A stretch of DNA of 64,000 nt from Opitutales bacterium (GTDB lineage: Bacteria; Verrucomicrobiota; Verrucomicrobiia; Opitutales; Oceanipulchritudinaceae), in assembly GCA_020831525.1 (NCBI GenBank), contig JAFIGH010000012.1:1-64000 (forward strand). The letters are read 5' to 3'. A model generated the notes under the pieces. That model worked only from the letters and a program-made list of their open reading frames with translations, had not been told where the DNA came from and made no database searches. Below are positions 1 to 64,000 of the stretch, piece by piece. How positions within the stretch are numbered: position 1 is the first letter of the stretch; the number at the start of each line of letters is the position of its first letter. The position numbers and the translations under genes were made by a program.

Positions 1-1151
1 TCCATCACCCCGCACGCCAGGAAAGCCCTTTTCCACGAAAATCCACGAAGGACCACATTTCTCAGCTCCTGCAATGTTTGTCCGGCAGTCGTCTCAGCCC
101 ATCTTTCTAGTTCGCTGCACTCATTGACAAAGGAAGCCTTGGATAGCTCGCGGCAACGGTCCCATTTATTTAAAAGAATAGCCACGGGCCGAGGGCGATC
201 AATCTTCTTCAAATTCAACTCGAGAAAAACTTGTTTGATGCGGTGCAACAGCTGTGTGTATGGTAGATCGAAGGCTATCTCGCGGTTGGCATTGGGCTGC
301 GGGGTCTCGACCAAAATCATAAACCCATCCACCTCGTTCAAGATATTGAACAGTTTCTTGCTGTTTGGGATATCCTCAATGGGATCCTCTTCTTCAATCA
401 TCTCTCCGGCGTAATCAACCAGTTCGATATTCGTTTCCGGCTGGCCGTTACAACCGCCTAGAAAGTAAATCATGCGGAGAACCTCCAAGGGGCTCTTCTC
501 CGGCACCCCACCGCTTAACAGAAGTTGGATAGATATTTTAACACGCTGATATCCATCGCGGAATTCCTGAATCAGTCTGGCTTTCCGTTCTGCCGAAATT
601 TTTTTGAGGCCCTCCGCCTCAGGGTCTAGTTTCCGTAGTTGCGTACACGTGAGTCCGTCCGGATGAGGTCGTCGCGACATCCCGAGGGCGGTTAGAAAGC
701 AGGTTTTTCCGGAGCCTTGGCCCCCGATGATGCCAATTCGATGGACTTTTTCCTTGAAAAAAGGCTGAAGGCCTTGGTCAAAATCTTTAAAGATCGCCTT
801 CAAGGCATTGGCATTGCCAACCTTCTTAGGCTCGGTAACAAGTCTATCCGCCAAGTGGCACGAAAGGAGAGTTTCGCCGATTTGAAAATGCACGCCATCG
901 TCAAGGTCAATTTCGGGGGTATTTTCGTACTTACCATCGGTACGATTAATTACCAGATGTTTGGGTGACAACGCCCTGACCGTAAATCCGGAGGCAGCCC
1001 TAGTGATTAGGGCATGTTCACCGGCAACACCGTCTCCTTCGATTTCAATGTCGTGTCCCATCCCCGGGCGGCCAATGGTAATTTGATCGCGGACTCTAAG
1101 CGCCTTTCTTTGGCTTTCGATACGCAGAATCAGGGCGGGGGCGTCCTTCAT
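1..1151 (-). CDS. FHA-domain P-loop GTPase (C-terminus beyond window)
   Basis: The gene enters from the left edge, so only its N-terminal 383 residues are visible. Residues about 20-90 form an FHA-like fold (IGRPGMGHDIEIEGDG, then GEHALI, then HFQIGETLL), which in characterised proteins binds phosphothreonine peptides. A P-loop GGQGSGKT follows near residue 140. A VDYAGEM segment resembles the G3 motif, and LLNKWD is a clear G4 guanine-specificity motif, so this is a TRAFAC-like GTPase rather than a general ATPase. Its ATG overlaps the stop of the upstream ABC transporter gene by 4 bp (ATGA), which suggests translational coupling. Base composition is less GC-rich than the rest of the window. 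It probably relays a phosphorylation signal to the transporter; that is inference. Confidence 0.75.
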   Translation of the reverse strand, partial: MKDAPALILRIESQRKALRVRDQITIGRPGMGHDIEIEGDGVAGEHALITRAASGFTVRALSPKHLVINRTDGKYENTPEIDLDDGVHFQIGETLLSCHLADRLVTEPKKVGNANALKAIFKDFDQGLQPFFKEKVHRIGIIGGQGSGKTCFLTALGMSRRPHPDGLTCTQLRKLDPEAEGLKKISAERKARLIQEFRDGYQRVKISIQLLLSGGVPEKSPLEVLRMIYFLGGCNGQPETNIELVDYAGEMIEEEDPIEDIPNSKKLFNILNEVDGFMILVETPQPNANREIAFDLPYTQLLHRIKQVFLELNLKKIDRPRPVAILLNKWDRCRELSKASFVNECSELERWAETTAGQTLQELRNVVLRGFSWKRAFLACGVM

Positions 1152-3229
1152 GACAATCTTTGACTGGCTGGGTTGGTCTTCGGTAAGAAGAAATGAAAGA
1201 AAAACAGCATTGCCAGCGCGTGGCCAGATAAAAGAGTCAGAAAGTAGATCCACTCTCTGGCAAAGGCACGCCGGTTTGTGTTTACAAATTCTTGAGAACG
1301 GTGTCCAACGGCGTTGTCAGCGTCGATGATCAACTCCCTTCTTTGGATTGCTGCGGATCGGCCCTCCAGAATGTTAAGAAACGGTCTGGAGAGGAGGGGC
1401 AAGGAAATGACAGCTTGAATCCTCTCCTCGCCAGAGGAGGCCGGACCTCCGTATTCGGCTTCAAGGAACCAAAATATCGGGTTATAAGGATTGTCCGATG
1501 AATAAAATCCAGTTGCTTGATAAGTGCTCATATTGAAGAGAAGGTGAGGGATCATCAAGAGAGGCAGAATGGAGACCGCGACATACTCCTTGCGCACAAC
1601 GGCGGATACAACCAACCCGAGGAAACCACCTCCAAGGATCATAAGGAACAATAGGACCGCGAAGGGAAGAACAAGAGCGGGCGTTGGCCAAGGAAATCCC
1701 AGTTGCAAACCATACGGGGCCAGCATGTGAAGGGTAACCAATACCCCAGTTAGCACTACGGTTTGGACGACCGCCCCACCGATGAGAAAGAGAACTTTTC
1801 CAAGTCCGTAGGAGACTGGAGAAAGACCCGTTCGGACGTCTCTAGAGGTAATGGATCGTTCGCTGACGACGGTTCGAATAACTAAAGTCATTCCTAGCCA
1901 AATAGCGGTTATTCCGGAGTAAAGAAAGAGACCTTGGAGCCCCACTCGGATATCCATTGCTTCAACCCTTCCCTCGGCAACGAAAACAAGTGTGCCGATC
2001 AACAGCGGAAGGGCGATGGTTACCCAAAAAGATGCTGGATTACGGGTAACATGCCGGGAAGTTCGTGATGCGATAAGTAAAGCCTGTTTCGAGCAGGAAC
2101 GAATGTCCTGCGGGGTTGGAAGTTTCTCCGTTAGCCGGACATCCGATTCATTCAGTGAAACAATAGAGTCACCTGAGGATGTTCTATTTGTCGGCGTTTG
2201 GGGAGGTCGGGGGAGAAAAATATCCGTGAATCGCTCGAGTTCAAAATCACGGCAAATCTCCTCCAGAGTCCCCCTTTCACCGCCACGATTGGGACCGGCG
2301 TAGCAGAGGGAAGATTCGGTCGATGACGGGGATTTCGAGAGTGGTCTCAAAATAACAATTTGGTCGAAATAGGAGACGGTTTCCAAGGCATGGGTTACGC
2401 AGATGATAGTCACTTCGCTTTCCTTGGAAATTTTTCGCAAATTGTCCATCACGGTCTTCTGACTCTGCGGATCCAGACCGGAAGTAGGTTCATCCAGCAT
2501 AAGGATATCAGGTTCTCCGGCTAATTCCATCGCTACACTAACCCGTTTGCGTTGTCCCCCGGAGAGGTTTCGGATGACTTGGTCGAGATGGAGCGATAGC
2601 CCCAGGATTTCAGCTATATCCCCCGCTTTTTTCTTTGCAGCAGGATAAGATAAGAAAGGTTCCCTGAAGAGTATGGATTGGAAAAGGCATTCCTTCACTT
2701 TCAAATATTGCGGCAAAATATCCTCTTGCGGAATGTAACCTATTGAGCTATCCGGATGGACCAAAACATTGGCGCTTCCTGTGCCCCGGATCTCAAGGAG
2801 TTCCTTGATCAGGGTTGATTTTCCGCATCCGCTTGGCCCTAAAATCCCGGTCATTCCTGTATCATGATCGATCCCGAAGGAGAGATTCTGCAAGATAATG
2901 TTGTTTCCTCGGGAGACACATAAATCACGAATGTATAGGAACCCTCGGGCGGGGGCCAAGAAGAGATTCGGTCTTTCCCATCGACAGCGATACCCGCCAA
3001 ACCAGAGATAGGCTCGGTCGGGAAGCGGACTCTCCTCGAATTCGTTCCGGTTAATACGAATGGAACCTTGGCTTTTGTTCCGCAAAATATATTCATCACG
3101 CGTAAGCTCGATCTCGGCTTCAATTCTTTCACCAGACTCCTTCCGGGGAAGAACAAAATCAGATCCTAGCTCCGTGCTGATTTTCCAACTGGTCTTGCCC
3201 GGTTGGTCGAATGAAAAGAAGACAGGCAT
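1148..3229 (-). CDS. ABCG-type transporter, ATPase fused to membrane domain, with FHA-like N-terminus
   Basis: A 693-residue half-transporter with the ATPase N-terminal to the membrane domain. Residues 1-88 are beta-rich and end like an FHA domain (SQGSIRINR, then YLWFGGYRCRW) but lack the conserved GR...S..H residues. The ATPase has Walker A GPSGCGKST (131-139), Q-loop GYIPQED, signature LSGGQ (222-226), Walker B ILMLDE (242-247) and H-loop His280. From about residue 400 there are about six hydrophobic segments, consistent with an ABC2-type membrane domain. The order FHA-ABC-TM resembles mycobacterial Rv1747, whose FHA domains respond to Ser/Thr kinases. It lies 18 bp downstream of the anchored-protein gene and overlaps the FHA-GTPase gene by 4 bp. 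The transported substrate cannot be told from sequence. Confidence 0.85.
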   Translation of the reverse strand: MPVFFSFDQPGKTSWKISTELGSDFVLPRKESGERIEAEIELTRDEYILRNKSQGSIRINRNEFEESPLPDRAYLWFGGYRCRWERPNLFLAPARGFLYIRDLCVSRGNNIILQNLSFGIDHDTGMTGILGPSGCGKSTLIKELLEIRGTGSANVLVHPDSSIGYIPQEDILPQYLKVKECLFQSILFREPFLSYPAAKKKAGDIAEILGLSLHLDQVIRNLSGGQRKRVSVAMELAGEPDILMLDEPTSGLDPQSQKTVMDNLRKISKESEVTIICVTHALETVSYFDQIVILRPLSKSPSSTESSLCYAGPNRGGERGTLEEICRDFELERFTDIFLPRPPQTPTNRTSSGDSIVSLNESDVRLTEKLPTPQDIRSCSKQALLIASRTSRHVTRNPASFWVTIALPLLIGTLVFVAEGRVEAMDIRVGLQGLFLYSGITAIWLGMTLVIRTVVSERSITSRDVRTGLSPVSYGLGKVLFLIGGAVVQTVVLTGVLVTLHMLAPYGLQLGFPWPTPALVLPFAVLLFLMILGGGFLGLVVSAVVRKEYVAVSILPLLMIPHLLFNMSTYQATGFYSSDNPYNPIFWFLEAEYGGPASSGEERIQAVISLPLLSRPFLNILEGRSAAIQRRELIIDADNAVGHRSQEFVNTNRRAFAREWIYFLTLLSGHALAMLFFFHFFLPKTNPASQRLS

Positions 3230-3247
3230 AGTTCACATGTGGAGGCC

Positions 3248-4558
3248 TCATTCTTCCAAAGCCCTTACTTTATAAATCGTTTCAAAAATTGGGGTAACCT
3301 GATGGCGAGCCTCAAAGATCCAGTGAGCAGCAGAACGATCCGTGAAGGAAGCGTTACCCTTGAGGGTCAAACGGTCCATTCGCTGCGGATTGGAATAAAA
3401 GTGAATTGATCCTTCACTGGGAATAAAGGTTCCAGTGACGGTCCGACCCTTTGGGCGGCCCCGGACTTCAAGAGTGCCGCGTCGGTAGTAGATTTCGCCA
3501 CGTCCACCTGATTCATCGTAGCGACCAAAGGAAAGCATGCCACTCACCGTCGCTTGCCAGGAACGGGGGAAGGGAGCGGACAGGACATTGGCATAGATAT
3601 TATGAATTTCGCCATCTCGCAGAGGCCTATCGGGAAACAGGTGGGCGTCCGTAAACATCCCTGCTTGAAACAGGTAGTGAAGGTCTTCCAGAAAGACAAA
3701 ATTTTCCACATCCTGTGCGGGTTTACGATCGCTAAGGTAACCAACAAAAGTGACCTTTCGAACACCTTCGCCATCCCTGTAGTGAACACGAAAGCGAGTC
3801 TGGTGAAGAGCGTCGATTTCAGGAGGACTGATGAGTTTTAAATCTAACTCTTGAATGATCTCGTTGGCGATAGGACTCTTAAGAAATTCATTTACGGCTG
3901 ATTCGGTCATTCGGCTAGCCCCGGGTGGAATCATGAATCCATCCAAGGCTGAAAGGAGACTGGCGGAGAGGTCAAAGGCATCATGGAAACGTCGGCCAAG
4001 ATCCATTCTAATTCCCGGCTCGGCCCGAAATTCAACGACGGCCGACTCGGTAATATCGACAAGAGCAGTAATTTCTTTTCCATTGTTTTCCTCGATAAAA
4101 ATCTCGGAAACTCCTGACAGAATCATGGTAAAATCAGCAAATCCGGCAAATCCCCAATCCTGATGCGAGGCTCTTCCACTGATCGTGGTCAATCCACTTT
4201 TGCGGTATATTGTGCCTACTTGGAAAATCTCTTTTAGGCGCACGGTGTCACCGATGGCTGGCGGAGGGCGCTCAAAGTCGCCTTCGAAGATGGTTTTCAT
4301 CACCTCGACCGTGACCTCCTGCCCGGGGGTAATCCGTCGCTGTGTCCGGGTTGGTTCCGCTGTTTCCTCATCCGTCATCTTCGCAGAGGCGGAAGGCTCA
4401 GGGTCAGTAGTGGCGGGCGCTGTTTTGCTCCCCTCCGGCCCGGGACGGAAGATCAGAATGGTCAGAAGCCCGATGATAACCAAGGCCGCCAATCCGAAAA
4501 CCAAGGGCAGGTAGGAGTTGCCCCGACAGATGGAATTGTAAGGTTTCAAATTACTCAT
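3248..4558 (-). CDS. Single-pass membrane protein of unknown function, first gene of FHA/ABC operon
   Basis: A 436-residue protein I do not recognise. A short N-terminal cytoplasmic stretch is followed by one strong transmembrane helix (about residues 16-39, YLPLVFGLAALVIIGLLTIL). After a low-complexity Pro/Thr/Glu linker the rest is predicted to face the periplasm. The soluble part alternates charged and hydrophobic residues as in beta-rich domains and has no cysteine-based or catalytic motif I can name. It is the first gene of the three-gene operon with the ABC transporter and the FHA-GTPase, so it may be an accessory or substrate-binding subunit; this rests on context only. The ATG at 4558 has no clear Shine-Dalgarno. 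Confidence 0.7.
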   Translation of the reverse strand: MSNLKPYNSICRGNSYLPLVFGLAALVIIGLLTILIFRPGPEGSKTAPATTDPEPSASAKMTDEETAEPTRTQRRITPGQEVTVEVMKTIFEGDFERPPPAIGDTVRLKEIFQVGTIYRKSGLTTISGRASHQDWGFAGFADFTMILSGVSEIFIEENNGKEITALVDITESAVVEFRAEPGIRMDLGRRFHDAFDLSASLLSALDGFMIPPGASRMTESAVNEFLKSPIANEIIQELDLKLISPPEIDALHQTRFRVHYRDGEGVRKVTFVGYLSDRKPAQDVENFVFLEDLHYLFQAGMFTDAHLFPDRPLRDGEIHNIYANVLSAPFPRSWQATVSGMLSFGRYDESGGRGEIYYRRGTLEVRGRPKGRTVTGTFIPSEGSIHFYSNPQRMDRLTLKGNASFTDRSAAHWIFEARHQVTPIFETIYKVRALEE

Positions 4559-4734
4559 TGGATTGTAAATTATTTGCGGGTCTGGTGTACCGGCTTGCTA
4601 ATGTTTCGTCGGATTTTCGCAAGCCTGAATGTTGAGGGAACACGACACAATGATTTTTCACGTTCTCGCAGGGTGCAAGCGTAAATTATGAATTGTGCCC
4701 ATCCAAAATTCGGAATCTGGATTGTGCCGAGTTC

Positions 4735-4880
4735 GATAGCTCTTGCGGCCCGGAATGCGGGCGGGACGCCCGCGCTCCCGGCGGATCACCGGCTTGTCCG
4801 CGCCACTGCCCTCTCGGTGCCCTCCGGGATGCGGAAAAACCGCACTCGAAGCACAAGGCTGGAAAAAATGCATAGATAAA
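4735..4880. repeat. GC-rich intergenic repeat element with perfect hairpin
   Basis: The core is a perfect 7-bp inverted repeat with a 3-nt loop, GCGGGCGGGACGCCCGC at 4757-4773. One frame over it reads 'NAGGTPALP'. From memory, that spurious peptide recurs in automatic annotations of Verrucomicrobia and related genomes, where this DNA is dispersed as an intergenic repeat. Only one copy is in this window, so its repeat nature is inferred. It might act as a terminator or mRNA-stabilising hairpin at the end of the exoprotein operon. Confidence 0.4.
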
Positions 4881-4943
4881 AGCACACAGAACGGAATGTC
4901 CGGGCCAATCTTTAGGTACAGACAAGTTCCGAGGAGCGCAGCG

Positions 4944-4965
4944 AGACATGTCGCAGACCATGTCT
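4944..4965. repeat. Inverted repeat AGACATG / CATGTCT
   Basis: Perfect 7-bp arms (4944-4950 and 4959-4965) with an 8-nt loop lie about 50 bp beyond the stop of the PEP-CTERM gene that ends at 5014. It could be a weak terminator for the minus-strand operon, but it has no T-tract. Function is unknown. Confidence 0.4.
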
Positions 4966-5013
4966 GTGTCACGTTGAGGTAAAGTCGGTAAGGTTCCGCG
5001 GCGAAGCCCGGGA

Positions 5014-5712
5014 TTACTTTCCCGATAATGCGCGTCGGCACAGGAAGACGCCCACGGCGAGAAGCACGGGGAGGAGCGCCCAGAGGCGGGGTTCGGGAAT
5101 GACGACGAGGTCACCGGTAATGACGAGGGCGTGCGGGGTTCCGTCGATGTCGAGGGCGGGGTCGTTGGCGAGGCCGAGGACGCCCGCGGCGGAGAGCGCC
5201 CCATAGCCGTAGAGGCGGAACTCGACGGTGCCGGACAAGGGTTCGAGGTTGGAGAGGTCGATGAAGTTGACGTCGTTGGGCCCGGGGAAGGCGCTGATAC
5301 TTGTGTCGAGAAAGAGGCTCGACTGAAAACCGTCGCCGCTGTGGCGGAGGTCGAGGCGGCGGGCGGAATCGGCGGAACCGGCGTCTTGGTAGGCGATGCG
5401 CAGGCTGTCCGGCACCCAGAGGTATCCGGGATCGACCTCAAAAGAAAAGGACAGCCGACTGCCGCTCTCCACACCGGGAAAGACGGAAGACTGCGACCAG
5501 TTGGACGAATCGAAATAGCCGGCGAAGTCGTCCACAGGCGCAAGGTCAGCGCCGCGCGTGACGGTCGCTCCGGTCAGGCGCGGATCGCTGCTCTGGCCCG
5601 CGAGCGCGCCGTCGGTGGCCTCGGCGACGTAGGCGACGACGACGGCCCCCGGAAGCGATGCCGCGGCGAACGCCGGAAGAAATGCCAAAAGGAAGCGCGG
5701 TTTCATATTCAT
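5014..5712 (-). CDS. PEP-CTERM sorting-domain protein, last gene of exoprotein operon
   Basis: A 232-residue exported protein. An N-terminal signal peptide (FLLAFLPAFAAASLPGAVV) is followed by a beta-rich region of about 170 residues with no recognised domain. The C-terminus has the PEP-CTERM layout: an IPEP motif at about residue 205, a hydrophobic helix (LWALLPVLLAVGVFLC) and a basic tail (RRALSGK). In bacteria with exosortase EpsH/XrtA such proteins are cleaved at PEP and delivered to the cell surface, often with exopolysaccharide. No exosortase is encoded here. The gene lies 21 bp downstream of the InlB-repeat gene and is probably co-transcribed with it. A second ATG two codons later is equally possible as the start. 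Confidence 0.85.
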   Translation of the reverse strand: MNMKPRFLLAFLPAFAAASLPGAVVVAYVAEATDGALAGQSSDPRLTGATVTRGADLAPVDDFAGYFDSSNWSQSSVFPGVESGSRLSFSFEVDPGYLWVPDSLRIAYQDAGSADSARRLDLRHSGDGFQSSLFLDTSISAFPGPNDVNFIDLSNLEPLSGTVEFRLYGYGALSAAGVLGLANDPALDIDGTPHALVITGDLVVIPEPRLWALLPVLLAVGVFLCRRALSGK

Positions 5713-5733
5713 ATCGAATCACAAGGACGAGGC

Positions 5734-7548
5734 TTAGGGTTCAGTCGGGATGAAACGCACACGCATGCGCGCAAATACGGGCTTCGGCAGATCCAAGTTC
5801 ACCGTTATGCGCTCGATCTCACCGTCCTCCGACTCCACCGTAATTGCGTCCACGGCGGGAAGATGGTCTGTCCAGTCGGCGGCGTCAAGCGAAGCGGAAA
5901 CCTCGATGACGTATTCCAACTGCGGATGCCCGGCGCGGCGGTAGTAGACGAAGGACAGCTCTCCCGTGTCACCGCGCACAAGGTGCGGTAGGTTGCGGTC
6001 GCCCTCCGCCGCCATGGGGTTGCGCCCGAAGGCAAACTCAAGGAGATTGACAAGCCCGCTGCGGTTGGGATCGCGGGTGAGCCCGGTAACCTCCGCATTG
6101 CCGGCGTCGCGCAGAAAGTAGGTAACCACCCAGTCGTCGTAAGCGGGCACGGTGTCGCGGCGGAAAACCGCCGTGAGGAACCGGTCCCCATCCATCAGGA
6201 CGGTGGTGGTCGCCGCCGAGTCGTCGTCCACCGGTTCGCCGATCCAGCGCACAAAGCGGAAGCCTTCGGCGGGAAAAGCGGCCACGGTGGCCAACGCGCC
6301 GGTCGCATATTCCCCCGCCCCGCTCATATTCCCGCCGTCGGGCGGGTCGGCGTTGATGGTCAGCAGGGCCGTCGTGTCCACGACCTCGAACGCCTCGCTC
6401 TCACCCGTGCGGCCCTCTCCGTCAACCGCGGTGAGGCGCTGCGTACCCGTTTCATCGACCCGGACGGAATGGCTCCAGAGGACCCCGTCCGTGAAATTGG
6501 GCGTCAACCCACCGCCCGCGACGAGCGGTAGGATTCCGCTCAATTCCACCGCTCCGTCGAAACCCGGTACGGTCACACCCGAGTCGTCGACGGCACGTAT
6601 GGTGATGAGAAACGGAATGCCGCTCGCCTGCGGGCCGACGGGATCGAAGACATAGGCCGCCACACCGGGCTCGGCGGGCGCGAATAGAACGGCAGTATGC
6701 GCCGCCACGACAAACGATCCGTCGTAGGGAATACTCGCGACAAGGGGATCGAGCGGGAGGTCGGGCAAGGAAACGGTGATTTCGAGCGGGCCTCCCGGCG
6801 CGCGCTGTGTTATGCCGTCGGCGTCGAGCAAGGCGGTGAGGTCGGCCACGGCACGCGCGCCGCCCGACGGATGGTTGAGCAATGTCGTGAAGAGCGGGTA
6901 CAGCGACCCGTCCACGTCGATGCGCACGAGCGCTCCTTCGCGCTCCTCCGGCGAGAGCGCGTCGAAAGCGATCTCAATCTGGCGCGCCTCCGGAATCCAC
7001 CGGGAAACCGCGGCGGTCGTCACCGGCACCGGCTCGGTTCCGCCCGCGCTCACGAAATAGGTGGTGGCCGGACTCAGTCCGCCGACCCGCACAAGCACCC
7101 GCCCGCGCGCCTCCATGGCCCCGCGGACTGCCCGCGCCCGTTCCCGCTCGACGCTCCCGCCGGGACGGTCCGGGGTGCCAAGGGCGTCGAGGGGGTAAAG
7201 CTCCCGTTCGACATAGTCGCCGACCGGTTCGGTTCCGGCGGCGTCGTAGTGGATGGCGAGCGGCATCCCGTCCGGTCCCCCGGGGAGCGTCCATGTCGCC
7301 ACAAACGTCGTCGTGCCGACATGGCCCACGGCGAGGTCGTCCGCCGCCGCGAGCGACGCGGCGGCGAAGAGAGCGCCGGTCAAAGCCAATGGCACACGAA
7401 TAAGAGCGGCATTGATAAGCTTACCAACGGAATTTTGCGGTCTAAAGAGCCGCAGTCCTGTGAGCCAGCGGCTTATCCGGGCGCCATTGGCAGCCACACC
7501 AGAGAAGAACGCCTCCGCGGTCCGCTTGTATTCAGAATTCGATTTCAT
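5734..7548 (-). CDS. Exported protein with divergent InlB B-repeat domain
   Basis: A 604-residue secreted protein. The ATG at 7548 is supported by AAGGA seven bases upstream, although it lies inside the end of the rhodanese gene (17-bp overlap). This gives an unusually long N-region: about 47 residues precede the hydrophobic signal segment VPLALTGALFAAASLAAADD. Residues about 395-465 match the divergent InlB B-repeat pattern (ADPPDGGNMSGAGEY, then FPAEGFRFVRWIG, then FLTAVF). The C-terminus carries LVNLLEFAFGRNPMAAEGD, a motif common near the ends of secreted verrucomicrobial proteins. The first 300 residues are beta-rich and FnIII-like. It is probably a structural or adhesive extracellular protein; no catalytic motif is visible. 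Confidence 0.8.
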   Translation of the reverse strand: MKSNSEYKRTAEAFFSGVAANGARISRWLTGLRLFRPQNSVGKLINAALIRVPLALTGALFAAASLAAADDLAVGHVGTTTFVATWTLPGGPDGMPLAIHYDAAGTEPVGDYVERELYPLDALGTPDRPGGSVERERARAVRGAMEARGRVLVRVGGLSPATTYFVSAGGTEPVPVTTAAVSRWIPEARQIEIAFDALSPEEREGALVRIDVDGSLYPLFTTLLNHPSGGARAVADLTALLDADGITQRAPGGPLEITVSLPDLPLDPLVASIPYDGSFVVAAHTAVLFAPAEPGVAAYVFDPVGPQASGIPFLITIRAVDDSGVTVPGFDGAVELSGILPLVAGGGLTPNFTDGVLWSHSVRVDETGTQRLTAVDGEGRTGESEAFEVVDTTALLTINADPPDGGNMSGAGEYATGALATVAAFPAEGFRFVRWIGEPVDDDSAATTTVLMDGDRFLTAVFRRDTVPAYDDWVVTYFLRDAGNAEVTGLTRDPNRSGLVNLLEFAFGRNPMAAEGDRNLPHLVRGDTGELSFVYYRRAGHPQLEYVIEVSASLDAADWTDHLPAVDAITVESEDGEIERITVNLDLPKPVFARMRVRFIPTEP

Positions 7549-8353
7549 CCAAAGTTCCTTCGCCCGTTATACCGGTGCCCGCGCGCACGCGGCCCGACTT
7601 GCCTTCGAAGAGAATCGCCTCGACCCCGCCGACAAGAACGACGACGCGCGTCTGCCCCTGTGCGCGCAGGCGGCGGGCCGTGCGCTCGGCGCGCATGGCG
7701 TCGTCGTCGACAATGACAATCAGCTCATCGTTGACCGCGGCGCCGCCGACCGGCCCGAAGGTGCCCGGAGCAGCCGCCGACCCGAGGCCGCGCCGCAGCG
7801 GACGGCCCACCGCCGTCGCCCAGTCGGCCACCGGATCGGCGGCGGACGCGGCGGGGGCGAACGAGCCGGATTCGCCCGGCGGTGCCGCCGACGGCGGGCG
7901 GATGTCGACAATCACGGCGTCGGGCGGCAGCGTCGCCATGGCCTCGTTGTAGGTGAGCATGGGCGGACGTTCGGGTTGCAGGCCGCTCTTCCCCGCCACC
8001 GCGCGCCCGCCCGTCGCCCACGCGGCAAATCCGCCGTTGAGCAGGTAGGGGTCGATGCCCGGCTTCTCCGCCATGGCGGCAAGGGCACCCGCTTCGTCGT
8101 AACGCCCGAGGCCGCTGCCGTAGAGAACCACCCGCCCGAAGGGGGGCAGGCGCCGGTTGGCCAAGCCCTTCGCGGGGAGATTGATTGCGCCGGGTATGCG
8201 TCCCTCGGCGAAATCATGCGCCGAGCGGATGTCGATGAGGACCGGCCGGTTCTCCTTGTCCCCGAGCCAACTCTCCAGCTCGGCGACGGAGATCCGCTGC
8301 GCGCCGAGGGAGACGGCGAGACAGGATGAAAAGAGAAGTATGAGGATTCTCAT
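7532..8353 (-). CDS. Exported double rhodanese-like protein lacking catalytic cysteines
   Basis: 273 residues with a signal peptide (MRILILLFSSCLAVSLGAQ). The first rhodanese-like domain (about 22-125) has LIDIRSAHDFAEGRIPGAIN, the classic DxR...F..GHIPGA motif. The active-site loop that should read CxxGxR is YGSGLGRYDEAG, with no cysteine. The second domain (about 145-250) begins VIVDIRPPSA, and its loop after the IVIV strand is DDDAMRAERTARRL, again without cysteine. Both domains should therefore lack sulfurtransferase activity and may act as binding modules. The reading frame extends further upstream, but the signal peptide fixes the start at 8353. The gene overlaps the downstream InlB-repeat gene by 17 bp and lies 85 bp after the TolB-like gene. 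Confidence 0.85.
   Translation of the reverse strand: MRILILLFSSCLAVSLGAQRISVAELESWLGDKENRPVLIDIRSAHDFAEGRIPGAINLPAKGLANRRLPPFGRVVLYGSGLGRYDEAGALAAMAEKPGIDPYLLNGGFAAWATGGRAVAGKSGLQPERPPMLTYNEAMATLPPDAVIVDIRPPSAAPPGESGSFAPAASAADPVADWATAVGRPLRRGLGSAAAPGTFGPVGGAAVNDELIVIVDDDAMRAERTARRLRAQGQTRVVVLVGGVEAILFEGKSGRVRAGTGITGEGTLDEIEF
7556..7561 (-). promoter_or_regulatory. Shine-Dalgarno of InlB-repeat gene
   Basis: The minus strand reads GAAGGA-ACTTTGG-ATG, a good ribosome binding site seven bases before the ATG at 7548. It lies inside the coding sequence of the rhodanese gene. It decides the start and implies that the long N-region before the signal peptide is translated. Confidence 0.7.
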
Positions 8354-8394
8354 GGTGATGTGACGGATGAGTGGGAGAGGGAGATGAAGAAGAA

Positions 8395-8409
8395 TCCCGC
8401 GGGGCGGGA
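8395..8409 (-). terminator. Hairpin with U-rich tail between TolB-like and rhodanese genes
   Basis: A perfect 6-bp stem with a 3-nt loop (TCCCGC-ccc-GCGGGA on the minus strand) is followed by TTCTTCTTC. It lies in the 85-bp gap inside the operon. It could be a weak intrinsic terminator or attenuator that lowers expression of the three downstream genes. The tail is interrupted by C, so it is not a textbook terminator. Confidence 0.35.
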
Positions 8410-8438
8410 CTTCGCTTCGCTCAGGAGCACATAGAGGG

Positions 8439-11400
8439 TTAGGGGGTGTAGGGGGTCCATGACGGGATGGCTTCGCGCAGGTCGACGAGGACCACGGCGA
8501 CGGCGGGTATGCGGAAGTTCGGGCCGAGCAGCTCACCGTCTTCCTTCACTTCAAGCGAGCGCCAGAAGCCGGTGGCACTGTCGAGAAAACGGATGGCGCG
8601 GACCCGCTCCGGACCGAGGTCGCGGATAAAGGCAGCGGCGGAATACCCGAGCGGGAAGCGGTCGTAACTCAGCGCGCTGATGCCGGCGGGAAGGTTGATG
8701 GCAGCCGTCGGCGGGACATCGAGTTCGAGGACTTCGTCACCGGCAAAGCGGATCCACAGGAAAGCGCCGGGCTCGAGCGGAAAGTTGTTCCCGGCGGGGA
8801 AGCCGCCGTCGAGCACCGCCGTCTCCTCCGTCCAGTCCGGCACGCTGCCGGCAAAGCGGGAAACCGAAGCGACCCCCGCCGCCGCACCCCAGTCGGCGAG
8901 AAGACTGAACGCGTTGCCGTAGGCCGCCGCCATACCCTCGGTCACGGGCACAGCATTCTGGTTGTCAAAGACCGCCTGGAGCGCGGGCAACCGCGCCTCG
9001 CGCAGGGCCGCGCCCGCTTCGCCGTCGGTCTGCAACCATGCGAACCGGTCGGCGACGACGACACCGCCGCTCTTGGGAGAGTCCGACCGCGTGAGGGGTA
9101 CCGAGCGCCGGGTTGCGAGGTCCATGATCTCAAAGTTGACCGAATTCACGAAGAGCGAGTCCTCTTCGTAGAGCAGCCAGCCGTCAGCGAGGGAGGGATT
9201 GGACTTGTTGCCGGGGCCGGAGGTGAGCTGCTCGTCGAATCCACGCAGGAGGTTGTATCCAAAGATCTCCACCTGCCCCATGCGGTTATCCTGCCACACC
9301 ACCCAAGGCCCGTCGATGCGGGGCCGGACCTTGGCGAAGAGGTTCTCTGTCAGGCGCCGCGTCGTGCCGTCTTCAAGATCCTGGAAATAGATTTCGCCCG
9401 TACCCGGATGGCGCATATCGCGCCAGACGATGCGGCCCGCGTCGACGTGCGGGGTGAGCTGCTCGTCCGGGCCGGGAAAGACGAGGAAACTCTCCTCCGT
9501 CTTGAGATTCGTCGCGCGCACCTGCCACGGCGACGAACCGTCGAGCGGGCGCTCCTGCCATGCCACCCACGGCCAGTCGATTACGGGCCGCGTCTCATTC
9601 ATGCCGGGCGTTTGGGTAAGCCGCTCGATGACCGACGGCGACTCCAGATCGGCGAGAAAGACATCCCAGTTTCCGTTCTCTCCCCTGCCCTGCCACACAA
9701 CGTATCGGCCGTCGGTGCGCGGATGTTCCTGCGCACGGGCGGAGGCCGTGACGGCAAACGCGGCAGAACCTCCGTCGACCCGTCTCGCGCGGACATTAGG
9801 CGCGCCCGCGCCGGATTCCTCCCACACGAGCCATGCGCCGCGGGCGTCCGTCCGACGCGGCCCGGCGGCGGCGCCGCTCATGACGACGCCCTCACCCGTG
9901 AGCTGTTCGATGCGGAAGAGCTGCTTCGTATGGGTAATGTTGCCAATCGGGTCCTCAAGCTTCAGCAACACGGTGTACCAACCGGGCGCGAGGAGGGCGC
10001 CGCTGTCATCGCGTCCGTCCCATGCGATATCGACCGTGCTCCCCTGCACTGCGGAAAACGAACGCTGCACAACCAACGGCAGCCCCGCGAGGTCGCTGCC
10101 GTGGGCCGGATCGACCGTCCAGCGATACACGGCGGCAGGTCCGTCGATTGGCCACTCGTCCTCGCCCGTGGGCGTGATGAAGGCGAGCGTGTGCGGCCCG
10201 GCGGCAAGTCCGGAAAGACTCACCGGCGAACCCGGCGGTGCTTCCGGGCGGAAAAACCCATCGTCGAACGTCCAGCGGAAGAGATCAAAGCCGGTGCCCT
10301 CGACGACGGCCTCGACGCTGTCGGCGGTCGTCGCGTGCGGCGGCAGACCCGCCACCTGCCAGTCCGTCGCCTCCGGGTCAACCTCCCACTCAAAACGCAG
10401 GGCCTCGTCGTTGGCGGGATAATCGCCGACGGCGGACCGCCCGAGGATCTCGAGAACCACCTCTCCGTCAGTCCCGCGCACAGGCAGCGGCTCGTCAACC
10501 GCGCGTTCCGCGCTCCACGCCCCTTCGTTCAGGCGGTAGCGGTAGAAGTCGACCAGTTCACCCTCCACCGTCAGATCGAGATCGGCCCGCGGCGTGGGCG
10601 ATACGGGGAGGCCGCGCACGACCGGATGCACGCGCACGCCCCGGTAGATCCCGAGCACAGCATCCACCGGCAGCGGGTTCGCCGCGACGGCGAGAGTTAG
10701 GGCCGCCTCACGAGGACGCACGGAAAGGGCCGAACCGGCCAAGAAGAGTGTCTCCTGCCCGATATCGACACCCGCGACGGCGGGGCCGCCTTCGGGCAGA
10801 ATGAGCGTCGCGGTGCGCACGGCTTCCTCGTTCCCCGCTGTATCCACCGAAAAATACTCCATCGTATAGACGCCCGGATCGCGGAGGGTAAAAGGCAGGA
10901 AGGGCCGGAAGTCACCGTCGTCGAGGCGGTAGACCGTATTCGTCGGGCTATCGTCCTCCACCGTGAAGAACATCTGCGTCTCCCGCGTGACATGGAAGGC
11001 ACCGTCCACCTGGGTCACTTCACCGGAGAAGCGCAGGCGGGTGACCGGCGGTGTCGTGTCGTCGACCGGCGCGGCGAAGGTGACGGTGTATGTGTAGTCC
11101 GTCGCCGCCTCCACCCGGTCGAAGATGTGGAGATACTCAATGCGCACGGGGTCGCCCGGCGCGGCCCGCACGGACGTCCACGCGTTGTGCTCGTTGATCA
11201 CCCGTCCGTCGGAGCGCACCACGCTTTCGATCTTGAGGTTGCCCCGCCCGGGATCGTCCATGCGCATGTAGCCCCATCCTTCGAAATCCGACGAGAGGTC
11301 GACGGTGAACGTTCGCGGCGCGGTGAAAGGATTGACCGTGACCTGCTGCAAATGGTTGACCGGCAGAATGGTGCCGTCGCTCTCGAACAGTGTGTCCGGA

Positions 11401-12497
11401 ATGCGGTCCGGATCGCGGTCCGTATCGGCGAGAAAATCGAGAACCCGGTCGCGCCCCGGTTCGTCGTTGAGCACCTCGGCGGCAATGAAATGCGCTTCGA
11501 TGAGTTCGATGAGGGAGGTCTCCTCGCCGCCCAGTTCGGAGGCGTGGGTGTAGCGGGCCCGGAAGTCGACAAACTCGCCGCTGAGGGTCGTGATCATGTC
11601 CCATGCCCCCTTGCGCGTGCCGCCCGGCGGAATGTCACCGAGATCGACGGTCAGGCTCGCCTCGTTGAGCGGCGAATCCATAACGCGCGCGCCGAGGAGC
11701 CGCGCCACGAGGAGGAGCCCCTGCAGGTTCTCCACGATCCTCGGCTGCTGCGAGCGGATGACCACATTGCGGGCCAAGGCAAAACCCGAGTTGGTCACCA
11801 AAACACCGAGCGTGAAAGGCACGGGCGCTTCAATCTCCGGCGTGAAGGGGTCGTTGGCCTGCACATCACGCGGCTGAAAATAACGGATCTGCAGACGCGG
11901 CTCGGGATAGACTGTGATTGTCTCGGGGACGGCGAAAAGGGCCTCGGCGGGCACCGCGTCGCCCCGGATACTCGCGGCGAGGCGCGGCTTGACGAAATAG
12001 ACCTTGCCGTTCGGGTCGGTGCCGCCGGCGTCCGGCTTCGGAATGATGAACCACCGGACGACGGCACGCCGCGTCGGCCCGATGACTCCGTTGCCGTCCA
12101 CGCGGTTGATGTTTTCGAGAACCGGCGGCTGGACGAAAAACCGGTCTGAGACGTCGCGGTTCGGACTGTTCTCCGGTTCCTGCGGATCGAGAAACACGAG
12201 CGAGGCGGCGAAATCCGTGAGCGGATCGTCGGCGTCGTTATTGGTAACCTCAAGAGTCGCGTCGAATCCGATGCGCTCAATCGTCAGCTCCTGCTCAATC
12301 TCGATCTTCACGCGGGCGCACACGCCCGCAAGTTGATTCTGTGCAGACAGAACGGGTGCGGCGAGCATCGCGGCGAGCACCACAACACCAATGCCGCGGA
12401 CCTTTGGAATTCCCCGTCCTCGGTCACGGCCGGTATTCCTCCAACCGCGCCTGCGCTGATTCAAATACATGGAAGCTTTGGATACAATGTGAAACAT
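8439..12497 (-). CDS. Large exported protein with CARDB-like region and TolB-like beta-propeller
   Basis: 1,352 residues. The ATG at 12497 is chosen because AAGGAG lies nine bases upstream and overlaps the stop of the giant gene. A basic N-region of about 35 residues precedes the signal segment IGVVVLAAMLAAPVLSAQ. The first half is beta-rich; VPFTLGVLVTNSGFALARNV resembles CARDB/DUF11-type adhesive domains, and later segments look Ig-like. A FlgD-like Ig element follows (VDIAWDGRDDSGALLAPGWYTVLL). After it come five or more TolB-like propeller strands of the form 'PRIDGPWVVWQDNRMGQVEIF' and 'PVIDWPWVAWQERPLDG' (about residues 920-1150). The C-terminal 200 residues are not recognised. It may bind a periplasmic or surface partner of the giant protein, but its function is unknown. 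Confidence 0.8.
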   Translation of the reverse strand: MFHIVSKASMYLNQRRRGWRNTGRDRGRGIPKVRGIGVVVLAAMLAAPVLSAQNQLAGVCARVKIEIEQELTIERIGFDATLEVTNNDADDPLTDFAASLVFLDPQEPENSPNRDVSDRFFVQPPVLENINRVDGNGVIGPTRRAVVRWFIIPKPDAGGTDPNGKVYFVKPRLAASIRGDAVPAEALFAVPETITVYPEPRLQIRYFQPRDVQANDPFTPEIEAPVPFTLGVLVTNSGFALARNVVIRSQQPRIVENLQGLLLVARLLGARVMDSPLNEASLTVDLGDIPPGGTRKGAWDMITTLSGEFVDFRARYTHASELGGEETSLIELIEAHFIAAEVLNDEPGRDRVLDFLADTDRDPDRIPDTLFESDGTILPVNHLQQVTVNPFTAPRTFTVDLSSDFEGWGYMRMDDPGRGNLKIESVVRSDGRVINEHNAWTSVRAAPGDPVRIEYLHIFDRVEAATDYTYTVTFAAPVDDTTPPVTRLRFSGEVTQVDGAFHVTRETQMFFTVEDDSPTNTVYRLDDGDFRPFLPFTLRDPGVYTMEYFSVDTAGNEEAVRTATLILPEGGPAVAGVDIGQETLFLAGSALSVRPREAALTLAVAANPLPVDAVLGIYRGVRVHPVVRGLPVSPTPRADLDLTVEGELVDFYRYRLNEGAWSAERAVDEPLPVRGTDGEVVLEILGRSAVGDYPANDEALRFEWEVDPEATDWQVAGLPPHATTADSVEAVVEGTGFDLFRWTFDDGFFRPEAPPGSPVSLSGLAAGPHTLAFITPTGEDEWPIDGPAAVYRWTVDPAHGSDLAGLPLVVQRSFSAVQGSTVDIAWDGRDDSGALLAPGWYTVLLKLEDPIGNITHTKQLFRIEQLTGEGVVMSGAAAGPRRTDARGAWLVWEESGAGAPNVRARRVDGGSAAFAVTASARAQEHPRTDGRYVVWQGRGENGNWDVFLADLESPSVIERLTQTPGMNETRPVIDWPWVAWQERPLDGSSPWQVRATNLKTEESFLVFPGPDEQLTPHVDAGRIVWRDMRHPGTGEIYFQDLEDGTTRRLTENLFAKVRPRIDGPWVVWQDNRMGQVEIFGYNLLRGFDEQLTSGPGNKSNPSLADGWLLYEEDSLFVNSVNFEIMDLATRRSVPLTRSDSPKSGGVVVADRFAWLQTDGEAGAALREARLPALQAVFDNQNAVPVTEGMAAAYGNAFSLLADWGAAAGVASVSRFAGSVPDWTEETAVLDGGFPAGNNFPLEPGAFLWIRFAGDEVLELDVPPTAAINLPAGISALSYDRFPLGYSAAAFIRDLGPERVRAIRFLDSATGFWRSLEVKEDGELLGPNFRIPAVAVVLVDLREAIPSWTPYTP

Positions 12498-12506
12498 ACG
12501 AAAGAT

Positions 12507-12512
12507 CTCCTT
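12507..12512 (-). promoter_or_regulatory. Shine-Dalgarno overlapping the giant gene's stop codon
   Basis: The minus strand reads TGAAGGAGATCTTTCGTATG. The first base of AAGGAG is the last base of the TGA that ends the 5,072-residue protein, and the next ATG follows nine bases later. Ribosomes finishing the giant protein would be placed to start the TolB-like protein, so the two are probably coupled. Confidence 0.75.
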
Positions 12513-15500
12513 CACGGATTGCCGGCAGCGGGGGTTTGCGAGAGAACCGGCGACGACGGCAGATTCCATCCGCCGCACTGGTCCTGCACAAGGATTCCGC
12601 CCGCATACATGGAATTGGCGCGGTCGAGTTCGAGGTTGTAGACGGTGAACGCCCCCTCCTCGCGCCGGATCGTTTCGATGCGGTAGACGGCGCGGTCGCG
12701 CCCGTGCAGGCGGTCGCCCGGCGCGAGGTCGAGAGCGGGCAGCCAGCCCGCGTGATCCGTCCAGACGCGGTGCGGACCGGTGATCGAAACGGAGCGGCGG
12801 CGGTCGGGGTCGCGCACGGACACCATGTCGATATGGAGGAGGTGGTCCGAGCGGATCTCAATGTGTTCCAGCACGCGGGCGCGTTCCCGCGGGCCGTCGC
12901 CCGTGCGCACCCACATGCCTTCGGAAAGGTCGGCGATGGGTACGAACGACCCATCCGCCGTCTCCACGGGAGTGTCCCCCGGAAAACACCCGAAACCACC
13001 GCCGGAGTAATTCACGCCGGGACCCGGCGATTGCGACGACCGACCGCCCGTCGCTGGCGATGTGAACGCCGCCGACGCGCAACCGACAATCATTCCAATG
13101 AGAATCGCCGGATTGGCGGTAGCCGCCGAGAACAGCTCCGCCCCTGCGATGAGGGAGGCGCCGACCGGTCGACTGATCCCGCTCGCGCTGTAGACATCCG
13201 AGTTGGCAACGGCGTTGAGGATTGTGGCAAGGTCACCCGCCGAACCCGGCACGAGAACATCCCTCAGGCACTGCTTCACGCGGCCGCCGGGAGAACCAAG
13301 GCCTGCCGGGTCGATGCCGCCGCTCCCCGGTAAGCCGTGTATCGTAAAGCGCATAGGCACTTCCACGACCTCCTGCGGCGCCAGTTCTGGAATGAAAGTG
13401 ATCAGCGGGATGAGCGAGGCATGGCCGATCGACATGCCCCGAATATCGACATTACGCATGGCGATGAGCCCCTCGTTGCGGAACGTCGAGAGGATCGTAG
13501 TCTCGAAGCCGGGTTCGACATCATCGAAGAACACCGAAGGCGGATCAATGACGAGCACAGGAAACGGCACCCGCGTCTCGAAGGTCTGCTCGATTACAAT
13601 ATCGTAGCGGTCCGTGAAGGGGCGCGGCACGACCGTGAAATTCACCGTAACAAGCGCGCGGTCCAGCGTGACCTCGACCGGTGTCACTTCGTCGGCCTGG
13701 ACGGTCACGATGCCGGAGCGGGGCGAGTGCCCCGACGCGCCCGCCTGCCAGAACCACTCACCCTCCTGCAGGCCCTCGAAGAGAACGCGCCCCTCCGCGT
13801 CGGTCGTCCGGGGGCCGACCTCCGCGCGCAGGTCGTTGTTGCGCATCCGTATCGACGCATTGGGCACGGGATCAAGGAGAAGATTGTCGACAATGAACTC
13901 GACATCCCCGGAAAGCGCGGACGTCACCCGGGCAAAGAGCCCGAACTCGAAATCCGATTCCGCGTTCTCCCCCTTGATGACGAGGAAATCGTTGAAAAAG
14001 CCGAGGTCGGTGTCCTCCGGCGGGGTAAATACGACCGAAAACGTGAGGTTTCCGCCGACAGGCACATCCGGCAAATGGATGCGGTCCTCGCTGTCGCGCG
14101 GGAGATTCACATCAAACCACGGCACCTCGGCGGGCGGGATCAGCTCGACACCCTCGAGCGCGCGCAGGCCGAGATTTGTCAGTGTGACGTCGCGGCTCAC
14201 GAGACCGTCGCGGTCCACGCTCACGTTGACAAATCCGTCGGCAGGGCTCGTGACGGACAGAATGGGTACGGCCGGGCGCAGGCTCACCTGAGCGAGAAAC
14301 TCCGCCTCGGCCCCTTCCGCCGTGGTCAATTTCATCGACAACAGCGCCTCGTCAGGTGCGTTGATTGTCGATGTAAGCCGGAACCGGAGATTGCGTTGTG
14401 CGCGGGCACCGAGGGTCTCCGGCGGCGTCTGCGCGAAATCCACGGACAAGGTATCGACGGGGATCTCGTTGTCGTCGCCGTCGATGATGAAGGCCATGCT
14501 CTCGAGGGCAATCCCCGTGATTGCGAGGTCGCCTGGATTGACCACCCTCAGTGTAAAATCGAGCGTATCGGCCCGCGACATAACGATATCACCCAGCGCG
14601 GGGTTGAAGAAGAGACGGTAGTATTCGATCTCGGTCTGGTCGAGCCGATCGACAACATCGGGATGGCTCGCCCAAAAGCGCATGCGCCCGGAGAACCCGC
14701 TCGGGGGCAGGTATTCAAAAACGTAGTTCCCGTCTTCGTCGGTCTCGACAGACACGGACCATGTGTGCGCTCCGCTGGCGATACCGATGCGCAGCGGCAC
14801 CTCGGGCACCGGATCGCCCGTTTCGCGGTCGACGGCCTGACCCGTGATAACAACCGGTTCCGTGTTCGTGTAGACGTCCTTTGATGCCGCGGACGTGCCG
14901 AAATACGGAGCCTCCACGAGGGACGATTCCACCTGCCCCGTCAGCGGACCGGCCACCTGCTGGTGCGGTTGCCCGATGGCGTTGTAGACAACCTCCGCCG
15001 TGGCCGTGAAGGCCGCCTCACCGCCTTCGCCGAGTGCCTCCGGCACGAGAATGTTCCGGACCGTGAACGAGGCCGAGGCACCCGGAGACACAGAGAGCAC
15101 GCCGTCGCCGTTGGGCCGCACAGCAAGACCGGAGATGGCACCGGTGGCGTAGTGGCGCGCAACCTCGGCCCCGCTCACGTCCAAAACAGAAATAAAGAAA
15201 TCACCCGGCTCGGCGCCGTTGGCCCGGGTGATGACAATGTCGAGAGACGACAGTCCGAGATTGTGGACCGTCACGCCGAAGTCCGTCAGCCCGCCCGCCA
15301 GAGGTACTTCGCGCGGGGCAAGGGTGATCATGTCGGTGCGCTCCACGGCATCGCCGACTTCCGCCGTGGTCTCGTAGAGCACGCGCGAACCGCCCGCCGC
15401 TTCGTGAACCGCCCGCACGCGGAGGTTCTGCGGTTGGTCGGGAACAAGCGCGGTCGGCAACACAAGGGCGGTCTCGGCGATTCCGCCCGGCGGCGCGGTG

Positions 15501-18500
15501 AGATTGACGGCACGCGTGTGCGAAACCACGTCACCCGCCGCCGGAAAGCGGTCTAGCTGGAAGGCACTGATATCGAGCGCACGGGTCGGGTCGATATTCG
15601 CGAGGGCAACATCGTACCGGTCGAAATAATATATCACGGGATCGACTACATCGCCCGCTGCGTCTACGTTAACGAGCAGCGTCCACTCCACCGGATGAAC
15701 CGCGACGACCCGCGGGGCGCTCTGCTGGCCGTCGGCATTGACGGCACGCACGGTGTATTCAAAAGCTGCTGTCTCCGGCGCGGCGGAGTCCTGGAAGAGC
15801 GGCGCGGAGAGCGGTGCCGGGGTAAGGAGCGTACCGTTGCGGTAGACATTGAACCCGGTCGCCGACGGATCATCCGACTCCCATGTGAGCCGTGCAGTGC
15901 CGCCCGTTTCGATGATCGCCTCGAGACCGGTGACAGCATCGACGAACATCTCGATTTCCGCAGGCGCGGAAAGCGCTTCGTTGCCGACGGCGTCGACAGA
16001 AGCCACTTCATATACCAGCAGTCCGCGCGGGGGCGAGTCGACAATGCCCGCCGAGGTCTGCACGGTGCGGATGCGTGTGCCGTTGCGGTAGACATGATAG
16101 AGAGCGGGCACTTCGCCCTCCGGCGCCTGCCATGTGACGGAAACCCCGGCGTCGCCAAGGACCGCCGACACATTGACGGGCGGCGGGGGCGGCGTGCGGT
16201 CGGACAAACCTTCGAGGATTCCCGACGGAAGACCTTCCGCGCCCCGGCGCGAAGCGGTGACGACATAGCTCCAGAGCCCGTCTTCCGGCGGAAGATCCGT
16301 AAACGCGGTGCCCGTCAGGCCGCCGACAAGGAGCGTCTCCGGCGGCTCCGCCGTGAATCCGGCGGTCCGGTAAATGTTATAGACCTCCGCCTTTTCGACG
16401 GGCTGCCAGCTGACGGCGATTTCTCCGCCTTTAAGCGTAGTCGCGGTGAGGCCCGCAGGGCGCCCCGGCGGTGGCGGAAATTCCGTCGTGAAGAGTTCGA
16501 GGTCCGCGCCGGCGGTGATGCTTGTGCCGAGATTGCCTGCGGCATCGACAGTTTCGAGCAGGAACGATCCAATACCGTCGCCCTGCGACGGCCCGAGCGT
16601 GAGCGTGCCCGTCCAGTTGGGGCCCTGGCCGGTGAGCGCGATCTGGAGCACATCGCCCTGCGGCGGCGAGAAACGAAGCGATGGCGGCGAGCCCGCGGGC
16701 GCCGGCTTGCTCAGCGTGAGGCCGACCTCAAGGGCGACCGGCTGCGCCGTGCGCACGGGCGGCGGTTCACCGACATTGACAATGCCCGTCGGACGCGTGA
16801 CGTCGAAGACAAGATTCGGTCCTTGCGGCGCACCGTTGAAGACGTTGCCCGCAAGATCGCGCGCGGAGACGAGCACCTGTGCCTGACCGGTCCGCGCGGA
16901 AAGGTCGGTTACCGCATACGTCGCCGTGTAGGTCAGACCACCCGCCGCGGTGAGAGGCACCGAGACCGGTGCCTGCATTCCGGCCGGGCGAATGGTGAGC
17001 GAAGGGGTGAGCGCAAGCGGTTCGCTCGCCGTCAGGGTGATCCCCAGATCGCCCGGCCCGACCGGAGCGGTACGGTCGTAGGCAATGGTAAAGGCGGGTG
17101 CCGTGCCGTCGTACTCGACAATCACGACATTGGAGAGGTCGCTTTCGTTACCCGCCTGGTCAAGGCCGACCACGGCGATCCAATACGTCCCGTCAGCGAG
17201 ACCGCGCAGGATCTCGGAGAGGTGAGTCACCGTCTCGCTGCGGTTGGCCGCGGCGGCGGCCGACGCGAACGGCGCGGTGTCCCAAACAACGGCAAAGGCA
17301 ACGGCACGCTCCCCTTCCTCCGCGTAGCGCCACTGCAGCGAGAGTCCGGCTCCCGGCCGGTAGACCGGCTCCTCCAGCACCACCGGCGCGGGCGGTCCCG
17401 TGTCGAGAAACACATCGACCGGTGCCGACACCGTGGAACCGAGCGAATCCACCGCCGCGGCGACAAGCGTGTTGCGTCCTTCCTCCAAGGCAACTTCGAC
17501 GAAGGAGAAGGTGCCGTCCGGTGCCGCCGCCACTGTGCCTTGCAGCGCGTTGTTGCGGGTCAGGCGCACGGTGACGCCGGGCTCAGCCGTGCCGGAAACC
17601 GGGACTGTGGGCACATTCAAGAACGTATCGGCGACGGGCGAAGTGATGACCGGGGCGGGCGGCGGTGTCGGGGCAACCACGACATTGACCTCGCGGGACG
17701 CCTCGTTGCCGGCCGCGTCCGTGGCAAGCGCGCGGACACGGTAGATGCCGCCCGGAAGACCGCGCGGATCCCAACGGCCCGCGAGCCATCCGGTGGTTGA
17801 GCTGAGCACATCCGCCTCGTTCACCTGAAAGCGGAGGCTCGTAAGTCCGAGGACAGCGGACGCCTCCGCCGCAACGTCGACCGGGCGGCTGATTTCGATC
17901 CCCTCGGCGAGGTTGAAGGAATCGATCACCGGACCCTCTGTGATCAACTCGATCTCCACTTGCACAGGATCGCCCAGCATCCCCGTGAGGGAACGGAATT
18001 GCACAAAGACCGTCTTCACACCGCCGGTCGCGGAAAGCCGGAACGGAAAATCGGCGGAACCGACAAGGAACACTCCGTCGGTCCATGGGTCGCGGGGGAA
18101 TTCGTTGAAGACCGCGCCCGTGAAGATCGAATTCTCGCTTACGCGGAAAGACTCGGCGTTGAGAGAAGCGAGCCGCAGCGTGATGTTGCGCGAGCCCGTC
18201 GTTTCCGCTCCGCCCACCACGGCAACACCCGCGCTCAGGAGCGGTTCGGAGTCCAGCGGCCCGCCGCCGTTGACCGCACCGGACCAGCCGTCGGCGATGG
18301 CACTAGAATCGGAGGTCCCCCACCAGTTGCCGCTGAAGTCGTTGACCGCCCCGCCCTCAATGTCGACCTGCGTGGCGTTGTTCTTGATTACCGATCCGGT
18401 GATCTCCGCCTCACCCGACGAGTGTACCCGGACGCCAAGCACGTTCTCCGCGATAAACAGGCCCGTGCTCTCCACACGTGCGCCCGGCCCGACGGCAAGG

Positions 18501-21500
18501 CCGGCGACGGCGTTGTTCACCAGCGCAACCGTGCCGAGGGCGGGTGTCGCGCCCTCGACAACAAGACCTTCGCCGAAACGAACGGCCGTGTGTTCCAGCA
18601 CCGAGGCGCGCGCGGGATCGGCGAGGACCACGTGCCCCCAGTCACCGGCGAGCGGTGTCGTCCCCCCGCCCTCGGCGGCAGAGGTCAGCAGCACGGGATC
18701 GAGCGCGGTGCCCTGCGCGAGGAGGCGCCCTTCTTCAATTGTGAGCGATGTGCCCGGAGCAAATAGGAGCGTCGTGCCCGCAAGGATCGTGAGGTCCGCG
18801 CCCTCCGCCACGACAAGGCTTTCGAGAACCTCGACAACACCGGGCCCGAGCGTGAGTGAATCGGTGATCACCTCGGAGAGCGGATCCCGCCACGGCACGG
18901 AAACGACGGTGGCGTCGAAGGCGTCGAGCCGGTTGAAGGCGACCACGGCGAAATGCCTCGTCGATCCCCGCTCCAGCCCCTCGACAAGCAAGGTTTGCTC
19001 GCCCGGCGACAGCTCCGTTAGCACGGAGGACGCCGATACATCGGAGAACGGTTCCTCCGCCCAGTAGACGCGGTAGCCCGCGAGACCGCGGTAGTTGCCT
19101 TCCGGATAGGAAGACCAGTCGAGAAAGGCGGCGTCGGGCGCCGAAGCCGACACCGTAAGCGCCACCGGGTCCGGCAGATCACTCGCCATGGTAAAGGCAA
19201 AGGGCGTTACGCTCCCGAGAGCGTTGCCCGCTTGGTCGAGCCCCACGACCGCCGCCCAGTACGGAGTGTCGAGTTCGAGATCGGCCAGTGTGACGTCACG
19301 GCGGGTGCGCGACCGCGCGCCCACCGAATCCAGTCCCTCAAGCGCACTGAAAGGCTCCGCTTCAAGATAGACACGGAAGGATTGCAGGTCGGGCGGCGCA
19401 TCGTAGTCCGTCCACGACAAAATGGCTGTCGTCTCCGTGTAGTCCGCGAGGGTGAGGTCGACTGCGGGTGGAGGTTCGGTGTTGATGGTGAAGGTGAAGA
19501 CCTCTGCCGTCTCCATGACGCGGCCCTGCGTATCAGCGGCGTCCTTCACTTCGAGCCGGTAGAGACCGTCATCACCCGCCTCGATCACCGCCGGCGGAAA
19601 GCGGAAACGCGTCGCGCCGATCCATTCCCCGCCGGGGGGTATCGCGGCAAGGCTTTCCGCATCATCACTGAGCAATGTGCCCGCCGGCGAAACACCGCCG
19701 TCCATCGGGCGGTCGAAAGTGATCGTGATGACGTAGTCCGGGACCGACGACACGGGCGAGCGCCGGCTCGCCGAGGCCGCCGTGACGACGGGCAGGAAAC
19801 TCCGCGCCTGGTAGCGGGCGATAAAGTTCATTTCCGGCGGATCCGCCGTGGTGAGCAAACGGCTGATCTCCGGACTGGTGCTGAAGTTCGCGCCGTTGAG
19901 CCGGAAACGCTGGAAGACATACTCCGTTTCGCCCGCAACCACGGAGGGCGGAGCGCTGAGCGTGAGGGTCACGTTGTTGCCGTAAGTGCCCGCCCCGTCA
20001 ATGACAGCGATTCCCGCGGGGTCCGTCCCGACCGTGACCACGTGCTCCGGATTCGCTTCCGCGAAGACTGCCGTGAGCGCGCGCGGTCCCGTCAGTGTGA
20101 AAACGTAAGGGTTGTCTTCCGAGACGACCACGCCGTCCTCGCGCCAGGCTTCGAAGAGATAACCCATCGCCGGGTTTGCCTGAAGGGTCACGGTATCACC
20201 GTGCGGGTACACACCGCCGCCGCTGATTGTGCCGCCCCCGGCCACACTCGACGCCGTCGATACGGGATAATTCGGAAGGCCGAACTCCGCGACAAGGGAG
20301 CGGTCGCGCGTCACCGTGAACGAAAGCTCCGCCTTCGCACTGACGAAGCCCCCGCCTTCGGTCCAGCGGACGAAAAAATAGGGAAGCGCGCCGGTCTCGG
20401 GAGTGGCCGCGACCGTCGCGGTGGCGCCGAGGGCGAAAACGCCCCCGCCGGTGACAGAGCCACCGGCGGCAGGCGCTCCCGCAACGTCAACAGTGAAAAA
20501 GCTGTCTATGCTGAAGGTCGTTTCAAAGGTATTGCGCTCGGCGGCGAGGTGGCCGCTTTCGTTGAACTCGAAGACCTCGCCCAGCGCGTCGGCGATCACG
20601 CGGACGCGATAAACCCCGCCCTGCGCCGTCGTGATGACAGCCGACTGCGGAAGGGTCTCGTCCGGTGCGAGCGCAACTTCGACGGGTATCAGCTGGTTCG
20701 CGACGGCCTGCCCGCTGTCGACGCGGTTGACGACGAGCCGCTGGCTGTGTCCGGCTGGGGCGGTACCGAGCCACCGGTTCGCAAGGTTCCATGAAACCTG
20801 CCACTGCGACGTCCCTTCCACCGGCGCGGCAACGAGGTTTTCCACAACAAGATCCGGATAGACCCGCAAAGTCACTTCCAGCGGGTCCTCGGAAAAACCT
20901 GTGTTGTCACCGGAAAAGATAAACTCGTCCACAACGTTGCCGAAGTCCGTGTGGATCCCCACGTAGAAGGCACCCGCGAGGCCGTCGGGAACGCGGCCCG
21001 TGCCCTCGACAGTGTAGGACGCGCCCGCCGCCAGCCCGGTCCCGCGCGGCACATCAGCAAGGACAAAGACGGCCTCCGCCGCGAACGCCGGTCCGGACGC
21101 CAGCACCACCCGGTCGATCCATCCACCGGCGGGGATATCCGTGTTGCCGATATTCGCCACCGTGAACGTGAAGCCAAGGTCACCGCCTGAGAGCAGTGGG
21201 TCCGGCGCGGTAAACGCCACCTCAGTGACCACAAGATTCGCGAAGTCGGCGAAGTCCGACGGAGCGACAACCACATCCAGCGCATACGCGCTCGTCGGCC
21301 CCGCCGACGTGCCCGAAGCGCGTACCAGCGCGAAATAGTTCCCGGTGGCGGTCACCGTCACCTCGGCGGCGGCCCCTGCGGCGCTCCCGCTGTCGCGCGG
21401 CACGAGCGAACCGTCCTCACGGAAAAGGTCCACGACGGGCAGAAGCGGGCTGCCCTCCGGAAGCTGTGTGGAGAGGAAAACGGTGCGGCCCGCCTCGATC

Positions 21501-24500
21501 ACCCCGAGGTCGAAGTAGTCGAGATCGGCGGTTGTCCGGACACAGCCCGTTGCCGAGGCCGTGAAGACATCGTCACCGGACGATTCGAACGTGAGAGGCG
21601 TGGCCGTTTCGATGGTGCCGTTGGGTTCGGCTTCGAATTGTAGTGGAGGATGGGTACGGAGAACGGTGAACCGGTAGTCGCCGTTAAAGCTGTCCCACGG
21701 TTCCACACGCAGGATATAATCCCCCGTCTCCGGTAATACGAGGGCCTGCGGATCAAACGCGCCGCCCGTTCCGGAGTTGACAAAAAACAGCTCGCTGCCC
21801 GAGGGCGCGAGCAGCCGCCCCCGGTGGCGGCTGAAAGTCGGCGCACCCGGATTCACTCCGTCGATGAGAACATGGTCGCCCGCCTCACCGTCAAAGATCC
21901 AATAGTCGGTCTCGTCGCTTTCGACGAGATACCCGATGCCGCCGCCCGCGTAGAAGCCGGCGACATTCTCCGCCCACTGCACACGTGTGGCTGTTTCGGC
22001 TGAATCTCCCGGCCAATCTTCGACAGTGTAGAACGGGCGTTCAATGACCGTGAATTCGCGGGTGAAACTCGCCCCGAGGGGCAGGCCCCAGCGGTCGGTC
22101 AGCCCCGTGAAGACGGTCAGGCTGTAAAGTCCCTCCGGCAGGGGCGCCTCCGCAAACACATACTGCGCCTCCGGTCCGCCTGTATAGGGTTGCGGCACGA
22201 CCGCGAACAATGTGTCGCCGGGGCCGAAACCTACACCGTCGGCCGAGCGGCGGAGAAGGTACTGGCCGCCGTCGGCAATCGTATCCGGGTCCATATCGCC
22301 GCTGAATGTCAGGCTGAATCCGCGCAGGAGGGCGGTTGTCGGCGCATCTGGCAGTGACGAATCCACGACAAGCGGCGGCGCGGACGACGTGACGCTGATG
22401 TCAATGATGTAAGCTGCTTCGAGGCCGCGGAACGCGGCGTCGTCGAAGACGCGAAGGTAGACGGCGTCGCTGAATCCGCCGGGCGATGTCCAGACAAGCG
22501 GTCCGCCCGTGGCGGAGGCAAGGACCGCCCCGGAGGCGTCGCGCAATTCCATGCGGGGGCGCAGCGGACTCGTCGCCGTGTCCACCGGAAGCAACTCCAC
22601 CGTGGTCCCCGCACTGAGGTTTGCGATGAAGAAATAGTCGCCGGCAGTGTCTTCGCGGACGACCACGCCGCCGATACGCGCTTCATTGGCGGGCCGGTTG
22701 TCGCCGAAGACGACGACGTTGGCATTGGCGATATTGTTATTCGATTCCTCCTCCACTTGGATGCCCGGCGCAAAGAGCAATACGCCGAGGCGATAGGGAT
22801 CGCGGTTATTGTCCCGATCTTCCACCCGCAGGTAGTAGACTCCCGGATGCGGCAGCGGGGTCGTCGGTCCCTGTGTCTGGTCACTGCCGGTGGAATCATT
22901 GTGCAGCATCAATTGGTTGCCGCGGGAGTCGTAGAGGCGCACGCGCTTGCGATTGAAAGTGGGGCTGCTGAGCGTTTCGAACGTCGTCACCAACGTCGAC
23001 CCCGCCTCCGCCGTGAAGGCCCAATAGTCGAGGTCATCGGCGTCGGCCATGACACCCGCCGCCTGCGCCGTCGCAAGGTACGGGTTGGCCGCGTCAGCCT
23101 CGAGATCGTTGCGGGGCAGGCCGGGGAAGGTGTAGATCCGGTCGTTGGTGTAACCGGCGATGACGAGGGTCGGAAACGCGTCGCCGAAGGTCACGACATC
23201 GCCGGCGTAGGCCGTCCCGGCCACCGGATTATCTTGCGGCGGGGCAAACGCGATGGAGCCCGGCGCGGAACGGTTGTAGTGGATCGTCAGTCCGGCCGAG
23301 GCACTGCCCCCGGCGAGGAGATCGGGCCGTCCGTCGCCGCTGACATCCGCAACCGTCACCATATAGGCCGAAGTATTGCGCCCGAGAGGCACTTCGAGCG
23401 GAGCGCCCCACCCTTCCGGAGTGCCCGCGAAAACGGAAACCCGGTTCCCCGACTGGTAGGCAAGGATGAGGTCGTCGAAGCCGTCGCCATCGAGATCGGC
23501 GGCGTTGAGAAAATAGGGATTCGTGTCCGGCTCGAAGGACCATTCCTCGGAGAACGCCCCGCCGCCGAGGCCCCGGTAGTGGATGAGCGCCTGCGGAGAG
23601 ACACCGGAAACGACAAGATCATCAATGCCGTCGCCGTCAAAATCGCGCAGTAGGACGCCGCGCGGGCGCGTATCTGTCGCAAAAGGTGTCACGGTGAATC
23701 CGCCCTCTCCATCGTTGAAGAGGAACCACACCTGCTGTGCGGTCGTCTCCGCCGCCACGGCGAGGTCGGGCAAGCCGTTCTGGTTGAGGTCGCCCACGGC
23801 GATCTGCCGCTGGTTCGTCTCCGCCGGGTAGTCGACACGGTCGAAGAGGTTTCCGGGATCGCCCGTGTTCCAATAGATCGATACATAGGAGGCACTGAAG
23901 TGCGACACCGCAAGGTCGAGGCGCCCGTTGCCGTTGAGATCCACGGCCACAACGTCGTAGGGGCTGGAACCGGTCGACCATTGCAGCGGCTCGTCGAAAG
24001 TTCCGTCCGCCTGACCGGGATAAAGGAGGAGGGTGCTGCCGCTGTAGGTCACCACGGCGAGATCGGGATACCCGTTGCCGATAAGATCGCCGGTGGCCAT
24101 CCGCCACGGCCTGCCGGGCGCGTCGTAGGTCGGCCCGTTGCGGGCGTAACTGCCGCTGAACTCCGGAAGAATCTCCGGCCCGAGAGGATCGGCGGCAGCA
24201 AAAGAACTGTTGTCGCGGCTTTCCAACAGCACGCCCGGAAAGCCCTCTACAAAGAACGTGCGCTCGTAGACCGCTTCAAGGGTATTCCCCGCCGTGTCGG
24301 CGAGGGAATCCAGTCCGCGGAAACGGTAGTGGCCCGGTTGGAGCGGCCCGTCGACCACACGCAGTTGCACGGAGGTGCCCGCCGTGTAGGGTGCCACCGG
24401 TTGCACGGAGTACACTTCGTCATCCGCCGTATCCCATGCCCCGTCCGGTCCGGCGGCGCGCAGGTCGTAGGATGCGGCGGCATTGACTGTCGCCGGGTCC

Positions 24501-27500
24501 ATGTCCTCGGTGAAGGTCAGGGAAAAGCGGTCGTAGACGCCGACGAAGGTCGAGCCTTCCGCGGGCAACGTGTCCGCCACAATCTCCGGCGGCACGACGT
24601 TGGCGAGGCGAATCGTCAGCCGGTATTGGGAAAGCAGATCCAGTGTTCCGTCGTGGGCGCGCACACGCACGGCGTAAGCACCCGTCGCCCCGTCCGGCAC
24701 GGTGTATTCGAGGAGCGCCTGCCCCGGCTCGCCCTCCACCACCGGACCGACCGGCGGATGGATCTCAAGGAAGGGCGTCAGCGGAGAGGCCTCCGGGACA
24801 GCCAGCTCCAGCGTCAGCTCCGTCCCCGGACCCGGACTGCCGATGCGGAAGTAGTCGCCCGACGTGTCGCCCGGCGGCAGCGAGCCGAAGATGCGAGCCA
24901 CAGCCACCCCCGCCTCGTCGGCAAACTGCGCTTCATTGCCGGTGGCGGCACTGTTGTTGTTCTCCACTTCCAACTGGATCGGCTCGCGCACTACAGAAAC
25001 ACGGATACGGTACTCGCCGAAGTAACTGTCATGGCTGACGACGCGCAGCGCGAAAACGCCGCTCTCCGCCGCGATGAACTGTGACTGCAGGACGCCGCCC
25101 GATGTCGGTGCGAGTCCGTTGAAAAACTGGCTCCCGGAGGGATCAAGCAGTTGTACGCGGTTACGCGAAAAGGTGGCCGTAGACTGGCTTTGGTAGAGCA
25201 CCTGCACACGGTCGCCCGCCTCCGCCGCAAAGCTCCAGTAGTCCACATCGTCCGGATCGGCGCGGTAGCCGCGCCCCGCCCCCGCGAAGAGGGTCGGCAC
25301 CACCGGATCGGCGGCCAGTTCCGGACCTTCCGGGCCGAGGGGAGTTGCCGTGGCGAGCGTGTTGTTGTCCGGTGTTTCCAGCGTGTAGGGCTCGACGCCG
25401 ATGATCGTGAACTCCCGCGTGAAGGGTGCCTCAAGGGCGTTGCCGAAGCGGTCGCGGAGCACAGTATCCGCCGTGAAGCGGTAGGTGTCCGGCGGCAAGG
25501 GGCCGTCCGGAAGGAAAAGCGCGACGCTGGTCCCGTCAGTGTATGCGGAGACAACGGAAACGGTAAAGAGCGTGTCCGCGCCGGTGCCCCACGCCCCGTC
25601 GCCGCCCTGCCCGCGCATCTCAAAGGCCGCCGCATCGTTCACCGAATCCGGCAGCATGTCCTCGTCGAAGGACACTGTAAAGCGGTTGGGGAGCGCGTCA
25701 CTCGTTCCCTCGGGCAGGGTGACGCCCGTGACCAGCGGCGGCGTCCCGTCCTCGAGGTCGACGCGGAGACGGTACTCGGCGAGCAGGCCGGCGCTGCCGT
25801 CCACTGCTTCCACCCGCGCGAAATACGGTGGCACAGAAGTTTCGCCGAGGGTGTGCTCCAGCTCGTCGAGCCCGTCCGCCCCGGAAACAACAAGCGTGCC
25901 ATCACCGTTGTAGAGTCGCAGGCGCGGCACAAGTCCGCTGTGCGCGGGGTTCACGAGTTCGAGCCGGACGGTCGTCTCCGGCCCGAGGTTGGGCAGGCGG
26001 AAGTAATCGCCGTTGCTGTCGCCGATGCCGATGTTGCCCCATACGTCAGCCGTTTGCACCGCGCCGGTGAAAGGAAAGGAGAGCGTGTTCGCCTGATTGA
26101 CGGTGTTGTTGTTCTCCGACTCCAGTTGCGCGCCCGGCGGGAACGCGCTCACGCGGAACCGGTATTCGCCCGACCACGTCGAATCGTGCAGTTCGATGCG
26201 GACAAAGTAATTGCCCGCCGGAAGGTCGAAGTTGCTCTGCGACTGGTCTCCGCTGGTACTCGTGAGAAAGGTGGAAATCTGCGACTGTGCGTCGTCGTAG
26301 AGACGCACACGCACACGCGAAAACGTCACATGAGGACTCATCGTCTGGAGGGCGAGAATGATCCGCGCCGGTTCGTCGAGTGTGAACCGCCAAAAGTCCA
26401 GTTCATCGGTGGAGCGCATGAGACCGCGGCCGTGGGCGAACCGCAGGTCGGAGCCGAAGACGGCGTCCTCCGACAGTCCGATGGAGACCGCCGTAGCAAA
26501 GGAGTCGTTGCCGAAGGGCTCGACGATGAATGTGCCGAGCGATTCGACCGAGAATCCGCGCGAGAACGCCGCGACAAGAGCGTTGCCGAGGCGGTCGGAA
26601 ACACTGTCGTTCACAGTGAAGGCGTAGTCTCCGGCGAGAAGCGGTCCTTCCGCGATATTCAGCCGGACTGTCTCCGGATTGAGAAAAGAGGGCTCCAGCG
26701 TGAAGACCACGTCATCACCGGTACCAAAAACCCCGTCCTCCCCCGCACCCGTGAGACTGTAATTGGCGGCGTCCAGCGCCGTCGCGGGATCCATCGCTTT
26801 GTCGAATGCAACCGTGATGCGGCCCACGAGGCCTGTTGTCGCCAGCCCCTCCTCCGGCAGGTCCACCGAAACGACCTCCGGCGCGGTAGCGTCGGTTACC
26901 GAAACGGCCAGAAAATAATCCGCCTGCAAACTTGCCGCCGCCGAGGACACCACGAGGAAATGCCGTCCAGCCTCCACGACGGTGTGCGTCAGCCCGCCCG
27001 CGCTCTCGGCCACTATCTCGGATGCGCCCTCGCGCCGCAACGCCACACCGAAATCCTCCGCCGCAAGCGGTGAACCGGACCCCGGCACGAGCGTGACAGC
27101 GACCTCCGCGCCCGCGGAAAGGATGCCGAGGTCGAAAAAGTCGATGTCCCCGGACGGAGCCACCACGCCCGCCGCATGATGCGTGGCCGCCCCGCCCGAG
27201 CCCGCGAGGCCGAGCAGCGTCGCCGTTGCTTCCGTGCCGTTTGCCTCGATTTCCGGCTGCACGCCGCGGAACCGCTGCGCGAGGACACGGAAGGCGGAAG
27301 CGCTGCCCGTGAAGTGGACCGACAGTGTGTAGCTGCCGGGGGTGTCGAGCGTGACGGCTTGGATGCGCGTCAACCCCGACGGCAGCCCCGACCCGCTTCC
27401 CGAGACAAACACCGAGCCCGAAGGATTGAGCACCCGCACGTTGGGCGAACCGCTCGCACCGAGCCGCTCCAAGTAGAAAGTGTAGGTATCGCCCGGAGCC

Positions 27501-27730
27501 ACATCAAAGAGGAAAAACTCCGCCGCACCCGTCCCCGTCGCCGTCACCTCGCCTTCAAAAACCGAACGCGCGTAGCCCGGCGTCTCCTCCGTCGCCGCCC
27601 ACTCGATGAAGACATCGCCGAAGACGCCCGGCACGGCGGCGAAGGCCAACAGAACCAAAGACCGGCGGAACACATGGCCAACACAAATGATTTCACCAAG
27701 ACTACGGAGCAAAACGGGAAGAGAATTCAT
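12512..27730 (-). CDS. Giant 5,072-residue multidomain exoprotein with C-terminal Hint domain
   Basis: The chosen ATG (27730) precedes a signal segment, RRSLVLLAFAAVPGVFG; the frame also extends 22 codons further upstream to a TTG. Visible order: pre-peptidase-C-like beta domains alternating with SbsA-type Ig domains, four times (Ig anchors MDPAT/MLPDS/MDPAT/MDPDT near residues 311, 691, 1076, 1812); a VCBS/FG-GAP propeller (1208-1540) with six 'DLNGNGRLDLAV'-type blades; a CARDB-like domain (about 2160-2280); three divergent InlB repeats (about 2410-2615); FnIII-like domains; a right-handed beta-helix stretch (2960-3140, ending SGNWWGT); Ig/FnIII domains (3350-4020); two carboxypeptidase-regulatory-like domains (about 4290 and 4610); and a Hint domain (4915 to about 5050). 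No downstream toxin domain is present. Adhesin or surface scaffold is the likeliest role (inference). Confidence 0.9.
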   Translation of the reverse strand: MNSLPVLLRSLGEIICVGHVFRRSLVLLAFAAVPGVFGDVFIEWAATEETPGYARSVFEGEVTATGTGAAEFFLFDVAPGDTYTFYLERLGASGSPNVRVLNPSGSVFVSGSGSGLPSGLTRIQAVTLDTPGSYTLSVHFTGSASAFRVLAQRFRGVQPEIEANGTEATATLLGLAGSGGAATHHAAGVVAPSGDIDFFDLGILSAGAEVAVTLVPGSGSPLAAEDFGVALRREGASEIVAESAGGLTHTVVEAGRHFLVVSSAAASLQADYFLAVSVTDATAPEVVSVDLPEEGLATTGLVGRITVAFDKAMDPATALDAANYSLTGAGEDGVFGTGDDVVFTLEPSFLNPETVRLNIAEGPLLAGDYAFTVNDSVSDRLGNALVAAFSRGFSVESLGTFIVEPFGNDSFATAVSIGLSEDAVFGSDLRFAHGRGLMRSTDELDFWRFTLDEPARIILALQTMSPHVTFSRVRVRLYDDAQSQISTFLTSTSGDQSQSNFDLPAGNYFVRIELHDSTWSGEYRFRVSAFPPGAQLESENNNTVNQANTLSFPFTGAVQTADVWGNIGIGDSNGDYFRLPNLGPETTVRLELVNPAHSGLVPRLRLYNGDGTLVVSGADGLDELEHTLGETSVPPYFARVEAVDGSAGLLAEYRLRVDLEDGTPPLVTGVTLPEGTSDALPNRFTVSFDEDMLPDSVNDAAAFEMRGQGGDGAWGTGADTLFTVSVVSAYTDGTSVALFLPDGPLPPDTYRFTADTVLRDRFGNALEAPFTREFTIIGVEPYTLETPDNNTLATATPLGPEGPELAADPVVPTLFAGAGRGYRADPDDVDYWSFAAEAGDRVQVLYQSQSTATFSRNRVQLLDPSGSQFFNGLAPTSGGVLQSQFIAAESGVFALRVVSHDSYFGEYRIRVSVVREPIQLEVENNNSAATGNEAQFADEAGVAVARIFGSLPPGDTSGDYFRIGSPGPGTELTLELAVPEASPLTPFLEIHPPVGPVVEGEPGQALLEYTVPDGATGAYAVRVRAHDGTLDLLSQYRLTIRLANVVPPEIVADTLPAEGSTFVGVYDRFSLTFTEDMDPATVNAAASYDLRAAGPDGAWDTADDEVYSVQPVAPYTAGTSVQLRVVDGPLQPGHYRFRGLDSLADTAGNTLEAVYERTFFVEGFPGVLLESRDNSSFAAADPLGPEILPEFSGSYARNGPTYDAPGRPWRMATGDLIGNGYPDLAVVTYSGSTLLLYPGQADGTFDEPLQWSTGSSPYDVVAVDLNGNGRLDLAVSHFSASYVSIYWNTGDPGNLFDRVDYPAETNQRQIAVGDLNQNGLPDLAVAAETTAQQVWFLFNDGEGGFTVTPFATDTRPRGVLLRDFDGDGIDDLVVSGVSPQALIHYRGLGGGAFSEEWSFEPDTNPYFLNAADLDGDGFDDLILAYQSGNRVSVFAGTPEGWGAPLEVPLGRNTSAYMVTVADVSGDGRPDLLAGGSASAGLTIHYNRSAPGSIAFAPPQDNPVAGTAYAGDVVTFGDAFPTLVIAGYTNDRIYTFPGLPRNDLEADAANPYLATAQAAGVMADADDLDYWAFTAEAGSTLVTTFETLSSPTFNRKRVRLYDSRGNQLMLHNDSTGSDQTQGPTTPLPHPGVYYLRVEDRDNNRDPYRLGVLLFAPGIQVEEESNNNIANANVVVFGDNRPANEARIGGVVVREDTAGDYFFIANLSAGTTVELLPVDTATSPLRPRMELRDASGAVLASATGGPLVWTSPGGFSDAVYLRVFDDAAFRGLEAAYIIDISVTSSAPPLVVDSSLPDAPTTALLRGFSLTFSGDMDPDTIADGGQYLLRRSADGVGFGPGDTLFAVVPQPYTGGPEAQYVFAEAPLPEGLYSLTVFTGLTDRWGLPLGASFTREFTVIERPFYTVEDWPGDSAETATRVQWAENVAGFYAGGGIGYLVESDETDYWIFDGEAGDHVLIDGVNPGAPTFSRHRGRLLAPSGSELFFVNSGTGGAFDPQALVLPETGDYILRVEPWDSFNGDYRFTVLRTHPPLQFEAEPNGTIETATPLTFESSGDDVFTASATGCVRTTADLDYFDLGVIEAGRTVFLSTQLPEGSPLLPVVDLFREDGSLVPRDSGSAAGAAAEVTVTATGNYFALVRASGTSAGPTSAYALDVVVAPSDFADFANLVVTEVAFTAPDPLLSGGDLGFTFTVANIGNTDIPAGGWIDRVVLASGPAFAAEAVFVLADVPRGTGLAAGASYTVEGTGRVPDGLAGAFYVGIHTDFGNVVDEFIFSGDNTGFSEDPLEVTLRVYPDLVVENLVAAPVEGTSQWQVSWNLANRWLGTAPAGHSQRLVVNRVDSGQAVANQLIPVEVALAPDETLPQSAVITTAQGGVYRVRVIADALGEVFEFNESGHLAAERNTFETTFSIDSFFTVDVAGAPAAGGSVTGGGVFALGATATVAATPETGALPYFFVRWTEGGGFVSAKAELSFTVTRDRSLVAEFGLPNYPVSTASSVAGGGTISGGGVYPHGDTVTLQANPAMGYLFEAWREDGVVVSEDNPYVFTLTGPRALTAVFAEANPEHVVTVGTDPAGIAVIDGAGTYGNNVTLTLSAPPSVVAGETEYVFQRFRLNGANFSTSPEISRLLTTADPPEMNFIARYQARSFLPVVTAASASRRSPVSSVPDYVITITFDRPMDGGVSPAGTLLSDDAESLAAIPPGGEWIGATRFRFPPAVIEAGDDGLYRLEVKDAADTQGRVMETAEVFTFTINTEPPPAVDLTLADYTETTAILSWTDYDAPPDLQSFRVYLEAEPFSALEGLDSVGARSRTRRDVTLADLELDTPYWAAVVGLDQAGNALGSVTPFAFTMASDLPDPVALTVSASAPDAAFLDWSSYPEGNYRGLAGYRVYWAEEPFSDVSASSVLTELSPGEQTLLVEGLERGSTRHFAVVAFNRLDAFDATVVSVPWRDPLSEVITDSLTLGPGVVEVLESLVVAEGADLTILAGTTLLFAPGTSLTIEEGRLLAQGTALDPVLLTSAAEGGGTTPLAGDWGHVVLADPARASVLEHTAVRFGEGLVVEGATPALGTVALVNNAVAGLAVGPGARVESTGLFIAENVLGVRVHSSGEAEITGSVIKNNATQVDIEGGAVNDFSGNWWGTSDSSAIADGWSGAVNGGGPLDSEPLLSAGVAVVGGAETTGSRNITLRLASLNAESFRVSENSIFTGAVFNEFPRDPWTDGVFLVGSADFPFRLSATGGVKTVFVQFRSLTGMLGDPVQVEIELITEGPVIDSFNLAEGIEISRPVDVAAEASAVLGLTSLRFQVNEADVLSSTTGWLAGRWDPRGLPGGIYRVRALATDAAGNEASREVNVVVAPTPPPAPVITSPVADTFLNVPTVPVSGTAEPGVTVRLTRNNALQGTVAAAPDGTFSFVEVALEEGRNTLVAAAVDSLGSTVSAPVDVFLDTGPPAPVVLEEPVYRPGAGLSLQWRYAEEGERAVAFAVVWDTAPFASAAAAANRSETVTHLSEILRGLADGTYWIAVVGLDQAGNESDLSNVVIVEYDGTAPAFTIAYDRTAPVGPGDLGITLTASEPLALTPSLTIRPAGMQAPVSVPLTAAGGLTYTATYAVTDLSARTGQAQVLVSARDLAGNVFNGAPQGPNLVFDVTRPTGIVNVGEPPPVRTAQPVALEVGLTLSKPAPAGSPPSLRFSPPQGDVLQIALTGQGPNWTGTLTLGPSQGDGIGSFLLETVDAAGNLGTSITAGADLELFTTEFPPPPGRPAGLTATTLKGGEIAVSWQPVEKAEVYNIYRTAGFTAEPPETLLVGGLTGTAFTDLPPEDGLWSYVVTASRRGAEGLPSGILEGLSDRTPPPPPVNVSAVLGDAGVSVTWQAPEGEVPALYHVYRNGTRIRTVQTSAGIVDSPPRGLLVYEVASVDAVGNEALSAPAEIEMFVDAVTGLEAIIETGGTARLTWESDDPSATGFNVYRNGTLLTPAPLSAPLFQDSAAPETAAFEYTVRAVNADGQQSAPRVVAVHPVEWTLLVNVDAAGDVVDPVIYYFDRYDVALANIDPTRALDISAFQLDRFPAAGDVVSHTRAVNLTAPPGGIAETALVLPTALVPDQPQNLRVRAVHEAAGGSRVLYETTAEVGDAVERTDMITLAPREVPLAGGLTDFGVTVHNLGLSSLDIVITRANGAEPGDFFISVLDVSGAEVARHYATGAISGLAVRPNGDGVLSVSPGASASFTVRNILVPEALGEGGEAAFTATAEVVYNAIGQPHQQVAGPLTGQVESSLVEAPYFGTSAASKDVYTNTEPVVITGQAVDRETGDPVPEVPLRIGIASGAHTWSVSVETDEDGNYVFEYLPPSGFSGRMRFWASHPDVVDRLDQTEIEYYRLFFNPALGDIVMSRADTLDFTLRVVNPGDLAITGIALESMAFIIDGDDNEIPVDTLSVDFAQTPPETLGARAQRNLRFRLTSTINAPDEALLSMKLTTAEGAEAEFLAQVSLRPAVPILSVTSPADGFVNVSVDRDGLVSRDVTLTNLGLRALEGVELIPPAEVPWFDVNLPRDSEDRIHLPDVPVGGNLTFSVVFTPPEDTDLGFFNDFLVIKGENAESDFEFGLFARVTSALSGDVEFIVDNLLLDPVPNASIRMRNNDLRAEVGPRTTDAEGRVLFEGLQEGEWFWQAGASGHSPRSGIVTVQADEVTPVEVTLDRALVTVNFTVVPRPFTDRYDIVIEQTFETRVPFPVLVIDPPSVFFDDVEPGFETTILSTFRNEGLIAMRNVDIRGMSIGHASLIPLITFIPELAPQEVVEVPMRFTIHGLPGSGGIDPAGLGSPGGRVKQCLRDVLVPGSAGDLATILNAVANSDVYSASGISRPVGASLIAGAELFSAATANPAILIGMIVGCASAAFTSPATGGRSSQSPGPGVNYSGGGFGCFPGDTPVETADGSFVPIADLSEGMWVRTGDGPRERARVLEHIEIRSDHLLHIDMVSVRDPDRRRSVSITGPHRVWTDHAGWLPALDLAPGDRLHGRDRAVYRIETIRREEGAFTVYNLELDRANSMYAGGILVQDQCGGWNLPSSPVLSQTPAAGNP
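12581..12988 (-). other. Hint (intein/hedgehog-type) domain at the end of the giant protein
   Basis: The block starts CFPGDTPVETADGSFVPIAD, the standard Hint N-terminus with the nucleophilic cysteine (residue 4915). It continues with a block-B-like TGPH inside VSITGPHRVWTDHAGW and with LDLAPGDRL. It ends VYNLELDRANSMYAGGILVQD. The Cys, Thr and His needed for an N-S acyl shift and N-terminal cleavage are present. The usual terminal His-Asn is replaced by Gln-Asp, so protein splicing or C-terminal cleavage is unlikely. About 20 residues follow (QCGGWNLPSS...). The likely outcome is release or transfer of the N-terminal portion, as proposed for bacterial intein-like and pre-toxin Hint domains. 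Confidence 0.85.
21950..27100 (-). repeat. Four tandem PPC/SbsA-Ig supermodules encoded in the giant gene
   Basis: A unit of about 380-385 residues recurs four times. Each copy has an 'ESENNNTVNQANTL'-type pre-peptidase-C domain, a second lobe with 'GDYFRLPNLGPETTV', and an Ig domain with 'DEDMLPDSVNDAAAFEMRG'. Anchors on the minus strand are near 26795, 25657, 24502 and 22292. The first two spacings are about 380 and 385 residues; the third is about 735 because a propeller is inserted. Confidence 0.7.
23110..24105 (-). other. FG-GAP/VCBS beta-propeller inserted between supermodules 3 and 4
   Basis: About 330 residues carry six calcium-loop motifs: DLIGNGYPDLAV, DLNGNGRLDLAV, DLNQNGLPDLAV, DFDGDGIDDLVV, DLDGDGFDDLIL and DVSGDGRPDLLA. 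A seventh degenerate strand follows (GDAFPTLVI). This is the pattern of a seven-bladed integrin-alpha-like propeller, which in known proteins binds ligands or carbohydrates with calcium. Confidence 0.75.
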
Positions 27731-27929
27731 GGACCAGATGTAATTTGAAATACCACCGGCTTCTGCCTTGAGACGTAAGGCTTGTGCTCCAGCCAAAATA
27801 GCGGACTTTGAGGATTTACGCCATACGCAAATGCGCGTAGGGAATTCACCTCACGCGTGTTCATCCGGCTGCTCCGGAATCGAGCCAAACCCACGCCAAA
27901 ACCGAATGGTGCCCGCTTTCGTCGCGCTT

Positions 27930-28002
27930 CCGGCGCCCCTTCAGGGCGCAACTGCGGGACGATTCCGGCAACCCATGGTTGGGCACCATGGGCTGTCACC
28001 GT
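27930..28002. repeat. Left inverted arm of the repeat locus
   Basis: About 72 bp, beginning CCGGCGCCCCTTCAGGGCGC and ending at CCATGGGCTGTCACCG. Its reverse complement recurs with small indels at 28428-28493. The arm itself contains two short hairpins, around GCGCCC...GGGCGC and CCCATGGTTGGGCACCATGGG. Confidence 0.75.
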
Positions 28003-28090
28003 TCGCGCCGTTGGCGCGGGGTCGTCCCGGTGGTGTCCGCCGCGCCCTGCGGGAAACCGCCACACGGTTGCACCGCAACGTAGCGGCATT

Positions 28091-28426
28091 GGCTCGAACG
28101 CGGAACGGGCCTCCCACCCGATGTCTGCGCGCGAACGCCTTGTGCAATGACGGCTCATCCCTCCGGTGCGGGCGGTCGGTTGCGCCCCGAGGGGGCGGCA
28201 ATGGTTCGAACGCGGAACGGGCCTCCCGCCCGATGTCTGCGCGCGAACGCCTTGTGCAATGACGGCTCATCCCTCCGGTGCGGGCGGTCGGTTGCGCCCC
28301 GAGGGGGCGGCAATGGTTCGAACGCGGAACGGGCCTCCCGCCCGATGTCTGCGCGCGAACGCCTTGTGCAATGACGGCTCATCCACCTACGGCGCGGGGC
28401 GGACGCTTGCGCCCCGAAGGGGCGGC
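28091..28426. repeat. Three tandem copies of a 112-bp repeat
   Basis: Units run 28091-28202, 28203-28314 and 28315-28426. Copies 1 and 2 differ at two positions that I can see. Copy 3 matches copy 2 for about its first 70 bases and then diverges, keeping a compensated GCCCC-GAA-GGGGC hairpin where copy 2 has GCCCC-GAG-GGGGC. A degenerate half-unit precedes copy 1. The units contain no long reading frame of their own. Confidence 0.85.
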
Positions 28427-28427
28427 G

Positions 28428-28493
28428 GGTGAAAGCCCATGGTGCCAACCATGGGTCGCCGGTTCCGAATGTCCGCGCCCTGAAGGGCGCCGG
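28428..28493. repeat. Right inverted arm of the repeat locus, with two strong hairpins
   Basis: This arm is the reverse complement of the left arm at 27930-28002. It holds CCCATGGT-gcca-ACCATGGG (28436-28455, 8-bp stem) and GCGCCC-tgaa-GGGCGC (28475-28490, 6-bp stem with a UGAA tetraloop). Confidence 0.75.
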
Positions 28494-28563
28494 GCGCACG
28501 GTTTCACCGACGGCGGCCGTGAGATAGCCGAAGCACCTACACAGACACATATTCGCACCCAAG

Positions 28564-28573
28564 TTGATATCAA
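28564..28573. promoter_or_regulatory. Perfect palindrome TTGATATCAA in AT-rich leader
   Basis: A 10-bp perfect palindrome lies in the AT-rich stretch about 150 bp before the plus-strand exoprotein operon, followed by TCAATATTATCCG. It could be an operator or part of a promoter. The match is short, so this is tentative. Confidence 0.25.
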
Positions 28574-28722
28574 TCAATATTATCCGAATACGTAACATCG
28601 TATTCCCGTTATTATTAGGGTAAAATTCTCTAATACTGTCCATTAGTTTTTCTTGACCTCCACAAATCAAAAGAGCAAAAACCGTCCCTGCTTGCCGATC
28701 TCAGCCGCTTCTCGAACCGACG

Positions 28723-31700
28723 ATGGAACCTGTCCTTCACCGACGCGTAAACTGTCCCGATCGATCGCCGTGGGCAGGGCTGAATTCACAAAATAAATTC
28801 GCAATAAATCCAATACTTCGGACAAAGACGCCGCTGCGTCCAGCCGCCACACGGAGTGCTGCACACTTGTTTACTGTCCTGTTTCTTTTCTTTCTCGCTC
28901 CGCGTGTTGAAGCGGCCCAAAACGTCGTCGGAGCGAATGCGCTGGTCTTCAACTACACCGCACCGGCCTACATCATCGACTCCGACGCCGAGGTCAGCCA
29001 CAGCGCCTACACACGGAACCTTATTCCCCTGCGCTGCACTGCGGTGTTCATCGGCACCACTTCCGGGTTTGAAACGCAAACCTACCGAGCCGGATTCAGG
29101 ATGCTCGACATGGACACCGGGCAGGCCGTCCCCGTGGCCGGAGGCGGCACCAACCAGCGCATCTTTTCGTCCGCGCAAACCGTGACCACCTTCTCAAATA
29201 TTCCCATCAGCGCAACATTCAACGTCCAAGCGAATCCCAGTGTCCGACTGGACCCGTACAAACGCTACCAAGTGGAGGTGATCATACAGCGGCGCGAATC
29301 AAGCGGCGGCATCAACTTCTGGGTGACCGCCCACTCCACAGTCTCCGCCGAAGACTACGGTTTCATCCATTTCACCGGTCCGCGGGCCATTGACTCGGCG
29401 CTCAATATTGTTTCCTCGCTCAACTCGGTCGTCATTTCCCGGCGGCACCTCATCGAGACGGACCCGACGGCGGTCACTTTCGCGGCGAACGTCAACTTCA
29501 CCCTCCACCGCTACGACAACCCGACCCAGCCCCAACCGCTGGGCCAGACCGAAGTCGTCGTGCGCCTTGATCTCGAACTCCTCGCAAGAAGTCCCGATTT
29601 TCAGGTGACGGTTATTCCGCTGCAGAGCGATGTCGTCACGCTCTCACCGGGACCGCTGATCGCTCCGCACGCGAAGGTGGGCTCACTGCCGGCCGAGGTT
29701 CCCGTGAGCCTGACTTCGACACGCACCATTCAGTTCCGCGCGCCGCCCGGAGTCGAGATCGACCCGGTCACCCACGATTACGCCCTGCGGGTGCGCATCA
29801 CGCACCTTGAGGATTTCGACGGCTTCACCCCGGTCTTCGCCGTCGGAAACACCGAGCGCTCCGTCTTCGGCCCGCTTCTTCACTTTAACGGATCGCTGCG
29901 CTTCGGCGACATCATGACGACGATGCAGAGCGTGTCCAATGTGAACATCGGCGGCACAACAATCCACCCGCCCACCCACGCCCGCGTGCCGCTGACCTTC
30001 GCCCCCAATGGCGGCTATATCAACGACGCTCCGGGCTACACCTACGGTCCGGGGAGTCTCGCCGTCCACCTCCTGCCCAACGGCGACGCCGAGGTCGCTC
30101 CGGGCGGATCGGTCAACCTCGTGCCGCCCGCCTCGCCCGACCATTCGTTCGTGGCCGGCGTCCGCTACACCCGCGCTCTCACGACACTTTCCGGAAGCGG
30201 CGCTTCGACCGCGAGAATCGACGTGCGCCTCCCTGCCGGATTCGGTTGGATGCACGACAAGAGCGACCGTACTCTCAACGGCTTCATCCACATGGAAGGA
30301 CCGCTTCCCCTCAAGCCCGACCTCACTCCTGTCGAGGAGGTCTACGGGTTCGTTCCGGACGACGGCGGCCCGATGTGGGTTTCAGAGGAGACGACCCCCG
30401 TCATTGTCAATGTATCCAAAATCGAGTGGTATGTCGCCGAAGGCCGCTTTGCCCTCCCGCCGGCCCAATCGAACGAAGTCCTCCATGTGCGGACCGCCCA
30501 CTACAACGCTCTTGCCGGATACGGGTTCCTGCCCGCCAACATGCGGATCAAGCGCTCGAACGACCAGTACTGGCACCTCGTCACCTCCGTCGACAGCGAC
30601 CTCTCCGTACGTGCGGGCCACGAAGGCGGCGCCGAACTGAGCGGCACCTTCCATCTCGCCGCCCCCGGCAATGGATGGCGTATCGACACACACTTTCCGC
30701 ACGGCGCCTACTTCGTCATGGCAGACGGCATGATCCGCATTGAAGACGACCGCGTCGTACCCGCCGAAAGCATACTCACGACCGCCGCGACGTTCCCCAA
30801 CGTCTTCGTCCCCGTAAGTTCCGACTGCGTCCATCCGTCGTGCGGCACGGTATCCAGTCCCGCCATCCACATTGCCCCGGTGGACCGCGCGCTCCGCTTC
30901 ACCGAAGACGGGGGCCTCGTCGGCGCGGGGCCCGTCGGCGGATCAGGCGGCTACCCGCTTGAGTGGGGACGCATACCGGGGTTGAATCGATTTGCCCACA
31001 AGACGGACCCATTCACGGAGGGGAACCTCCACATACCCGGTCACTTTCTGCCCGGAGGCATCTCCCCTGTGCCTTTGGCGCGCCGGCCCGCGGTCATTCT
31101 CTTTTCCGGGGCGACCACCGCCGGGATGGTCACGGAGCGTCCCCCGGGGTTCCAGTTCACACTCAGTTCCTACCATTTCGGCAACGCCGATTACGCGGGC
31201 ATCAACTTCCGCGCCGGAGCGCCCCGCGACGCCGCCGACAGCGGCATGCTCGGCGAAAGCACTCTCGGGGGCGGAGCCTACGGTCCCTACTCGCTCAAGC
31301 GGCGGTCCAAATACTACGTGCGCAAGAGCGGTATCTCCGGGATCCACGACAAGGTCCAGACCAGCCCCGAAACGGTATTCATCAGCGGATACGAGTTCAC
31401 CTTCCTGAACTTCGGCCTTGCCTTCCTCAGCAATGTGAATGTCGACAGCCGCACGGAAGGCAGCCTCCGCCTTCCCTACCCGAGCGACTACACCATCGAC
31501 TTCGAGCGGCTCCGCTTTCTCTGCAACGGCGCGCTCGACAAGGCCGATGTCGCGGGCGGCATCCAGCAGCATACGGCGGCCTACTGGAACGCCCTCCTCA
31601 ACGTCAGCGCGATTTCCTTCCAACGCGATCCGGCACAGCTTTGCAATCCTTCCGAAGGATTCCTCGCCCTCGGCGTCACCACGTATGCCGCCCATGTCGA

Positions 31701-34377
31701 AGACGAATTCGACGGGGTTCTCGGCGTCTTTCCGCACGGCAACCTGATCCCGAAGAACGGCGGACCCGCCGACCTCGACTCGCGGCTCATCGCGCCTTCG
31801 CAGGTGCGCATCCGCGGCCCCCGCCGCGCCGCGCCCGGTGCCACCGGGTTCGAGACCTACACCGTCACGCCCACCAGCGGTGCCTTCCTCAACGTCCTCG
31901 GCACCCAGGCCGGCGGCTACGTCTTCCCGCATCCCCCGCCGCCCGCTTCCCCGCCGGGCTCACTCGCGCAGGGCTTCATGAACGTGCCGGGACTTGTCCG
32001 CGTGTCCTTCTTCGAAGCCCTCGAAGGGCACCTGCAAATGCCGTCCATTCCGCCCCCGGAGGATCCCGCCGAAGATCCCGCCGGGTGGGGTTCGGCCATG
32101 CTGCACATCTCGAACGGCACATGGGGTTCGACCGGTTTCTTCATGCCCGGCTACCACGATCCCGACAACCGTGGATTCCCTGGAAACACCCACACACAAC
32201 TCGACAACTACCGCACGGGCGACGCCCACCGCACACGCGCCAAACAGAAGTGGCTCAACGGCGCGATCTCCTTCGATTTCCCGCTTCTCTGGGATTTCGC
32301 CACGCGTTCGTTCCGCTCCCACCAGCCCGTGAAAGACGACTTCGTCGTCCTGACACTGGAGCAGCGCGTCGCCTACCTCAGCGCGGAGCGCGCTGAGGTG
32401 CGCTTCGGGGCACAGGCGGGGCTTCCGCAGATCAATCTCGCCAACTTTGTCATCAACACACTCGACGACCTCACCGGCGTCTCCGCCACCCTCGCAGGCG
32501 CCCTCGAAGCATTGATCGTCGGTCAGCTCGACACCGGCCTCGGCCGCCTCGACGACATCCTCGCCGACCACAAGACGGGCCACTACGAGAATCTTCTCGG
32601 CACCCAACTCGACGCCATCACCAACCACGTCTACAACTTCCTGCACAACCAGTGGAACAACGGCACACAATGGCCGGTGAGTTTCCTCGCTGACTTTGAG
32701 AACCAATACAGCGACGGATTCCTCAACACCATGATCTGGGGCGGCCTCAGCGGCGCGAACCAAGCAGCCGAACTCCAGAATGCCCTCAACGCCGCCATCG
32801 CCGCCGTCGACGAAGTCATCGGCACGGGGATCGGCGGCGGCCTGCTACCCGCCGCGGGCAGCACCGACGCGGTGCGTTCACTCGCCGCCGCGCTCGTGCG
32901 CGAACTCGCCGGATCGATCAACAGCAACCTCGCTGGAGTCGTCGGCGGGGCCGCCGAGAGCGTTCTTAACGAAATGCTCGCGCCCCACCTCAACACCGCC
33001 GCGCCCACGTTCGCCGACCTTCGTGTCGGTCTCGAGGAAATCCGAGCCGCCCTCGTGACGACGCGCAACCGCCTCAACGCCGGAGGCGACTTCCGCGCGC
33101 AGTTGCAACAGCAATACCTCTCCGCCCTCAGCGCCGAGTTTCCCGGCGTCAGCCAGACCGTACGCAACGACCTCGCCACCTACGTCGGCACCTTCAATGC
33201 CACCAACCGTTTTCATTGGGCGGGCGAGGCGGTCGTCAAACAGAAGATCCGCCGCGCTTTCACCGACCGGCTCTACGGCACCGAATACGTCGCCGCCACA
33301 CAGACCACCGTCAAACACCGCGTCTTCGATATCAACACCAGCCTGCGCAGCGCTCTCGGCTCGGCTTTCGGACAGGTCAATGAGGTCGTGCGCGCCACCC
33401 TCACCGCCGCCCTCACCGACCTCGACACCGGCTTCGCCCCCGTTCTCGGCCTCTTCAGCGACTTCATGGGCAGCGCCGGGATCGACGGCTACGCCATCTT
33501 CAACGGCAACGCTCTCCGCCAGGTCCGCATCGACGGCAAGTTCCAGTGGTCCGTGCCGGAGAAGACGACGTTCTCCGCCTTCCTCGAAATCAACCAATAC
33601 GAATCCGGATCGGACAAGCCGCCCTGCGGCGACATGGGCAAGGACGCCGCAGAGGTCATCCTCGGCGCGCACAACGTCCCGTGCGACTTCCTCAGTCCGG
33701 ACATGCGCGTCAACATTGAGACGAAGTTCTCCTTCGAGATCGAGAACGGCATGCTCGTCCCCATCGGATTCGCCGGTTCGTTCGTCATGACGGAGGGCGA
33801 GGTCTCTTTCCAGGCTTTTACCATCACCGACCTCGCCGTCGCGGTAGCTTTCGGCAAATACGAGAACTACCTCAGCGCGGCGCTCGGACTGCGCTTCAAC
33901 GGCTACAAAGCAAAGGGCGGCATCTTCTTCGGTCGCACCTGCACACTTATGCCCATCATGGCATGGGACATGTTTGTCGCCGCTGCCCTCGGTATGCCCG
34001 ACGATACTTTCACCGGCGCCTACGTCTACGGCGAGTGCCACATCCCCGTCTCCCAGGTCCTTCTCGGCATCCCCGCAAGCTGCGTGTTCCAAGTCTCCGC
34101 CGGCATGGGCATGGGCATGTTTTACTTCATCGAAGGGCCGACCTACGGCGCGCGCGGTATGCTCTCCGTCTCCGGCGACGCACTCTGCCTCTTCAGTATC
34201 GGCGGGAGTATGGACCTCGTCGGACTCAAGCAAGGGAACAAGTTCAAGGTCAAAGGAAAGGGCACGTTCTACGTCGAGTTCGGGGTCTGCCCCTTCTGCT
34301 TCAAGGGGAACAAAACCGTCCACATTTCCGCCGAGGCCGGAGGCGGCAGCATGTCCGGCGGCAAGGTAAGGGATTGA
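28723..34377 (+). CDS. Large exported protein of unknown family (1,884 residues)
   Basis: I do not recognise this protein. The likely export signal AHLFTVLFLFFLAPRVEAAQ ends about 65 residues after the first ATG, so it has either a long N-region or a later non-ATG start; no Shine-Dalgarno settles this. Residues about 65-1200 are beta-rich with repeated 'GFIHFTGP'- and 'GFIHMEGP'-like strands. Residues about 1235-1580 are predicted helical (ALEALIVGQLDTGLGRLDDI, then LRVGLEEIRAALVTTRNRL). The last 300 residues are Gly- and aromatic-rich beta strands with about ten cysteines, including GVCPFCF. No catalytic motif is visible. It opens a three-gene operon diverging from the giant Hint protein; the next gene starts 3 bp after its stop. 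Confidence 0.8.
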   Translation: MEPVLHRRVNCPDRSPWAGLNSQNKFAINPILRTKTPLRPAATRSAAHLFTVLFLFFLAPRVEAAQNVVGANALVFNYTAPAYIIDSDAEVSHSAYTRNLIPLRCTAVFIGTTSGFETQTYRAGFRMLDMDTGQAVPVAGGGTNQRIFSSAQTVTTFSNIPISATFNVQANPSVRLDPYKRYQVEVIIQRRESSGGINFWVTAHSTVSAEDYGFIHFTGPRAIDSALNIVSSLNSVVISRRHLIETDPTAVTFAANVNFTLHRYDNPTQPQPLGQTEVVVRLDLELLARSPDFQVTVIPLQSDVVTLSPGPLIAPHAKVGSLPAEVPVSLTSTRTIQFRAPPGVEIDPVTHDYALRVRITHLEDFDGFTPVFAVGNTERSVFGPLLHFNGSLRFGDIMTTMQSVSNVNIGGTTIHPPTHARVPLTFAPNGGYINDAPGYTYGPGSLAVHLLPNGDAEVAPGGSVNLVPPASPDHSFVAGVRYTRALTTLSGSGASTARIDVRLPAGFGWMHDKSDRTLNGFIHMEGPLPLKPDLTPVEEVYGFVPDDGGPMWVSEETTPVIVNVSKIEWYVAEGRFALPPAQSNEVLHVRTAHYNALAGYGFLPANMRIKRSNDQYWHLVTSVDSDLSVRAGHEGGAELSGTFHLAAPGNGWRIDTHFPHGAYFVMADGMIRIEDDRVVPAESILTTAATFPNVFVPVSSDCVHPSCGTVSSPAIHIAPVDRALRFTEDGGLVGAGPVGGSGGYPLEWGRIPGLNRFAHKTDPFTEGNLHIPGHFLPGGISPVPLARRPAVILFSGATTAGMVTERPPGFQFTLSSYHFGNADYAGINFRAGAPRDAADSGMLGESTLGGGAYGPYSLKRRSKYYVRKSGISGIHDKVQTSPETVFISGYEFTFLNFGLAFLSNVNVDSRTEGSLRLPYPSDYTIDFERLRFLCNGALDKADVAGGIQQHTAAYWNALLNVSAISFQRDPAQLCNPSEGFLALGVTTYAAHVEDEFDGVLGVFPHGNLIPKNGGPADLDSRLIAPSQVRIRGPRRAAPGATGFETYTVTPTSGAFLNVLGTQAGGYVFPHPPPPASPPGSLAQGFMNVPGLVRVSFFEALEGHLQMPSIPPPEDPAEDPAGWGSAMLHISNGTWGSTGFFMPGYHDPDNRGFPGNTHTQLDNYRTGDAHRTRAKQKWLNGAISFDFPLLWDFATRSFRSHQPVKDDFVVLTLEQRVAYLSAERAEVRFGAQAGLPQINLANFVINTLDDLTGVSATLAGALEALIVGQLDTGLGRLDDILADHKTGHYENLLGTQLDAITNHVYNFLHNQWNNGTQWPVSFLADFENQYSDGFLNTMIWGGLSGANQAAELQNALNAAIAAVDEVIGTGIGGGLLPAAGSTDAVRSLAAALVRELAGSINSNLAGVVGGAAESVLNEMLAPHLNTAAPTFADLRVGLEEIRAALVTTRNRLNAGGDFRAQLQQQYLSALSAEFPGVSQTVRNDLATYVGTFNATNRFHWAGEAVVKQKIRRAFTDRLYGTEYVAATQTTVKHRVFDINTSLRSALGSAFGQVNEVVRATLTAALTDLDTGFAPVLGLFSDFMGSAGIDGYAIFNGNALRQVRIDGKFQWSVPEKTTFSAFLEINQYESGSDKPPCGDMGKDAAEVILGAHNVPCDFLSPDMRVNIETKFSFEIENGMLVPIGFAGSFVMTEGEVSFQAFTITDLAVAVAFGKYENYLSAALGLRFNGYKAKGGIFFGRTCTLMPIMAWDMFVAAALGMPDDTFTGAYVYGECHIPVSQVLLGIPASCVFQVSAGMGMGMFYFIEGPTYGARGMLSVSGDALCLFSIGGSMDLVGLKQGNKFKVKGKGTFYVEFGVCPFCFKGNKTVHISAEAGGGSMSGGKVRD

Positions 34378-34380
34378 TCC

Positions 34381-37300
34381 ATGCGCAACCGTCTTCCGCA
34401 TCCGCTCAGTCACCTGCGCGCCGCCGCATGGCTCGTCCTTGCCGGCCTCGCCGATCCGCTCGCCGCGCAGGAGGCCGAGCCCATGATCTACACGGTGGGC
34501 CTCGTCACCGAAGCGGACGACGGCGGACACTGGGCATACCTCCACTGGCGCTCGACGTCGTTCGACATCTTCTCCCCGCAGGCATGGTCCGTCTGGCGGA
34601 AGGACGGTCTCCCCGGCGACCCCGGCAACTACACTCTCGATTCCGTCGTGCGCGTGCAAACAGGCACCGGTGTCATCGCAAGCCTCTTCGAGCGCGCGCG
34701 CCTCGCCCTCGGCGAAGACACCGACACCACGCGCGAGACCCTCCGGCGCGTCTTTGTCGACCTCGTGCCCTCAGACGAACTCACAAACGCTGAACTGGCC
34801 TCCGCCGTCATCCAAGGCGCGGCGGACCACCCCGAATACCTCAACACCCTTCAGGCGGTCATGCGCACCTACCCGTCCATGGCCATGGCCCTCGGCACCG
34901 CCCACGCCACACCCGTTCCCGCTTCCGGACCGGTCACTTTCGAAATCCGGCACCGCGCCACACTCACCGGCCCCGATGAGGGCGTCGTCGGGCGCGTCAC
35001 CGTCAATGCCGCCAATCCGCTCGTCCTTCCCGCGCCGGGAGCACCCGTCGTTGCACCCTTCGATCCGCAGCGCCCCGCCACCGCCGACCTCGCCATCCCG
35101 CTGCGCTGGTCCACCCCGGCAGCCCTCCGGCGTCTCGGCCTCGCCATGCACGGATTCAACATCTACCGCGTCGAACGGTCCGTCGCGGAGGACCTCGAGT
35201 GGCACACAGCCCCTCCCCCGCCCGACACGCTCGCGGCACTCGCCGACCAAACCGGCACGGGTATCGGGCGCCTCAATACCGCGCCCTACATCCCGCAGCG
35301 CACCCTCGACGCCACCGAAGCGGCGACCGCCGACCACACCCTCGTCTTCATCGCCGATCACGAGAGCCGGTTCCACGGTTTTCCGGACGCCCACACACCG
35401 CCCGTCAACGGCGACCAGTACTTCTACTTCGTCACCGCGCGGGACCTCCTCGGGCGCGACGGCCTCGTCTCCCCCGGAGTCCTCGGAACGTTCTGCAGCC
35501 GACTGCCGCCGCGCGTCCCCGTCATCGTCTCCGTGGAAAACGAATACAGCTACGACGACGAAGCCGACCTTGCTTCCCACCACCTACGCGTCCATTGGCT
35601 GCGGAACCCTCCGGAGGACGACAAGGCCACCACGGCTTACGCGCTCTACCGGTGGGAAAGCACGGAACAACTCGCCGAAACCGCCTACCTCGATCCCTCC
35701 GCGAACCTCATCGCCGTCATCCCGCAACCGCCGTCCGGGAAAACCGTCTCCTACCTCGACAGCGGGCCCGGATCGCCCTCCGCTCCCGCCGATTACGCCG
35801 TGACTTTTTGGTACACCGTGCGCGCCGTCGACAATGTCGACGAAGCCGCCGAATGCGCCGTTGCGCCCTTCGACGGCAACGTCTCCGGACACAGTCCGCC
35901 GCACGCCGGGGTGCTCCGCGACCGCACCGGGCCGGGAGTCGTCGGAGGCGGACTCCGCATGCGCTGTGTCCAACCCTTCGCCGTCATCGACCGCCTCCCC
36001 GACCCGCCCCCCGATGGCGACCTTCATCCCGCACAGGTATATGTCGACTACTACGTGGTACGTGAAAAGATCGACCCCAACCTCGCATGGGTGGAACTTG
36101 TCTGGGGCTACGAAGGCGGTCCCGAGGAATCCGTCCGCTTCGAGTTTCCCGCGGGCGAAATGGAATTCCACCACCGGATCCCCTTCGCTGCCTCCCAATC
36201 CGGTGCCAAGCTCTGGGTACAGGCGCGGTCGGCCACCTACGACGAATCCGTCGCCGCCTCCGGGCAGATCTTCTTCTCCCTTCCGCCTCCCGAACCCAAC
36301 CCGGTCATCGCCTTCCACGTGGTCGTCGGTGTGGACTACTTCACCGCCATGTCCGACCCGCGTGCCGGGCGCTACCCCTGCCGGGCCCACAATCCCGTCC
36401 CCCCCGATATCGACGAAGAAGACGACGGCCTCGGCATCATCACCTTCCTCCCGCCCGGCACCCGCCAATACAAAATCTTCTTCCGCATCGAAGACAGCCC
36501 GCTCACGCTGCTGCATGAAGATTCGGGCGAATTCGATCCCTCCACACCGATCACCTTCCTCTGGCTCTCGCTCCCCGTCTATGCCAACGAGGTCTGTTTC
36601 TTCGTCCAAGCCTTTGACCGACACGGCAACCCCGGTCCCCTCACGCCCTTCGGCTGCATCGCGCTGAACTTCAAATTCGGTCCGCCCAAGCCGCTCCTTG
36701 CCCCCGTCCTGCCCGCGGGCACGCCGGAGGCACCGGCGGCACGCATCCAATGGTTTTCCCCCCGCTGGGGCATCTCCCGTTTTGAAATACTCCTCCGCAG
36801 TGTTCCGCCGACCCCCGCCGACCTTTCCGACGAGTTGATCTTTGTCGGCACGCAATCCGTCTTCCACGAAGGTGGGTTCAAAATTTTCCGCCGCTACCTT
36901 ACCCGCGATCTCTCCGCCGGCTTTGGCAACGGCGCCTCCTTCACTGTCGACGTGCCCATCGACGAAGACCTCGTATGGCTGGTCCTCGTGCGCGGTATCA
37001 CGGGCAGCGGCAGCTACACCGGCATGAGCAATCTTGAGGAATTCGCATGGTCGCCGCCCGACGTCTACGTCGGTCCCGACGTCCCGTGGCCCGCGCGCCC
37101 CCTGCCCAAGTCCGTCGCCGCCGCACAGTTCAACAACCGCATCCATGCCGTGTCGGCCCCCGGCGGCGGCGGCATGGTCCGCATCGGCGATGTCATCGGC
37201 GGCCGCATCGCCTACAATCCACAGACTTTTCAAAGCATCTACCTCGGCGGGAATCCGAATGACTTCGTCCTCACGGCGGCATCCAATTGGCCGGGCGATC

Positions 37301-37632
37301 CCCGCCGCGTGCTGCCCATGGTCCTATACCGCACCCAGTTGCCCAGCATCGAATGGGAGACGGTACCCGGCGATGTGGTGCAGGTTTCCCCGCTCATGGA
37401 AACCATCGCCTTCAGCAGTTCGGGTGGTATGGTGACGATCTACGATCCCTTCATCGTCATTCGGCCCCCGTTTGGCGAAAACGATGGAACCGCAGCCAAT
37501 CCAGGTGGTATGTATCTCCTCGATACGCAGCCCACGGTCTCCCGGACGATGTACCGCTACTTCCTCGTCCTCCTCAATCCGGTCACGGGCGAGATCGACT
37601 CCATCCTCGTCTCCAACGACGTGATGTTATGA
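34381..37632 (+). CDS. Exported FnIII-like multidomain protein (1,083 residues)
   Basis: The start at 34381 is supported by AAGGGA seven bases upstream, overlapping the end of the previous gene. A signal peptide (AAAWLVLAGLADPLAAQ) is followed by a mostly beta protein. It has several FnIII-like units, such as 'RLGLAMHGFNIYRVERS' with 'GDQYFYFVTARDLLGRDGLVSP' and 'TAYALYRWESTEQLAETAYL' with 'TFWYTVRAVDNVDEAAE'. About residues 95-165 are helical and not recognised. There is no enzymatic signature. Its last codons overlap the start of the next gene in ATGA, so the two are translationally coupled. It is probably a partner of the neighbouring large exoproteins. Confidence 0.82.
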   Translation: MRNRLPHPLSHLRAAAWLVLAGLADPLAAQEAEPMIYTVGLVTEADDGGHWAYLHWRSTSFDIFSPQAWSVWRKDGLPGDPGNYTLDSVVRVQTGTGVIASLFERARLALGEDTDTTRETLRRVFVDLVPSDELTNAELASAVIQGAADHPEYLNTLQAVMRTYPSMAMALGTAHATPVPASGPVTFEIRHRATLTGPDEGVVGRVTVNAANPLVLPAPGAPVVAPFDPQRPATADLAIPLRWSTPAALRRLGLAMHGFNIYRVERSVAEDLEWHTAPPPPDTLAALADQTGTGIGRLNTAPYIPQRTLDATEAATADHTLVFIADHESRFHGFPDAHTPPVNGDQYFYFVTARDLLGRDGLVSPGVLGTFCSRLPPRVPVIVSVENEYSYDDEADLASHHLRVHWLRNPPEDDKATTAYALYRWESTEQLAETAYLDPSANLIAVIPQPPSGKTVSYLDSGPGSPSAPADYAVTFWYTVRAVDNVDEAAECAVAPFDGNVSGHSPPHAGVLRDRTGPGVVGGGLRMRCVQPFAVIDRLPDPPPDGDLHPAQVYVDYYVVREKIDPNLAWVELVWGYEGGPEESVRFEFPAGEMEFHHRIPFAASQSGAKLWVQARSATYDESVAASGQIFFSLPPPEPNPVIAFHVVVGVDYFTAMSDPRAGRYPCRAHNPVPPDIDEEDDGLGIITFLPPGTRQYKIFFRIEDSPLTLLHEDSGEFDPSTPITFLWLSLPVYANEVCFFVQAFDRHGNPGPLTPFGCIALNFKFGPPKPLLAPVLPAGTPEAPAARIQWFSPRWGISRFEILLRSVPPTPADLSDELIFVGTQSVFHEGGFKIFRRYLTRDLSAGFGNGASFTVDVPIDEDLVWLVLVRGITGSGSYTGMSNLEEFAWSPPDVYVGPDVPWPARPLPKSVAAAQFNNRIHAVSAPGGGGMVRIGDVIGGRIAYNPQTFQSIYLGGNPNDFVLTAASNWPGDPRRVLPMVLYRTQLPSIEWETVPGDVVQVSPLMETIAFSSSGGMVTIYDPFIVIRPPFGENDGTAANPGGMYLLDTQPTVSRTMYRYFLVLLNPVTGEIDSILVSNDVML

Positions 37633-40600
37633 AAGCGCTGTACCCAATCGTTTTCCGCGCCGCCGCAGGGGCTGCGGCACTCGCGGGGTTTCCGCTGGCC
37701 GCCGCGCCGCTGCCGCCCACGCACTTCCATACCGGCACCGCCGAAATCACGGGCTATGCCGACCTCAATGGCAACGGGCGCGCCGACCCCGTTATCATCG
37801 ACCGCGCCACGGGCACCCTCCGCGCCGGTTTCCAACCGGTCTCCGGTCCGCCCGTATGGACCGAACCGTACGCCGTCGGCCTCTATCACGTTACCGGAGC
37901 AACCGCTGGCCGGTTCATTTCCGCCGACCGCGATACCGTCGCCGTCACCGCCACCGAAGCCAACCGCCTGCGCTTCATCACCTACCTCGGCACACCGCCG
38001 AAGCCCGCCGCTTTTTCCCGCACCCCCGTCATCCTCGGACCCACCACGCTGGCCGCCGGCCAAATCTCCGGCACCGGCGCGGAAGAGGATCTCGTCCTCG
38101 CCTCCTCCCGCAACGCCGGAGTGAACTACCGCGTCGACCTCTTCGCCAATGACGGCGGCGGCGGATTCAACCTTGCCGCCTCCGCGCAGACGTCCAACCG
38201 ACCCCTCGAACAGGCCGCCCGCGTCAAGCTCGCGCAGGCCTCCGCGGACGAAATCGCATACCTCGACTTTCCCTCCGTCAGCGGGACGCTGCGTGTCCTC
38301 CACCTCAATAGTCCCGGTTTCCCCGAACGCCTCACCGTTCCGGATATCCCTCTGGGAAGTCACTACATTCTGCACCCGTTTCTGGGTCCATTGGCGGAAC
38401 TCGTCACGTGGACACGGGAAAGCAGCGAATACACCGTCCGCGCCGTCACATTGAGCGGCGGCGTCTATGCCACAGCCGCTCCCCAGACCCGCGCGGCGCC
38501 GTTTCCGCTTGGCCAACTCGCAGGGATTCCGGCGGGCAACGCCGCCCACCTCCTTCTCATCGCTGCGGACGGGACGCAGGCCCTCATCCGCGCAGGGCCG
38601 GCGGGTGCCGACGTGCAAACGCTCCATCCCCCGCCGGGCACGGTATTCACGGGAGCACTCGCCCAACCCGGCGCGGCGGGCGGCTTCCAGATCCTCCACG
38701 GCCCTTCCGCGTACGGACGCAGCACCGGTGCCACCGCGCATGTCTTCGACAGTCAGTCCGGCACCCACGCGGAAGCAGGAACCTCCGACCTTCCCCCCGT
38801 CACACCCGTCAGCGGCGCGGGGCACATAATGGTCTACGCGGGCGAACCCTTTGTCGCGCCCGACGCCGCCGTCCTCGCCCGTCTGCGGGCGGGCGACTGG
38901 TCCTCTCAGCCGGTACTCGGGGCGCAAATACAAGTGACGGCGGAGACCTTCGGCGGATTCGCCGCAGGCCTCGGCGACCCGTCCCCGGCGGATCTCGGAC
39001 CGGCCCCCGTCGGATCGACCCACCTCCTCGTCAGCCAGTTCGACCCGGCCGTATCCGTTTTTTCGCTCAGTCCGGCGGAAGGCCGTGCCGCGGGCGCGGT
39101 CGTCCCCGTGCCGCCGCCGGGCACCTCTTCCAGCGCGGTCCAAATCGAACTCTCCGGCCCGCCCGGATGGACGATTCTCTACCGCCTGAGCAACAACGAT
39201 CCGTGGACGACCTACACCGCACCCTTCTGGCTCCATAAAACCACTACGGTGCAGGCCTTCGCGCAGAACACCCCCACGCAAAAAACACCCATCCTCCATG
39301 CCGCCTACACCTTCACCGCTCCGCCGGGACAACTCGACTCCCTCGGCGACGGCGTTCCCGATTATGTGCTGATCGGCCTCGGCCACAACCCCACGCAACT
39401 CCCCGACCGCGACTCCGTCAACAACCCGAACGAGACCCTGAACTACCTTCAAATTGTCCTTGAGGGCGAAAATGTTCCGCTCAGCCATACCTCGGGCACC
39501 GCCCTCACCGTGCATGCCCGTCCGCACTCCCACAACGGCGCCGACGCCGCCACGGCACCTGCCCTCGTCGCCGGGCTTCCGCTGTCCGACGGATCGCCGA
39601 ATCCCGGGGCCGTCGTCACCCTGCGCGACGTAAATGGCGAGCCCGTGGACTCCGCCCTTGCGAACAATTGGGGATACTTCGGGGCCGGCCAAACCGCCGC
39701 GCGGCTCACACGTGTCGGCCGGTCCGGACGCGCGAGCCTTCTCGTTGCCGACACCAACCCCCATTTCGCGCTCGACTTCACGCCGCCCTACGACGCCGGC
39801 AGCCCCTTTGTCGGCCGCCAACTCGTCGGCTTGGTGAGCATACCCGCCGCCGCCCTGCCGGTCTACGAACACAGCTATGGCGGCGGTCCGGACGCCGCCG
39901 AGGCCGTCGCATGGATCGCCGGAGCCGCCGCCTTCTACACCAACCTACCGCCCCCGCAGACGGGAGCCACGCTCGACCCGCTCGAAACCGCTCTCCTCCT
40001 CGTCTTCGAGCATTGGACCGCCCGCCGCTTCGTCGAGCGCGGCATCCTTCCGCCCGCTTATCTCCCCGCCCCCGGCGGAACGGAGCCACCCACCGACTTC
40101 CTCACCCTCACTCCGGCCCGCACGGGCGAGAACGCCGCCCCGGTCCCGCCCGGCGGAACCGCCTCCGGACGCGTCTTCGCCAGCCCCGAGCAACTCGCCT
40201 CCCTCGAAAACTACCGCGACTCCGCCGACACCGGACACAGCCTCGTGGACGTCGCCGAGGGCCTCCGCTCGCTCCTCCGCGACTCGCCCGCCCCCTCCAT
40301 AGCCGCCCTGCGCGACGTCACGCTCGACGTCTACCGTATCGCCGCACGCTGGGGCGGCGTCTTCCCGGGGTCCTTCCCGAGCCCCGTCGACGCCTTGCGT
40401 GAGTTCTTCGCCACCGGAGCCATGCCGCGCGCCTACACCAACGACTGGGCCGACGGGCTTCCCCCCGCCGTCGGAACCGCCCTCACCGCCCTCGGCCCGG
40501 CCCATTACGCCGCCGCCATGGACGGGCTCGCCCTCCTCCTTGGCACCCCCTCCGTGCGGCCGCTCGAAACCCTGCACCTGCGTGTCACCGCGGGCGGCGT

Positions 40601-41252
40601 GACCTACGCCTGCACCGTCCTCGAACGCCTCGACAACGGCGCCGCCGTCGCCCTTGTCGACCGCGCGGGCGATCCCCTGCGCTTCCCCGGTTCATTCATC
40701 GTTGTCCCCGGAACCACCCTCCTCGTCACCGGATACACCGACCTGCCCGCCGGGTCCTGCGCCCCCGGGACCCTCGAAGTCATCTCCGTCGACCACGCCC
40801 TCCGCGCCATCGTCGAGGGGATTCCCCCACCCGGAGACGACGACCTCCTCCCGGCCGACTGGTCCCTCCACCACTTCGGCACCACCGGTCTCGATCCCTT
40901 CGGCGAACCCTTCGGTGACGGCTACACCTACCTCCAACTCCTTCTCGACGGCTCCGACCCGTGGCTGCCGCTCAGCTACACCGCCGTCGAACCCGCCCAC
41001 CTCAAACTGCCGGTCATCCACATCCAACCCGCCAATCCCGGCGGCAACGATGTCCTCATGCACTGGAGCTTCCCCGTGCCCTACGCCGGACAAATCCAGT
41101 TCAAGCTCCACCAAAATACCGGCCTCGCCGGTGCATGGACGGAAATCCCCCTCTCCGTTCTCAGCGACGGCATGGGCAACTTTGAAGCCTCCGCCTCCCT
41201 CACAACGGAGGAGCCCGGCACCTTCTGGCGCGTCTCCCTCCAGCCGAAGTGA
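37629..41252 (+). CDS. Exported protein with VCBS-like N-terminus and chitobiase-C-like domain (1,207 residues)
   Basis: The ATG at 37629 overlaps the stop of the preceding gene by 4 bp and begins a signal peptide (FRAAAGAAALAGFPLAAAP). Residues about 40-60 contain GYADLNGNGRADPVIIDR, a calcium-loop motif of VCBS/FG-GAP propellers. The following 350 residues look like a degenerate propeller. About residues 480-560 match the chitobiase/beta-hexosaminidase C-terminal Ig-like domain (IELSGPPGWTILYRL, then AFAQN). Near the end, WSLHHFGTTGLDPFGEPF followed by GYTYLQLLL is the calcium-loop motif typical of verrucomicrobial secreted proteins. A final 70-residue beta domain follows. The frame is open 114 codons further upstream, but that part lies within the previous gene. 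Confidence 0.85.
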   Translation: MKALYPIVFRAAAGAAALAGFPLAAAPLPPTHFHTGTAEITGYADLNGNGRADPVIIDRATGTLRAGFQPVSGPPVWTEPYAVGLYHVTGATAGRFISADRDTVAVTATEANRLRFITYLGTPPKPAAFSRTPVILGPTTLAAGQISGTGAEEDLVLASSRNAGVNYRVDLFANDGGGGFNLAASAQTSNRPLEQAARVKLAQASADEIAYLDFPSVSGTLRVLHLNSPGFPERLTVPDIPLGSHYILHPFLGPLAELVTWTRESSEYTVRAVTLSGGVYATAAPQTRAAPFPLGQLAGIPAGNAAHLLLIAADGTQALIRAGPAGADVQTLHPPPGTVFTGALAQPGAAGGFQILHGPSAYGRSTGATAHVFDSQSGTHAEAGTSDLPPVTPVSGAGHIMVYAGEPFVAPDAAVLARLRAGDWSSQPVLGAQIQVTAETFGGFAAGLGDPSPADLGPAPVGSTHLLVSQFDPAVSVFSLSPAEGRAAGAVVPVPPPGTSSSAVQIELSGPPGWTILYRLSNNDPWTTYTAPFWLHKTTTVQAFAQNTPTQKTPILHAAYTFTAPPGQLDSLGDGVPDYVLIGLGHNPTQLPDRDSVNNPNETLNYLQIVLEGENVPLSHTSGTALTVHARPHSHNGADAATAPALVAGLPLSDGSPNPGAVVTLRDVNGEPVDSALANNWGYFGAGQTAARLTRVGRSGRASLLVADTNPHFALDFTPPYDAGSPFVGRQLVGLVSIPAAALPVYEHSYGGGPDAAEAVAWIAGAAAFYTNLPPPQTGATLDPLETALLLVFEHWTARRFVERGILPPAYLPAPGGTEPPTDFLTLTPARTGENAAPVPPGGTASGRVFASPEQLASLENYRDSADTGHSLVDVAEGLRSLLRDSPAPSIAALRDVTLDVYRIAARWGGVFPGSFPSPVDALREFFATGAMPRAYTNDWADGLPPAVGTALTALGPAHYAAAMDGLALLLGTPSVRPLETLHLRVTAGGVTYACTVLERLDNGAAVALVDRAGDPLRFPGSFIVVPGTTLLVTGYTDLPAGSCAPGTLEVISVDHALRAIVEGIPPPGDDDLLPADWSLHHFGTTGLDPFGEPFGDGYTYLQLLLDGSDPWLPLSYTAVEPAHLKLPVIHIQPANPGGNDVLMHWSFPVPYAGQIQFKLHQNTGLAGAWTEIPLSVLSDGMGNFEASASLTTEEPGTFWRVSLQPK

Positions 41253-41345
41253 AGTAAACGCCGCCGCCCCATGGCGGGAAACCGCCGAACGGAAACTTTC
41301 TTCACAGCCATGTTCCGAGAGGAAACACTCCGGATCCACGCTACT

Positions 41346-41909
41346 CTACTCTTCTGCACCACTACCCTTCTCAGGCGTGACATTAGGCGGAAGCGCTTTT
41401 GCGGCCGATCCCCGCCTGCGGCGCAGGCGCCGCCGCCGCAGGAACCACGAGGCGAGGAAAAAGCCGCCCACCGCCGCCGCCGGAGCGATAAGGAGGCTGC
41501 CCGCGACCATAAAGGCACCGTCCTCGATGTACTCACCGGAGACACCGGGCCAGCGAATCAATGGTACGATCAGCCAGCCGAAAACGGCTTTCCCAAGACT
41601 GTGATAGGCAAAATACAAGGGTCCGACAGTGAGGGGATTGCAGACCCAGGACATCGCAAACGCCGCCACGAAGTTCGCCCGGAAAATCAAGCAGACAATC
41701 AAGATAAGAAGCGTTTGGATCCCCGCCGTGGGCGTCAGGGCGATGAACAGGCCCGCCGACACCCCCCGCGAGACGGCCGCATCGTGAATGTGCATGCACC
41801 CCATCCACTCCAGCCACAAGGTCACACGCGGATGCGCGCGCAGCCACGCCCGCGCCCGCTCCCGGCGGCGGCGCGCGAAACGCACAGATCGTAGGCGAAA
41901 CCATCTCAT
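41346..41909 (-). CDS. DUF2062 family membrane protein
   Basis: 187 residues. The central GLFIALTPTAGIQTLLILIV and SWVCNPLTVGPLY are hallmarks of DUF2062: small inner-membrane proteins with a conserved TPTPGIQ loop and three or four helices. The N-terminus (MRWFRLRSVRFARRRRERA) and C-terminus (FLRRRRLRRRRG) are strongly basic and probably cytoplasmic. The frame extends 18 codons upstream, but the MRW start fits the family better. The gene converges with the exoprotein operon and shows no link to it. The molecular function of the family is not established. Confidence 0.82.
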   Translation of the reverse strand: MRWFRLRSVRFARRRRERARAWLRAHPRVTLWLEWMGCMHIHDAAVSRGVSAGLFIALTPTAGIQTLLILIVCLIFRANFVAAFAMSWVCNPLTVGPLYFAYHSLGKAVFGWLIVPLIRWPGVSGEYIEDGAFMVAGSLLIAPAAAVGGFFLASWFLRRRRLRRRRGSAAKALPPNVTPEKGSGAEE

Positions 41910-42263
41910 TGAGTGTGCACAGGACGCAGCATCTCTTCCATGTTGAATGCGCCATTGCAGCAAAGGTCAATCCAAGCCCCAGACAAGTTTTCCCGTCGGG
42001 CGAAATGGATTCAGCCGGACCGCCGACCATTGCCCCATGCCTTCGTACCTATTCTTTACTAAGTTAGCTCACTGCCCTACCCTAACGAGACTTTCAGTTT
42101 CACCCTACAGCAACGGCGTTAATCCCCCTAACACATAACGCCGTTTTCCGTATGTTGTTTTTGAGAGAAAAATGCGCTGCCTGCCTTGCCATCCTGCGGA
42201 AAATCACTACGGATTAAGACTCTGTCAATTGAGTCACTGAATCACAACTAATCACTGTCAGTC
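41910..42263. other. Intergenic region upstream of small PEP-CTERM gene
   Basis: About 350 bp, more AT-rich than its surroundings, with no credible gene. It holds one strong dyad (listed separately) and probably the divergent promoters of the DUF2062 and PEP-CTERM genes. No promoter could be assigned with confidence. Confidence 0.55.
42112..42145. promoter_or_regulatory. Perfect 10-bp dyad AACGGCGTTA / TAACGCCGTT
   Basis: Arms 42112-42121 and 42136-42145 are perfect reverse complements separated by 14 nt, and the right arm is followed by TTCCG. It lies about 120 bp before the PEP-CTERM gene. It could be an operator for a dimeric regulator, with half-sites about two helical turns apart, or a stem-loop terminator. 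The loop length favours a protein-binding site. Confidence 0.45.
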
Positions 42264-42842
42264 ATGAAAATAACTCTCCCGCAATTGCTGGGCTTTGCTG
42301 TACTCGCGTCAGGCGCGTCAGCGCAACTCCACTTCGACGCGAAGGTCTACGGACCTGAGCGCCCCGTCGAGGTGCTAACTGATTCCATAACGATCAACCC
42401 GTCTGCAACGTCGCAGTGGAGCGCCGCCGATAGCGTGACCGACCCATGGGCCGCTGCTTGGGAAATTACGCTTTCTGACGAAGCGGCGGCGGTTGCCCCG
42501 TTCACCGTAAGTGCGGAAGAAGGCACTTCAAGCACCGTCGCGCCAATGGCGGATGCGCCTCCAACATTCGTCCACTGGGACGACAGCGCCTCATGGACAA
42601 CAGCGGACCGTTGGACCAACCCGGTCGCCCACGGCCCTATGACCGAACAGAACAGGATGCATGAACAGCAGTTTCAATGGCCGCAGGACGGATCGTCCGG
42701 CTATGAGGCAATATCCCGCCTGCAACCATATCAGAACATTACGGTCGTTCCGGAAACATCAACACTTGTCGGGGCAGGTGTGCTTCTCGCATTCGTCACC
42801 GCTCATTTCATGCTCCATCGCCGGAAGCGTCGGCGAAAGTAA
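42264..42842 (+). CDS. Small PEP-CTERM-like exported protein with a PET variant motif
   Basis: 192 residues. The signal peptide is ITLPQLLGFAVLASGASAQ. The middle is rich in Ala, Thr, Ser and Trp, with no recognised domain. The C-terminus has the tripartite sorting layout: VPETSTLV, then a hydrophobic stretch (GAGVLLAFVTAHFML), then a basic tail (HRRKRRRK). The canonical Pro-Glu-Pro is Pro-Glu-Thr here, but spacing, helix and tail fit exosortase substrates. The coding region is less GC-rich than its neighbours. No Shine-Dalgarno precedes the ATG. It stands alone between divergent or unrelated genes. Confidence 0.72.
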   Translation: MKITLPQLLGFAVLASGASAQLHFDAKVYGPERPVEVLTDSITINPSATSQWSAADSVTDPWAAAWEITLSDEAAAVAPFTVSAEEGTSSTVAPMADAPPTFVHWDDSASWTTADRWTNPVAHGPMTEQNRMHEQQFQWPQDGSSGYEAISRLQPYQNITVVPETSTLVGAGVLLAFVTAHFMLHRRKRRRK

Positions 42843-43098
42843 CGCCAATGGCGACGGTCGGATAAGGCCAGAACCGCAGAACGCAGCTACTATTATATGA
42901 GCGGCCTGTGATTCAACCATGGTTACCGCAACACCACCGCACCTGGACTACCGGCATAGGTCCGGCGCGCAGACCGACCTCCGGAAGGCGAACCTGCGCA
43001 AACAAGTCGAAGACCTCGCGCGGAAAGCCGTCATCCCGAAGAAAATCCAGCTCCGCCTCCGTCTTGCCATGGATGCGCGGCACGGCAGGATGGCGGTG

Positions 43099-43905
43099 AT
43101 GTTTGAGTCAATCACAAGCGTCCGGAATCCGCGGGTAAAGCACCTCGTGCGCCTGCGGGACAGCTCGCACCGGAAGCGGCAGGGCCGTTTTCCGGTGGAG
43201 GGGCGGCGGGAAGTGGAACGTGCCCTGAAAACGGGCTGGCCGTTGGAGACGCTGTATTTCTGCCCGGATTTCTTCCCGCGCGTGGATGCATACAGTGTGG
43301 TCGAAGCAGCCGACGCGGCGTCTGTGGATTGCGTCCTCATGGACAAGGTGCCGTTTGCCAAGGCGTCTCTGCGTGAGAACCCGGACGGAATTCTCGCCGT
43401 GGCACACACGCGGACGCTCTCCCTCGATGACCTGCCGGCCGGCGAACCTCCCCTTCTCCTTGTCGCGCAGGGTATTGAGAAACCCGGTAACCTCGGCGCA
43501 CTCCTACGCACAGCGGACGCCACGGGAGCGGACGCTCTCGTCGCCTGTGATCCGGTGGCCGACCTCTACAACCCCAACGCGGTGCGTGCCTCGCAGGGGT
43601 CTTTTTTCCATGTACCCGCCGCCGCTACGTCCACGGAGGTGCTCCTCGACTGGCTGGCCGACAAAGGTATCCAACCCGTCATGACAACACCGGGAGCGGA
43701 GCGGACACTCTGGGAAGCGGACCTTACCGGGGCGGTCGCGGTCGTTGTCGGCGCGGAAGCATCGGGCCTTCCGTCGGCGTGGCTGGCCGCGCCGGGAACG
43801 TCGGTCCGGCTGCCCATGCGCGGGCTGGCGGACAGTCTGAATGTCAATACAGCCGCCGCCGTGTGCCTATACGAGGCTATGCGTCAGCGTAGTTCGGCCC
43901 GGTGA
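43099..43905 (+). CDS. TrmH/SpoU-family RNA 2'-O-methyltransferase
   Basis: 268 residues from the ATG at 43099, where CAGGA lies eight bases upstream and the sequence begins MFESITSVRNPRVKHL, as the family usually does. The N-terminal substrate-binding domain (about 1-100) is followed by the trefoil-knot SPOUT domain. Motif 1 is QGIEKPGNLGALLRTADATG, motif 2 VVGAEASGLP and motif 3 LPMRGLADSLNVNTAAAV. These form the S-adenosylmethionine-binding knot. The family methylates ribose 2'-OH in rRNA or tRNA; the exact target cannot be told. The frame is open for another 60 codons upstream (to 42919), and that part has no family similarity I can see. Confidence 0.9.
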   Translation: MFESITSVRNPRVKHLVRLRDSSHRKRQGRFPVEGRREVERALKTGWPLETLYFCPDFFPRVDAYSVVEAADAASVDCVLMDKVPFAKASLRENPDGILAVAHTRTLSLDDLPAGEPPLLLVAQGIEKPGNLGALLRTADATGADALVACDPVADLYNPNAVRASQGSFFHVPAAATSTEVLLDWLADKGIQPVMTTPGAERTLWEADLTGAVAVVVGAEASGLPSAWLAAPGTSVRLPMRGLADSLNVNTAAAVCLYEAMRQRSSAR

Positions 43906-43948
43906 TCCCGCGCAGGAAGTATTTCTTCCGCACCGTGTGTCCGCGGGA
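43906..43948. terminator. Nested dyad between convergent genes
   Basis: Outer arms TCCCGCG (43906-43912) and CGCGGGA (43942-43948) enclose an inner hairpin GGAAG-tattt-CTTCC (43915-43929). It sits directly after the methyltransferase stop and before the end of the convergent TPR gene, a typical place for a bidirectional terminator. It has no T-tract. Confidence 0.35.
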
Positions 43949-43971
43949 GAAGCGGCGGCGGGCCGGAGGCC

Positions 43972-45669
43972 TCAGCCGGGAACTCCGTCGGGGTCGGGAA
44001 GGCGGATGGGACCGGTGTCGACTTCGCGCTCGCTGAGGACATCGGCAAGGCGGCCCACGAGATCGCGGCGGCCCGGCGTGAAAAGAAAGCGGTCGCTGCC
44101 GAGTTCGTTGTGCAGGCGTTCGAGGAGACTGTAGCTCGGCCGACGCATCTCAAGGAGTTGCGAAACGTGCTCGGTGATGGCGATGGATTCGCCGAGATCG
44201 AGTTCCAGCTCAACGAGACGGGCGAGGGCAGCCTCGTGTTCGCCATCACGGTTCACGGCTTCGGTGTAGAGGAGGCGGGCCGTCTCGATCCGGCCCATTT
44301 CCGCGAAGCGCTGGCCGACACTGACGAGGATGGACGGCGTCGTGCGCGGCGAGTCCATGAATTCGCGCAGGTAGACGCGCCCCAGTTCCTCGTTGCCTAC
44401 GCCATAATAAGCGATGGCCCGCATACTGGCGAAGACGCTCTCGTATTCCCGCAGCCAAGCCGGCTGCTCGCGCGCCAACTCGTTACAGAAGCGGATACCT
44501 GCCTCGTAGTTGCGGGCGGTGACATGGGCCTCGATGAAGAGCAGCCCGAAAAGCGCAATACTGTGGTTGTTTTCGAGAGCGGTCTCGTAGACACGGCGGG
44601 CCAGTGCAATGTCGCCGGCGTCGGTCGCGAACTGGGCGAGGGCCGCCATGGCGCGTTCTTCGCCACGGAACTGCCGGGCGATTTCGAGTGCCTCGCGCCG
44701 GGCGCGCGCTTCGCGGCCCGACTTGTGGTGGATATTGAGGAGATCGAGGCGCGGCTGCCAGTCCAGTGGATTGCGGAAGCTGCGGTCGAGGGCGATGTCG
44801 GCGGCCTCGGAGAAGCGCTCCTCCTCCACGAGAATGCGCAGGAGCGTGGTGTAGACCGGCTCGATCGGCTGGTCGCGGAAGGCCCGTGTAAAATTGGTGA
44901 GCAGTTCGACGGCCTCGTCGACCTTGCCCACCCGCTGCAAAAGCCGGCCCGCAAGGGTGATGCCCTCGATGTTGCGCCACAGGTTGTTGTCCTCGAAAAA
45001 ACGGACCGCGGTGGGATACTCGCCGCGTACGAGCGCCGCGCGCATCCCCGCGAGGGCGAAGACCGTGCGGATGTCATTGGGCACGTCCTCGCGCGCAAGG
45101 ACCTGCTCGGCGAAGGCGACGACCTGCTCATCCTGCTTTTCCTGCAGGAGCAGCTGAATGTAGAGGCGCTGATAATCAAGATCGTCGCGCGCGTATTCAA
45201 GGCCGCCCTCGAGGAGTTCGAGTGAAAGGTCGGGCCGGAAACCGGAGTACACCCGCGCAAGGAGCATGCGGCCCTCGGTATTGCGGGGCGAACGCGCCAC
45301 ACCCTGCCGGGCAAGCCTCAGGGCGCGTTGGATGTCGCCGTCTTCGACGCGCAGGAGGGCCTGCTCAATCTCGTAGTCGCCCTGCGCCTCCCGCACGGCG
45401 TCGCGCCGCACGGGGAAGAACATCATGTCGACATACTGCACTTCCTCGAAGTCCCGCACTTCACGGAAAAAGAAGTAGAGCGCCGTCGCCACGCTGAACC
45501 AGCCGATTAGGACCATGGCGACGAAGAGCATCGCAAGGCGGCCCCAGAGCAGCTGGATGCGGACGGTTCCGCGCTCGGTGGGTATGCGGCGGGCAAAGCC
45601 CAGCCACGTGACGGTGCCCGCGGGCTTGGCGGGCGCGGGCTTCTGTTTTGATTTTTCGCTCGAATCCAT
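43972..45669 (-). CDS. Membrane-anchored tetratricopeptide-repeat protein
   Basis: 565 residues. A proline- and lysine-rich cytoplasmic head of about 40 residues precedes one transmembrane helix (LAMLFVAMVLIGWFSVATALYFF). The rest is alpha-helical with TPR-like pairs, for example 'ALLRVEDGDIQRALRLARQGVARSPRNTEGRMLLARVYSG' in part and 'ALARRVYETALENNHSIALFGLLF' in part. Such proteins organise membrane complexes and have no enzymatic activity of their own. It lies 141 bp downstream of the CNNM/CorC gene and may share its transcript. Function is unknown. Confidence 0.8.
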   Translation of the reverse strand: MDSSEKSKQKPAPAKPAGTVTWLGFARRIPTERGTVRIQLLWGRLAMLFVAMVLIGWFSVATALYFFFREVRDFEEVQYVDMMFFPVRRDAVREAQGDYEIEQALLRVEDGDIQRALRLARQGVARSPRNTEGRMLLARVYSGFRPDLSLELLEGGLEYARDDLDYQRLYIQLLLQEKQDEQVVAFAEQVLAREDVPNDIRTVFALAGMRAALVRGEYPTAVRFFEDNNLWRNIEGITLAGRLLQRVGKVDEAVELLTNFTRAFRDQPIEPVYTTLLRILVEEERFSEAADIALDRSFRNPLDWQPRLDLLNIHHKSGREARARREALEIARQFRGEERAMAALAQFATDAGDIALARRVYETALENNHSIALFGLLFIEAHVTARNYEAGIRFCNELAREQPAWLREYESVFASMRAIAYYGVGNEELGRVYLREFMDSPRTTPSILVSVGQRFAEMGRIETARLLYTEAVNRDGEHEAALARLVELELDLGESIAITEHVSQLLEMRRPSYSLLERLHNELGSDRFLFTPGRRDLVGRLADVLSEREVDTGPIRLPDPDGVPG

Positions 45670-45810
45670 GGGTCAGTTAGTCTCCGGGGAGTTGGGGGAG
45701 GTGTGAAAAAAGAGTGAGTTTGAGCGGCAGAATGCCCGCCTCCTGCGACGGATGTCAATGCCGCCTGAACAAGCCTTCGCCGATTCCGCGCGTTTCAACG
45801 CCGGGGCCGC

Positions 45811-47157
45811 TCAATCGGTGAAATCGGGCACGGGGTCCGCCCCGCCCGGATCCTCCGCGCGGCGCAGCCGCGCCTCAATGACACGGGTCTCGTCCACCTC
45901 CGTCACGCGTATGAAGAGTCCGTCGACACGCACTTCCTCGCCTTTTTCCGGAATGCGGCCCAACCGTGTGGTGATCAGACCGCCGATGGTCGAGACCTCC
46001 TCGTCGTCAAGTTCCACGCCAAAACGCTCCGCGATCTCGTGGATAAGAGCGAGACCGGAGACGACCGACTCGGCAGGGTCGGAACTCTCCTGAATCAGGT
46101 CTTCCTCCTCCGCGTCGAACTCGTCGCGGATGTCGCCCACGATTGTCTCGAGAATCCGCTCCAGCGTGATGACGCCCTCGGTGCCGCGGAACTCATCGAT
46201 AACGAGAGCCATGTGCATTTTGTGTGCAAGGAGCTTGGCGAGCGCGCTTTCGAGGGTCTCCTCGCCGTCGATGCGGATGATGTCGCGGCGGAGCTTGCGC
46301 AGGTCGAGCCGGGCGGGATCGCCCGTTTGGCGGAAGAGATCCTTGATGTGAAGCAGCCCGATACAGCGGTCGAGATCGCCGTCGCAGAGCGGGTAGCGCG
46401 TATGCCCGGCCGCGCGCACCATGCGCAGGTTTTCCTCCACGCCGAGGTTGATGTCCACGTAGATGACCTGCTTGCGCGGCAGGATGACGTCGTCGACAAG
46501 GAGTTCGCGTAGGCGGAGCGTGTTTTTGAGGATGCGTTGCGTGACGTTGACCGAGGGGGCCTCGTCGCCCCGCGGCCCCGCCAGTCCTTCAATCTGCGCC
46601 TCAAGATCGAGCGAATCGATTGTCTCGACAGCATCGCGCGACAGACCACAGGCCCGCAACAGGGCGCCCGCAGTGGATTCAAATGCGCGCAGAAACGGCC
46701 CCGCCACCCACGAGAGCAACACCGTGGGCAGAAGCGCAAACGAAAGTGCCCGGCGCGGATGGGCGAGCCCGAGAATCCGCGGGGTCGATTCGGCGACGAC
46801 AAAGTGCAGGGCAACGGCGAGGATGAAGGCAAGAAGCGCGGATGCAGCGGTCTCCACCCCGAATGCGGCGCGCTCTCCCGCCCCGAGGGCAGCGCGCGCG
46901 ACCGGAAAAAAGACGAGTGCATAGCCCAGCGTACAAACGAGAATGCCCGCCCGCATCGCCTGCACGGCGCGGTGCGGGTTTTCGATGACGGGACGGTAGC
47001 GCGTATTGCCGCGCAACTCGTCAAGCAACGCCGGATTGAAATGACTGAATCGCAGGCGCAGGAGCCCGTATTCGCCGGCTACAAACAGCGCGTTGAGAGC
47101 GAGAAAGAGGAGAATGCCGATCACATACGGCAACGGCACCTGCGGAAGCGGGTCCAC
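45811..47157 (-). CDS. CNNM/CorC (HlyC) family membrane protein with CBS pair
   Basis: 448 residues starting with GTG, 3 bp after the hisC stop. The N-terminal CNNM (DUF21) domain has three or four hydrophobic helices (YVIGILLFLALNALFVAGEYG, then ILVCTLGYALVFFPV). Two CBS domains follow: the first around residues 215-275, and the second with MALVIDEFRGTEGVITLERI, the most conserved signature. A C-terminal CorC/HlyC domain follows (STIGGLITTRLGRIPEKGEEV). Relatives bind adenine nucleotides on the CBS pair and are linked to Mg2+ (sometimes Co2+ or Na+) efflux. The older label 'hemolysin' is misleading. Confidence 0.92.
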   Translation of the reverse strand: MDPLPQVPLPYVIGILLFLALNALFVAGEYGLLRLRFSHFNPALLDELRGNTRYRPVIENPHRAVQAMRAGILVCTLGYALVFFPVARAALGAGERAAFGVETAASALLAFILAVALHFVVAESTPRILGLAHPRRALSFALLPTVLLSWVAGPFLRAFESTAGALLRACGLSRDAVETIDSLDLEAQIEGLAGPRGDEAPSVNVTQRILKNTLRLRELLVDDVILPRKQVIYVDINLGVEENLRMVRAAGHTRYPLCDGDLDRCIGLLHIKDLFRQTGDPARLDLRKLRRDIIRIDGEETLESALAKLLAHKMHMALVIDEFRGTEGVITLERILETIVGDIRDEFDAEEEDLIQESSDPAESVVSGLALIHEIAERFGVELDDEEVSTIGGLITTRLGRIPEKGEEVRVDGLFIRVTEVDETRVIEARLRRAEDPGGADPVPDFTD

Positions 47158-47160
47158 GCG

Positions 47161-48267
47161 CTACGCCCGGGAGGGTTGCAGGAGGCTCTCCAGCGCACCG
47201 AGGAAGCGCCGGTTCTGCGCCTCGGTGCCGACCGAGACCCGCAGGTAATCCGGCAGGCCGTAGTTGGCCACCGGACGCACGATGACGCCGACCGCCTGGA
47301 GACCGCGCGCGAGGTCCGCCGAGCGTTCGCCAGTGCGCACAAGGGTGAAGTTTGCCTCGCTGCGCACGCACTCCACGCCCAGCGCGGCGAGCCCTTTCTC
47401 GAGTTGGAGCTGCCCGGCCATATTGCAATGGCGGCTCTGGTCGACAAAGGCAGTGTCGTTGAGTGCGGCGAGAGCCGCCGCCTGCGCCACGTTGCCCGTG
47501 TTGAAGGGCGGGCGCACGGCGTTGAGCGCTTCGGAGAGTTCCGGCGTTGTATAGGCATAGCCGATACGCAGTCCGGCGAGCCCGTGGATTTTGGAGAATG
47601 TGCGCGTGCATACAACCTTGCGCCCCTCCGCAATGAGCGGACGCAGGTCGGCAGGGCGCGACTGGTACTCCGCATAGGCTTCGTCGTAGCAGAAGACCAC
47701 GTTATCCGGCAGGCTGCGGGCGAAGTCGAGCACCTCGCCCGCGCCCAGTGCCGTACCCGTGGGATTGTTCGGGTTGGGAAGAAAGAGGAGGCGCGTGCGG
47801 TCGGTGACAGCCGCGAGCATCGCCGCCGGGTCATGGACCAGATCCGGCATCGCCGTCTCCACCGGCCGGCCGTCGTGAAGCAAAGTGGCGATCTTGTATG
47901 TGACGAAGGCATGCGCCCCCATCACGACCTCCACACCCGGTTCCACGAAGAGATCGCAGAGCCGGTAGAAAATCTCGTTGGAACCGGCGGCGAGGACGAT
48001 CTGCCGGTCCTCCATCCCCAACCGCCCGGCGAGGGCGCGGGTGAGAAAGTAGCCCGCGTTGTCCGGATACAGCCATGTGTCCGCGAGAGCACGCCGGGCC
48101 GCCTCGAGCGCGCGGGGACTCGATCCCAGCGGATTCTCATTCGAGGCCAGCTTGACCACCTCGCGGGGGTCGAGGCCGCACTCCCTCGCCACCAGTTCAA
48201 TCGGTTTGCCGGGCTGGTAGACCGGAAGCCTCTTGACGGAGGCCCTCATCAATTCGGAGCTTTGCAT
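47161..48267 (-). CDS. hisC: Histidinol-phosphate aminotransferase
   Basis: 368 residues, the normal length for HisC. This PLP-dependent fold-type I enzyme converts imidazole-acetol phosphate and glutamate to histidinol phosphate. Seen: the N-terminal KLASNENPLGSSPRALEAAR motif, LPNPNNPTGT, CYDEAYAEY with the PLP-ring Asp and Tyr, and FSKIHGLAGLRIGY with the PLP-binding Lys. C-terminal RPVANYGLPDYLRVSVGT holds the substrate-binding Arg. Other subgroup members, such as aromatic aminotransferases, share these motifs, so specificity is not certain. The frame is open far upstream, but the protein begins at ATG 48267 or at the in-frame ATG 48249. It is followed directly by the CNNM gene and has no other his genes nearby. 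Confidence 0.9.
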   Translation of the reverse strand: MQSSELMRASVKRLPVYQPGKPIELVARECGLDPREVVKLASNENPLGSSPRALEAARRALADTWLYPDNAGYFLTRALAGRLGMEDRQIVLAAGSNEIFYRLCDLFVEPGVEVVMGAHAFVTYKIATLLHDGRPVETAMPDLVHDPAAMLAAVTDRTRLLFLPNPNNPTGTALGAGEVLDFARSLPDNVVFCYDEAYAEYQSRPADLRPLIAEGRKVVCTRTFSKIHGLAGLRIGYAYTTPELSEALNAVRPPFNTGNVAQAAALAALNDTAFVDQSRHCNMAGQLQLEKGLAALGVECVRSEANFTLVRTGERSADLARGLQAVGVIVRPVANYGLPDYLRVSVGTEAQNRRFLGALESLLQPSRA

Positions 48268-48324
48268 TGAGTAAACGCGGACATTCCTCCATGCCCCGCG
48301 CATCCTTGCAAGGGAATTCAAAGC

Positions 48325-49116
48325 ATGAACGCCCGATCCAATAATGCGGCCCAGCGCCTCCTCTGCCTGCCGGAAGACCGGCGGGAGGCCGCCGCCAACA
48401 TGGCCATCGATCTCTGGATGCTCCGAACGGCAGGGATGCACCCCGGCGCAGGCACCCTCTTCCACGGCTATGGATGGAGCGAGCCCGCCTTCACCTTCGG
48501 CCAGTCGCAGCGCTGGCACGACATCCGCGCACACATCGAAAAAATCACCCGCGGCGGGCGCCCCGTGCCCGCCCTTATCCGGCGCCCAACCGGGGGCGGA
48601 CTCGTCGACCACCGCCGCGACTGGACCTACGCCCTCGTCTTTCCCGCGCGGAGCGCCGCCGCCGCCGACCGGCCCGCCGGGCTCTACATCCGCGTACACC
48701 ACCTCCTCGCGGACGCCCTCGGCGAAGCGAACGTGGCGGCCCGCCTCAAAGAGTGTCCCCCGCCCGGTGCATGCTCTTCGGAAAACGGCGCCCCGGCACA
48801 CAACCGCCTTGGCCGCGGCGGTCCGTCCGTCTGTTTTGACGATCCCGTGCCGGGCGATCTCCTCGACCCCGCGACCGGTGTCAAAGTAGCGGGTGCCGCC
48901 ATGAAGCGCACGCGCGACGGTGTCCTCTTCCAAGGCAGTGTCGTGGCGGAGGCACTCGCCTTCCCCGCCGCTCGGGAAGTCGTGCGCCGGGCCTTCCTCT
49001 CCCGGCTCGCCCAATCCCTCGATCTTGAGGCCGCCTCTCTTTCGCCTCCGCCCGCGCCCGCGCTGGCAGCGTTGCGCGCGACATTCCGGTCGACCGCGTG
49101 GAACCTGCGGCGGTGA
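48325..49116 (+). CDS. Lipoate/biotin protein ligase-like (BPL_LplA_LipB fold)
   Basis: 263 residues; AAGGGA lies nine bases before the ATG. The diagnostic motif is RRPTGGGLVDHRRDWTYALV, the lipoyl/biotinyl-binding RRxTGGGxVxH loop, with the later lysine motif TGVKVAGAAMKRTRDGVLFQGS. The family attaches lipoate or octanoate to E2 and GcvH domains, or transfers acyl groups. The C-terminal accessory domain of E. coli LplA is absent, so it resembles LipM/LipL-type or single-domain ligases. It is divergent from hisC and has no lipoate genes near it. The first 60 residues include the usual NMAIDLWML start helix. Confidence 0.85.
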   Translation: MNARSNNAAQRLLCLPEDRREAAANMAIDLWMLRTAGMHPGAGTLFHGYGWSEPAFTFGQSQRWHDIRAHIEKITRGGRPVPALIRRPTGGGLVDHRRDWTYALVFPARSAAAADRPAGLYIRVHHLLADALGEANVAARLKECPPPGACSSENGAPAHNRLGRGGPSVCFDDPVPGDLLDPATGVKVAGAAMKRTRDGVLFQGSVVAEALAFPAAREVVRRAFLSRLAQSLDLEAASLSPPPAPALAALRATFRSTAWNLRR

Positions 49117-49137
49117 ATCCCGCCGGTCGGGCACACT

Positions 49138-50760
49138 TCAGTAAGCCGGATCCTGCAAGCCCGCCCGCCCCACGCGGACATTGTCCGACGGTCGCACATC
49201 CGTGATCCCCGCCGGAGGTATGATTTCCGCTTGCATCGTGAGGCCTTCGTCGTGGGTGAGCTGCGCCAGGTTTACGAGCGTGCGCATCGCATGTATCTCA
49301 CCGACAGACAAATCAACACGCTCATCGGCAACAAGAATATCGCCGAGAAACAGACGCGCGCGCGCTCCCGCGACCGATTCCGTGCCGCGGTTCTGGAAGC
49401 CGACGGAAAGCACCACCGCATCGTGCGTGCCGCCTTCGGCCCCGAAGGAAAAGTCCGTGACAGCGAGATCGAAAACCCCCGGTTCGTTGCGGCGCTCCAT
49501 GCGCGCGACATCAATCCGTCCCGCCCCGTGGTAAGCATCCCGCCTCGGGGGACCGAGGTCGTTGCTAGCGCGCTCGACGACCGCGCGCACCTCCCGCGGC
49601 GTGAGCGCCGGCTCCACGCTGAGAAGCCGTGCCACCGCACCCGTCACCAGCGGCGCCGCCGCCGAGGTGCCGCCGAGGCTCACGTATTCGCCGTCGAGCC
49701 AACCCGAGGGCAGACCGTAACCAGGGGCCACAGCGTCCACCTTGCCGAAATTCGAAAACGGCGCCCGGCGGTCGCGCGCATCCACCGCCGCCACACTGAA
49801 GACATCAGCATACGCAGCAGGAAAGGCCGCGCCCTCCACGCCGTCATTGCCCGCCGCCGCCACCACCGTCACGTTGCGCGAAATCGCAAAATCGATGGCC
49901 GCCCGCAACACCGACGAATCGCTCCGCGTGCCGAGGGACAGGTTGACGATGTCGACCCCCTCGTTCACCGCCGTAATGATCCCCTGAGCAAGGGTAAAGC
50001 TGTCGCCGGTTCCATCGTTATCGAGCACCCGGAGGCTCAGCACATCCGCCCCCGGCACCATCCCGGTGTCAAATTCATCCCGCGCCACAAGGTGATAGAC
50101 GACTGCCGTGCCGTGGCCGTTATCGTCGATACCGCCGCGGCTCGGATCGAGGAGATCCATCGACTGAATACGCGCACCCTCGAGCGCCGGATGATTCCCC
50201 ACCCCTGTGTCGAGAACCGCGATCCGCACGCCCTCACCCCAGGCGCTGTTGTCCTCCGGAACCCCGAGGAAACGCAGCACGCCGCTTTCAAAGCCCACCA
50301 GTTCCCCTCCGAAAAAGTCGGGCTGCTCGTCGTCGCCGGGTACTGGTGGAATCGCCACGCGGAAATTGCCTTCCAAGTCGTAACCGGCTTCGGCAAACCG
50401 CGCAAAGTCCGCGGCTCTGCCGCGCAGCCGCGCCATGCCCAACTCGTCGATCACGCCGACCAGCTCGAGCCCGTATTGTTCCGCCAGTGCGCGCACCGCA
50501 TCGATGTCGCGCAAATCGCCCAGAAATACCACGGCCTCGCCGGGCAGAGCATCCGGACCGAACTCGAGGCCGCCACTCTGCGGTAACGCCCAGGAGTCCC
50601 ATCCCCCGCGGATGCCGGGAGCGACAACTTCGCGCCTGTCGTCAACAGAAGCGTCCCCCGCGGTGTCGCCCGGCGACATACGCGGCGGCAGCACGAGGAG
50701 GAGGACGAACAGCAGAAACGTCCCCCCGAGCATCAAACCGGCTGCAACCCATCGAATCAT
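49138..50760 (-). CDS. Membrane-anchored subtilisin-like serine protease (S8)
   Basis: 540 residues from the ATG at 50760, which starts a signal-anchor helix (AAGLMLGGTFLLFVLLLVL). The frame continues 23 codons upstream to a TTG directly after GGAAGGAG, but that spacing is too short. The catalytic triad is present: Asp in IAVLDTGVGNHP, His in DNGHGTAV, Ser in LGGTSAAAPLVTGAV. The oxyanion Asn is in VVAAAGNDGVEG. The region between the helix and the catalytic domain (about 70-150) resembles an inhibitory prodomain. After the protease domain comes a CARDB-like beta domain (VVLSVGFQNRGTESVAGARA), suggesting binding to surface or partner proteins. It follows the YugP-like gene by 78 bp. Confidence 0.88.
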   Translation of the reverse strand: MIRWVAAGLMLGGTFLLFVLLLVLPPRMSPGDTAGDASVDDRREVVAPGIRGGWDSWALPQSGGLEFGPDALPGEAVVFLGDLRDIDAVRALAEQYGLELVGVIDELGMARLRGRAADFARFAEAGYDLEGNFRVAIPPVPGDDEQPDFFGGELVGFESGVLRFLGVPEDNSAWGEGVRIAVLDTGVGNHPALEGARIQSMDLLDPSRGGIDDNGHGTAVVYHLVARDEFDTGMVPGADVLSLRVLDNDGTGDSFTLAQGIITAVNEGVDIVNLSLGTRSDSSVLRAAIDFAISRNVTVVAAAGNDGVEGAAFPAAYADVFSVAAVDARDRRAPFSNFGKVDAVAPGYGLPSGWLDGEYVSLGGTSAAAPLVTGAVARLLSVEPALTPREVRAVVERASNDLGPPRRDAYHGAGRIDVARMERRNEPGVFDLAVTDFSFGAEGGTHDAVVLSVGFQNRGTESVAGARARLFLGDILVADERVDLSVGEIHAMRTLVNLAQLTHDEGLTMQAEIIPPAGITDVRPSDNVRVGRAGLQDPAY

Positions 50761-50838
50761 CGGATACCTAAACAGATTACGCCTCTCTCGCCCCGCGTCA
50801 ATCGCAGTCCGCCGGACGATTGCGAACAACTCCTTCCT

Positions 50839-51504
50839 CTACCGGCGTGTAAGCAGGATGAGGTAGAGAAGGTTGGCGAGGGATCCGATGAACGCGGCCA
50901 CATAGGTGAGCGCCGCGGCGTTGAGGGTATCGGAGACGCCGCCCATCTCGTCGCTCTGGAGGATGCCGGTGCTGACGAGTTCGACCTTGGCACGCTTGGA
51001 AGCATCGAACTCGACCGGGAGGGTGACGAGTTGGAAGACGGTAAGGACGAGGTAGACCCCGATGCCAACGTAAATGAGACCGAGGATGTGAAAGAGAAAT
51101 CCGCCGATGAGGACGAAGGGCAGAATCTGCGAGGCAAACATCGTGACCGGCACGAGCGACATTCGCAGGCGCAGCATGGAGTAGCCCGTGGCGTGCTGAA
51201 TGGCGTGCCCGGCCTCGTGGGCGGCGACACCGAGAGCGGCGAGGCTGGTGCCGTGGAAATTTTCTTCGCTCAGAACAAGGCGTTTCTTGGACGGATCGTA
51301 GTGGTCGGTGAGGTGCCCGCGTGTCGAGGTGATCTCGACATCGGAGATCCCGGCCTTGCTCAGGACATATTGGGCCGCCTCGCGGCCGGTGATGCGGCTG
51401 CGCGAACCGACGCGCGACCACTTGCTGTAGGCACCCTGCACACGCATCTGCGCGTAGATGCCGAGGAGAATCGTCGGAACGATAAGAACGAGAAAATAGA
51501 TCAT
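50839..51504 (-). CDS. YugP-like membrane zinc metallopeptidase
   Basis: 221 residues. An N-terminal helix (MIYFLVLIVPTILLGIYAQM) is followed by a soluble domain with the zinc motif AAHEAGHAIQHATGY (HExxH). Upstream DHYDPSKKRLVLSEENF matches the family's conserved DHYDP segment. Two or three further membrane helices follow (FASQILPFVLIGGFLF, VGIGVYLVLTVFQLV) and a terminal one (YVAAFIGSLANLLYLILL). This is the family of B. subtilis YugP (PF04298), whose substrates are not defined. Confidence 0.9.
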   Translation of the reverse strand: MIYFLVLIVPTILLGIYAQMRVQGAYSKWSRVGSRSRITGREAAQYVLSKAGISDVEITSTRGHLTDHYDPSKKRLVLSEENFHGTSLAALGVAAHEAGHAIQHATGYSMLRLRMSLVPVTMFASQILPFVLIGGFLFHILGLIYVGIGVYLVLTVFQLVTLPVEFDASKRAKVELVSTGILQSDEMGGVSDTLNAAALTYVAAFIGSLANLLYLILLTRR

Positions 51505-51636
51505 CGGTTACAGAATTACGGATTGAGCGGCGAAGGAAAGGATTTTCCGCGTCGTCCCCTTTTCAAGCGAAAGCCGACGATTTTTCCGCAGCTTGCCGAC
51601 GCCCTCGGGAGCAACCGGTCCGCGCCCGCAGTTTTC

Positions 51637-52488
51637 TCAGAGATCGAGGCTGCGTTGGCGGTAGCCGGAAGGCGGGGCAAAGGTCGTTTCGTCGGCTTCG
51701 AAGGTTTCGGTGCCGACGAGGTGCGTTTCCGACTCCGCGCTGCCGCCCGGACCGTACTCACGGATCTTGACGGGAAACCCGCCGACATCGGCGAAGCCAT
51801 CGAGCCATGAATCCGCGGACCATTCCATGAGCATCGTGGCCATGGGACCGCGGGAGAGCGCCTGTATCATATCCGAGAAAAATGAAGCCATTCCCTCGAA
51901 GGCCTCCGAAAACTCGCGCCCTCCGGCGACATCGGACCAATCGGCAACGAATAACTCGCGCACTTTGCGGCCATCCACAGCAGCCTCAAAGACGCGCGTG
52001 GAGTAATCCCCCACGGTCTCTGTCGAACCGGTGTCCTTGTATTCCACCTCCGGCGCCTTTTCGCCTTCAAGCATATCGCCCATGCGGTCGCGCATCATGC
52101 TCTCAACCATTTGCCGCTGCGCGGCGGGCACGCTTGCCATCGCCTCTTCGTATTCCGCCATGGCCGCTTCCATACGCGCGCCGATCCGCTTGACCGCAGC
52201 CTCGTCGAGCCGTGTGTAGGCGCGGTCGTCGTGGTCGATGATGACCATCTCGCGGCGGTCGGTGTGAAAGATCATTTCGCCCGCGTCGTCACCGCTGCCC
52301 CGCACTTTTAGGCTGCCGTCGGCCACCCACATCGTGACAGATGGCTCGGCCTCGCCGGGTTCTTCGCCGGGAGTGGTCTCCACGAGGCTGTAAACCACGC
52401 CGCCGGAGAGCGCGTGGGCGGAAAAGAGGAAGGCGGCCGCGAGAATGACCGGAAAGAAGCGGGGTTTGTGTGCTTGTGTGGATTTCAT
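51637..52488 (-). CDS. Exported DUF4412-like protein
   Basis: 283 residues with a signal peptide (FFPVILAAAFLFSAHALSGGV). The mature part has the layout of DUF4412: a beta strand followed by MWVADGSLKV, MIFHTDRREMVIIDHDDRAYTRLD, a long acidic helix (AAMAEYEEAMASVPAAQRQM), then DYSTRVFEAAVDGRKVRELFVADWSDV, and a final beta hairpin. These proteins are periplasmic or outer-membrane associated and resemble LolA/LolB-like half-barrels; their role is unknown. The gene stands alone between the Obg and YugP-like genes. Confidence 0.75.
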   Translation of the reverse strand: MKSTQAHKPRFFPVILAAAFLFSAHALSGGVVYSLVETTPGEEPGEAEPSVTMWVADGSLKVRGSGDDAGEMIFHTDRREMVIIDHDDRAYTRLDEAAVKRIGARMEAAMAEYEEAMASVPAAQRQMVESMMRDRMGDMLEGEKAPEVEYKDTGSTETVGDYSTRVFEAAVDGRKVRELFVADWSDVAGGREFSEAFEGMASFFSDMIQALSRGPMATMLMEWSADSWLDGFADVGGFPVKIREYGPGGSAESETHLVGTETFEADETTFAPPSGYRQRSLDL

Positions 52489-52630
52489 AGTTGTCTGGAT
52501 TATCAGGTTCTGTCTTCGAAAAACTACCGCCTAGGCTAAGGCAAGGTCCTGCGGAAAGTCAAGAAACGGCCCCCATCCGCGCAGTGCGATCCCGCCCCCG
52601 GGAGCGCTCCGCACCGACACGACAACCCGG

Positions 52631-53698
52631 TCAACGAGCCCCTTCTTCGCCGTCCGCGGGCTGTGCCACGCGCTCCTCCGCAGCCGCTTCGTCAAGCTCC
52701 GCGCGGACACGCCGCACCTCGCGCAGCATATGTTCTTTGAGGGGTCCAAGACCCTCTTCGAGCAGGCAGGAGACGGGCACCACGTAAACATCCGGGTAGG
52801 CCGCGCGGAAGGCGGCGAGATTTTCGCGGGCAGCGGGCTCGTCCATCTTGTTGGCACCCACAAAGTGCGGCTTGGCGGCGACGGCGGGGTCGTAGCGTTC
52901 CAACTCGTCGCGCAAGACGCGGTAGTCTTCGCGTGGGTCGCGGTCGTCCACACCGGCCATGTCGACGAGGTGGAGGACAACATGGCAGCGCTCGATGTGG
53001 CGGAGGAAGCGGTGCCCGAGGCCGCGGTTGGCGTGCGCGCCCTCAATGAGCCCGGGGATGTCGGCGAGAGTCAACCGCTCGGCCGAATCGTCGAAAGTCA
53101 CCACGCCCACATTCGGATGGATTGTGGTAAAGGGGTAGGCGGCGGTCTTCGGCGCGGCGGCGGTGAGCATACCGACGAGGGTCGATTTGCCGGCGTTGGG
53201 AAAGCCCACGGCAGCGACATCGGCGAGCGTCTTGAGGATAAAGGTGTATTCGCCGCGCTGCCCCGGCTCGCCTTCCTTGAACTGCCGGGGGGCACGGTTG
53301 ACGGATGTTTTGAAGCGGGTGTTGCCCCACCCGCCGCGTCCGCCTTTGAGGAGGGTGAGGCGTTCGCCGTGCGCGAGCAGCTCGCAGGCGATGGTTTCGA
53401 GGCGGTTGTCCACCACGACTGTACCCGGCGGCACCTTGAGGATGCGGTCCGCGCCGTTCTTGCCGTCCTTTCCCGAGCCCTGCCCGCCGCGTCCGTTCTT
53501 CGCCTCCCAGTGCGGGGTGAAGTGATACTGGCGCAGGTCACTGACGTTCTCGTCGCATTCGAGGATGACAGCGCCGCCGTCACCGCCGTCACCGCCGTCG
53601 GGACCGCCCTTGGGCAGGTATTTCTCGCGGCGGAAGCTCACGCAGCCGTGCCCTCCGTTGCCCGCCCGCAGCTTCACCCGTGCCTCGTCGATAAACAT
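52631..53698 (-). CDS. obg: GTPase Obg (CgtA)
   Basis: 355 residues. The N-terminal glycine-rich Obg fold (about 1-158, GNGGHGCVSFRREKYLPKGG and GGDGGDGGAVIL) is followed by the G domain: G1 GFPNAGKST, G2 PFTTIHPNVGVV, G3 DIPGLIEGA, and G4 GANKMD in place of the usual NKxD context. A short acidic tail replaces the longer OCT domain seen in some species. Obg binds the 50S subunit and acts in late ribosome assembly and the stringent response. Its usual partners rplU and rpmA are not upstream here. Confidence 0.96.
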   Translation of the reverse strand: MFIDEARVKLRAGNGGHGCVSFRREKYLPKGGPDGGDGGDGGAVILECDENVSDLRQYHFTPHWEAKNGRGGQGSGKDGKNGADRILKVPPGTVVVDNRLETIACELLAHGERLTLLKGGRGGWGNTRFKTSVNRAPRQFKEGEPGQRGEYTFILKTLADVAAVGFPNAGKSTLVGMLTAAAPKTAAYPFTTIHPNVGVVTFDDSAERLTLADIPGLIEGAHANRGLGHRFLRHIERCHVVLHLVDMAGVDDRDPREDYRVLRDELERYDPAVAAKPHFVGANKMDEPAARENLAAFRAAYPDVYVVPVSCLLEEGLGPLKEHMLREVRRVRAELDEAAAEERVAQPADGEEGAR

Positions 53699-53737
53699 GC
53701 GTGCTATCCAATGGCGGCGGCACCCCGCCGGACAAGC

Positions 53738-54736
53738 CTATTGCGCGTCGGCCTGCGGCGCGGACGCGGGCGCGGGAAAGACCAACTCGGTGACCACGGG
53801 GCGGTGGTCGCTCGCCGCACCCGTGTGCGGATGGTCGAAAATCCACGCTCTCCCCTCCGCCACGTGCGGCAGTAGCGCGGGCGAGACGAGAATGTAGTCA
53901 ACACGTGAATACACGTCCTCGCGCGCCCAGTGGTGCGTCCACCGCTGCCCGTTGCGGTCGGTGGCGTCGAGCATGACGGTGAGGGTGCGGTCGCCCACCG
54001 TCAAAAATCGGCGCACCGGAGCGCTGCGCGTCGTGTCGTTGAAGTCGCCGATAACCATGTAGGGGGTGCCGCTTTCCCCATGGCGACGGCGGATGGAGTC
54101 ACGCGCGACACGCGCCTCGGCGGTCCGCCGCCACAGCGAACGCGGATCCTTGCGGTAGTCGGTGTACCGGCTCTTCAGGTGGATATTGAAGAGTATCCAG
54201 CGGACGCCCTCCGTCTCAAAGTGGATCTCCTGCAAGCCGCGTTTCATGGGAATGCGCCCGTGAAGGTAGGGAAAATCCAAATCGGCATGCCCTTCCGCGT
54301 GCACCGGCGGCACCCGCGAAAGGACCGCCACATGGCGCACCGGATCGTCGCCCTCCATGAGCAGGGCATAGGGATAGTCCATGCCCTCGCGGGCAAGATC
54401 GCGCTGAAGCTCGCGCAGAAAAGGCTCCGTCCCCATCTCCTGAAGGGCGAGGATATCGGCGTCGAGCGCGGCAATGACCTGCCGCAGGGCGGTCTTTTCG
54501 GACTCCGGCTTGGGATAGTCAGGCCTCCAGCGCCCGTCGATGATCCGGTTCATGACGAGATAATTCTCCACATTCCATGTCGCGACCCGCAGACGGACGG
54601 TCTCCGGTACCGCCTCCCCTGCCCCGGCTTCCGCCGCGGTGGAAAGATCCGGCGGAAACACACCGACAAAGAAAAGGCAGACCGCGGCGGCCCGCATTCC
54701 CCGCTCTGCCAAACCGCACCGCCCTCCCAGTCGCAT
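53738..54736 (-). CDS. Exported endonuclease/exonuclease/phosphatase-family hydrolase
   Basis: 332 residues. GGAGG five bases before ATG 54736 fixes the start, so about 13 residues precede the signal segment MRAAAVCLFFVGVF. The EEP fold motifs are all present: ATWNVENY (metal Asn), LALQEMG (Glu), FNIHLKSRY, VIGDFNDT (Asp and Asn), SRVDYILVSP, and ASDHRPVV (catalytic His). The enzyme is a Mg2+-dependent phosphoesterase acting outside the cytoplasm; nucleic acid, phospholipid or other phosphoesters are possible substrates. It follows the NAD(P)-binding protein gene by 30 bp and is followed by obg. Confidence 0.88.
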   Translation of the reverse strand: MRLGGRCGLAERGMRAAAVCLFFVGVFPPDLSTAAEAGAGEAVPETVRLRVATWNVENYLVMNRIIDGRWRPDYPKPESEKTALRQVIAALDADILALQEMGTEPFLRELQRDLAREGMDYPYALLMEGDDPVRHVAVLSRVPPVHAEGHADLDFPYLHGRIPMKRGLQEIHFETEGVRWILFNIHLKSRYTDYRKDPRSLWRRTAEARVARDSIRRRHGESGTPYMVIGDFNDTTRSAPVRRFLTVGDRTLTVMLDATDRNGQRWTHHWAREDVYSRVDYILVSPALLPHVAEGRAWIFDHPHTGAASDHRPVVTELVFPAPASAPQADAQ

Positions 54737-54766
54737 CGCCGCCTCCCCTGAGCTACGCCGCGTCCC

Positions 54767-55399
54767 TCAGCGCAGCGCTTCCTCCAAGGGCACGTCGCCC
54801 AAGAGCAGATCGTAGACCTTGCCCGCCGTCTCCGGGGCACGGAGGCAATGCACAGCCGCTGCCGCCACATCGGCGCGCGGGATAGTCCCGCGACGCTCGA
54901 TCCGTGACGACGCCTCAACGCGGCCCGTGCCCGGCTCGTCCGTCAGTCCGCCAGGACGCAAAACAGTGAAGTCGAGCCCGCTGCGCAGGAGCCATTCATC
55001 CGCCGCCCACTTTGCTACCAGATACGGTTTGATACCGCCCGACGCCGCGTCGGGATCGCCCGCGCGCATCGCACTGACCATGACAAATCGACGCGGACCC
55101 CGCGCAAGGCAGTGCCGCATGACGCGCACCGCGCCCCACAGGTCGACCAGCAGGGTCTTGTCTTTGCCCGTGTGCGCACCCGAACCGGCGGTGAACACGA
55201 CCGCATCCACTCCCGCAAGGGCAGCGGCAAACTCCCCTTCGAGATCGCCGGTGACCGCTTCCACGCCGCGGTCACGCAACGCCGCCGCCTGTGCTTCCTC
55301 CCGCACCATCGCAACCGGGTCCAATCCGTCCACCGCCCACAGGCGATCCACAATCAGCCTGCCAATCTTTCCGTTCGCTCCGATGACCGATACTCGCAT
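54767..55399 (-). CDS. NAD(P)-binding atypical short-chain dehydrogenase
   Basis: 210 residues from ATG 55399. The Rossmann motif is at the very N-terminus: VIGANGKIGRLIVDRL (GxxGxxG-type). The rest follows the NmrA/YwnB-like 'NAD(P)H-binding' family: GDLEGEFAAALAGVDAVVFT, a strand with RRFVMVSAM, KPYLVAKWAADEWLLRSGLD and TVLRPGGLTDEP. The catalytic YxxxK is present in spirit as Y-L-V-A-K. Relatives reduce flavins or quinones or act as redox sensors. The frame is open 150 codons upstream, but only this part shows the family pattern. Confidence 0.85.
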   Translation of the reverse strand: MRVSVIGANGKIGRLIVDRLWAVDGLDPVAMVREEAQAAALRDRGVEAVTGDLEGEFAAALAGVDAVVFTAGSGAHTGKDKTLLVDLWGAVRVMRHCLARGPRRFVMVSAMRAGDPDAASGGIKPYLVAKWAADEWLLRSGLDFTVLRPGGLTDEPGTGRVEASSRIERRGTIPRADVAAAAVHCLRAPETAGKVYDLLLGDVPLEEALR

Positions 55400-55472
55400 G
55401 AACGCCAGCAAGAATGAAATTATTCCACACTGCAATAGTAAAACAGAGACCAAGGCAAAAACAGCCGCCGGT

Positions 55473-56015
55473 TCAGCTTCTTCCGACTTGGCGGAAAGCC
55501 GGCCAGATGAGGCGGAAGGCGTCGGCGAACTCGTCGGGGCTCTCCGCCAGCCATGCGTCAATAGCGGCGGGCGAAAGCCAGCGCCCATCGATGATTTCAC
55601 TGGGGTCGGGCTGCAGGGGGCCGTCCGCCACCCCGGTGTAGACCCGGACAAACTCATTGCCGGTGAGCGGCTGGGCGGTGAAACGGAGAATGCGACGTGG
55701 CCAAGCCCCTCCGTTTTCGGGTGACCATCCGAGTTCTTCGCCGAGTTCGCGCCGCATCGCCGTGTCGTAGTCTTCGCCTGCGTCGACATGGCCCGAAGCG
55801 GACGAATCCCAGCGCCCGGGAAAGGTGTCTTTGGCAAAAGACCGGCGCTGCACAAAGTAGCGCCCGGCGGCGTCGCGCAGGAGGATGTGCACGGCGCGGT
55901 GCATCAGCCCCTCTCTGTGGATGATACCGCGGCGCCCTCGGCCCGTGACACGGTCACCCGCATCAACAATATCAAGCCATTCCTCGGCTACGTCTGTGGC
56001 ATCCGCCTGTCCCAT
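55473..56015 (-). CDS. Nudix hydrolase
   Basis: 180 residues from ATG 56015; an upstream in-frame ATG at 56054 would overlap the previous gene. EEWLDIVDAGDRVTGRGRR followed by HRAVHILLRDAAGRYFVQRR is the usual start of the IDI-like/YfcD Nudix subgroup. The Nudix box GHVDAGEDYDTAMRRELGEE followed by LGW matches GX5EX7REUXEEXGU fully. It hydrolyses a nucleoside diphosphate linked to another group, with Mg2+; isopentenyl-diphosphate isomerases share the fold, but their active-site Cys is not evident. It lies 19 bp downstream of the lipoprotein gene. Confidence 0.9.
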   Translation of the reverse strand: MGQADATDVAEEWLDIVDAGDRVTGRGRRGIIHREGLMHRAVHILLRDAAGRYFVQRRSFAKDTFPGRWDSSASGHVDAGEDYDTAMRRELGEELGWSPENGGAWPRRILRFTAQPLTGNEFVRVYTGVADGPLQPDPSEIIDGRWLSPAAIDAWLAESPDEFADAFRLIWPAFRQVGRS

Positions 56016-56034
56016 GACCACCGCAAGCGCCGCC

Positions 56035-56796
56035 TCAGATGCCGCGGCGTACAAGCTTCACGTTTTCGTGGTCGTCGCGCATGCGCACCTGAACCTCGCC
56101 CGGCGTCCGTTCGCCTACATAGGGCATGGCCGCCGCGACGAGAAGGGGCAGGTAGCTGCGCAAATCGCTGCTCTCGTCGACCGAGGAGACGCGCAACGTC
56201 CACTGCTCCGGGCCGCGCTCGCCGTTGCGCATCTCATACGCAGTGAGATCGAGAGCCTTTTCATAGACGGTGGTCCGCCGCATGCGGTCGGTCCATCCGG
56301 CAAATTCCGTGCGCGGGGGTTCGTAAATCGTGCTGTACCGGTAGCTTACAACTTTGCCTTCCTCGTTGCGCACCGGCACCCGCACCGTCCGCGAATATCC
56401 CCAGCGACGCACATAGATCGGCTCCGAATAGACGCGTGACTCGGACACAGGATCGGAAATCGCCGCATCCATGCGGATCAAGACACGCGCACGGGAGCGG
56501 TCGCGCGTACGGTAGTATCCAGCGCCGGCAAGAGCCGTCTCCACGTATCCGGCGGCCTCGCGGAAACGGAGTGTCTCCCCTTCCTCAAGGTCGTAGGCGG
56601 GCTCAATGTAAAAGGCAATGGATTCGCCGGGCGGGGCCGTCGGAATGCGGTCGGGATCGGTGAGAGCGTCCACCTTGAAAGTACGCGTGGGCGTAGCCGC
56701 GCACGCGGCGAGCAGCAGCGCCATACCGGCGACTGTAAGCGCCCGGACGCCGAAACGACGGATGTCGCCAAAGGTTGTGGGAATCAGTTGCATCAT
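56035..56796 (-). CDS. Lipoprotein, DUF4136-like
   Basis: 253 residues. GGAG seven bases before the ATG and a lipobox LLAAC near residue 32 mark a lipoprotein; the residue after Cys is Ala, which usually permits outer-membrane sorting. The mature part starts with FKVDALTD and has AFYIEPAYDL, then RFREAAGYVETALAGAGYY and RVLIRMDAAI. This layout resembles DUF4136 proteins, which are predicted to form periplasmic beta-alpha domains. It begins 2 bp after the stop of the glycine-zipper lipoprotein gene, so the two are co-transcribed. Confidence 0.8.
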   Translation of the reverse strand: MMQLIPTTFGDIRRFGVRALTVAGMALLLAACAATPTRTFKVDALTDPDRIPTAPPGESIAFYIEPAYDLEEGETLRFREAAGYVETALAGAGYYRTRDRSRARVLIRMDAAISDPVSESRVYSEPIYVRRWGYSRTVRVPVRNEEGKVVSYRYSTIYEPPRTEFAGWTDRMRRTTVYEKALDLTAYEMRNGERGPEQWTLRVSSVDESSDLRSYLPLLVAAAMPYVGERTPGEVQVRMRDDHENVKLVRRGI

Positions 56797-56798
56797 GC

Positions 56799-57386
56799 TC
56801 AGGCTCCGCCGCCGGACGAACCGGCACTCGCCGTTGTACCCTCACGCTCCAGCTCGCGGATACGCTCCAATGCTTCGCGCTCGCGGCGTTCGGCCTCTTC
56901 GATAGAACGCTGCCGGGCGAGCGCGGTCTGCCGCTCCGCCTCCAGTTGCTTGAGCCGCTCTTCGGCGGCCTTGGCGCGCTGCTCCGCTTCGAAAACCTCC
57001 CGGTCGGAGACGTTGCGGCCCTGCGCAATGGCGATCTGCTCTTCACGCTCGCTTTCGGCCTTTTCCTTTTCGCGCTGGATGCGCGCCATTTCGATGTTGT
57101 ACTCGCGCTCACGCCGCAGGGTCTCTTCGCGCTGACGCTCCTCGTGGTCCTTGGAAGCGCCCACGGCACCGCCCAAAACCGCGCCGGCGGCCGCGCCGAT
57201 GGCAGCGCCCTCGCCTTTGCGACCGCTCTGGTGCCCGATGATCGCGCCCAAAACCGCGCCCGAAGCCGCGCCGATGGCGGCACCCTGCGTGGTGTTCGGA
57301 TTTTGCGACGCTGTCTGGCATCCGCTGAAAAACAGAACGCCACCTATGGCAAGAGAGAGAAGAAGAAGTGATTTCGGTATATTCAT
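56799..57386 (-). CDS. Glycine-zipper lipoprotein with coiled coil
   Basis: 195 residues. The lipobox is VLFFSGC, with Gln at +2. Residues about 35-85 are a glycine zipper (AAIGAASGAVLGAIIG, repeated as AAIGAAAGAVLGGAVG), as in SlyB/YMGG-type outer-membrane proteins. From about residue 85 there is a long charged coiled coil (REREYNIEMARIQREKEKAE, continuing to REALERIRELERE). A glycine-serine tail ends the protein. The zipper probably inserts in or packs at the outer membrane while the coiled coil spans or binds the periplasm. It is first in an operon with the DUF4136-like lipoprotein. Confidence 0.88.
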   Translation of the reverse strand: MNIPKSLLLLSLAIGGVLFFSGCQTASQNPNTTQGAAIGAASGAVLGAIIGHQSGRKGEGAAIGAAAGAVLGGAVGASKDHEERQREETLRREREYNIEMARIQREKEKAESEREEQIAIAQGRNVSDREVFEAEQRAKAAEERLKQLEAERQTALARQRSIEEAERREREALERIRELEREGTTASAGSSGGGA

Positions 57387-57596
57387 GGCGACTTCGGTGT
57401 TGAGTTGGAGAAGTAGAATACGAGTGAAATTCCCCGAAAGGATGCTGACATTGCCTCGAAGCGCAAGAACAGGCGGCAGCCGCCAGCCACACTTTTTGAT
57501 CCCGCCGCCGTCGGAGAGGCGCCGGAGGATGCAGGAAAATGTCCCGCATCAAGGCAAAATGTATCCCGATGCCATGGAAAAGCTTTACATTGCCGA

Positions 57597-58772
57597 ATGA
57601 TGCCTACGCAGTTGACACAATCTGTTATGAACGATGGGGAGACGATTCTTGTAGTCGATGATACGCGACATAACCTCCTTTTGATGAAGGATCTGTTGAA
57701 GGGCGAGCCATGGCGCGTGCTCTTCGAGCGCGGCGGGGCCGATGCCATCGCGACAGCATCCGCCGAACAGCCCGACCTGATCCTCCTCGACATCATGATG
57801 CCCGGCATGGACGGGTTCGAGACGTGCCGCCGCCTCAAAGAGAATGCCGCTTTCGAGGACGTTCCCGTCATTTTCATGACCGCGCTCGACGACACGGAGA
57901 GCAAAGTGAAGGCTTTTGCCGCAGGTGGAGTCGATTTCGTCACAAAACCGGTGCAAAAGGAGGAAACCCTCGCGCGGATCAAGGCGCAGCTCCAGTTGCG
58001 CCGCCTGCGGGACGAGTTGAAGCGGGAGATCGACGCAAAAGACGAAGCCATCAAAGATCTCGACGGATACGCGCACACCGTGGCACACGACCTCAAAAAC
58101 CCTCTCCAGGGACTCATGGTCCTCACCGAAACGCTCCTCTCCGAAGGCGAAAGCGTGAGTGAAAAAGAGCGGCTCGAATGGACCAAAATGATCCACGAAG
58201 CGTCGACGCGCCTCAACAACATCGTGCACGAACTGCTCATCTTCGCGAGCGTGCGCCAGCAGGACGTGGAGGCCGAACCCGTGGACATGGTGGAAAACAT
58301 GCGCTCCGCCCTGTTCCGTGTGCAGACCCTTGTCGAAGGACGGCGCGCCCGGCTCATACTTCCCGATTCATTGCCGGTCGCCCATGCCTACGGCTCGTGG
58401 ACCGAGGAAGTCTGGGCCAACCTCATCAGCAACGCGGTCAAATACGGCGGAAACCCTCCCGTTGTCGAAGTCGGCGGGCATTACGGCGAAGATGGGCGCC
58501 CCGTCTTCTGGGTCAAAGACAATGGCAACGGCATCGCACCCGAGAATATCGACCGTCTCTTCGAGACCTTCACCCGCCTCGAACACGCCCGAGCCGAAGG
58601 CACCGGCCTCGGTCTCTCCATCGTCAAGCGTATCCTCCAAAAACTCGACGGCCTTGTCACTGTAGACAGCAAAGTCGGCGAAGGGAGCATATTCGCCTTC
58701 TCCCTGCCCCCCGCCGCCACGCCGCAGCGAGAGCATGCCGCCGCCAGGACCGCCGTCACCGAGCCGTCCTGA
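57597..58772 (+). CDS. Hybrid histidine kinase with N-terminal receiver (REC-HisKA-HATPase)
   Basis: 391 residues, cytoplasmic, no membrane helix. The receiver domain (about 15-130) has ILVVDDTRHN, the phospho-acceptor Asp in LILLDIMMPG, and the switch Lys in FVTKPV. A short coiled coil leads to the HisKA helix with AHTVAHDLKNPLQGL (H-box His about 166). The ATPase has N-box NLISNAVKYGG, G1 VKDNGNGIAP and G2 GTGLGLSIVKRI. The domain order REC-HK lacks a sensor domain, so it probably takes its signal from another kinase through the REC domain. It is divergent from the two lipoprotein genes. Start could also be ATG 57627; no Shine-Dalgarno decides. Confidence 0.93.
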   Translation: MMPTQLTQSVMNDGETILVVDDTRHNLLLMKDLLKGEPWRVLFERGGADAIATASAEQPDLILLDIMMPGMDGFETCRRLKENAAFEDVPVIFMTALDDTESKVKAFAAGGVDFVTKPVQKEETLARIKAQLQLRRLRDELKREIDAKDEAIKDLDGYAHTVAHDLKNPLQGLMVLTETLLSEGESVSEKERLEWTKMIHEASTRLNNIVHELLIFASVRQQDVEAEPVDMVENMRSALFRVQTLVEGRRARLILPDSLPVAHAYGSWTEEVWANLISNAVKYGGNPPVVEVGGHYGEDGRPVFWVKDNGNGIAPENIDRLFETFTRLEHARAEGTGLGLSIVKRILQKLDGLVTVDSKVGEGSIFAFSLPPAATPQREHAAARTAVTEPS

Positions 58773-58803
58773 CCCGCCCGCGGCTGAGGAGGCGGCACAG
58801 GCT

Positions 58804-61800
58804 TCAGTCTAGCTTGGGGGCGAGGACGACGCGGAATCCGGTGGCGTGGCTGGGGATTTCCGGGGAGGCACGCTCGCGGGCGGCCGCCCGGGCGCGGAAG
58901 GCAAAGTCCTCCCATCCGCCGCCGCGCACGACACGTCCGCGCGAGCCGCTTTCGCGGAAGAAGGGTTCAACACGGCCCCCGGGCAGGCGGTCGTTGAAAA
59001 AATCCATCGTCCATTCCCGCACGTTTCCGTGCATATCGTAGAGACCGTAGGCATTGGGCGGGAAGTTGCCCACCTCGACCGTACCGTAGGTGTCCTCGCG
59101 CACAATTTCGGCGACGCCGCGCTGCGCCTCGCGCGGGTACCGCCCTTTGAAATTCGCGTTTGCGGCACTGGCCGTCCCGCCCCAGTGGAACGGCCCGGCG
59201 TTGCCCGAGCGCGCGGCATACTCCCATTCCGCCTCCGTCGGCAGGCGGTACTCATAACCCGTAGGCAGGCGCCCCGCCTCGCCCTCGCGCTCGTTGAGCA
59301 GACGGCAGAACTCCATCGCCTGGCTCCACGTGACACTGTCCACCGGATGCCGCGCGCCCGCGAAACGGCTCGGGTTTTCGCCCGTTATATGCTCGAACAG
59401 CACCTGCGTCGTCTCGTGCGTCGCCATCCAGAATCCGCGCCTGAAGACGACCTCCGTCAAGGGCCCCTCGTTGGGCAAGCGGCTGCGCTCCGCGAGCGGG
59501 CTGCCAATCCTTCCCGTCCCGGGCGGCACCCATGCGAAAGTGTAAGCGAGGTAGGGCACCGTCCATCCCTCCCCCGATTCGGGTCCGCGAAGTCTTTCCA
59601 GACGCGGGGTCCACGTCGTTTCCTCATTGGGCAGGAGAGCGAATACTTTCGTAATAGGTTCGTGGTCGCGCACCGCAAGCGTCACACGCGTCTCGCCGTC
59701 GGACGCCAACTCAATGATTTGCGGCACCCCGCGACGCGCCTCACCGTCGAGGAGGATCCGGGCTCGGTCGTCGCGGGGAAAGTCGCCTTCGATGCGCAGC
59801 CGCGCCGGGCGCCCGACGAGTTCGCCGAGAAGGAGTTTCTCTTCTCCATCGGCGATATCGTATGTAAGTGTGAGGGTCCGGAAATCAGGATGCTCGACAA
59901 CGACGGTCCCCCGCCCCGCGCCGACCTCGCGGCGGAACTCCGCCTTGCCTTCAACCGCAACCTCGCCGATGCGCGCGCGGAACCCATCGAGGACTTCCGC
60001 CGACGGCAGCTCGCCGTCGCGCACGAGGCGTACGGTCAATTGCCCGCTCGCCGCCTCCAACGAACCGAAGTGCAGAACGCGTGATTCGCCCCGTCCGAGT
60101 GTCACCTCGCGCTCCACGATCCGCCAGTCACCACCGCCGACCCGGACCGTCACCGGCCGGGCCACGGCCAGCCCTTTTACCTCAAGGGGTGTGCGCCCGC
60201 GCAGGGCGCCGTCGACCTCCACGGGCACGCCGGAGCGGTCAGCGAGAATCGAGAGGCTGCCGGGGGCCTCGTCCAACTGCCCGTCAAGTTCCGTCCACTC
60301 GCCGGCGCGCAGACGCACACCTTCGAAGCGCCGGGGAAGATAGCCTTCGAGCCGCAGTTCAAGATCGTGCTCCATCGCCAGAAGACGTCCTTCGACGGAT
60401 AGGACACCGTCGTCCGGCACCGTCTCGACAAAGGCTGCACGCTCCTCCGAGAGGGAGAAGAGACCCGCTCCCGGCGTGCCCGTGACGCGCAACCGGCCCC
60501 ACTCCGGTTCAAGTTCGATGCTCACCCGCAACGGGTCCGCACCGACGGAGACATCCGCCTCGGCCGCGGCAAACCCATCCGCCTCAATACGGATGCGATG
60601 GGCGCCACGTGGCAGCTCGAGCGCAACCTCCCCGCCGGAAAAAGAGAACGGAGGACTCCTCACCGAAAGCACACGCCCGGAACCCGCCCCAGGCTGCACC
60701 CGCAGGAACACATTGGCATCCGCGCGGGAGGAAGCGAGGACGGACTTCACCTGCGGCGGGGGCGACGGCGACTCCAGCCACGGCAATACCTGCGTGGCAC
60801 CGAAAGCGCCGAGCGCGACCAAGGCGGCCCCAAGTAAAAGGGGACGCCGCCAAGAACGCTTTTTGACCGCGCTTTCCGTCGCTTCTTTCGTGCGTTCGCC
60901 TTCGTTGACAATGATTTCCTCGCCGCTATCGGGATCCCGTTTCTTTACCGAAGCCTGCGTGAGATCCGCGACATTCGCCAAATCGCGCCGGAAGATGTCC
61001 ACGGAGGCGTAGCGGTCGACTGGCTTGCCTTCGCTCGCCGTGCACAGAAGGATTTCCCACCCGGGCGCGATGTCATCACGGCGCTCCGTGAGCCGCCATT
61101 CGTCCCGCCCCACCCGCTGGCCGGTAAACATGTAGTGCCCAAGTAAACCAAGCGCAAAAACATCGCTCTGCTCGCCACCCGCCTCACCGTTGCGGATCTC
61201 AGGCGAAATCGAGTCCACCGGCGTGAACGCGGAGCGCCCCTTCGATTCCGCCAGCGGAATGATCGCCGTGCTGACATACATCTCGAAACGGCGGCGGTGC
61301 AGGGCACTGAAAATCCCGAACCCGAGCACCTTCACTTCACCCGATTTCGTCACTACAACGTCCTCCGGACAGAGCGCGAGGTGCGGGATGCCGAGCAAAT
61401 TGGCCGCACCCACCGCCTCGCTCACAGCGTCGAGGAAGAACGCCACAACGTCCTCTGGAAGTCCCTCCTCATGTCCGGCTTTGGACAGGTAGTCCGCGAG
61501 GGAGATCCCCTCGACAAGCGGAAAGCGAAGAAACAGGTGATCCGCGTTCATCTCCACCAGATCCGGTGCGAGGAGCGAGTTCGCCTTCGCCTTGGCGAGC
61601 TTGGCCGAGGCTTCCTTGATCGCCTCCAGCGGACTCGGCTCGCGCGTCAGTGCGTCGGGAAGAATAAGGACTAGATAGACACTGCCGTCACGCCCGTCAC
61701 GCGCATGGTAGAGCCCGCCGAGCAACCCGTTGCGCAGGCAGCGCAGGATGGCGTAGTCGCCAACCATATCGCCCGGGTGGAACTGGAAATCCTTGATGAT

Positions 61801-61815
61801 CGAGGTATAGGCCAT
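58804..61815 (-). CDS. Membrane pseudokinase fused to PEGA-like and FGE-sulfatase domains
   Basis: 1,003 residues. Residues about 15-285 have a Ser/Thr kinase fold, but key residues are missing. The catalytic loop is HLALCPEDVVV (145-155), where HRD should be, so the catalytic Asp is Ala. DFG is GFG (165-167). The VAIK lysine strand reads YLVLIL. SDVFALGLLGHYMFTGQ is the remaining C-lobe signature. One membrane helix (322-347) follows. Then come several PEGA-like beta domains (LPRGAHRIRIEADGFAAAEA and similar). From about 755 to the end is an FGE-sulfatase domain (WMATHETTQVLF, YRLPTEAEWEYAARSG, GLYDMHGNVREW, RVVRGGGWEDF). The FGE cysteine site reads RGGGWEDFAFRARAA, without Cys. It is probably a signalling or binding protein. 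Confidence 0.92.
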   Translation of the reverse strand: MAYTSIIKDFQFHPGDMVGDYAILRCLRNGLLGGLYHARDGRDGSVYLVLILPDALTREPSPLEAIKEASAKLAKAKANSLLAPDLVEMNADHLFLRFPLVEGISLADYLSKAGHEEGLPEDVVAFFLDAVSEAVGAANLLGIPHLALCPEDVVVTKSGEVKVLGFGIFSALHRRRFEMYVSTAIIPLAESKGRSAFTPVDSISPEIRNGEAGGEQSDVFALGLLGHYMFTGQRVGRDEWRLTERRDDIAPGWEILLCTASEGKPVDRYASVDIFRRDLANVADLTQASVKKRDPDSGEEIIVNEGERTKEATESAVKKRSWRRPLLLGAALVALGAFGATQVLPWLESPSPPPQVKSVLASSRADANVFLRVQPGAGSGRVLSVRSPPFSFSGGEVALELPRGAHRIRIEADGFAAAEADVSVGADPLRVSIELEPEWGRLRVTGTPGAGLFSLSEERAAFVETVPDDGVLSVEGRLLAMEHDLELRLEGYLPRRFEGVRLRAGEWTELDGQLDEAPGSLSILADRSGVPVEVDGALRGRTPLEVKGLAVARPVTVRVGGGDWRIVEREVTLGRGESRVLHFGSLEAASGQLTVRLVRDGELPSAEVLDGFRARIGEVAVEGKAEFRREVGAGRGTVVVEHPDFRTLTLTYDIADGEEKLLLGELVGRPARLRIEGDFPRDDRARILLDGEARRGVPQIIELASDGETRVTLAVRDHEPITKVFALLPNEETTWTPRLERLRGPESGEGWTVPYLAYTFAWVPPGTGRIGSPLAERSRLPNEGPLTEVVFRRGFWMATHETTQVLFEHITGENPSRFAGARHPVDSVTWSQAMEFCRLLNEREGEAGRLPTGYEYRLPTEAEWEYAARSGNAGPFHWGGTASAANANFKGRYPREAQRGVAEIVREDTYGTVEVGNFPPNAYGLYDMHGNVREWTMDFFNDRLPGGRVEPFFRESGSRGRVVRGGGWEDFAFRARAAARERASPEIPSHATGFRVVLAPKLD

Positions 61816-61921
61816 GCGGAGGGGAATGCTTCCGGGGAAAGTTCTTTACATTTGCCAGAACGAGCGCAAGACAACCGGTGAAGTGCCGGAGCTTTTTCAA
61901 AGGTCTTTCACACTCTTTTCA

Positions 61922-62809
61922 TCAACACCCTGAATTGCTCAATCCGAAGAGCCTCCGCGCGTTCTCCCCAAGCACTTCCGCATGTATCCGGCCATCCGGC
62001 AAAGCCGACCGTGCCTCCGCAAGAATCTCCGCATAGCCCGGCCCTTTGCCGCTCCGCGGGTAGAGCCGCAGTGGATAATCGGTCCCGAAAAGCACGCGGT
62101 CCGCCCCCATGAGGCTAGTCCCCGCCGCCCACACCTCAGGCGCGTAGAGGAGCGGTCCCGCCGCCGTGTCCACCCATGCGTTGCGCAGCGCCTTGCGCAC
62201 CCGGCGGTTGAGCCTGTAAAACGGCAACCCACCGCCCCAGTGTGCGAGGATCAGCTGAAGCCTCGGAAAACGTTCCGCAAGGCGCACGAAGCCGTCGAGC
62301 GGGGTCTCAAGACGGCCGGGATATTCGTGGCCGACGGGCTCCGTCACATGCATGAGCACGGGCACCTCCGCCTCGGTCGCAAGCGCGCAGAGGTCGGCAA
62401 AGCCGGCGTCCTCCATGGAAAATCCCTGTGCCGCCGACATCAGCTCGCCAATCCCGCAGAACCGCCCCGTGCCGAGGGCACGCTCCACCGCCCGCAGCGC
62501 TGCCCGTCCCGCGCAGGGCTGTACCGGGATGAAGGGTAGGAAGCGTCCCGGCGCGGCCGCCGCCCATTCGAGATGCCACGCCGTCTGTTCCTCCGCCGTG
62601 GCCTGATTCTCCCAATACCAGCCTGCCAGCACGGCGCGGTCCACCCCGTGCGCGTCCATCTCCGCAAGCATCGCCTCGCGCGTCGCCCAGCCCTGGGGAC
62701 CGTTTGTGACCAACTCCACCCAGTGCCGTTCTCCCCGTGCCGTGCCCCATGCGAGAGGGTCCACCGCGGCCTCCGGCGGGTAGCAATGTGTGTGTGCGTC
62801 AATGATCAT
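61922..62809 (-). CDS. Amidohydrolase (Amidohydro_2 family)
   Basis: 295 residues. The start is set by GAGGTG six bases before ATG 62809, which begins MIIDAHTHCYPPEAAV, the HxH metal motif at the N-terminus of this TIM-barrel family. Later ligands: MHVTEP (His), ILAHWGGGLPFY (His) and LFGTDYPLRLYP (catalytic Asp). GENARRLFGL is the conserved C-terminal motif. Members decarboxylate or hydrolyse aromatic or lactone substrates with a divalent metal; the substrate here is unknown. It lies 10 bp downstream of the DUF2017-like gene and appears co-transcribed with it and clpS. Confidence 0.9.
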   Translation of the reverse strand: MIIDAHTHCYPPEAAVDPLAWGTARGERHWVELVTNGPQGWATREAMLAEMDAHGVDRAVLAGWYWENQATAEEQTAWHLEWAAAAPGRFLPFIPVQPCAGRAALRAVERALGTGRFCGIGELMSAAQGFSMEDAGFADLCALATEAEVPVLMHVTEPVGHEYPGRLETPLDGFVRLAERFPRLQLILAHWGGGLPFYRLNRRVRKALRNAWVDTAAGPLLYAPEVWAAGTSLMGADRVLFGTDYPLRLYPRSGKGPGYAEILAEARSALPDGRIHAEVLGENARRLFGLSNSGC

Positions 62810-62815
62810 TCGCGG

Positions 62816-62821
62816 CACCTC
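62816..62821 (-). promoter_or_regulatory. Shine-Dalgarno of amidohydrolase, overlapping upstream stop
   Basis: The minus strand reads TGAGGTGCCGCGAATG. GAGGTG shares two bases (GA) with the TGA of the DUF2017-like gene and lies six bases before the ATG. It decides the start of the amidohydrolase over an upstream in-frame ATG and suggests translational coupling. Confidence 0.65.
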
Positions 62822-63338
62822 ACTCTGTTTCCGCAGGCTCCTCCCCGTCGTCGCTGTCTCCACCGGCATCGTCGAGGCCGTTCAGCCCTTCATGCACCGC
62901 GGGATCCAGCCCGTGGATGATGTGCTCCTGCAAACCGGCGAAAAAGAGGTAACAGGCAAATGCCTCCCGCATGCGCGGAGCCGTCAGCCAGTCATCCGCC
63001 TCGCCCGCCTCCAGCGCCTCGTCCGGCACCTCGCCGAGTGATCCCTCGCGCAGGGCCAGCCGGATCGCGGAACAGGCTCGCAAAAGTACCTCCGCCTCTC
63101 CCTCGGCGAGCAAAACCGGCCCCTTCTCAAAAGACTTCTCCAAAAGGAGCCGGTCGACCAGTTCGCCCTCGGAGGCGTAGTCCTCGGCGAGGTCGGCGAC
63201 CATCGCGTCGGCCAGATCGGAGTCGCCGAAAGCCCTTCGGCTCAGCTCCTCCTTTGGGCCCGTCCACACCCCTCGGATGTTACGGCGAAGCGCCTCGCTG
63301 TCGCCCGGGCCGATGCGCAGGTTAATCCGTACCTTCAC
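62820..63338 (-). CDS. DUF2017-like protein, overlapping clpS
   Basis: 172 residues from GTG 63338, which overlaps the end of clpS by 17 bp; an ATG at 63383 would overlap it by 62 bp. The protein is acidic and helical: LADAMVADLAEDYASE, ACSAIRLALREGSLGEV, AFACYLFFAGLQEHIIHGLD. The pairing of clpS with a gene of this layout (helical, about 170-190 residues, ending in an acidic tail) is known for DUF2017, especially in Actinobacteria. The family function is not established; a role in Clp-mediated N-degron proteolysis is inferred from neighbourhood. Confidence 0.55.
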   Translation of the reverse strand: MKVRINLRIGPGDSEALRRNIRGVWTGPKEELSRRAFGDSDLADAMVADLAEDYASEGELVDRLLLEKSFEKGPVLLAEGEAEVLLRACSAIRLALREGSLGEVPDEALEAGEADDWLTAPRMREAFACYLFFAGLQEHIIHGLDPAVHEGLNGLDDAGGDSDDGEEPAETE

Positions 63339-63621
63339 TTTCCAAAATTGCAGAGAGTTTCCACTGGTGCAGCTGATGCACATATAGTTCGGCGCGCTCG
63401 CGCGGACCCGTCCACACCACCGAACGGCCCAGCCGGTGCACCTCCAGCATGTGCTTGCGCGCCTTCACGGTGGGGTAGCCGAACACCCGCTTGAACACCA
63501 GCACCACATAGCTCATCAGGTTCACGGGATCGTTCAGCACGACCACGCGCCACGGCGGCGTCGTCTCCACCGCCGTCGCCTCCCGTGTAAGCGTTTCCGT
63601 CTCGCTTGCCGCCGCCTTCAT
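63322..63621 (-). CDS. clpS: ATP-dependent Clp protease adaptor ClpS
   Basis: 99 residues from ATG 63621, with a 20-residue unstructured N-terminal extension as usual. The core matches ClpS: WRVVVLNDPVNLMSYVVLVF (the NDP loop that contacts the N-degron residue), then KRVFGYPTVKARKHMLEVHR with the conserved Met and His, and the final helix ERAELYVHQLHQWKLSAILE. ClpS binds the N-terminal domain of ClpA (or ClpC) and delivers proteins with Phe, Leu, Trp or Tyr N-termini. The following DUF2017-like gene overlaps its end. The frame is open 21 codons upstream of the chosen start. Confidence 0.92.
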   Translation of the reverse strand: MKAAASETETLTREATAVETTPPWRVVVLNDPVNLMSYVVLVFKRVFGYPTVKARKHMLEVHRLGRSVVWTGPRERAELYVHQLHQWKLSAILESEGTD

Positions 63622-63708
63622 TGCGCGGAAGGTTCTGCCCCAATGCGCCCCTTCTGCCAAGGAAGAAAGCGGTTGCCCCGGCACATCCGCCCGCGGAAAG
63701 TACCCGCC

Positions 63709-63870
63709 ATGAATGAACAGCCACCGGAACCCTCAGCGCGCCCGCCCGGACACTCCGATCCCGAACACGGCATCCACAATCCCCGCAAACCGTGGCCGCT
63801 CTCGTGGATACTCATCATCATCCTCACCTACATCCTCTTCCAGACGGCTTACTTTATCTTCGCAGACTGA
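63709..63870 (+). CDS. 53-residue single-pass membrane peptide
   Basis: GGAAAG lies eight bases before ATG 63709. The first 28 residues are polar and proline-rich (MNEQPPEPSARPPGHSDPEH). They are followed by one membrane helix (WPLSWILIIILTYILFQTAYFIF) and end in AD. It is divergent from clpS. No known family is recognised; many such short proteins associate with membrane complexes. It is more likely real than chance because of the ribosome binding site, the helix and the clean stop. Confidence 0.6.
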   Translation: MNEQPPEPSARPPGHSDPEHGIHNPRKPWPLSWILIIILTYILFQTAYFIFAD

Positions 63871-64000
63871 GACATAGTGCAACTCCAACTCGGAGAACCA
63901 AGAGAGAAACTAATTTCTCGAAGAAAATAATCTTGCATGCTCCCTGCCTGAACCCAATCATCCGGGATGTTATGGGTGAGATTCGAATCAAGAGAGAGGA

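Follow-up and report, generated by a model that had tools for sequence, protein, structure and literature searches.

A likely acquired gene trio in an Opitutales bacterium as a possible copy of a rare export module centred on an ABCG half transporter

Two kinds of described system come closest to the locus reported here. The FHA-bearing ABCG transporter Rv1747 shares an operon with the kinase PknF, its positive modulator, and has been implicated in the export of a cell-wall component, according to the accessible part of PMC3908365; a phosphothreonine protein that binds the Rv1747 FHA domain has been proposed to switch it off, and PIM glycolipids have been named as candidate substrates, according to the accessible part of PMC5549992. 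The second kind is the predicted GTPase-centred systems of Kaur et al. (2020), the only openly accessible literature in which we found GAP1-N2 together with DO-GTPase2. As far as the accessible text of that paper goes, GAP1-N2 systems are tied there to an FNIII-repeat protein, and the terms "ABC transporter" and "ABC ATPase" have no occurrences in its main text (PMC7159879). A further likeness is to the PpkA–Fha switch of type VI secretion, where FHA and a Ser/Thr kinase control an envelope machine (accessible part of PMC3953482).

Our locus carries a trio of genes, for a membrane-anchored partner protein that we call P3 as a working name, an ABCG-type half transporter and an FHA-GTPase, and is one of 12 loci with P3. 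Like the DO-GTPase/GAP1-N2 systems, several of these loci show a P-loop GTPase with a glutamate in Walker B, a GAP1-N2-like protein downstream at five loci and a kinase theme; unlike them, they give scores under the Pfam cut-offs, and P3 is not mentioned in the accessible text of PMC7159879. Among the literature matches listed, we found no openly accessible description of a P3–ABCG–switch combination, and as far as those matches show, the pieces are of known kinds and their combination is new. The openly accessible literature yielded nothing on Kiritimatiellota with an FHA domain. Like Rv1747–PknF, the loci have an N-terminal FHA domain on the transporter (6 of 12) and a Ser/Thr kinase nearby (5 of 12); unlike that pair, our own transporter is without a recognisable FHA domain, and P3 and the GTPase are additional, Rv1747 having neither to our knowledge.

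The window, the whole stretch of 64,000 nucleotides that was analysed, belongs to a contig of 64,032 nt (G000:C21) whose end is window base 1. The trio lies at this end and is transcribed in the order P3, transporter, FHA-GTPase (Table 1). A preliminary description had read it as three genes that overlap or come close to touching, and the ORFs, all on the minus strand, bear this out: 18 nt separate P3 from the transporter, and the transporter stop and the GTPase ATG at 1151 overlap by four bases (ATGA). We use ATG 1151 in place of GTG 1253, which is unlikely as the GTPase start. Promoter and terminator scans gave results at or below chance. The trio had also been set apart by its base composition, correctly so: GC is 0.510 in P3, 0.495 in the transporter and 0.502 in the GTPase (GC3 0.515, 0.512 and 0.549), in both measures below each of the 22 further ORFs of ≥250 aa in the window (GC mean 0.650, sd 0.022, minimum 0.601; GC3 mean 0.755, sd 0.051, minimum 0.612), and the shift is located at ~4600–5000. 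Just upstream of the low-GC island, a small protein is encoded at 5014–5712 (−), and its C-terminal segment resembles a PEP-CTERM sorting signal. The window also holds a very long ORF of 5094 aa (12512–27796, −).

Table 1. Coordinates of the trio and its parts in the window
Feature	Position	Strand	Basis
P3	3248–4558	−	ORF; N-terminal membrane segment and ~330-aa beta-rich domain
P3 membrane segment	4454–4510	−	Hydrophobicity
ABCG-type half transporter	1148–3229	−	ORF; Pfam ABC_tran and ABC2_membrane
FHA-GTPase, 3' end missing	<1–1151 (own sequence ~55–1151)	−	ORF running off contig end; ATGA overlap
FHA-like stretch of GTPase	1014–1100	−	Pfam FHA below cut-off; sequence motif
GTPase P-loop GGQGSGKT	702–725	−	Sequence motif
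GTPase DYAGE (G3/Walker B with Glu)	402–416	−	Sequence motif
GTPase NKWD (G4)	159–170	−	Sequence motif
Repeat common to five contig ends, cutting the GTPase ORF	1–54	−	Sequence identity
Spacer, upstream border of low-GC island	4559–5013	.	GC climbs from ~0.45–0.50 to >0.60

P3 of our locus matched nothing in Pfam, NCBIfam or PADLOC at the limits used; among three relatives scanned against NCBIfam, L050 and L068 had no match and L116 a single sub-threshold one. Searching with the single sequence found P3 in 6 of 194 genomes, and a profile of nine sequences found it in 11 of 387 genomes of the phylum, our own genome included in both; since nine of the 11 genomes are within the profile, only G270 (2.7e-32) and G401 (3.3e-24) are independent profile finds. 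Plasmids gave no P3 match. The 12 distinct loci are our own, L043–L050, L068, L116 (in genome G270) and L117, with L069, L083 and L070, whose contigs equal those of G174, G258 and G394 in length, counted once. An ABCG gene follows P3 directly at all 12. P3 is cut by a contig end at L045 and L049, and the L049 protein reaches E 0.073 in the single-sequence search but sits in the correct position and can be aligned.

Approached from the transporter, the membrane half matched in 36 of 387 phylum genomes, which include 10 of the 11 P3 genomes (G401 also has a match, by another search). The membrane part found 48 loci in the genome collection, and P3 was recognised by profile at five of them (L068, L069, L070, L083 and L116). 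No P3 was found with the transporter relatives of Streptomyces and Akkermansia using a simple ORF caller that often takes the wrong strand in high-GC DNA. Proteins of ~1190–1240 aa that match the transporter profile are encoded at L110–L115 (Akkermansia and Akkermansiaceae), and no P3 was found in the neighbourhoods analysed for these loci. Judged by its sequence, P3 represents an as yet unnamed protein family that marks such loci. A structure model of P3 (pLDDT 57, pTM 0.50) matched ApoB (Z 11.1), lipovitellin (Z 9.9) and outer-membrane barrels of like Z; given the low confidence and low Foldseek TM-scores, we claim no fold for it. The modelled beta-rich shape and its weak likeness to barrels and lipid-transfer proteins would fit an envelope-export role, short of proof.

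Directly behind the transporter, nine of the 12 loci have a GTPase-family or GTPase-like third gene, and none was seen at L045, L047 and L048. Together with the constant P3–ABCG pairing, these counts give good support to the co-occurrence of the trio's families elsewhere, as the idea of a trio had presupposed. At L046 and L050 the third gene encodes a fusion of a Ser/Thr kinase with a DO-GTPase-like domain (Pfam: kinase domains 2.9e-15 and 1e-25, respectively; DO-GTPase1 5e-5, DO-GTPase2 2.3e-5), at L049 and L116 a DO-GTPase-like protein, and at L117 a DO-GTPase-like protein that extends across frame breaks (6.6e-29, local profile). The L048 protein has a kinase domain (2.4e-46) together with Sel1 repeats and an FHA match that stays below threshold (0.012). 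At L043, L044 and L068, an FHA-like start precedes a GTPase-like region whose P-loop is lost, an assignment made from position and alignment, with Pfam detecting neither FHA nor GTPase in these three proteins. Several third proteins carry one hydrophobic segment.

Beyond these third-position enzymes, kinases are encoded upstream of P3 at L047 (1.5e-33; no GTPase seen) and at L117 (4.2e-24), there with an unrelated ABC ATPase ORF in between. In the L046 kinase, Asn stands at the expected position of the catalytic Asp. Ser/Thr kinases with C-terminal Sel1 repeats recur, at L117 (5391–6959, +) and L048 (5930–8458, −). Several loci are cut on one side, namely L045 (which starts at a contig edge), L049, L116 and our own. 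Control by a Ser/Thr kinase, as proposed for the trio, finds support in the family and none at our own locus, where no kinase gene adjoins the trio on the side within the contig and the other side lies past the contig end. By local profile, the sole kinase-like ORF of the window (58804–61815, −; 1003 aa) is ~54 kb away and joins a sub-threshold kinase match (30 bits vs 31.7) to PEGA and an FGE-sulfatase domain; it possibly encodes a signalling protein.

Our transporter carries ABC_tran (8.1e-20) and ABC2_membrane (8.6e-12) in one chain, with intact GPSGCGKST, LSGGQ and LDEPT motifs followed by six hydrophobic segments. Its N-terminal domain of ~95 aa lies at the FHA position of the relatives, and Pfam finds no FHA there, either in the whole protein or in window 2890–3229; of its earlier label as an FHA-like ABCG transporter, the ABCG half stands and the FHA half is not supported. 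Among the relatives, Pfam places the transporter FHA above cut-off at L045, L046, L047, L048, L050 and L116 and does not find it at L043, L044, L049, L068 and L117 (the scans of L048, L044 and L043 were run on their twins L070, L069 and L083). The canonical FHA motif combines Gly-Arg with Ser-x-x-His, and we recognised both by eye in the transporters of L045, L047, L048 and L050. Excluding L045, the upstream side of which is missing, this canonical pattern occurs at three of five loci with a kinase vs none of six without a seen kinase (one-sided p 0.06). The association is suggestive only, with counter-cases in L117 (a degenerate FHA beside a kinase that looks active) and L116 (an FHA and no kinase seen). 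In our GTPase, the FHA match reaches E 0.0038 and 18.1 bits vs a Pfam cut-off of 20.7; Gly-Arg and the His are kept, and Ala-Gly-Glu-His replaces the canonical Ser-x-x-His. The proposal of phosphothreonine readers on both proteins is therefore not supported at our locus, the transporter having no recognisable FHA and that of the GTPase being sub-threshold with Ala for Ser.

The GTPase itself matches a profile of the L046, L049, L050 and L116 GTPases at E 1.6e-5 (Z=10000), and the next background score among 1222 sequences, beyond the profile members and a six-frame copy of our own ORF, is at least 0.76. Against a profile of the P-loop-less group, the nearest relatives of our locus by transporter tree, it reaches E 0.4, with one unrelated protein scoring better, and the two GTPase groups showed no match to each other when their profiles were compared. 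Pfam DO-GTPase2 scores 20.4 bits vs a cut-off of 27, in the P-loop region only. A P-loop motif and a Walker B glutamate (DYAGE) are both present, and in our own reading of the sequence this Glu would correspond to the conserved Walker B Glu described in the accessible part of PMC7159879. As bait, the GTPase matched our own genome and no other, whether among 89 relatives or in the 387 genomes of the phylum; plasmids gave no match, and the genome collection none that could be confirmed. A structure model of the GTPase was discarded (mean pLDDT 34).

We favour, at a probability of roughly 0.55, the reading that the trio is a horizontally acquired representative of a rare and as yet unnamed export module, with P3 and an ABCG half transporter as its constant core. 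From the sequences, its third position is held by interchangeable switches: a kinase-GTPase, a GTPase, an FHA-kinase, or an FHA with a P-loop-less GTPase-like domain. On our reading, the module takes an intermediate place, with FHA-ABCG transporters of the Rv1747/PknF type on one side and the predicted DO-GTPase/GAP1 systems on the other. The unbroken P3–ABCG adjacency and the P-loop, DYAGE and NKWD motifs kept by our GTPase argue for it, with Rv1747 and PknF as precedent; against it stand the incompleteness of this GTPase, its E of 0.4 to the nearest group, the three loci at which no GTPase was seen, the imperfect pairing of FHA and kinase and the uncertain fold of P3. ABCG-type half transporters work as dimers. 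By analogy, we infer the substrate, direction, gating and complex formation of the module as follows: the transporter would dimerise and, as a dimer, export a lipid-like or other envelope substrate; P3, anchored at the outward-facing side of the inner membrane, would receive or position this substrate; and the third protein would sit at the membrane and gate the pump via its GTP-bound state and, at loci that combine a kinase with a canonical FHA, through phosphothreonine binding as well. A bolder and tentative proposal is that such loci form an undescribed class of P3–ABCG pumps gated by evolutionarily exchanging plug-in switches (a Ser/Thr kinase with an FHA reader, a P-loop GTPase with a GAP1-like partner, or a P-loop-less GTPase remnant), with lipid-cleaving partners in one branch.

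Because its phospho-reading parts look eroded and its switch gene is incomplete, the local copy of the module may be impaired. The best-surviving alternative, which we hold to be less probable than the acquired module and which is compatible with it, takes this further: the local copy would be a decaying, functionless acquired island, its GTPase broken by a repeat insertion and its transporter FHA lost. A repeat of at least 54 bp, identical at the ends of contigs C182, C29, C22 and C110, makes up the terminal ~54 nt of the GTPase ORF, giving five contig ends in the genome with flanks unrelated to one another; with this repeat at the contig end, the GTPase gene is left incomplete, the final ~18 codons of the ORF coming from the repeat and not from the gene itself. 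The unrecognisable transporter FHA and the long branch of our transporter point the same way. Decay fits poorly with the open P3 and transporter ORFs, with every nucleotide-binding motif present in the transporter, and with GTPase motifs kept up to the repeat, where the break may be only one of assembly or may be real in the cell. A diverged copy of the repeat lies between genes in a genome of the same genus (G001, L122 ~1500–1560), with no transposase ORF recognised around it, and plasmid and viral sequences gave no match to the repeat. A second multicopy gene, which resembles a transposase, has its 3' end at many contig ends of our genome (20 matches in one search; contigs C173, C39, C153, C88, C93, C81, C136, C49, C32 and others, L137–L153), and its C-terminal part matches nothing in Pfam or NCBIfam. 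As the carrier of the 54-bp repeat it was dropped, the matches being weak (E 0.1–0.2), and none of the flanks viewed near it fits as a continuation of the GTPase. A C-terminus profile of the three P-loop-less relatives found nothing in our genome, an empty result that carries no weight.

It is rather unlikely that the locus is an ordinary Rv1747-type FHA-ABCG exporter of envelope lipids, with P3 as an accessory and the GTPase as an operon bystander. Its ABCG architecture, the FHA above cut-off in six relatives' transporters and the kinase at five loci, with Rv1747/PknF as precedent, would all suit such an exporter; a mere bystander is hard to square with a GTPase-family or GTPase-like gene directly behind the transporter at nine of 12 loci, fused to a kinase at two, and with the ATGA overlap of transporter and GTPase at our own locus.

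We are equally doubtful that these loci branch off from the GTPase-centred, defence-like conflict systems that Kaur et al. (2020) predicted, in which a DO-GTPase switch with GAP1-N2 would sense an invader and deploy effectors; the transporter and hydrolases would then be the parts that act at the membrane. A GAP1-N2-like protein is encoded next at five of the 12 loci (L046, L049, L050, L116 and L117), with a hydrophobic segment where tested (L046, L049 and L050). In Pfam scans of L116, L046 and L050, GAP1-N2 scores 18.1 bits at L116 (cut-off 24) and 13.8 at L046, with none at L050; a local profile from L046, L049, L050 and L116 finds the L117 protein at 5e-46. Then comes a small protein with a lipoprotein-like start by eye, with one ORF between in L046. 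Further downstream lie patatins at L116 (7.7e-21) and L117 (8.7e-27), M48 peptidases at L116 and L049 and, at L049, also an alpha/beta-hydrolase match (sub-threshold) and a trypsin-PDZ protein. Such patatin, peptidase and hydrolase genes adjoining at three loci, the patchy occurrence, the DO-GTPase1/2 families as the closest Pfam relatives of the GTPase domains and the YxGE motif with Glu in our own, L046, L049, L050 and L116 proteins all point towards a conflict system. Every DO-GTPase and GAP1-N2 score, however, is below its Pfam cut-off, and the accessible text of Kaur et al. names no ABC transporter (PMC7159879); a GAP1-like gene was seen neither at our own locus, where the contig ends inside the GTPase, nor elsewhere among the other seven, and PADLOC gave no match for our GTPase or P3 and generic ATPase matches only for the transporter. 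The general Pfam scan of the relatives' loci listed no FNIII among its matches.

The acquisition of the trio, suggested in the preliminary description from composition, is well supported and likely to have been horizontal, a conclusion drawn from composition, absence from the family, the transporter tree and the GC of relatives. Of 372 genomes of the order, two carry P3 (our own and that of G067), and none of the family's 16 other sampled members does. In a tree of 18 transporters, ours joins the Kiritimatiellota copies of B12222, B1221 and the ERR2094169 bin (support 99/98), on a long branch of 1.78, and the copy of G067, from the same order, falls in a separate, well-supported group (100/100); all P3-linked transporters group weakly (41/70). 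The neighbourhood GC of the three Kiritimatiellota relatives is 0.46–0.52, matching the 0.50 of the trio. It is very improbable that the trio is native and just GC-poor: a few low-GC ORFs on other contigs of the genome (L118 110–1495 at 0.443, L119 13375–14538 at 0.497) mean that low GC is not confined to the trio site, but not one of the 22 ORFs compared within the window approaches the trio's composition, and the lack of P3 in the sampled family and the placement with Kiritimatiellota speak against it.

FHA-ABCG transporters are known mainly via Rv1747, and the DO-GTPase/GAP1 systems, as far as the accessible literature goes, have so far been predicted with no target known. If one gene set brings the two together around a pump, the GTPase systems would gain a tangible machine on which to act, and the loci would offer a natural series for switch replacement, from a kinase with a canonical FHA through a kinase-GTPase fusion and a GTPase alone to a GTPase-like domain whose P-loop is lost.

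Follow-up and report, generated by a model that had tools for sequence, protein, structure and literature searches.

The question raised by the block at positions 27931-28492 of the window, by which the whole 64-kb stretch of DNA is meant, is what kind of element places tandem repeats between two long inverted arms in the space separating divergent genes. To the left of the block lies an open reading frame of 5094 amino acids (12512-27796, - strand) and to the right one of 1884 amino acids (28723-34377, + strand), in agreement with the location between divergent genes given in the preliminary description. The left-hand protein is predicted to be secreted and carries FG-GAP, Big, PPC, CARDB and fn3 domains together with a weak Hint/Vint match near the C-terminus. 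The right-hand protein, also predicted to be secreted, has no Pfam match; many homologs of 1800-2200 aa are found in relatives (G002, G006).

Each arm is composed of three hairpins. In the left arm (L, 27931-28020, + strand), the outermost hairpin Hp1 (27933-27949, +) reads GCGCCC-CTTCA-GGGCGC and is seen in the sequence, in the covariance model R1 and in the single-stranded DNA fold. Hp2 (27972-27992, +) has the form CCCATGGT-TGGGC-ACCATGGG and is followed by a CT that is nearly invariant in the arm family, while Hp3 (28004-28018, +), of the GCGCCGTTGGCGC type, is recovered by R1 and by the single-stranded DNA fold. The right arm (R', 28408-28492, - strand) shows the order Hp3'-Hp2'-Hp1' when read on the + strand and ends in the outermost right hairpin Hp1' (28475-28490, -), supported by R1 and by the single-stranded DNA fold. 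The two arms are about 77% identical to each other as reverse complements, and both fold better than shuffled sequence as single-stranded DNA (z -3.2 for the left arm and -2.8 for the right). They are the only two matches to R1 in the 64-kb window, with 39.2 bits (E 3.2e-9) for the left and 31.7 bits (E 3.7e-7) for the right. The spacer from Hp3 to Hp3', termed core A (28021-28089, +), is also present in the copies C103, C18, C78 and C25 of this genome, and the order of the window copy is L-A-R', with Hp1 outermost and Hp3 adjoining the core. Across the family an arm measures about 88 nt, with some 20-30 nt from Hp1 to Hp2 and 10-14 nt from Hp2 to Hp3. Inverted arms of about 70 bp with two hairpins of the CCCATGG and GCGCCC types had been reported earlier; the arms and both hairpin types are real, but the length was slightly understated and the count of hairpins is three, Hp3 included.

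Related arms occur about 40 times in this genome, and a search with the block already showed them at many places. They lie on many contigs, adjoin unrelated genes and usually lack the tandem core, so that a unique locus-specific element is ruled out. The preliminary description had held that arms at many unrelated sites with no tandem core would reduce the block to a common repeat family. This is the situation observed, and by that description's own criterion the block belongs to a dispersed repeat family, though one that proves informative. Two arm subfamilies can be distinguished. The first has CCATGG in Hp2 (the window, C103, C110, C18, C78, C25, C87 and others), and the second has an Hp2 of the GGCC or CCCAGGG type (C83, C170, C175, C112 and C125). 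Successive arms point in alternating directions and are separated by spacers of two kinds, A and B, an organisation resembling that of bacterial interspersed mosaic elements (BIMEs). Both arrangements occur in this genome, namely Hp1 outermost (L-A-R') and Hp3 outermost (R'-x-L). At C103:32886-33841 the whole 535-bp element is present in two tandem copies, which recalls the tandem REPIN clusters of Pseudomonas (PMC3116915).

Only two full-length IS200-type Y1 transposases are encoded in the genome (C78 and C83). Both are intact open frames and both lie inside arm arrays; the C78 gene is flanked by arms of the window's sequence type, the one on its 3' side being incomplete. This cognate TnpA is a single-domain Y1/HUH protein, about 151 aa long, that bears the signature DH[IV]H, WQ and Y---Q--HH. 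The C78 and C83 proteins score 59.5 and 55.1 bits against the NCBIfam IS200/IS605 model NF033573 (cut-off 55), the TnpA profile matches the solved structures of IS608 and ISDra2 TnpA (PDB), and the HUH motif and catalytic tyrosine of a Y1 HUH transposase of the IS200/IS605 group are present in both. Residues H56, H58 and Y116 are invariant. The Y...Q..HH motif is found in these two proteins and in 80 of 80 homologs of the C78 protein, which were taken from public genomes of Verrucomicrobia, Planctomycetes, Acidobacteria, Bacteroidetes, Ignavibacteria and others. The genome (G000) also contains about 45 places matching PF01797, for example L095:685-1749 (-); they represent a large expansion of a different Y1-type protein of roughly 350 aa with an NHFH motif, which matches just the first half of PF01797; a similar set occurs in G006. 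These proteins were rejected as the cognate enzyme, since R1 arms were found at none of the 28 such loci tested in this genome.

The association between arms and transposase extends well beyond this genome. The model R1 was built from the alignment A1, consisting of 25 arms (85-94 nt) situated downstream of TnpA genes in other organisms, with none from this genome. An R1 arm lies within 220 bp at 78 of the 80 TnpA loci, which belong to many phyla: 71 have one upstream, 62 downstream and 55 on both sides, counts that are not fully independent because related sequences occur among the loci. Upstream arms, all outside the R1 training set, have the inverted sense in 69 of 77 cases, and a downstream arm is present at 37 of the 55 TnpA loci held out of training. 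In relatives from the same order, arms accompany 8 of 9 subclass-1.2 loci (the TnpA class considered below) vs 0 of 11 other Y1 loci. Among 240 genomes of the phylum, 45 have both arms and TnpA, 14 arms only, 8 TnpA only and 173 neither (Fisher p 5e-28, with kinship ignored), and the four genomes of the phylum with IS200-1.1-like matches alone have no arms. A variant arm with a long Hp2 loop (e.g. CCCAGGGCTTGCTCGTTCCTCGCAGCGCCCTGGG) and a larger Hp1 is present downstream of tnpA at L123, L124, L131, L132 and L147; it is scored weakly by R1 and may thus be a subtype.

The right arm is also the sole Rfam match in the 64-kb window. Its Hp2' and Hp3' (28410-28455, -) match RF01687, Acido-Lenti-1, with 39.9 bits against a gathering score of 37; the left arm is absent from the RF01687 matches at the gathering threshold, and 36 matches are found in the genome at E <= 1. 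Since Weinberg et al. 2010 (PMC2864571) counted Acido-Lenti-1 among the likely RNAs, the arms might be taken for a structured RNA, acting as an sRNA or as a cis-regulator of the neighbouring genes. Besides the score itself, strong covariation in the stems favours this explanation. In A1, change on both sides was found in 15 of 18 pairs, with 81 such cells vs 17.5 in shuffles, and the signal is destroyed when the pairing partners are slid; the slid control favours this structure because it was derived from A1 itself, and the effect is nevertheless large. Unpaired positions are conserved as well: the two letters of the CT behind the 3' foot of Hp2 are kept in 136 and 141 arms out of about 146, and a conserved T follows Hp1.

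The kind of mismatch tolerated in the stems points in the other direction. An RNA under selection should accept G-U on its own strand much more readily than A-C. Among 2179 stem cells of 146 arms, counted without loop-closing pairs, there were 13 G-T and 26 A-C mismatches (p 0.05); the loop-closing positions were left out because they dominate the count over all pairs (15 G-T vs 94 A-C). Furthermore, the arms come as inverted pairs, flank a transposase gene and are dispersed beside unrelated genes, and RF01687 takes in only the inner 46 nt (Hp2 and Hp3), two of the three conserved hairpins, leaving Hp1 outside. Indirectly, the lack of a G-U preference, the arrangement as inverted pairs and the association with a transposase favour selection on DNA over selection on RNA. 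The structured-RNA explanation, which had also been put forward in the preliminary description, is accordingly disfavoured and deserves little credence. In other phyla too (Acidobacteria, Bacteroidetes and others), the inner part of arms beside TnpA genes scores beyond the RF01687 threshold. No link between RF01687 and a transposase, TnpA subclass 1.2 included, was found in the literature searched, and as far as that literature shows, the link to subclass 1.2 is new.

The extent of the mobile unit can be approached in the relative G021 (1.3 Mb). One TnpA gene was detected there (C149), framed by arms. A copy of the element lacking tnpA has about 100 matches in G021 when both strands are counted. 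At 54 distinct ends, conservation runs across Hp3 and continues for another 13 bases (TTAWGTGTGGTTT), after which similarity is lost, an edge as expected of a mobile unit. These ends indicate that the unit in G021 is Hp3'-Hp2'-Hp1'-x-Hp1-Hp2-Hp3, where x is tnpA or a short linker. The best-bounded units, those of G021, and most TnpA genes have Hp3 outermost (R'-x-L), opposite to the window copy. What characterizes a MITE is short copies that lack the transposase gene but have the same termini as an autonomous element in their own genome, and this is what is observed: in G021 many short copies have the ends of the one TnpA element, and the window's own genome contains two TnpA genes alongside about 40 arms. 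Copies in G021 (e.g. L208 and L221) often lie at contig ends and so probably break the assembly.

The homologs of the right-hand gene that relatives carry led to no orthologous empty site for the window copy. These homologs are 31-42% identical, the left neighbour, where examined, is different, and no arms are nearby; they are too distant to be used as true empty sites. The sequences examined revealed neither a target nor a cleavage site, and no transposition event.

The position of the block between divergent starts and the stable hairpins formed by its arms could also suggest a domesticated large cruciform or BIME that acts in supercoiling, binds gyrase or insulates the promoters of the two genes from each other. 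REP and BIME repeats are described as binding sites of host proteins (PMC2817692). Nevertheless, copies lie beside unrelated genes in this genome, and where relatives have a homolog of the right-hand gene, no arms lie nearby. Such a role would in any case be compatible with an origin from a transposon, and as the explanation of the block it appears quite improbable.

The tandem units occupy 28090-28426 (+), where three units of 112-115 bp are each closed by an Hp3'-like hairpin. TRF reports a single 112-bp array in the window (28083-28426, 3.0 copies, 95% matches, score 605), and a repeat search gives three in-register copies starting at 28065 with a spacing of 112 bp, which bears out the three near-identical units first described. 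In the genome search, the three-unit array was seen at the window locus only; C103 has one related unit and C110 has traces. The units show no excess of folding over shuffles (z +0.25, -0.48 and -0.49), and they were rejected as structured RNA on this ground. They are best read as a local expansion of the element core, distinct from the mobile unit, and would most likely have arisen when a piece of the spacer was duplicated locally in tandem along with the Hp3' hairpin, probably through slippage or unequal recombination at hairpins. The hairpin kept in the third copy had been taken as a hint of selection or gene conversion; it is the right arm's own Hp3', so neither process is needed within the array. 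That the function resides in the array itself (e.g. as iterons or as binding sites of a protein) and that the arms are incidental has almost no probability, high identity of the units notwithstanding, given that the three-unit array was found only at this locus, that its units lack excess structure and that the arms rather than the units are conserved between copies and across phyla.

The preferred reading of the block as a non-autonomous mobile element can be compared with known systems. Dispersed inverted pairs of palindromes, their mosaics, tandemly repeated clusters (PMC3116915) and a Y1 transposase gene lying among the repeats are shared with REP, REPIN and BIME systems and their RAYT (TnpA-REP, class 2). 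In contrast to RAYTs, the Y---NP motif is absent here and replaced by Y---Q--HH, and the score against REP_Tyr_transpos is 20.4 bits, far from the cut-off of 80. The GT[AG]G foot of REP hairpins is absent as well; instead, CT follows the 3' foot of Hp2 in a three-hairpin arm of about 88 nt. Motif, score and foot sequence together rule out a classic GTAG REP with RAYT. The element works like a REPIN/BIME or an IS200-derived element, while its repeat is no GTAG REP and its transposase no RAYT.

With the IS200/IS605 elements and their non-autonomous derivatives (PATEs), the element has in common a transposase passing the NCBIfam cut-off and matching IS608 and ISDra2 TnpA, as well as the tnpA-less copies. 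IS608-type elements have a single subterminal hairpin at each end, whereas inverted three-hairpin arms are found here. TIRtrons (TIRYT; Di Nocera et al. 2013, PMC3733652) likewise have long inverted repeats on both sides of a Y1 transposase gene; some of these repeats are self-complementary and some form repeat families. The described TIRYTs, however, fall into subclasses 2.1, 2.2 and 2.5 according to Quentin et al. (PMC6006769), vs 1.2 here.

TnpA-Y1 subclass 1.2 was described by Quentin et al. 2018 (PMC6006769) mainly from Cyanobacteria and Bacteroidetes, with no REP and generally no terminal IS200 structures. The C78 and C83 proteins show the traits of this subclass (~148 aa, DH[IV]H, WQ and Y---Q--HH), and low copy number is shared as well. 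The subclass is encountered here in Verrucomicrobia, Planctomycetes, Acidobacteria and others, and with a conserved cognate three-hairpin repeat, which departs from the description of the subclass as having no associated REP or terminal structures. We propose the arm association as a correction to that description and not as a defining property of the protein.

Taken together, the block is very probably a non-autonomous BIME/MITE-like element of a Y1 (HUH) transposon family, formed by two three-hairpin DNA arms and with the little-studied TnpA subclass 1.2 as its cognate transposase. The mobile nature suggested in the preliminary description is thus supported, now with a transposase family assigned. 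Movement of the block in trans by a transposase of the subclass 1.2 type is the best reading. By analogy with IS608 and ISDra2, TnpA would bind the arm hairpins on single-stranded DNA, such as the lagging-strand template, and would cut and rejoin one strand. Autonomous units built as arm-tnpA-arm could spread in this way, and so could short ones without tnpA.

An explanation is hereby offered for an Rfam family that has been without one since 2010. With moderate confidence, Acido-Lenti-1 can be regarded not as an RNA but as the DNA end of Y1 transposons that form a lineage apart. Their TnpA subclass 1.2 would recognise a composite three-hairpin inverted arm rather than a single subterminal hairpin, and their non-autonomous elements may have been seeded across many bacterial phyla. 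The arm resembles RF01687 in its inner 46 nt, which score above the gathering threshold here and at TnpA loci; it is longer by a third hairpin, Hp1, and occurs as inverted pairs around a transposase gene. The proposed reading suggests that RF01687 matches are better annotated as ends of mobile elements than as sRNA genes, and it provides an example of strong covariation arising in DNA elements. A class of HUH transposases that had been described as lacking any cognate repeat is thereby given one.
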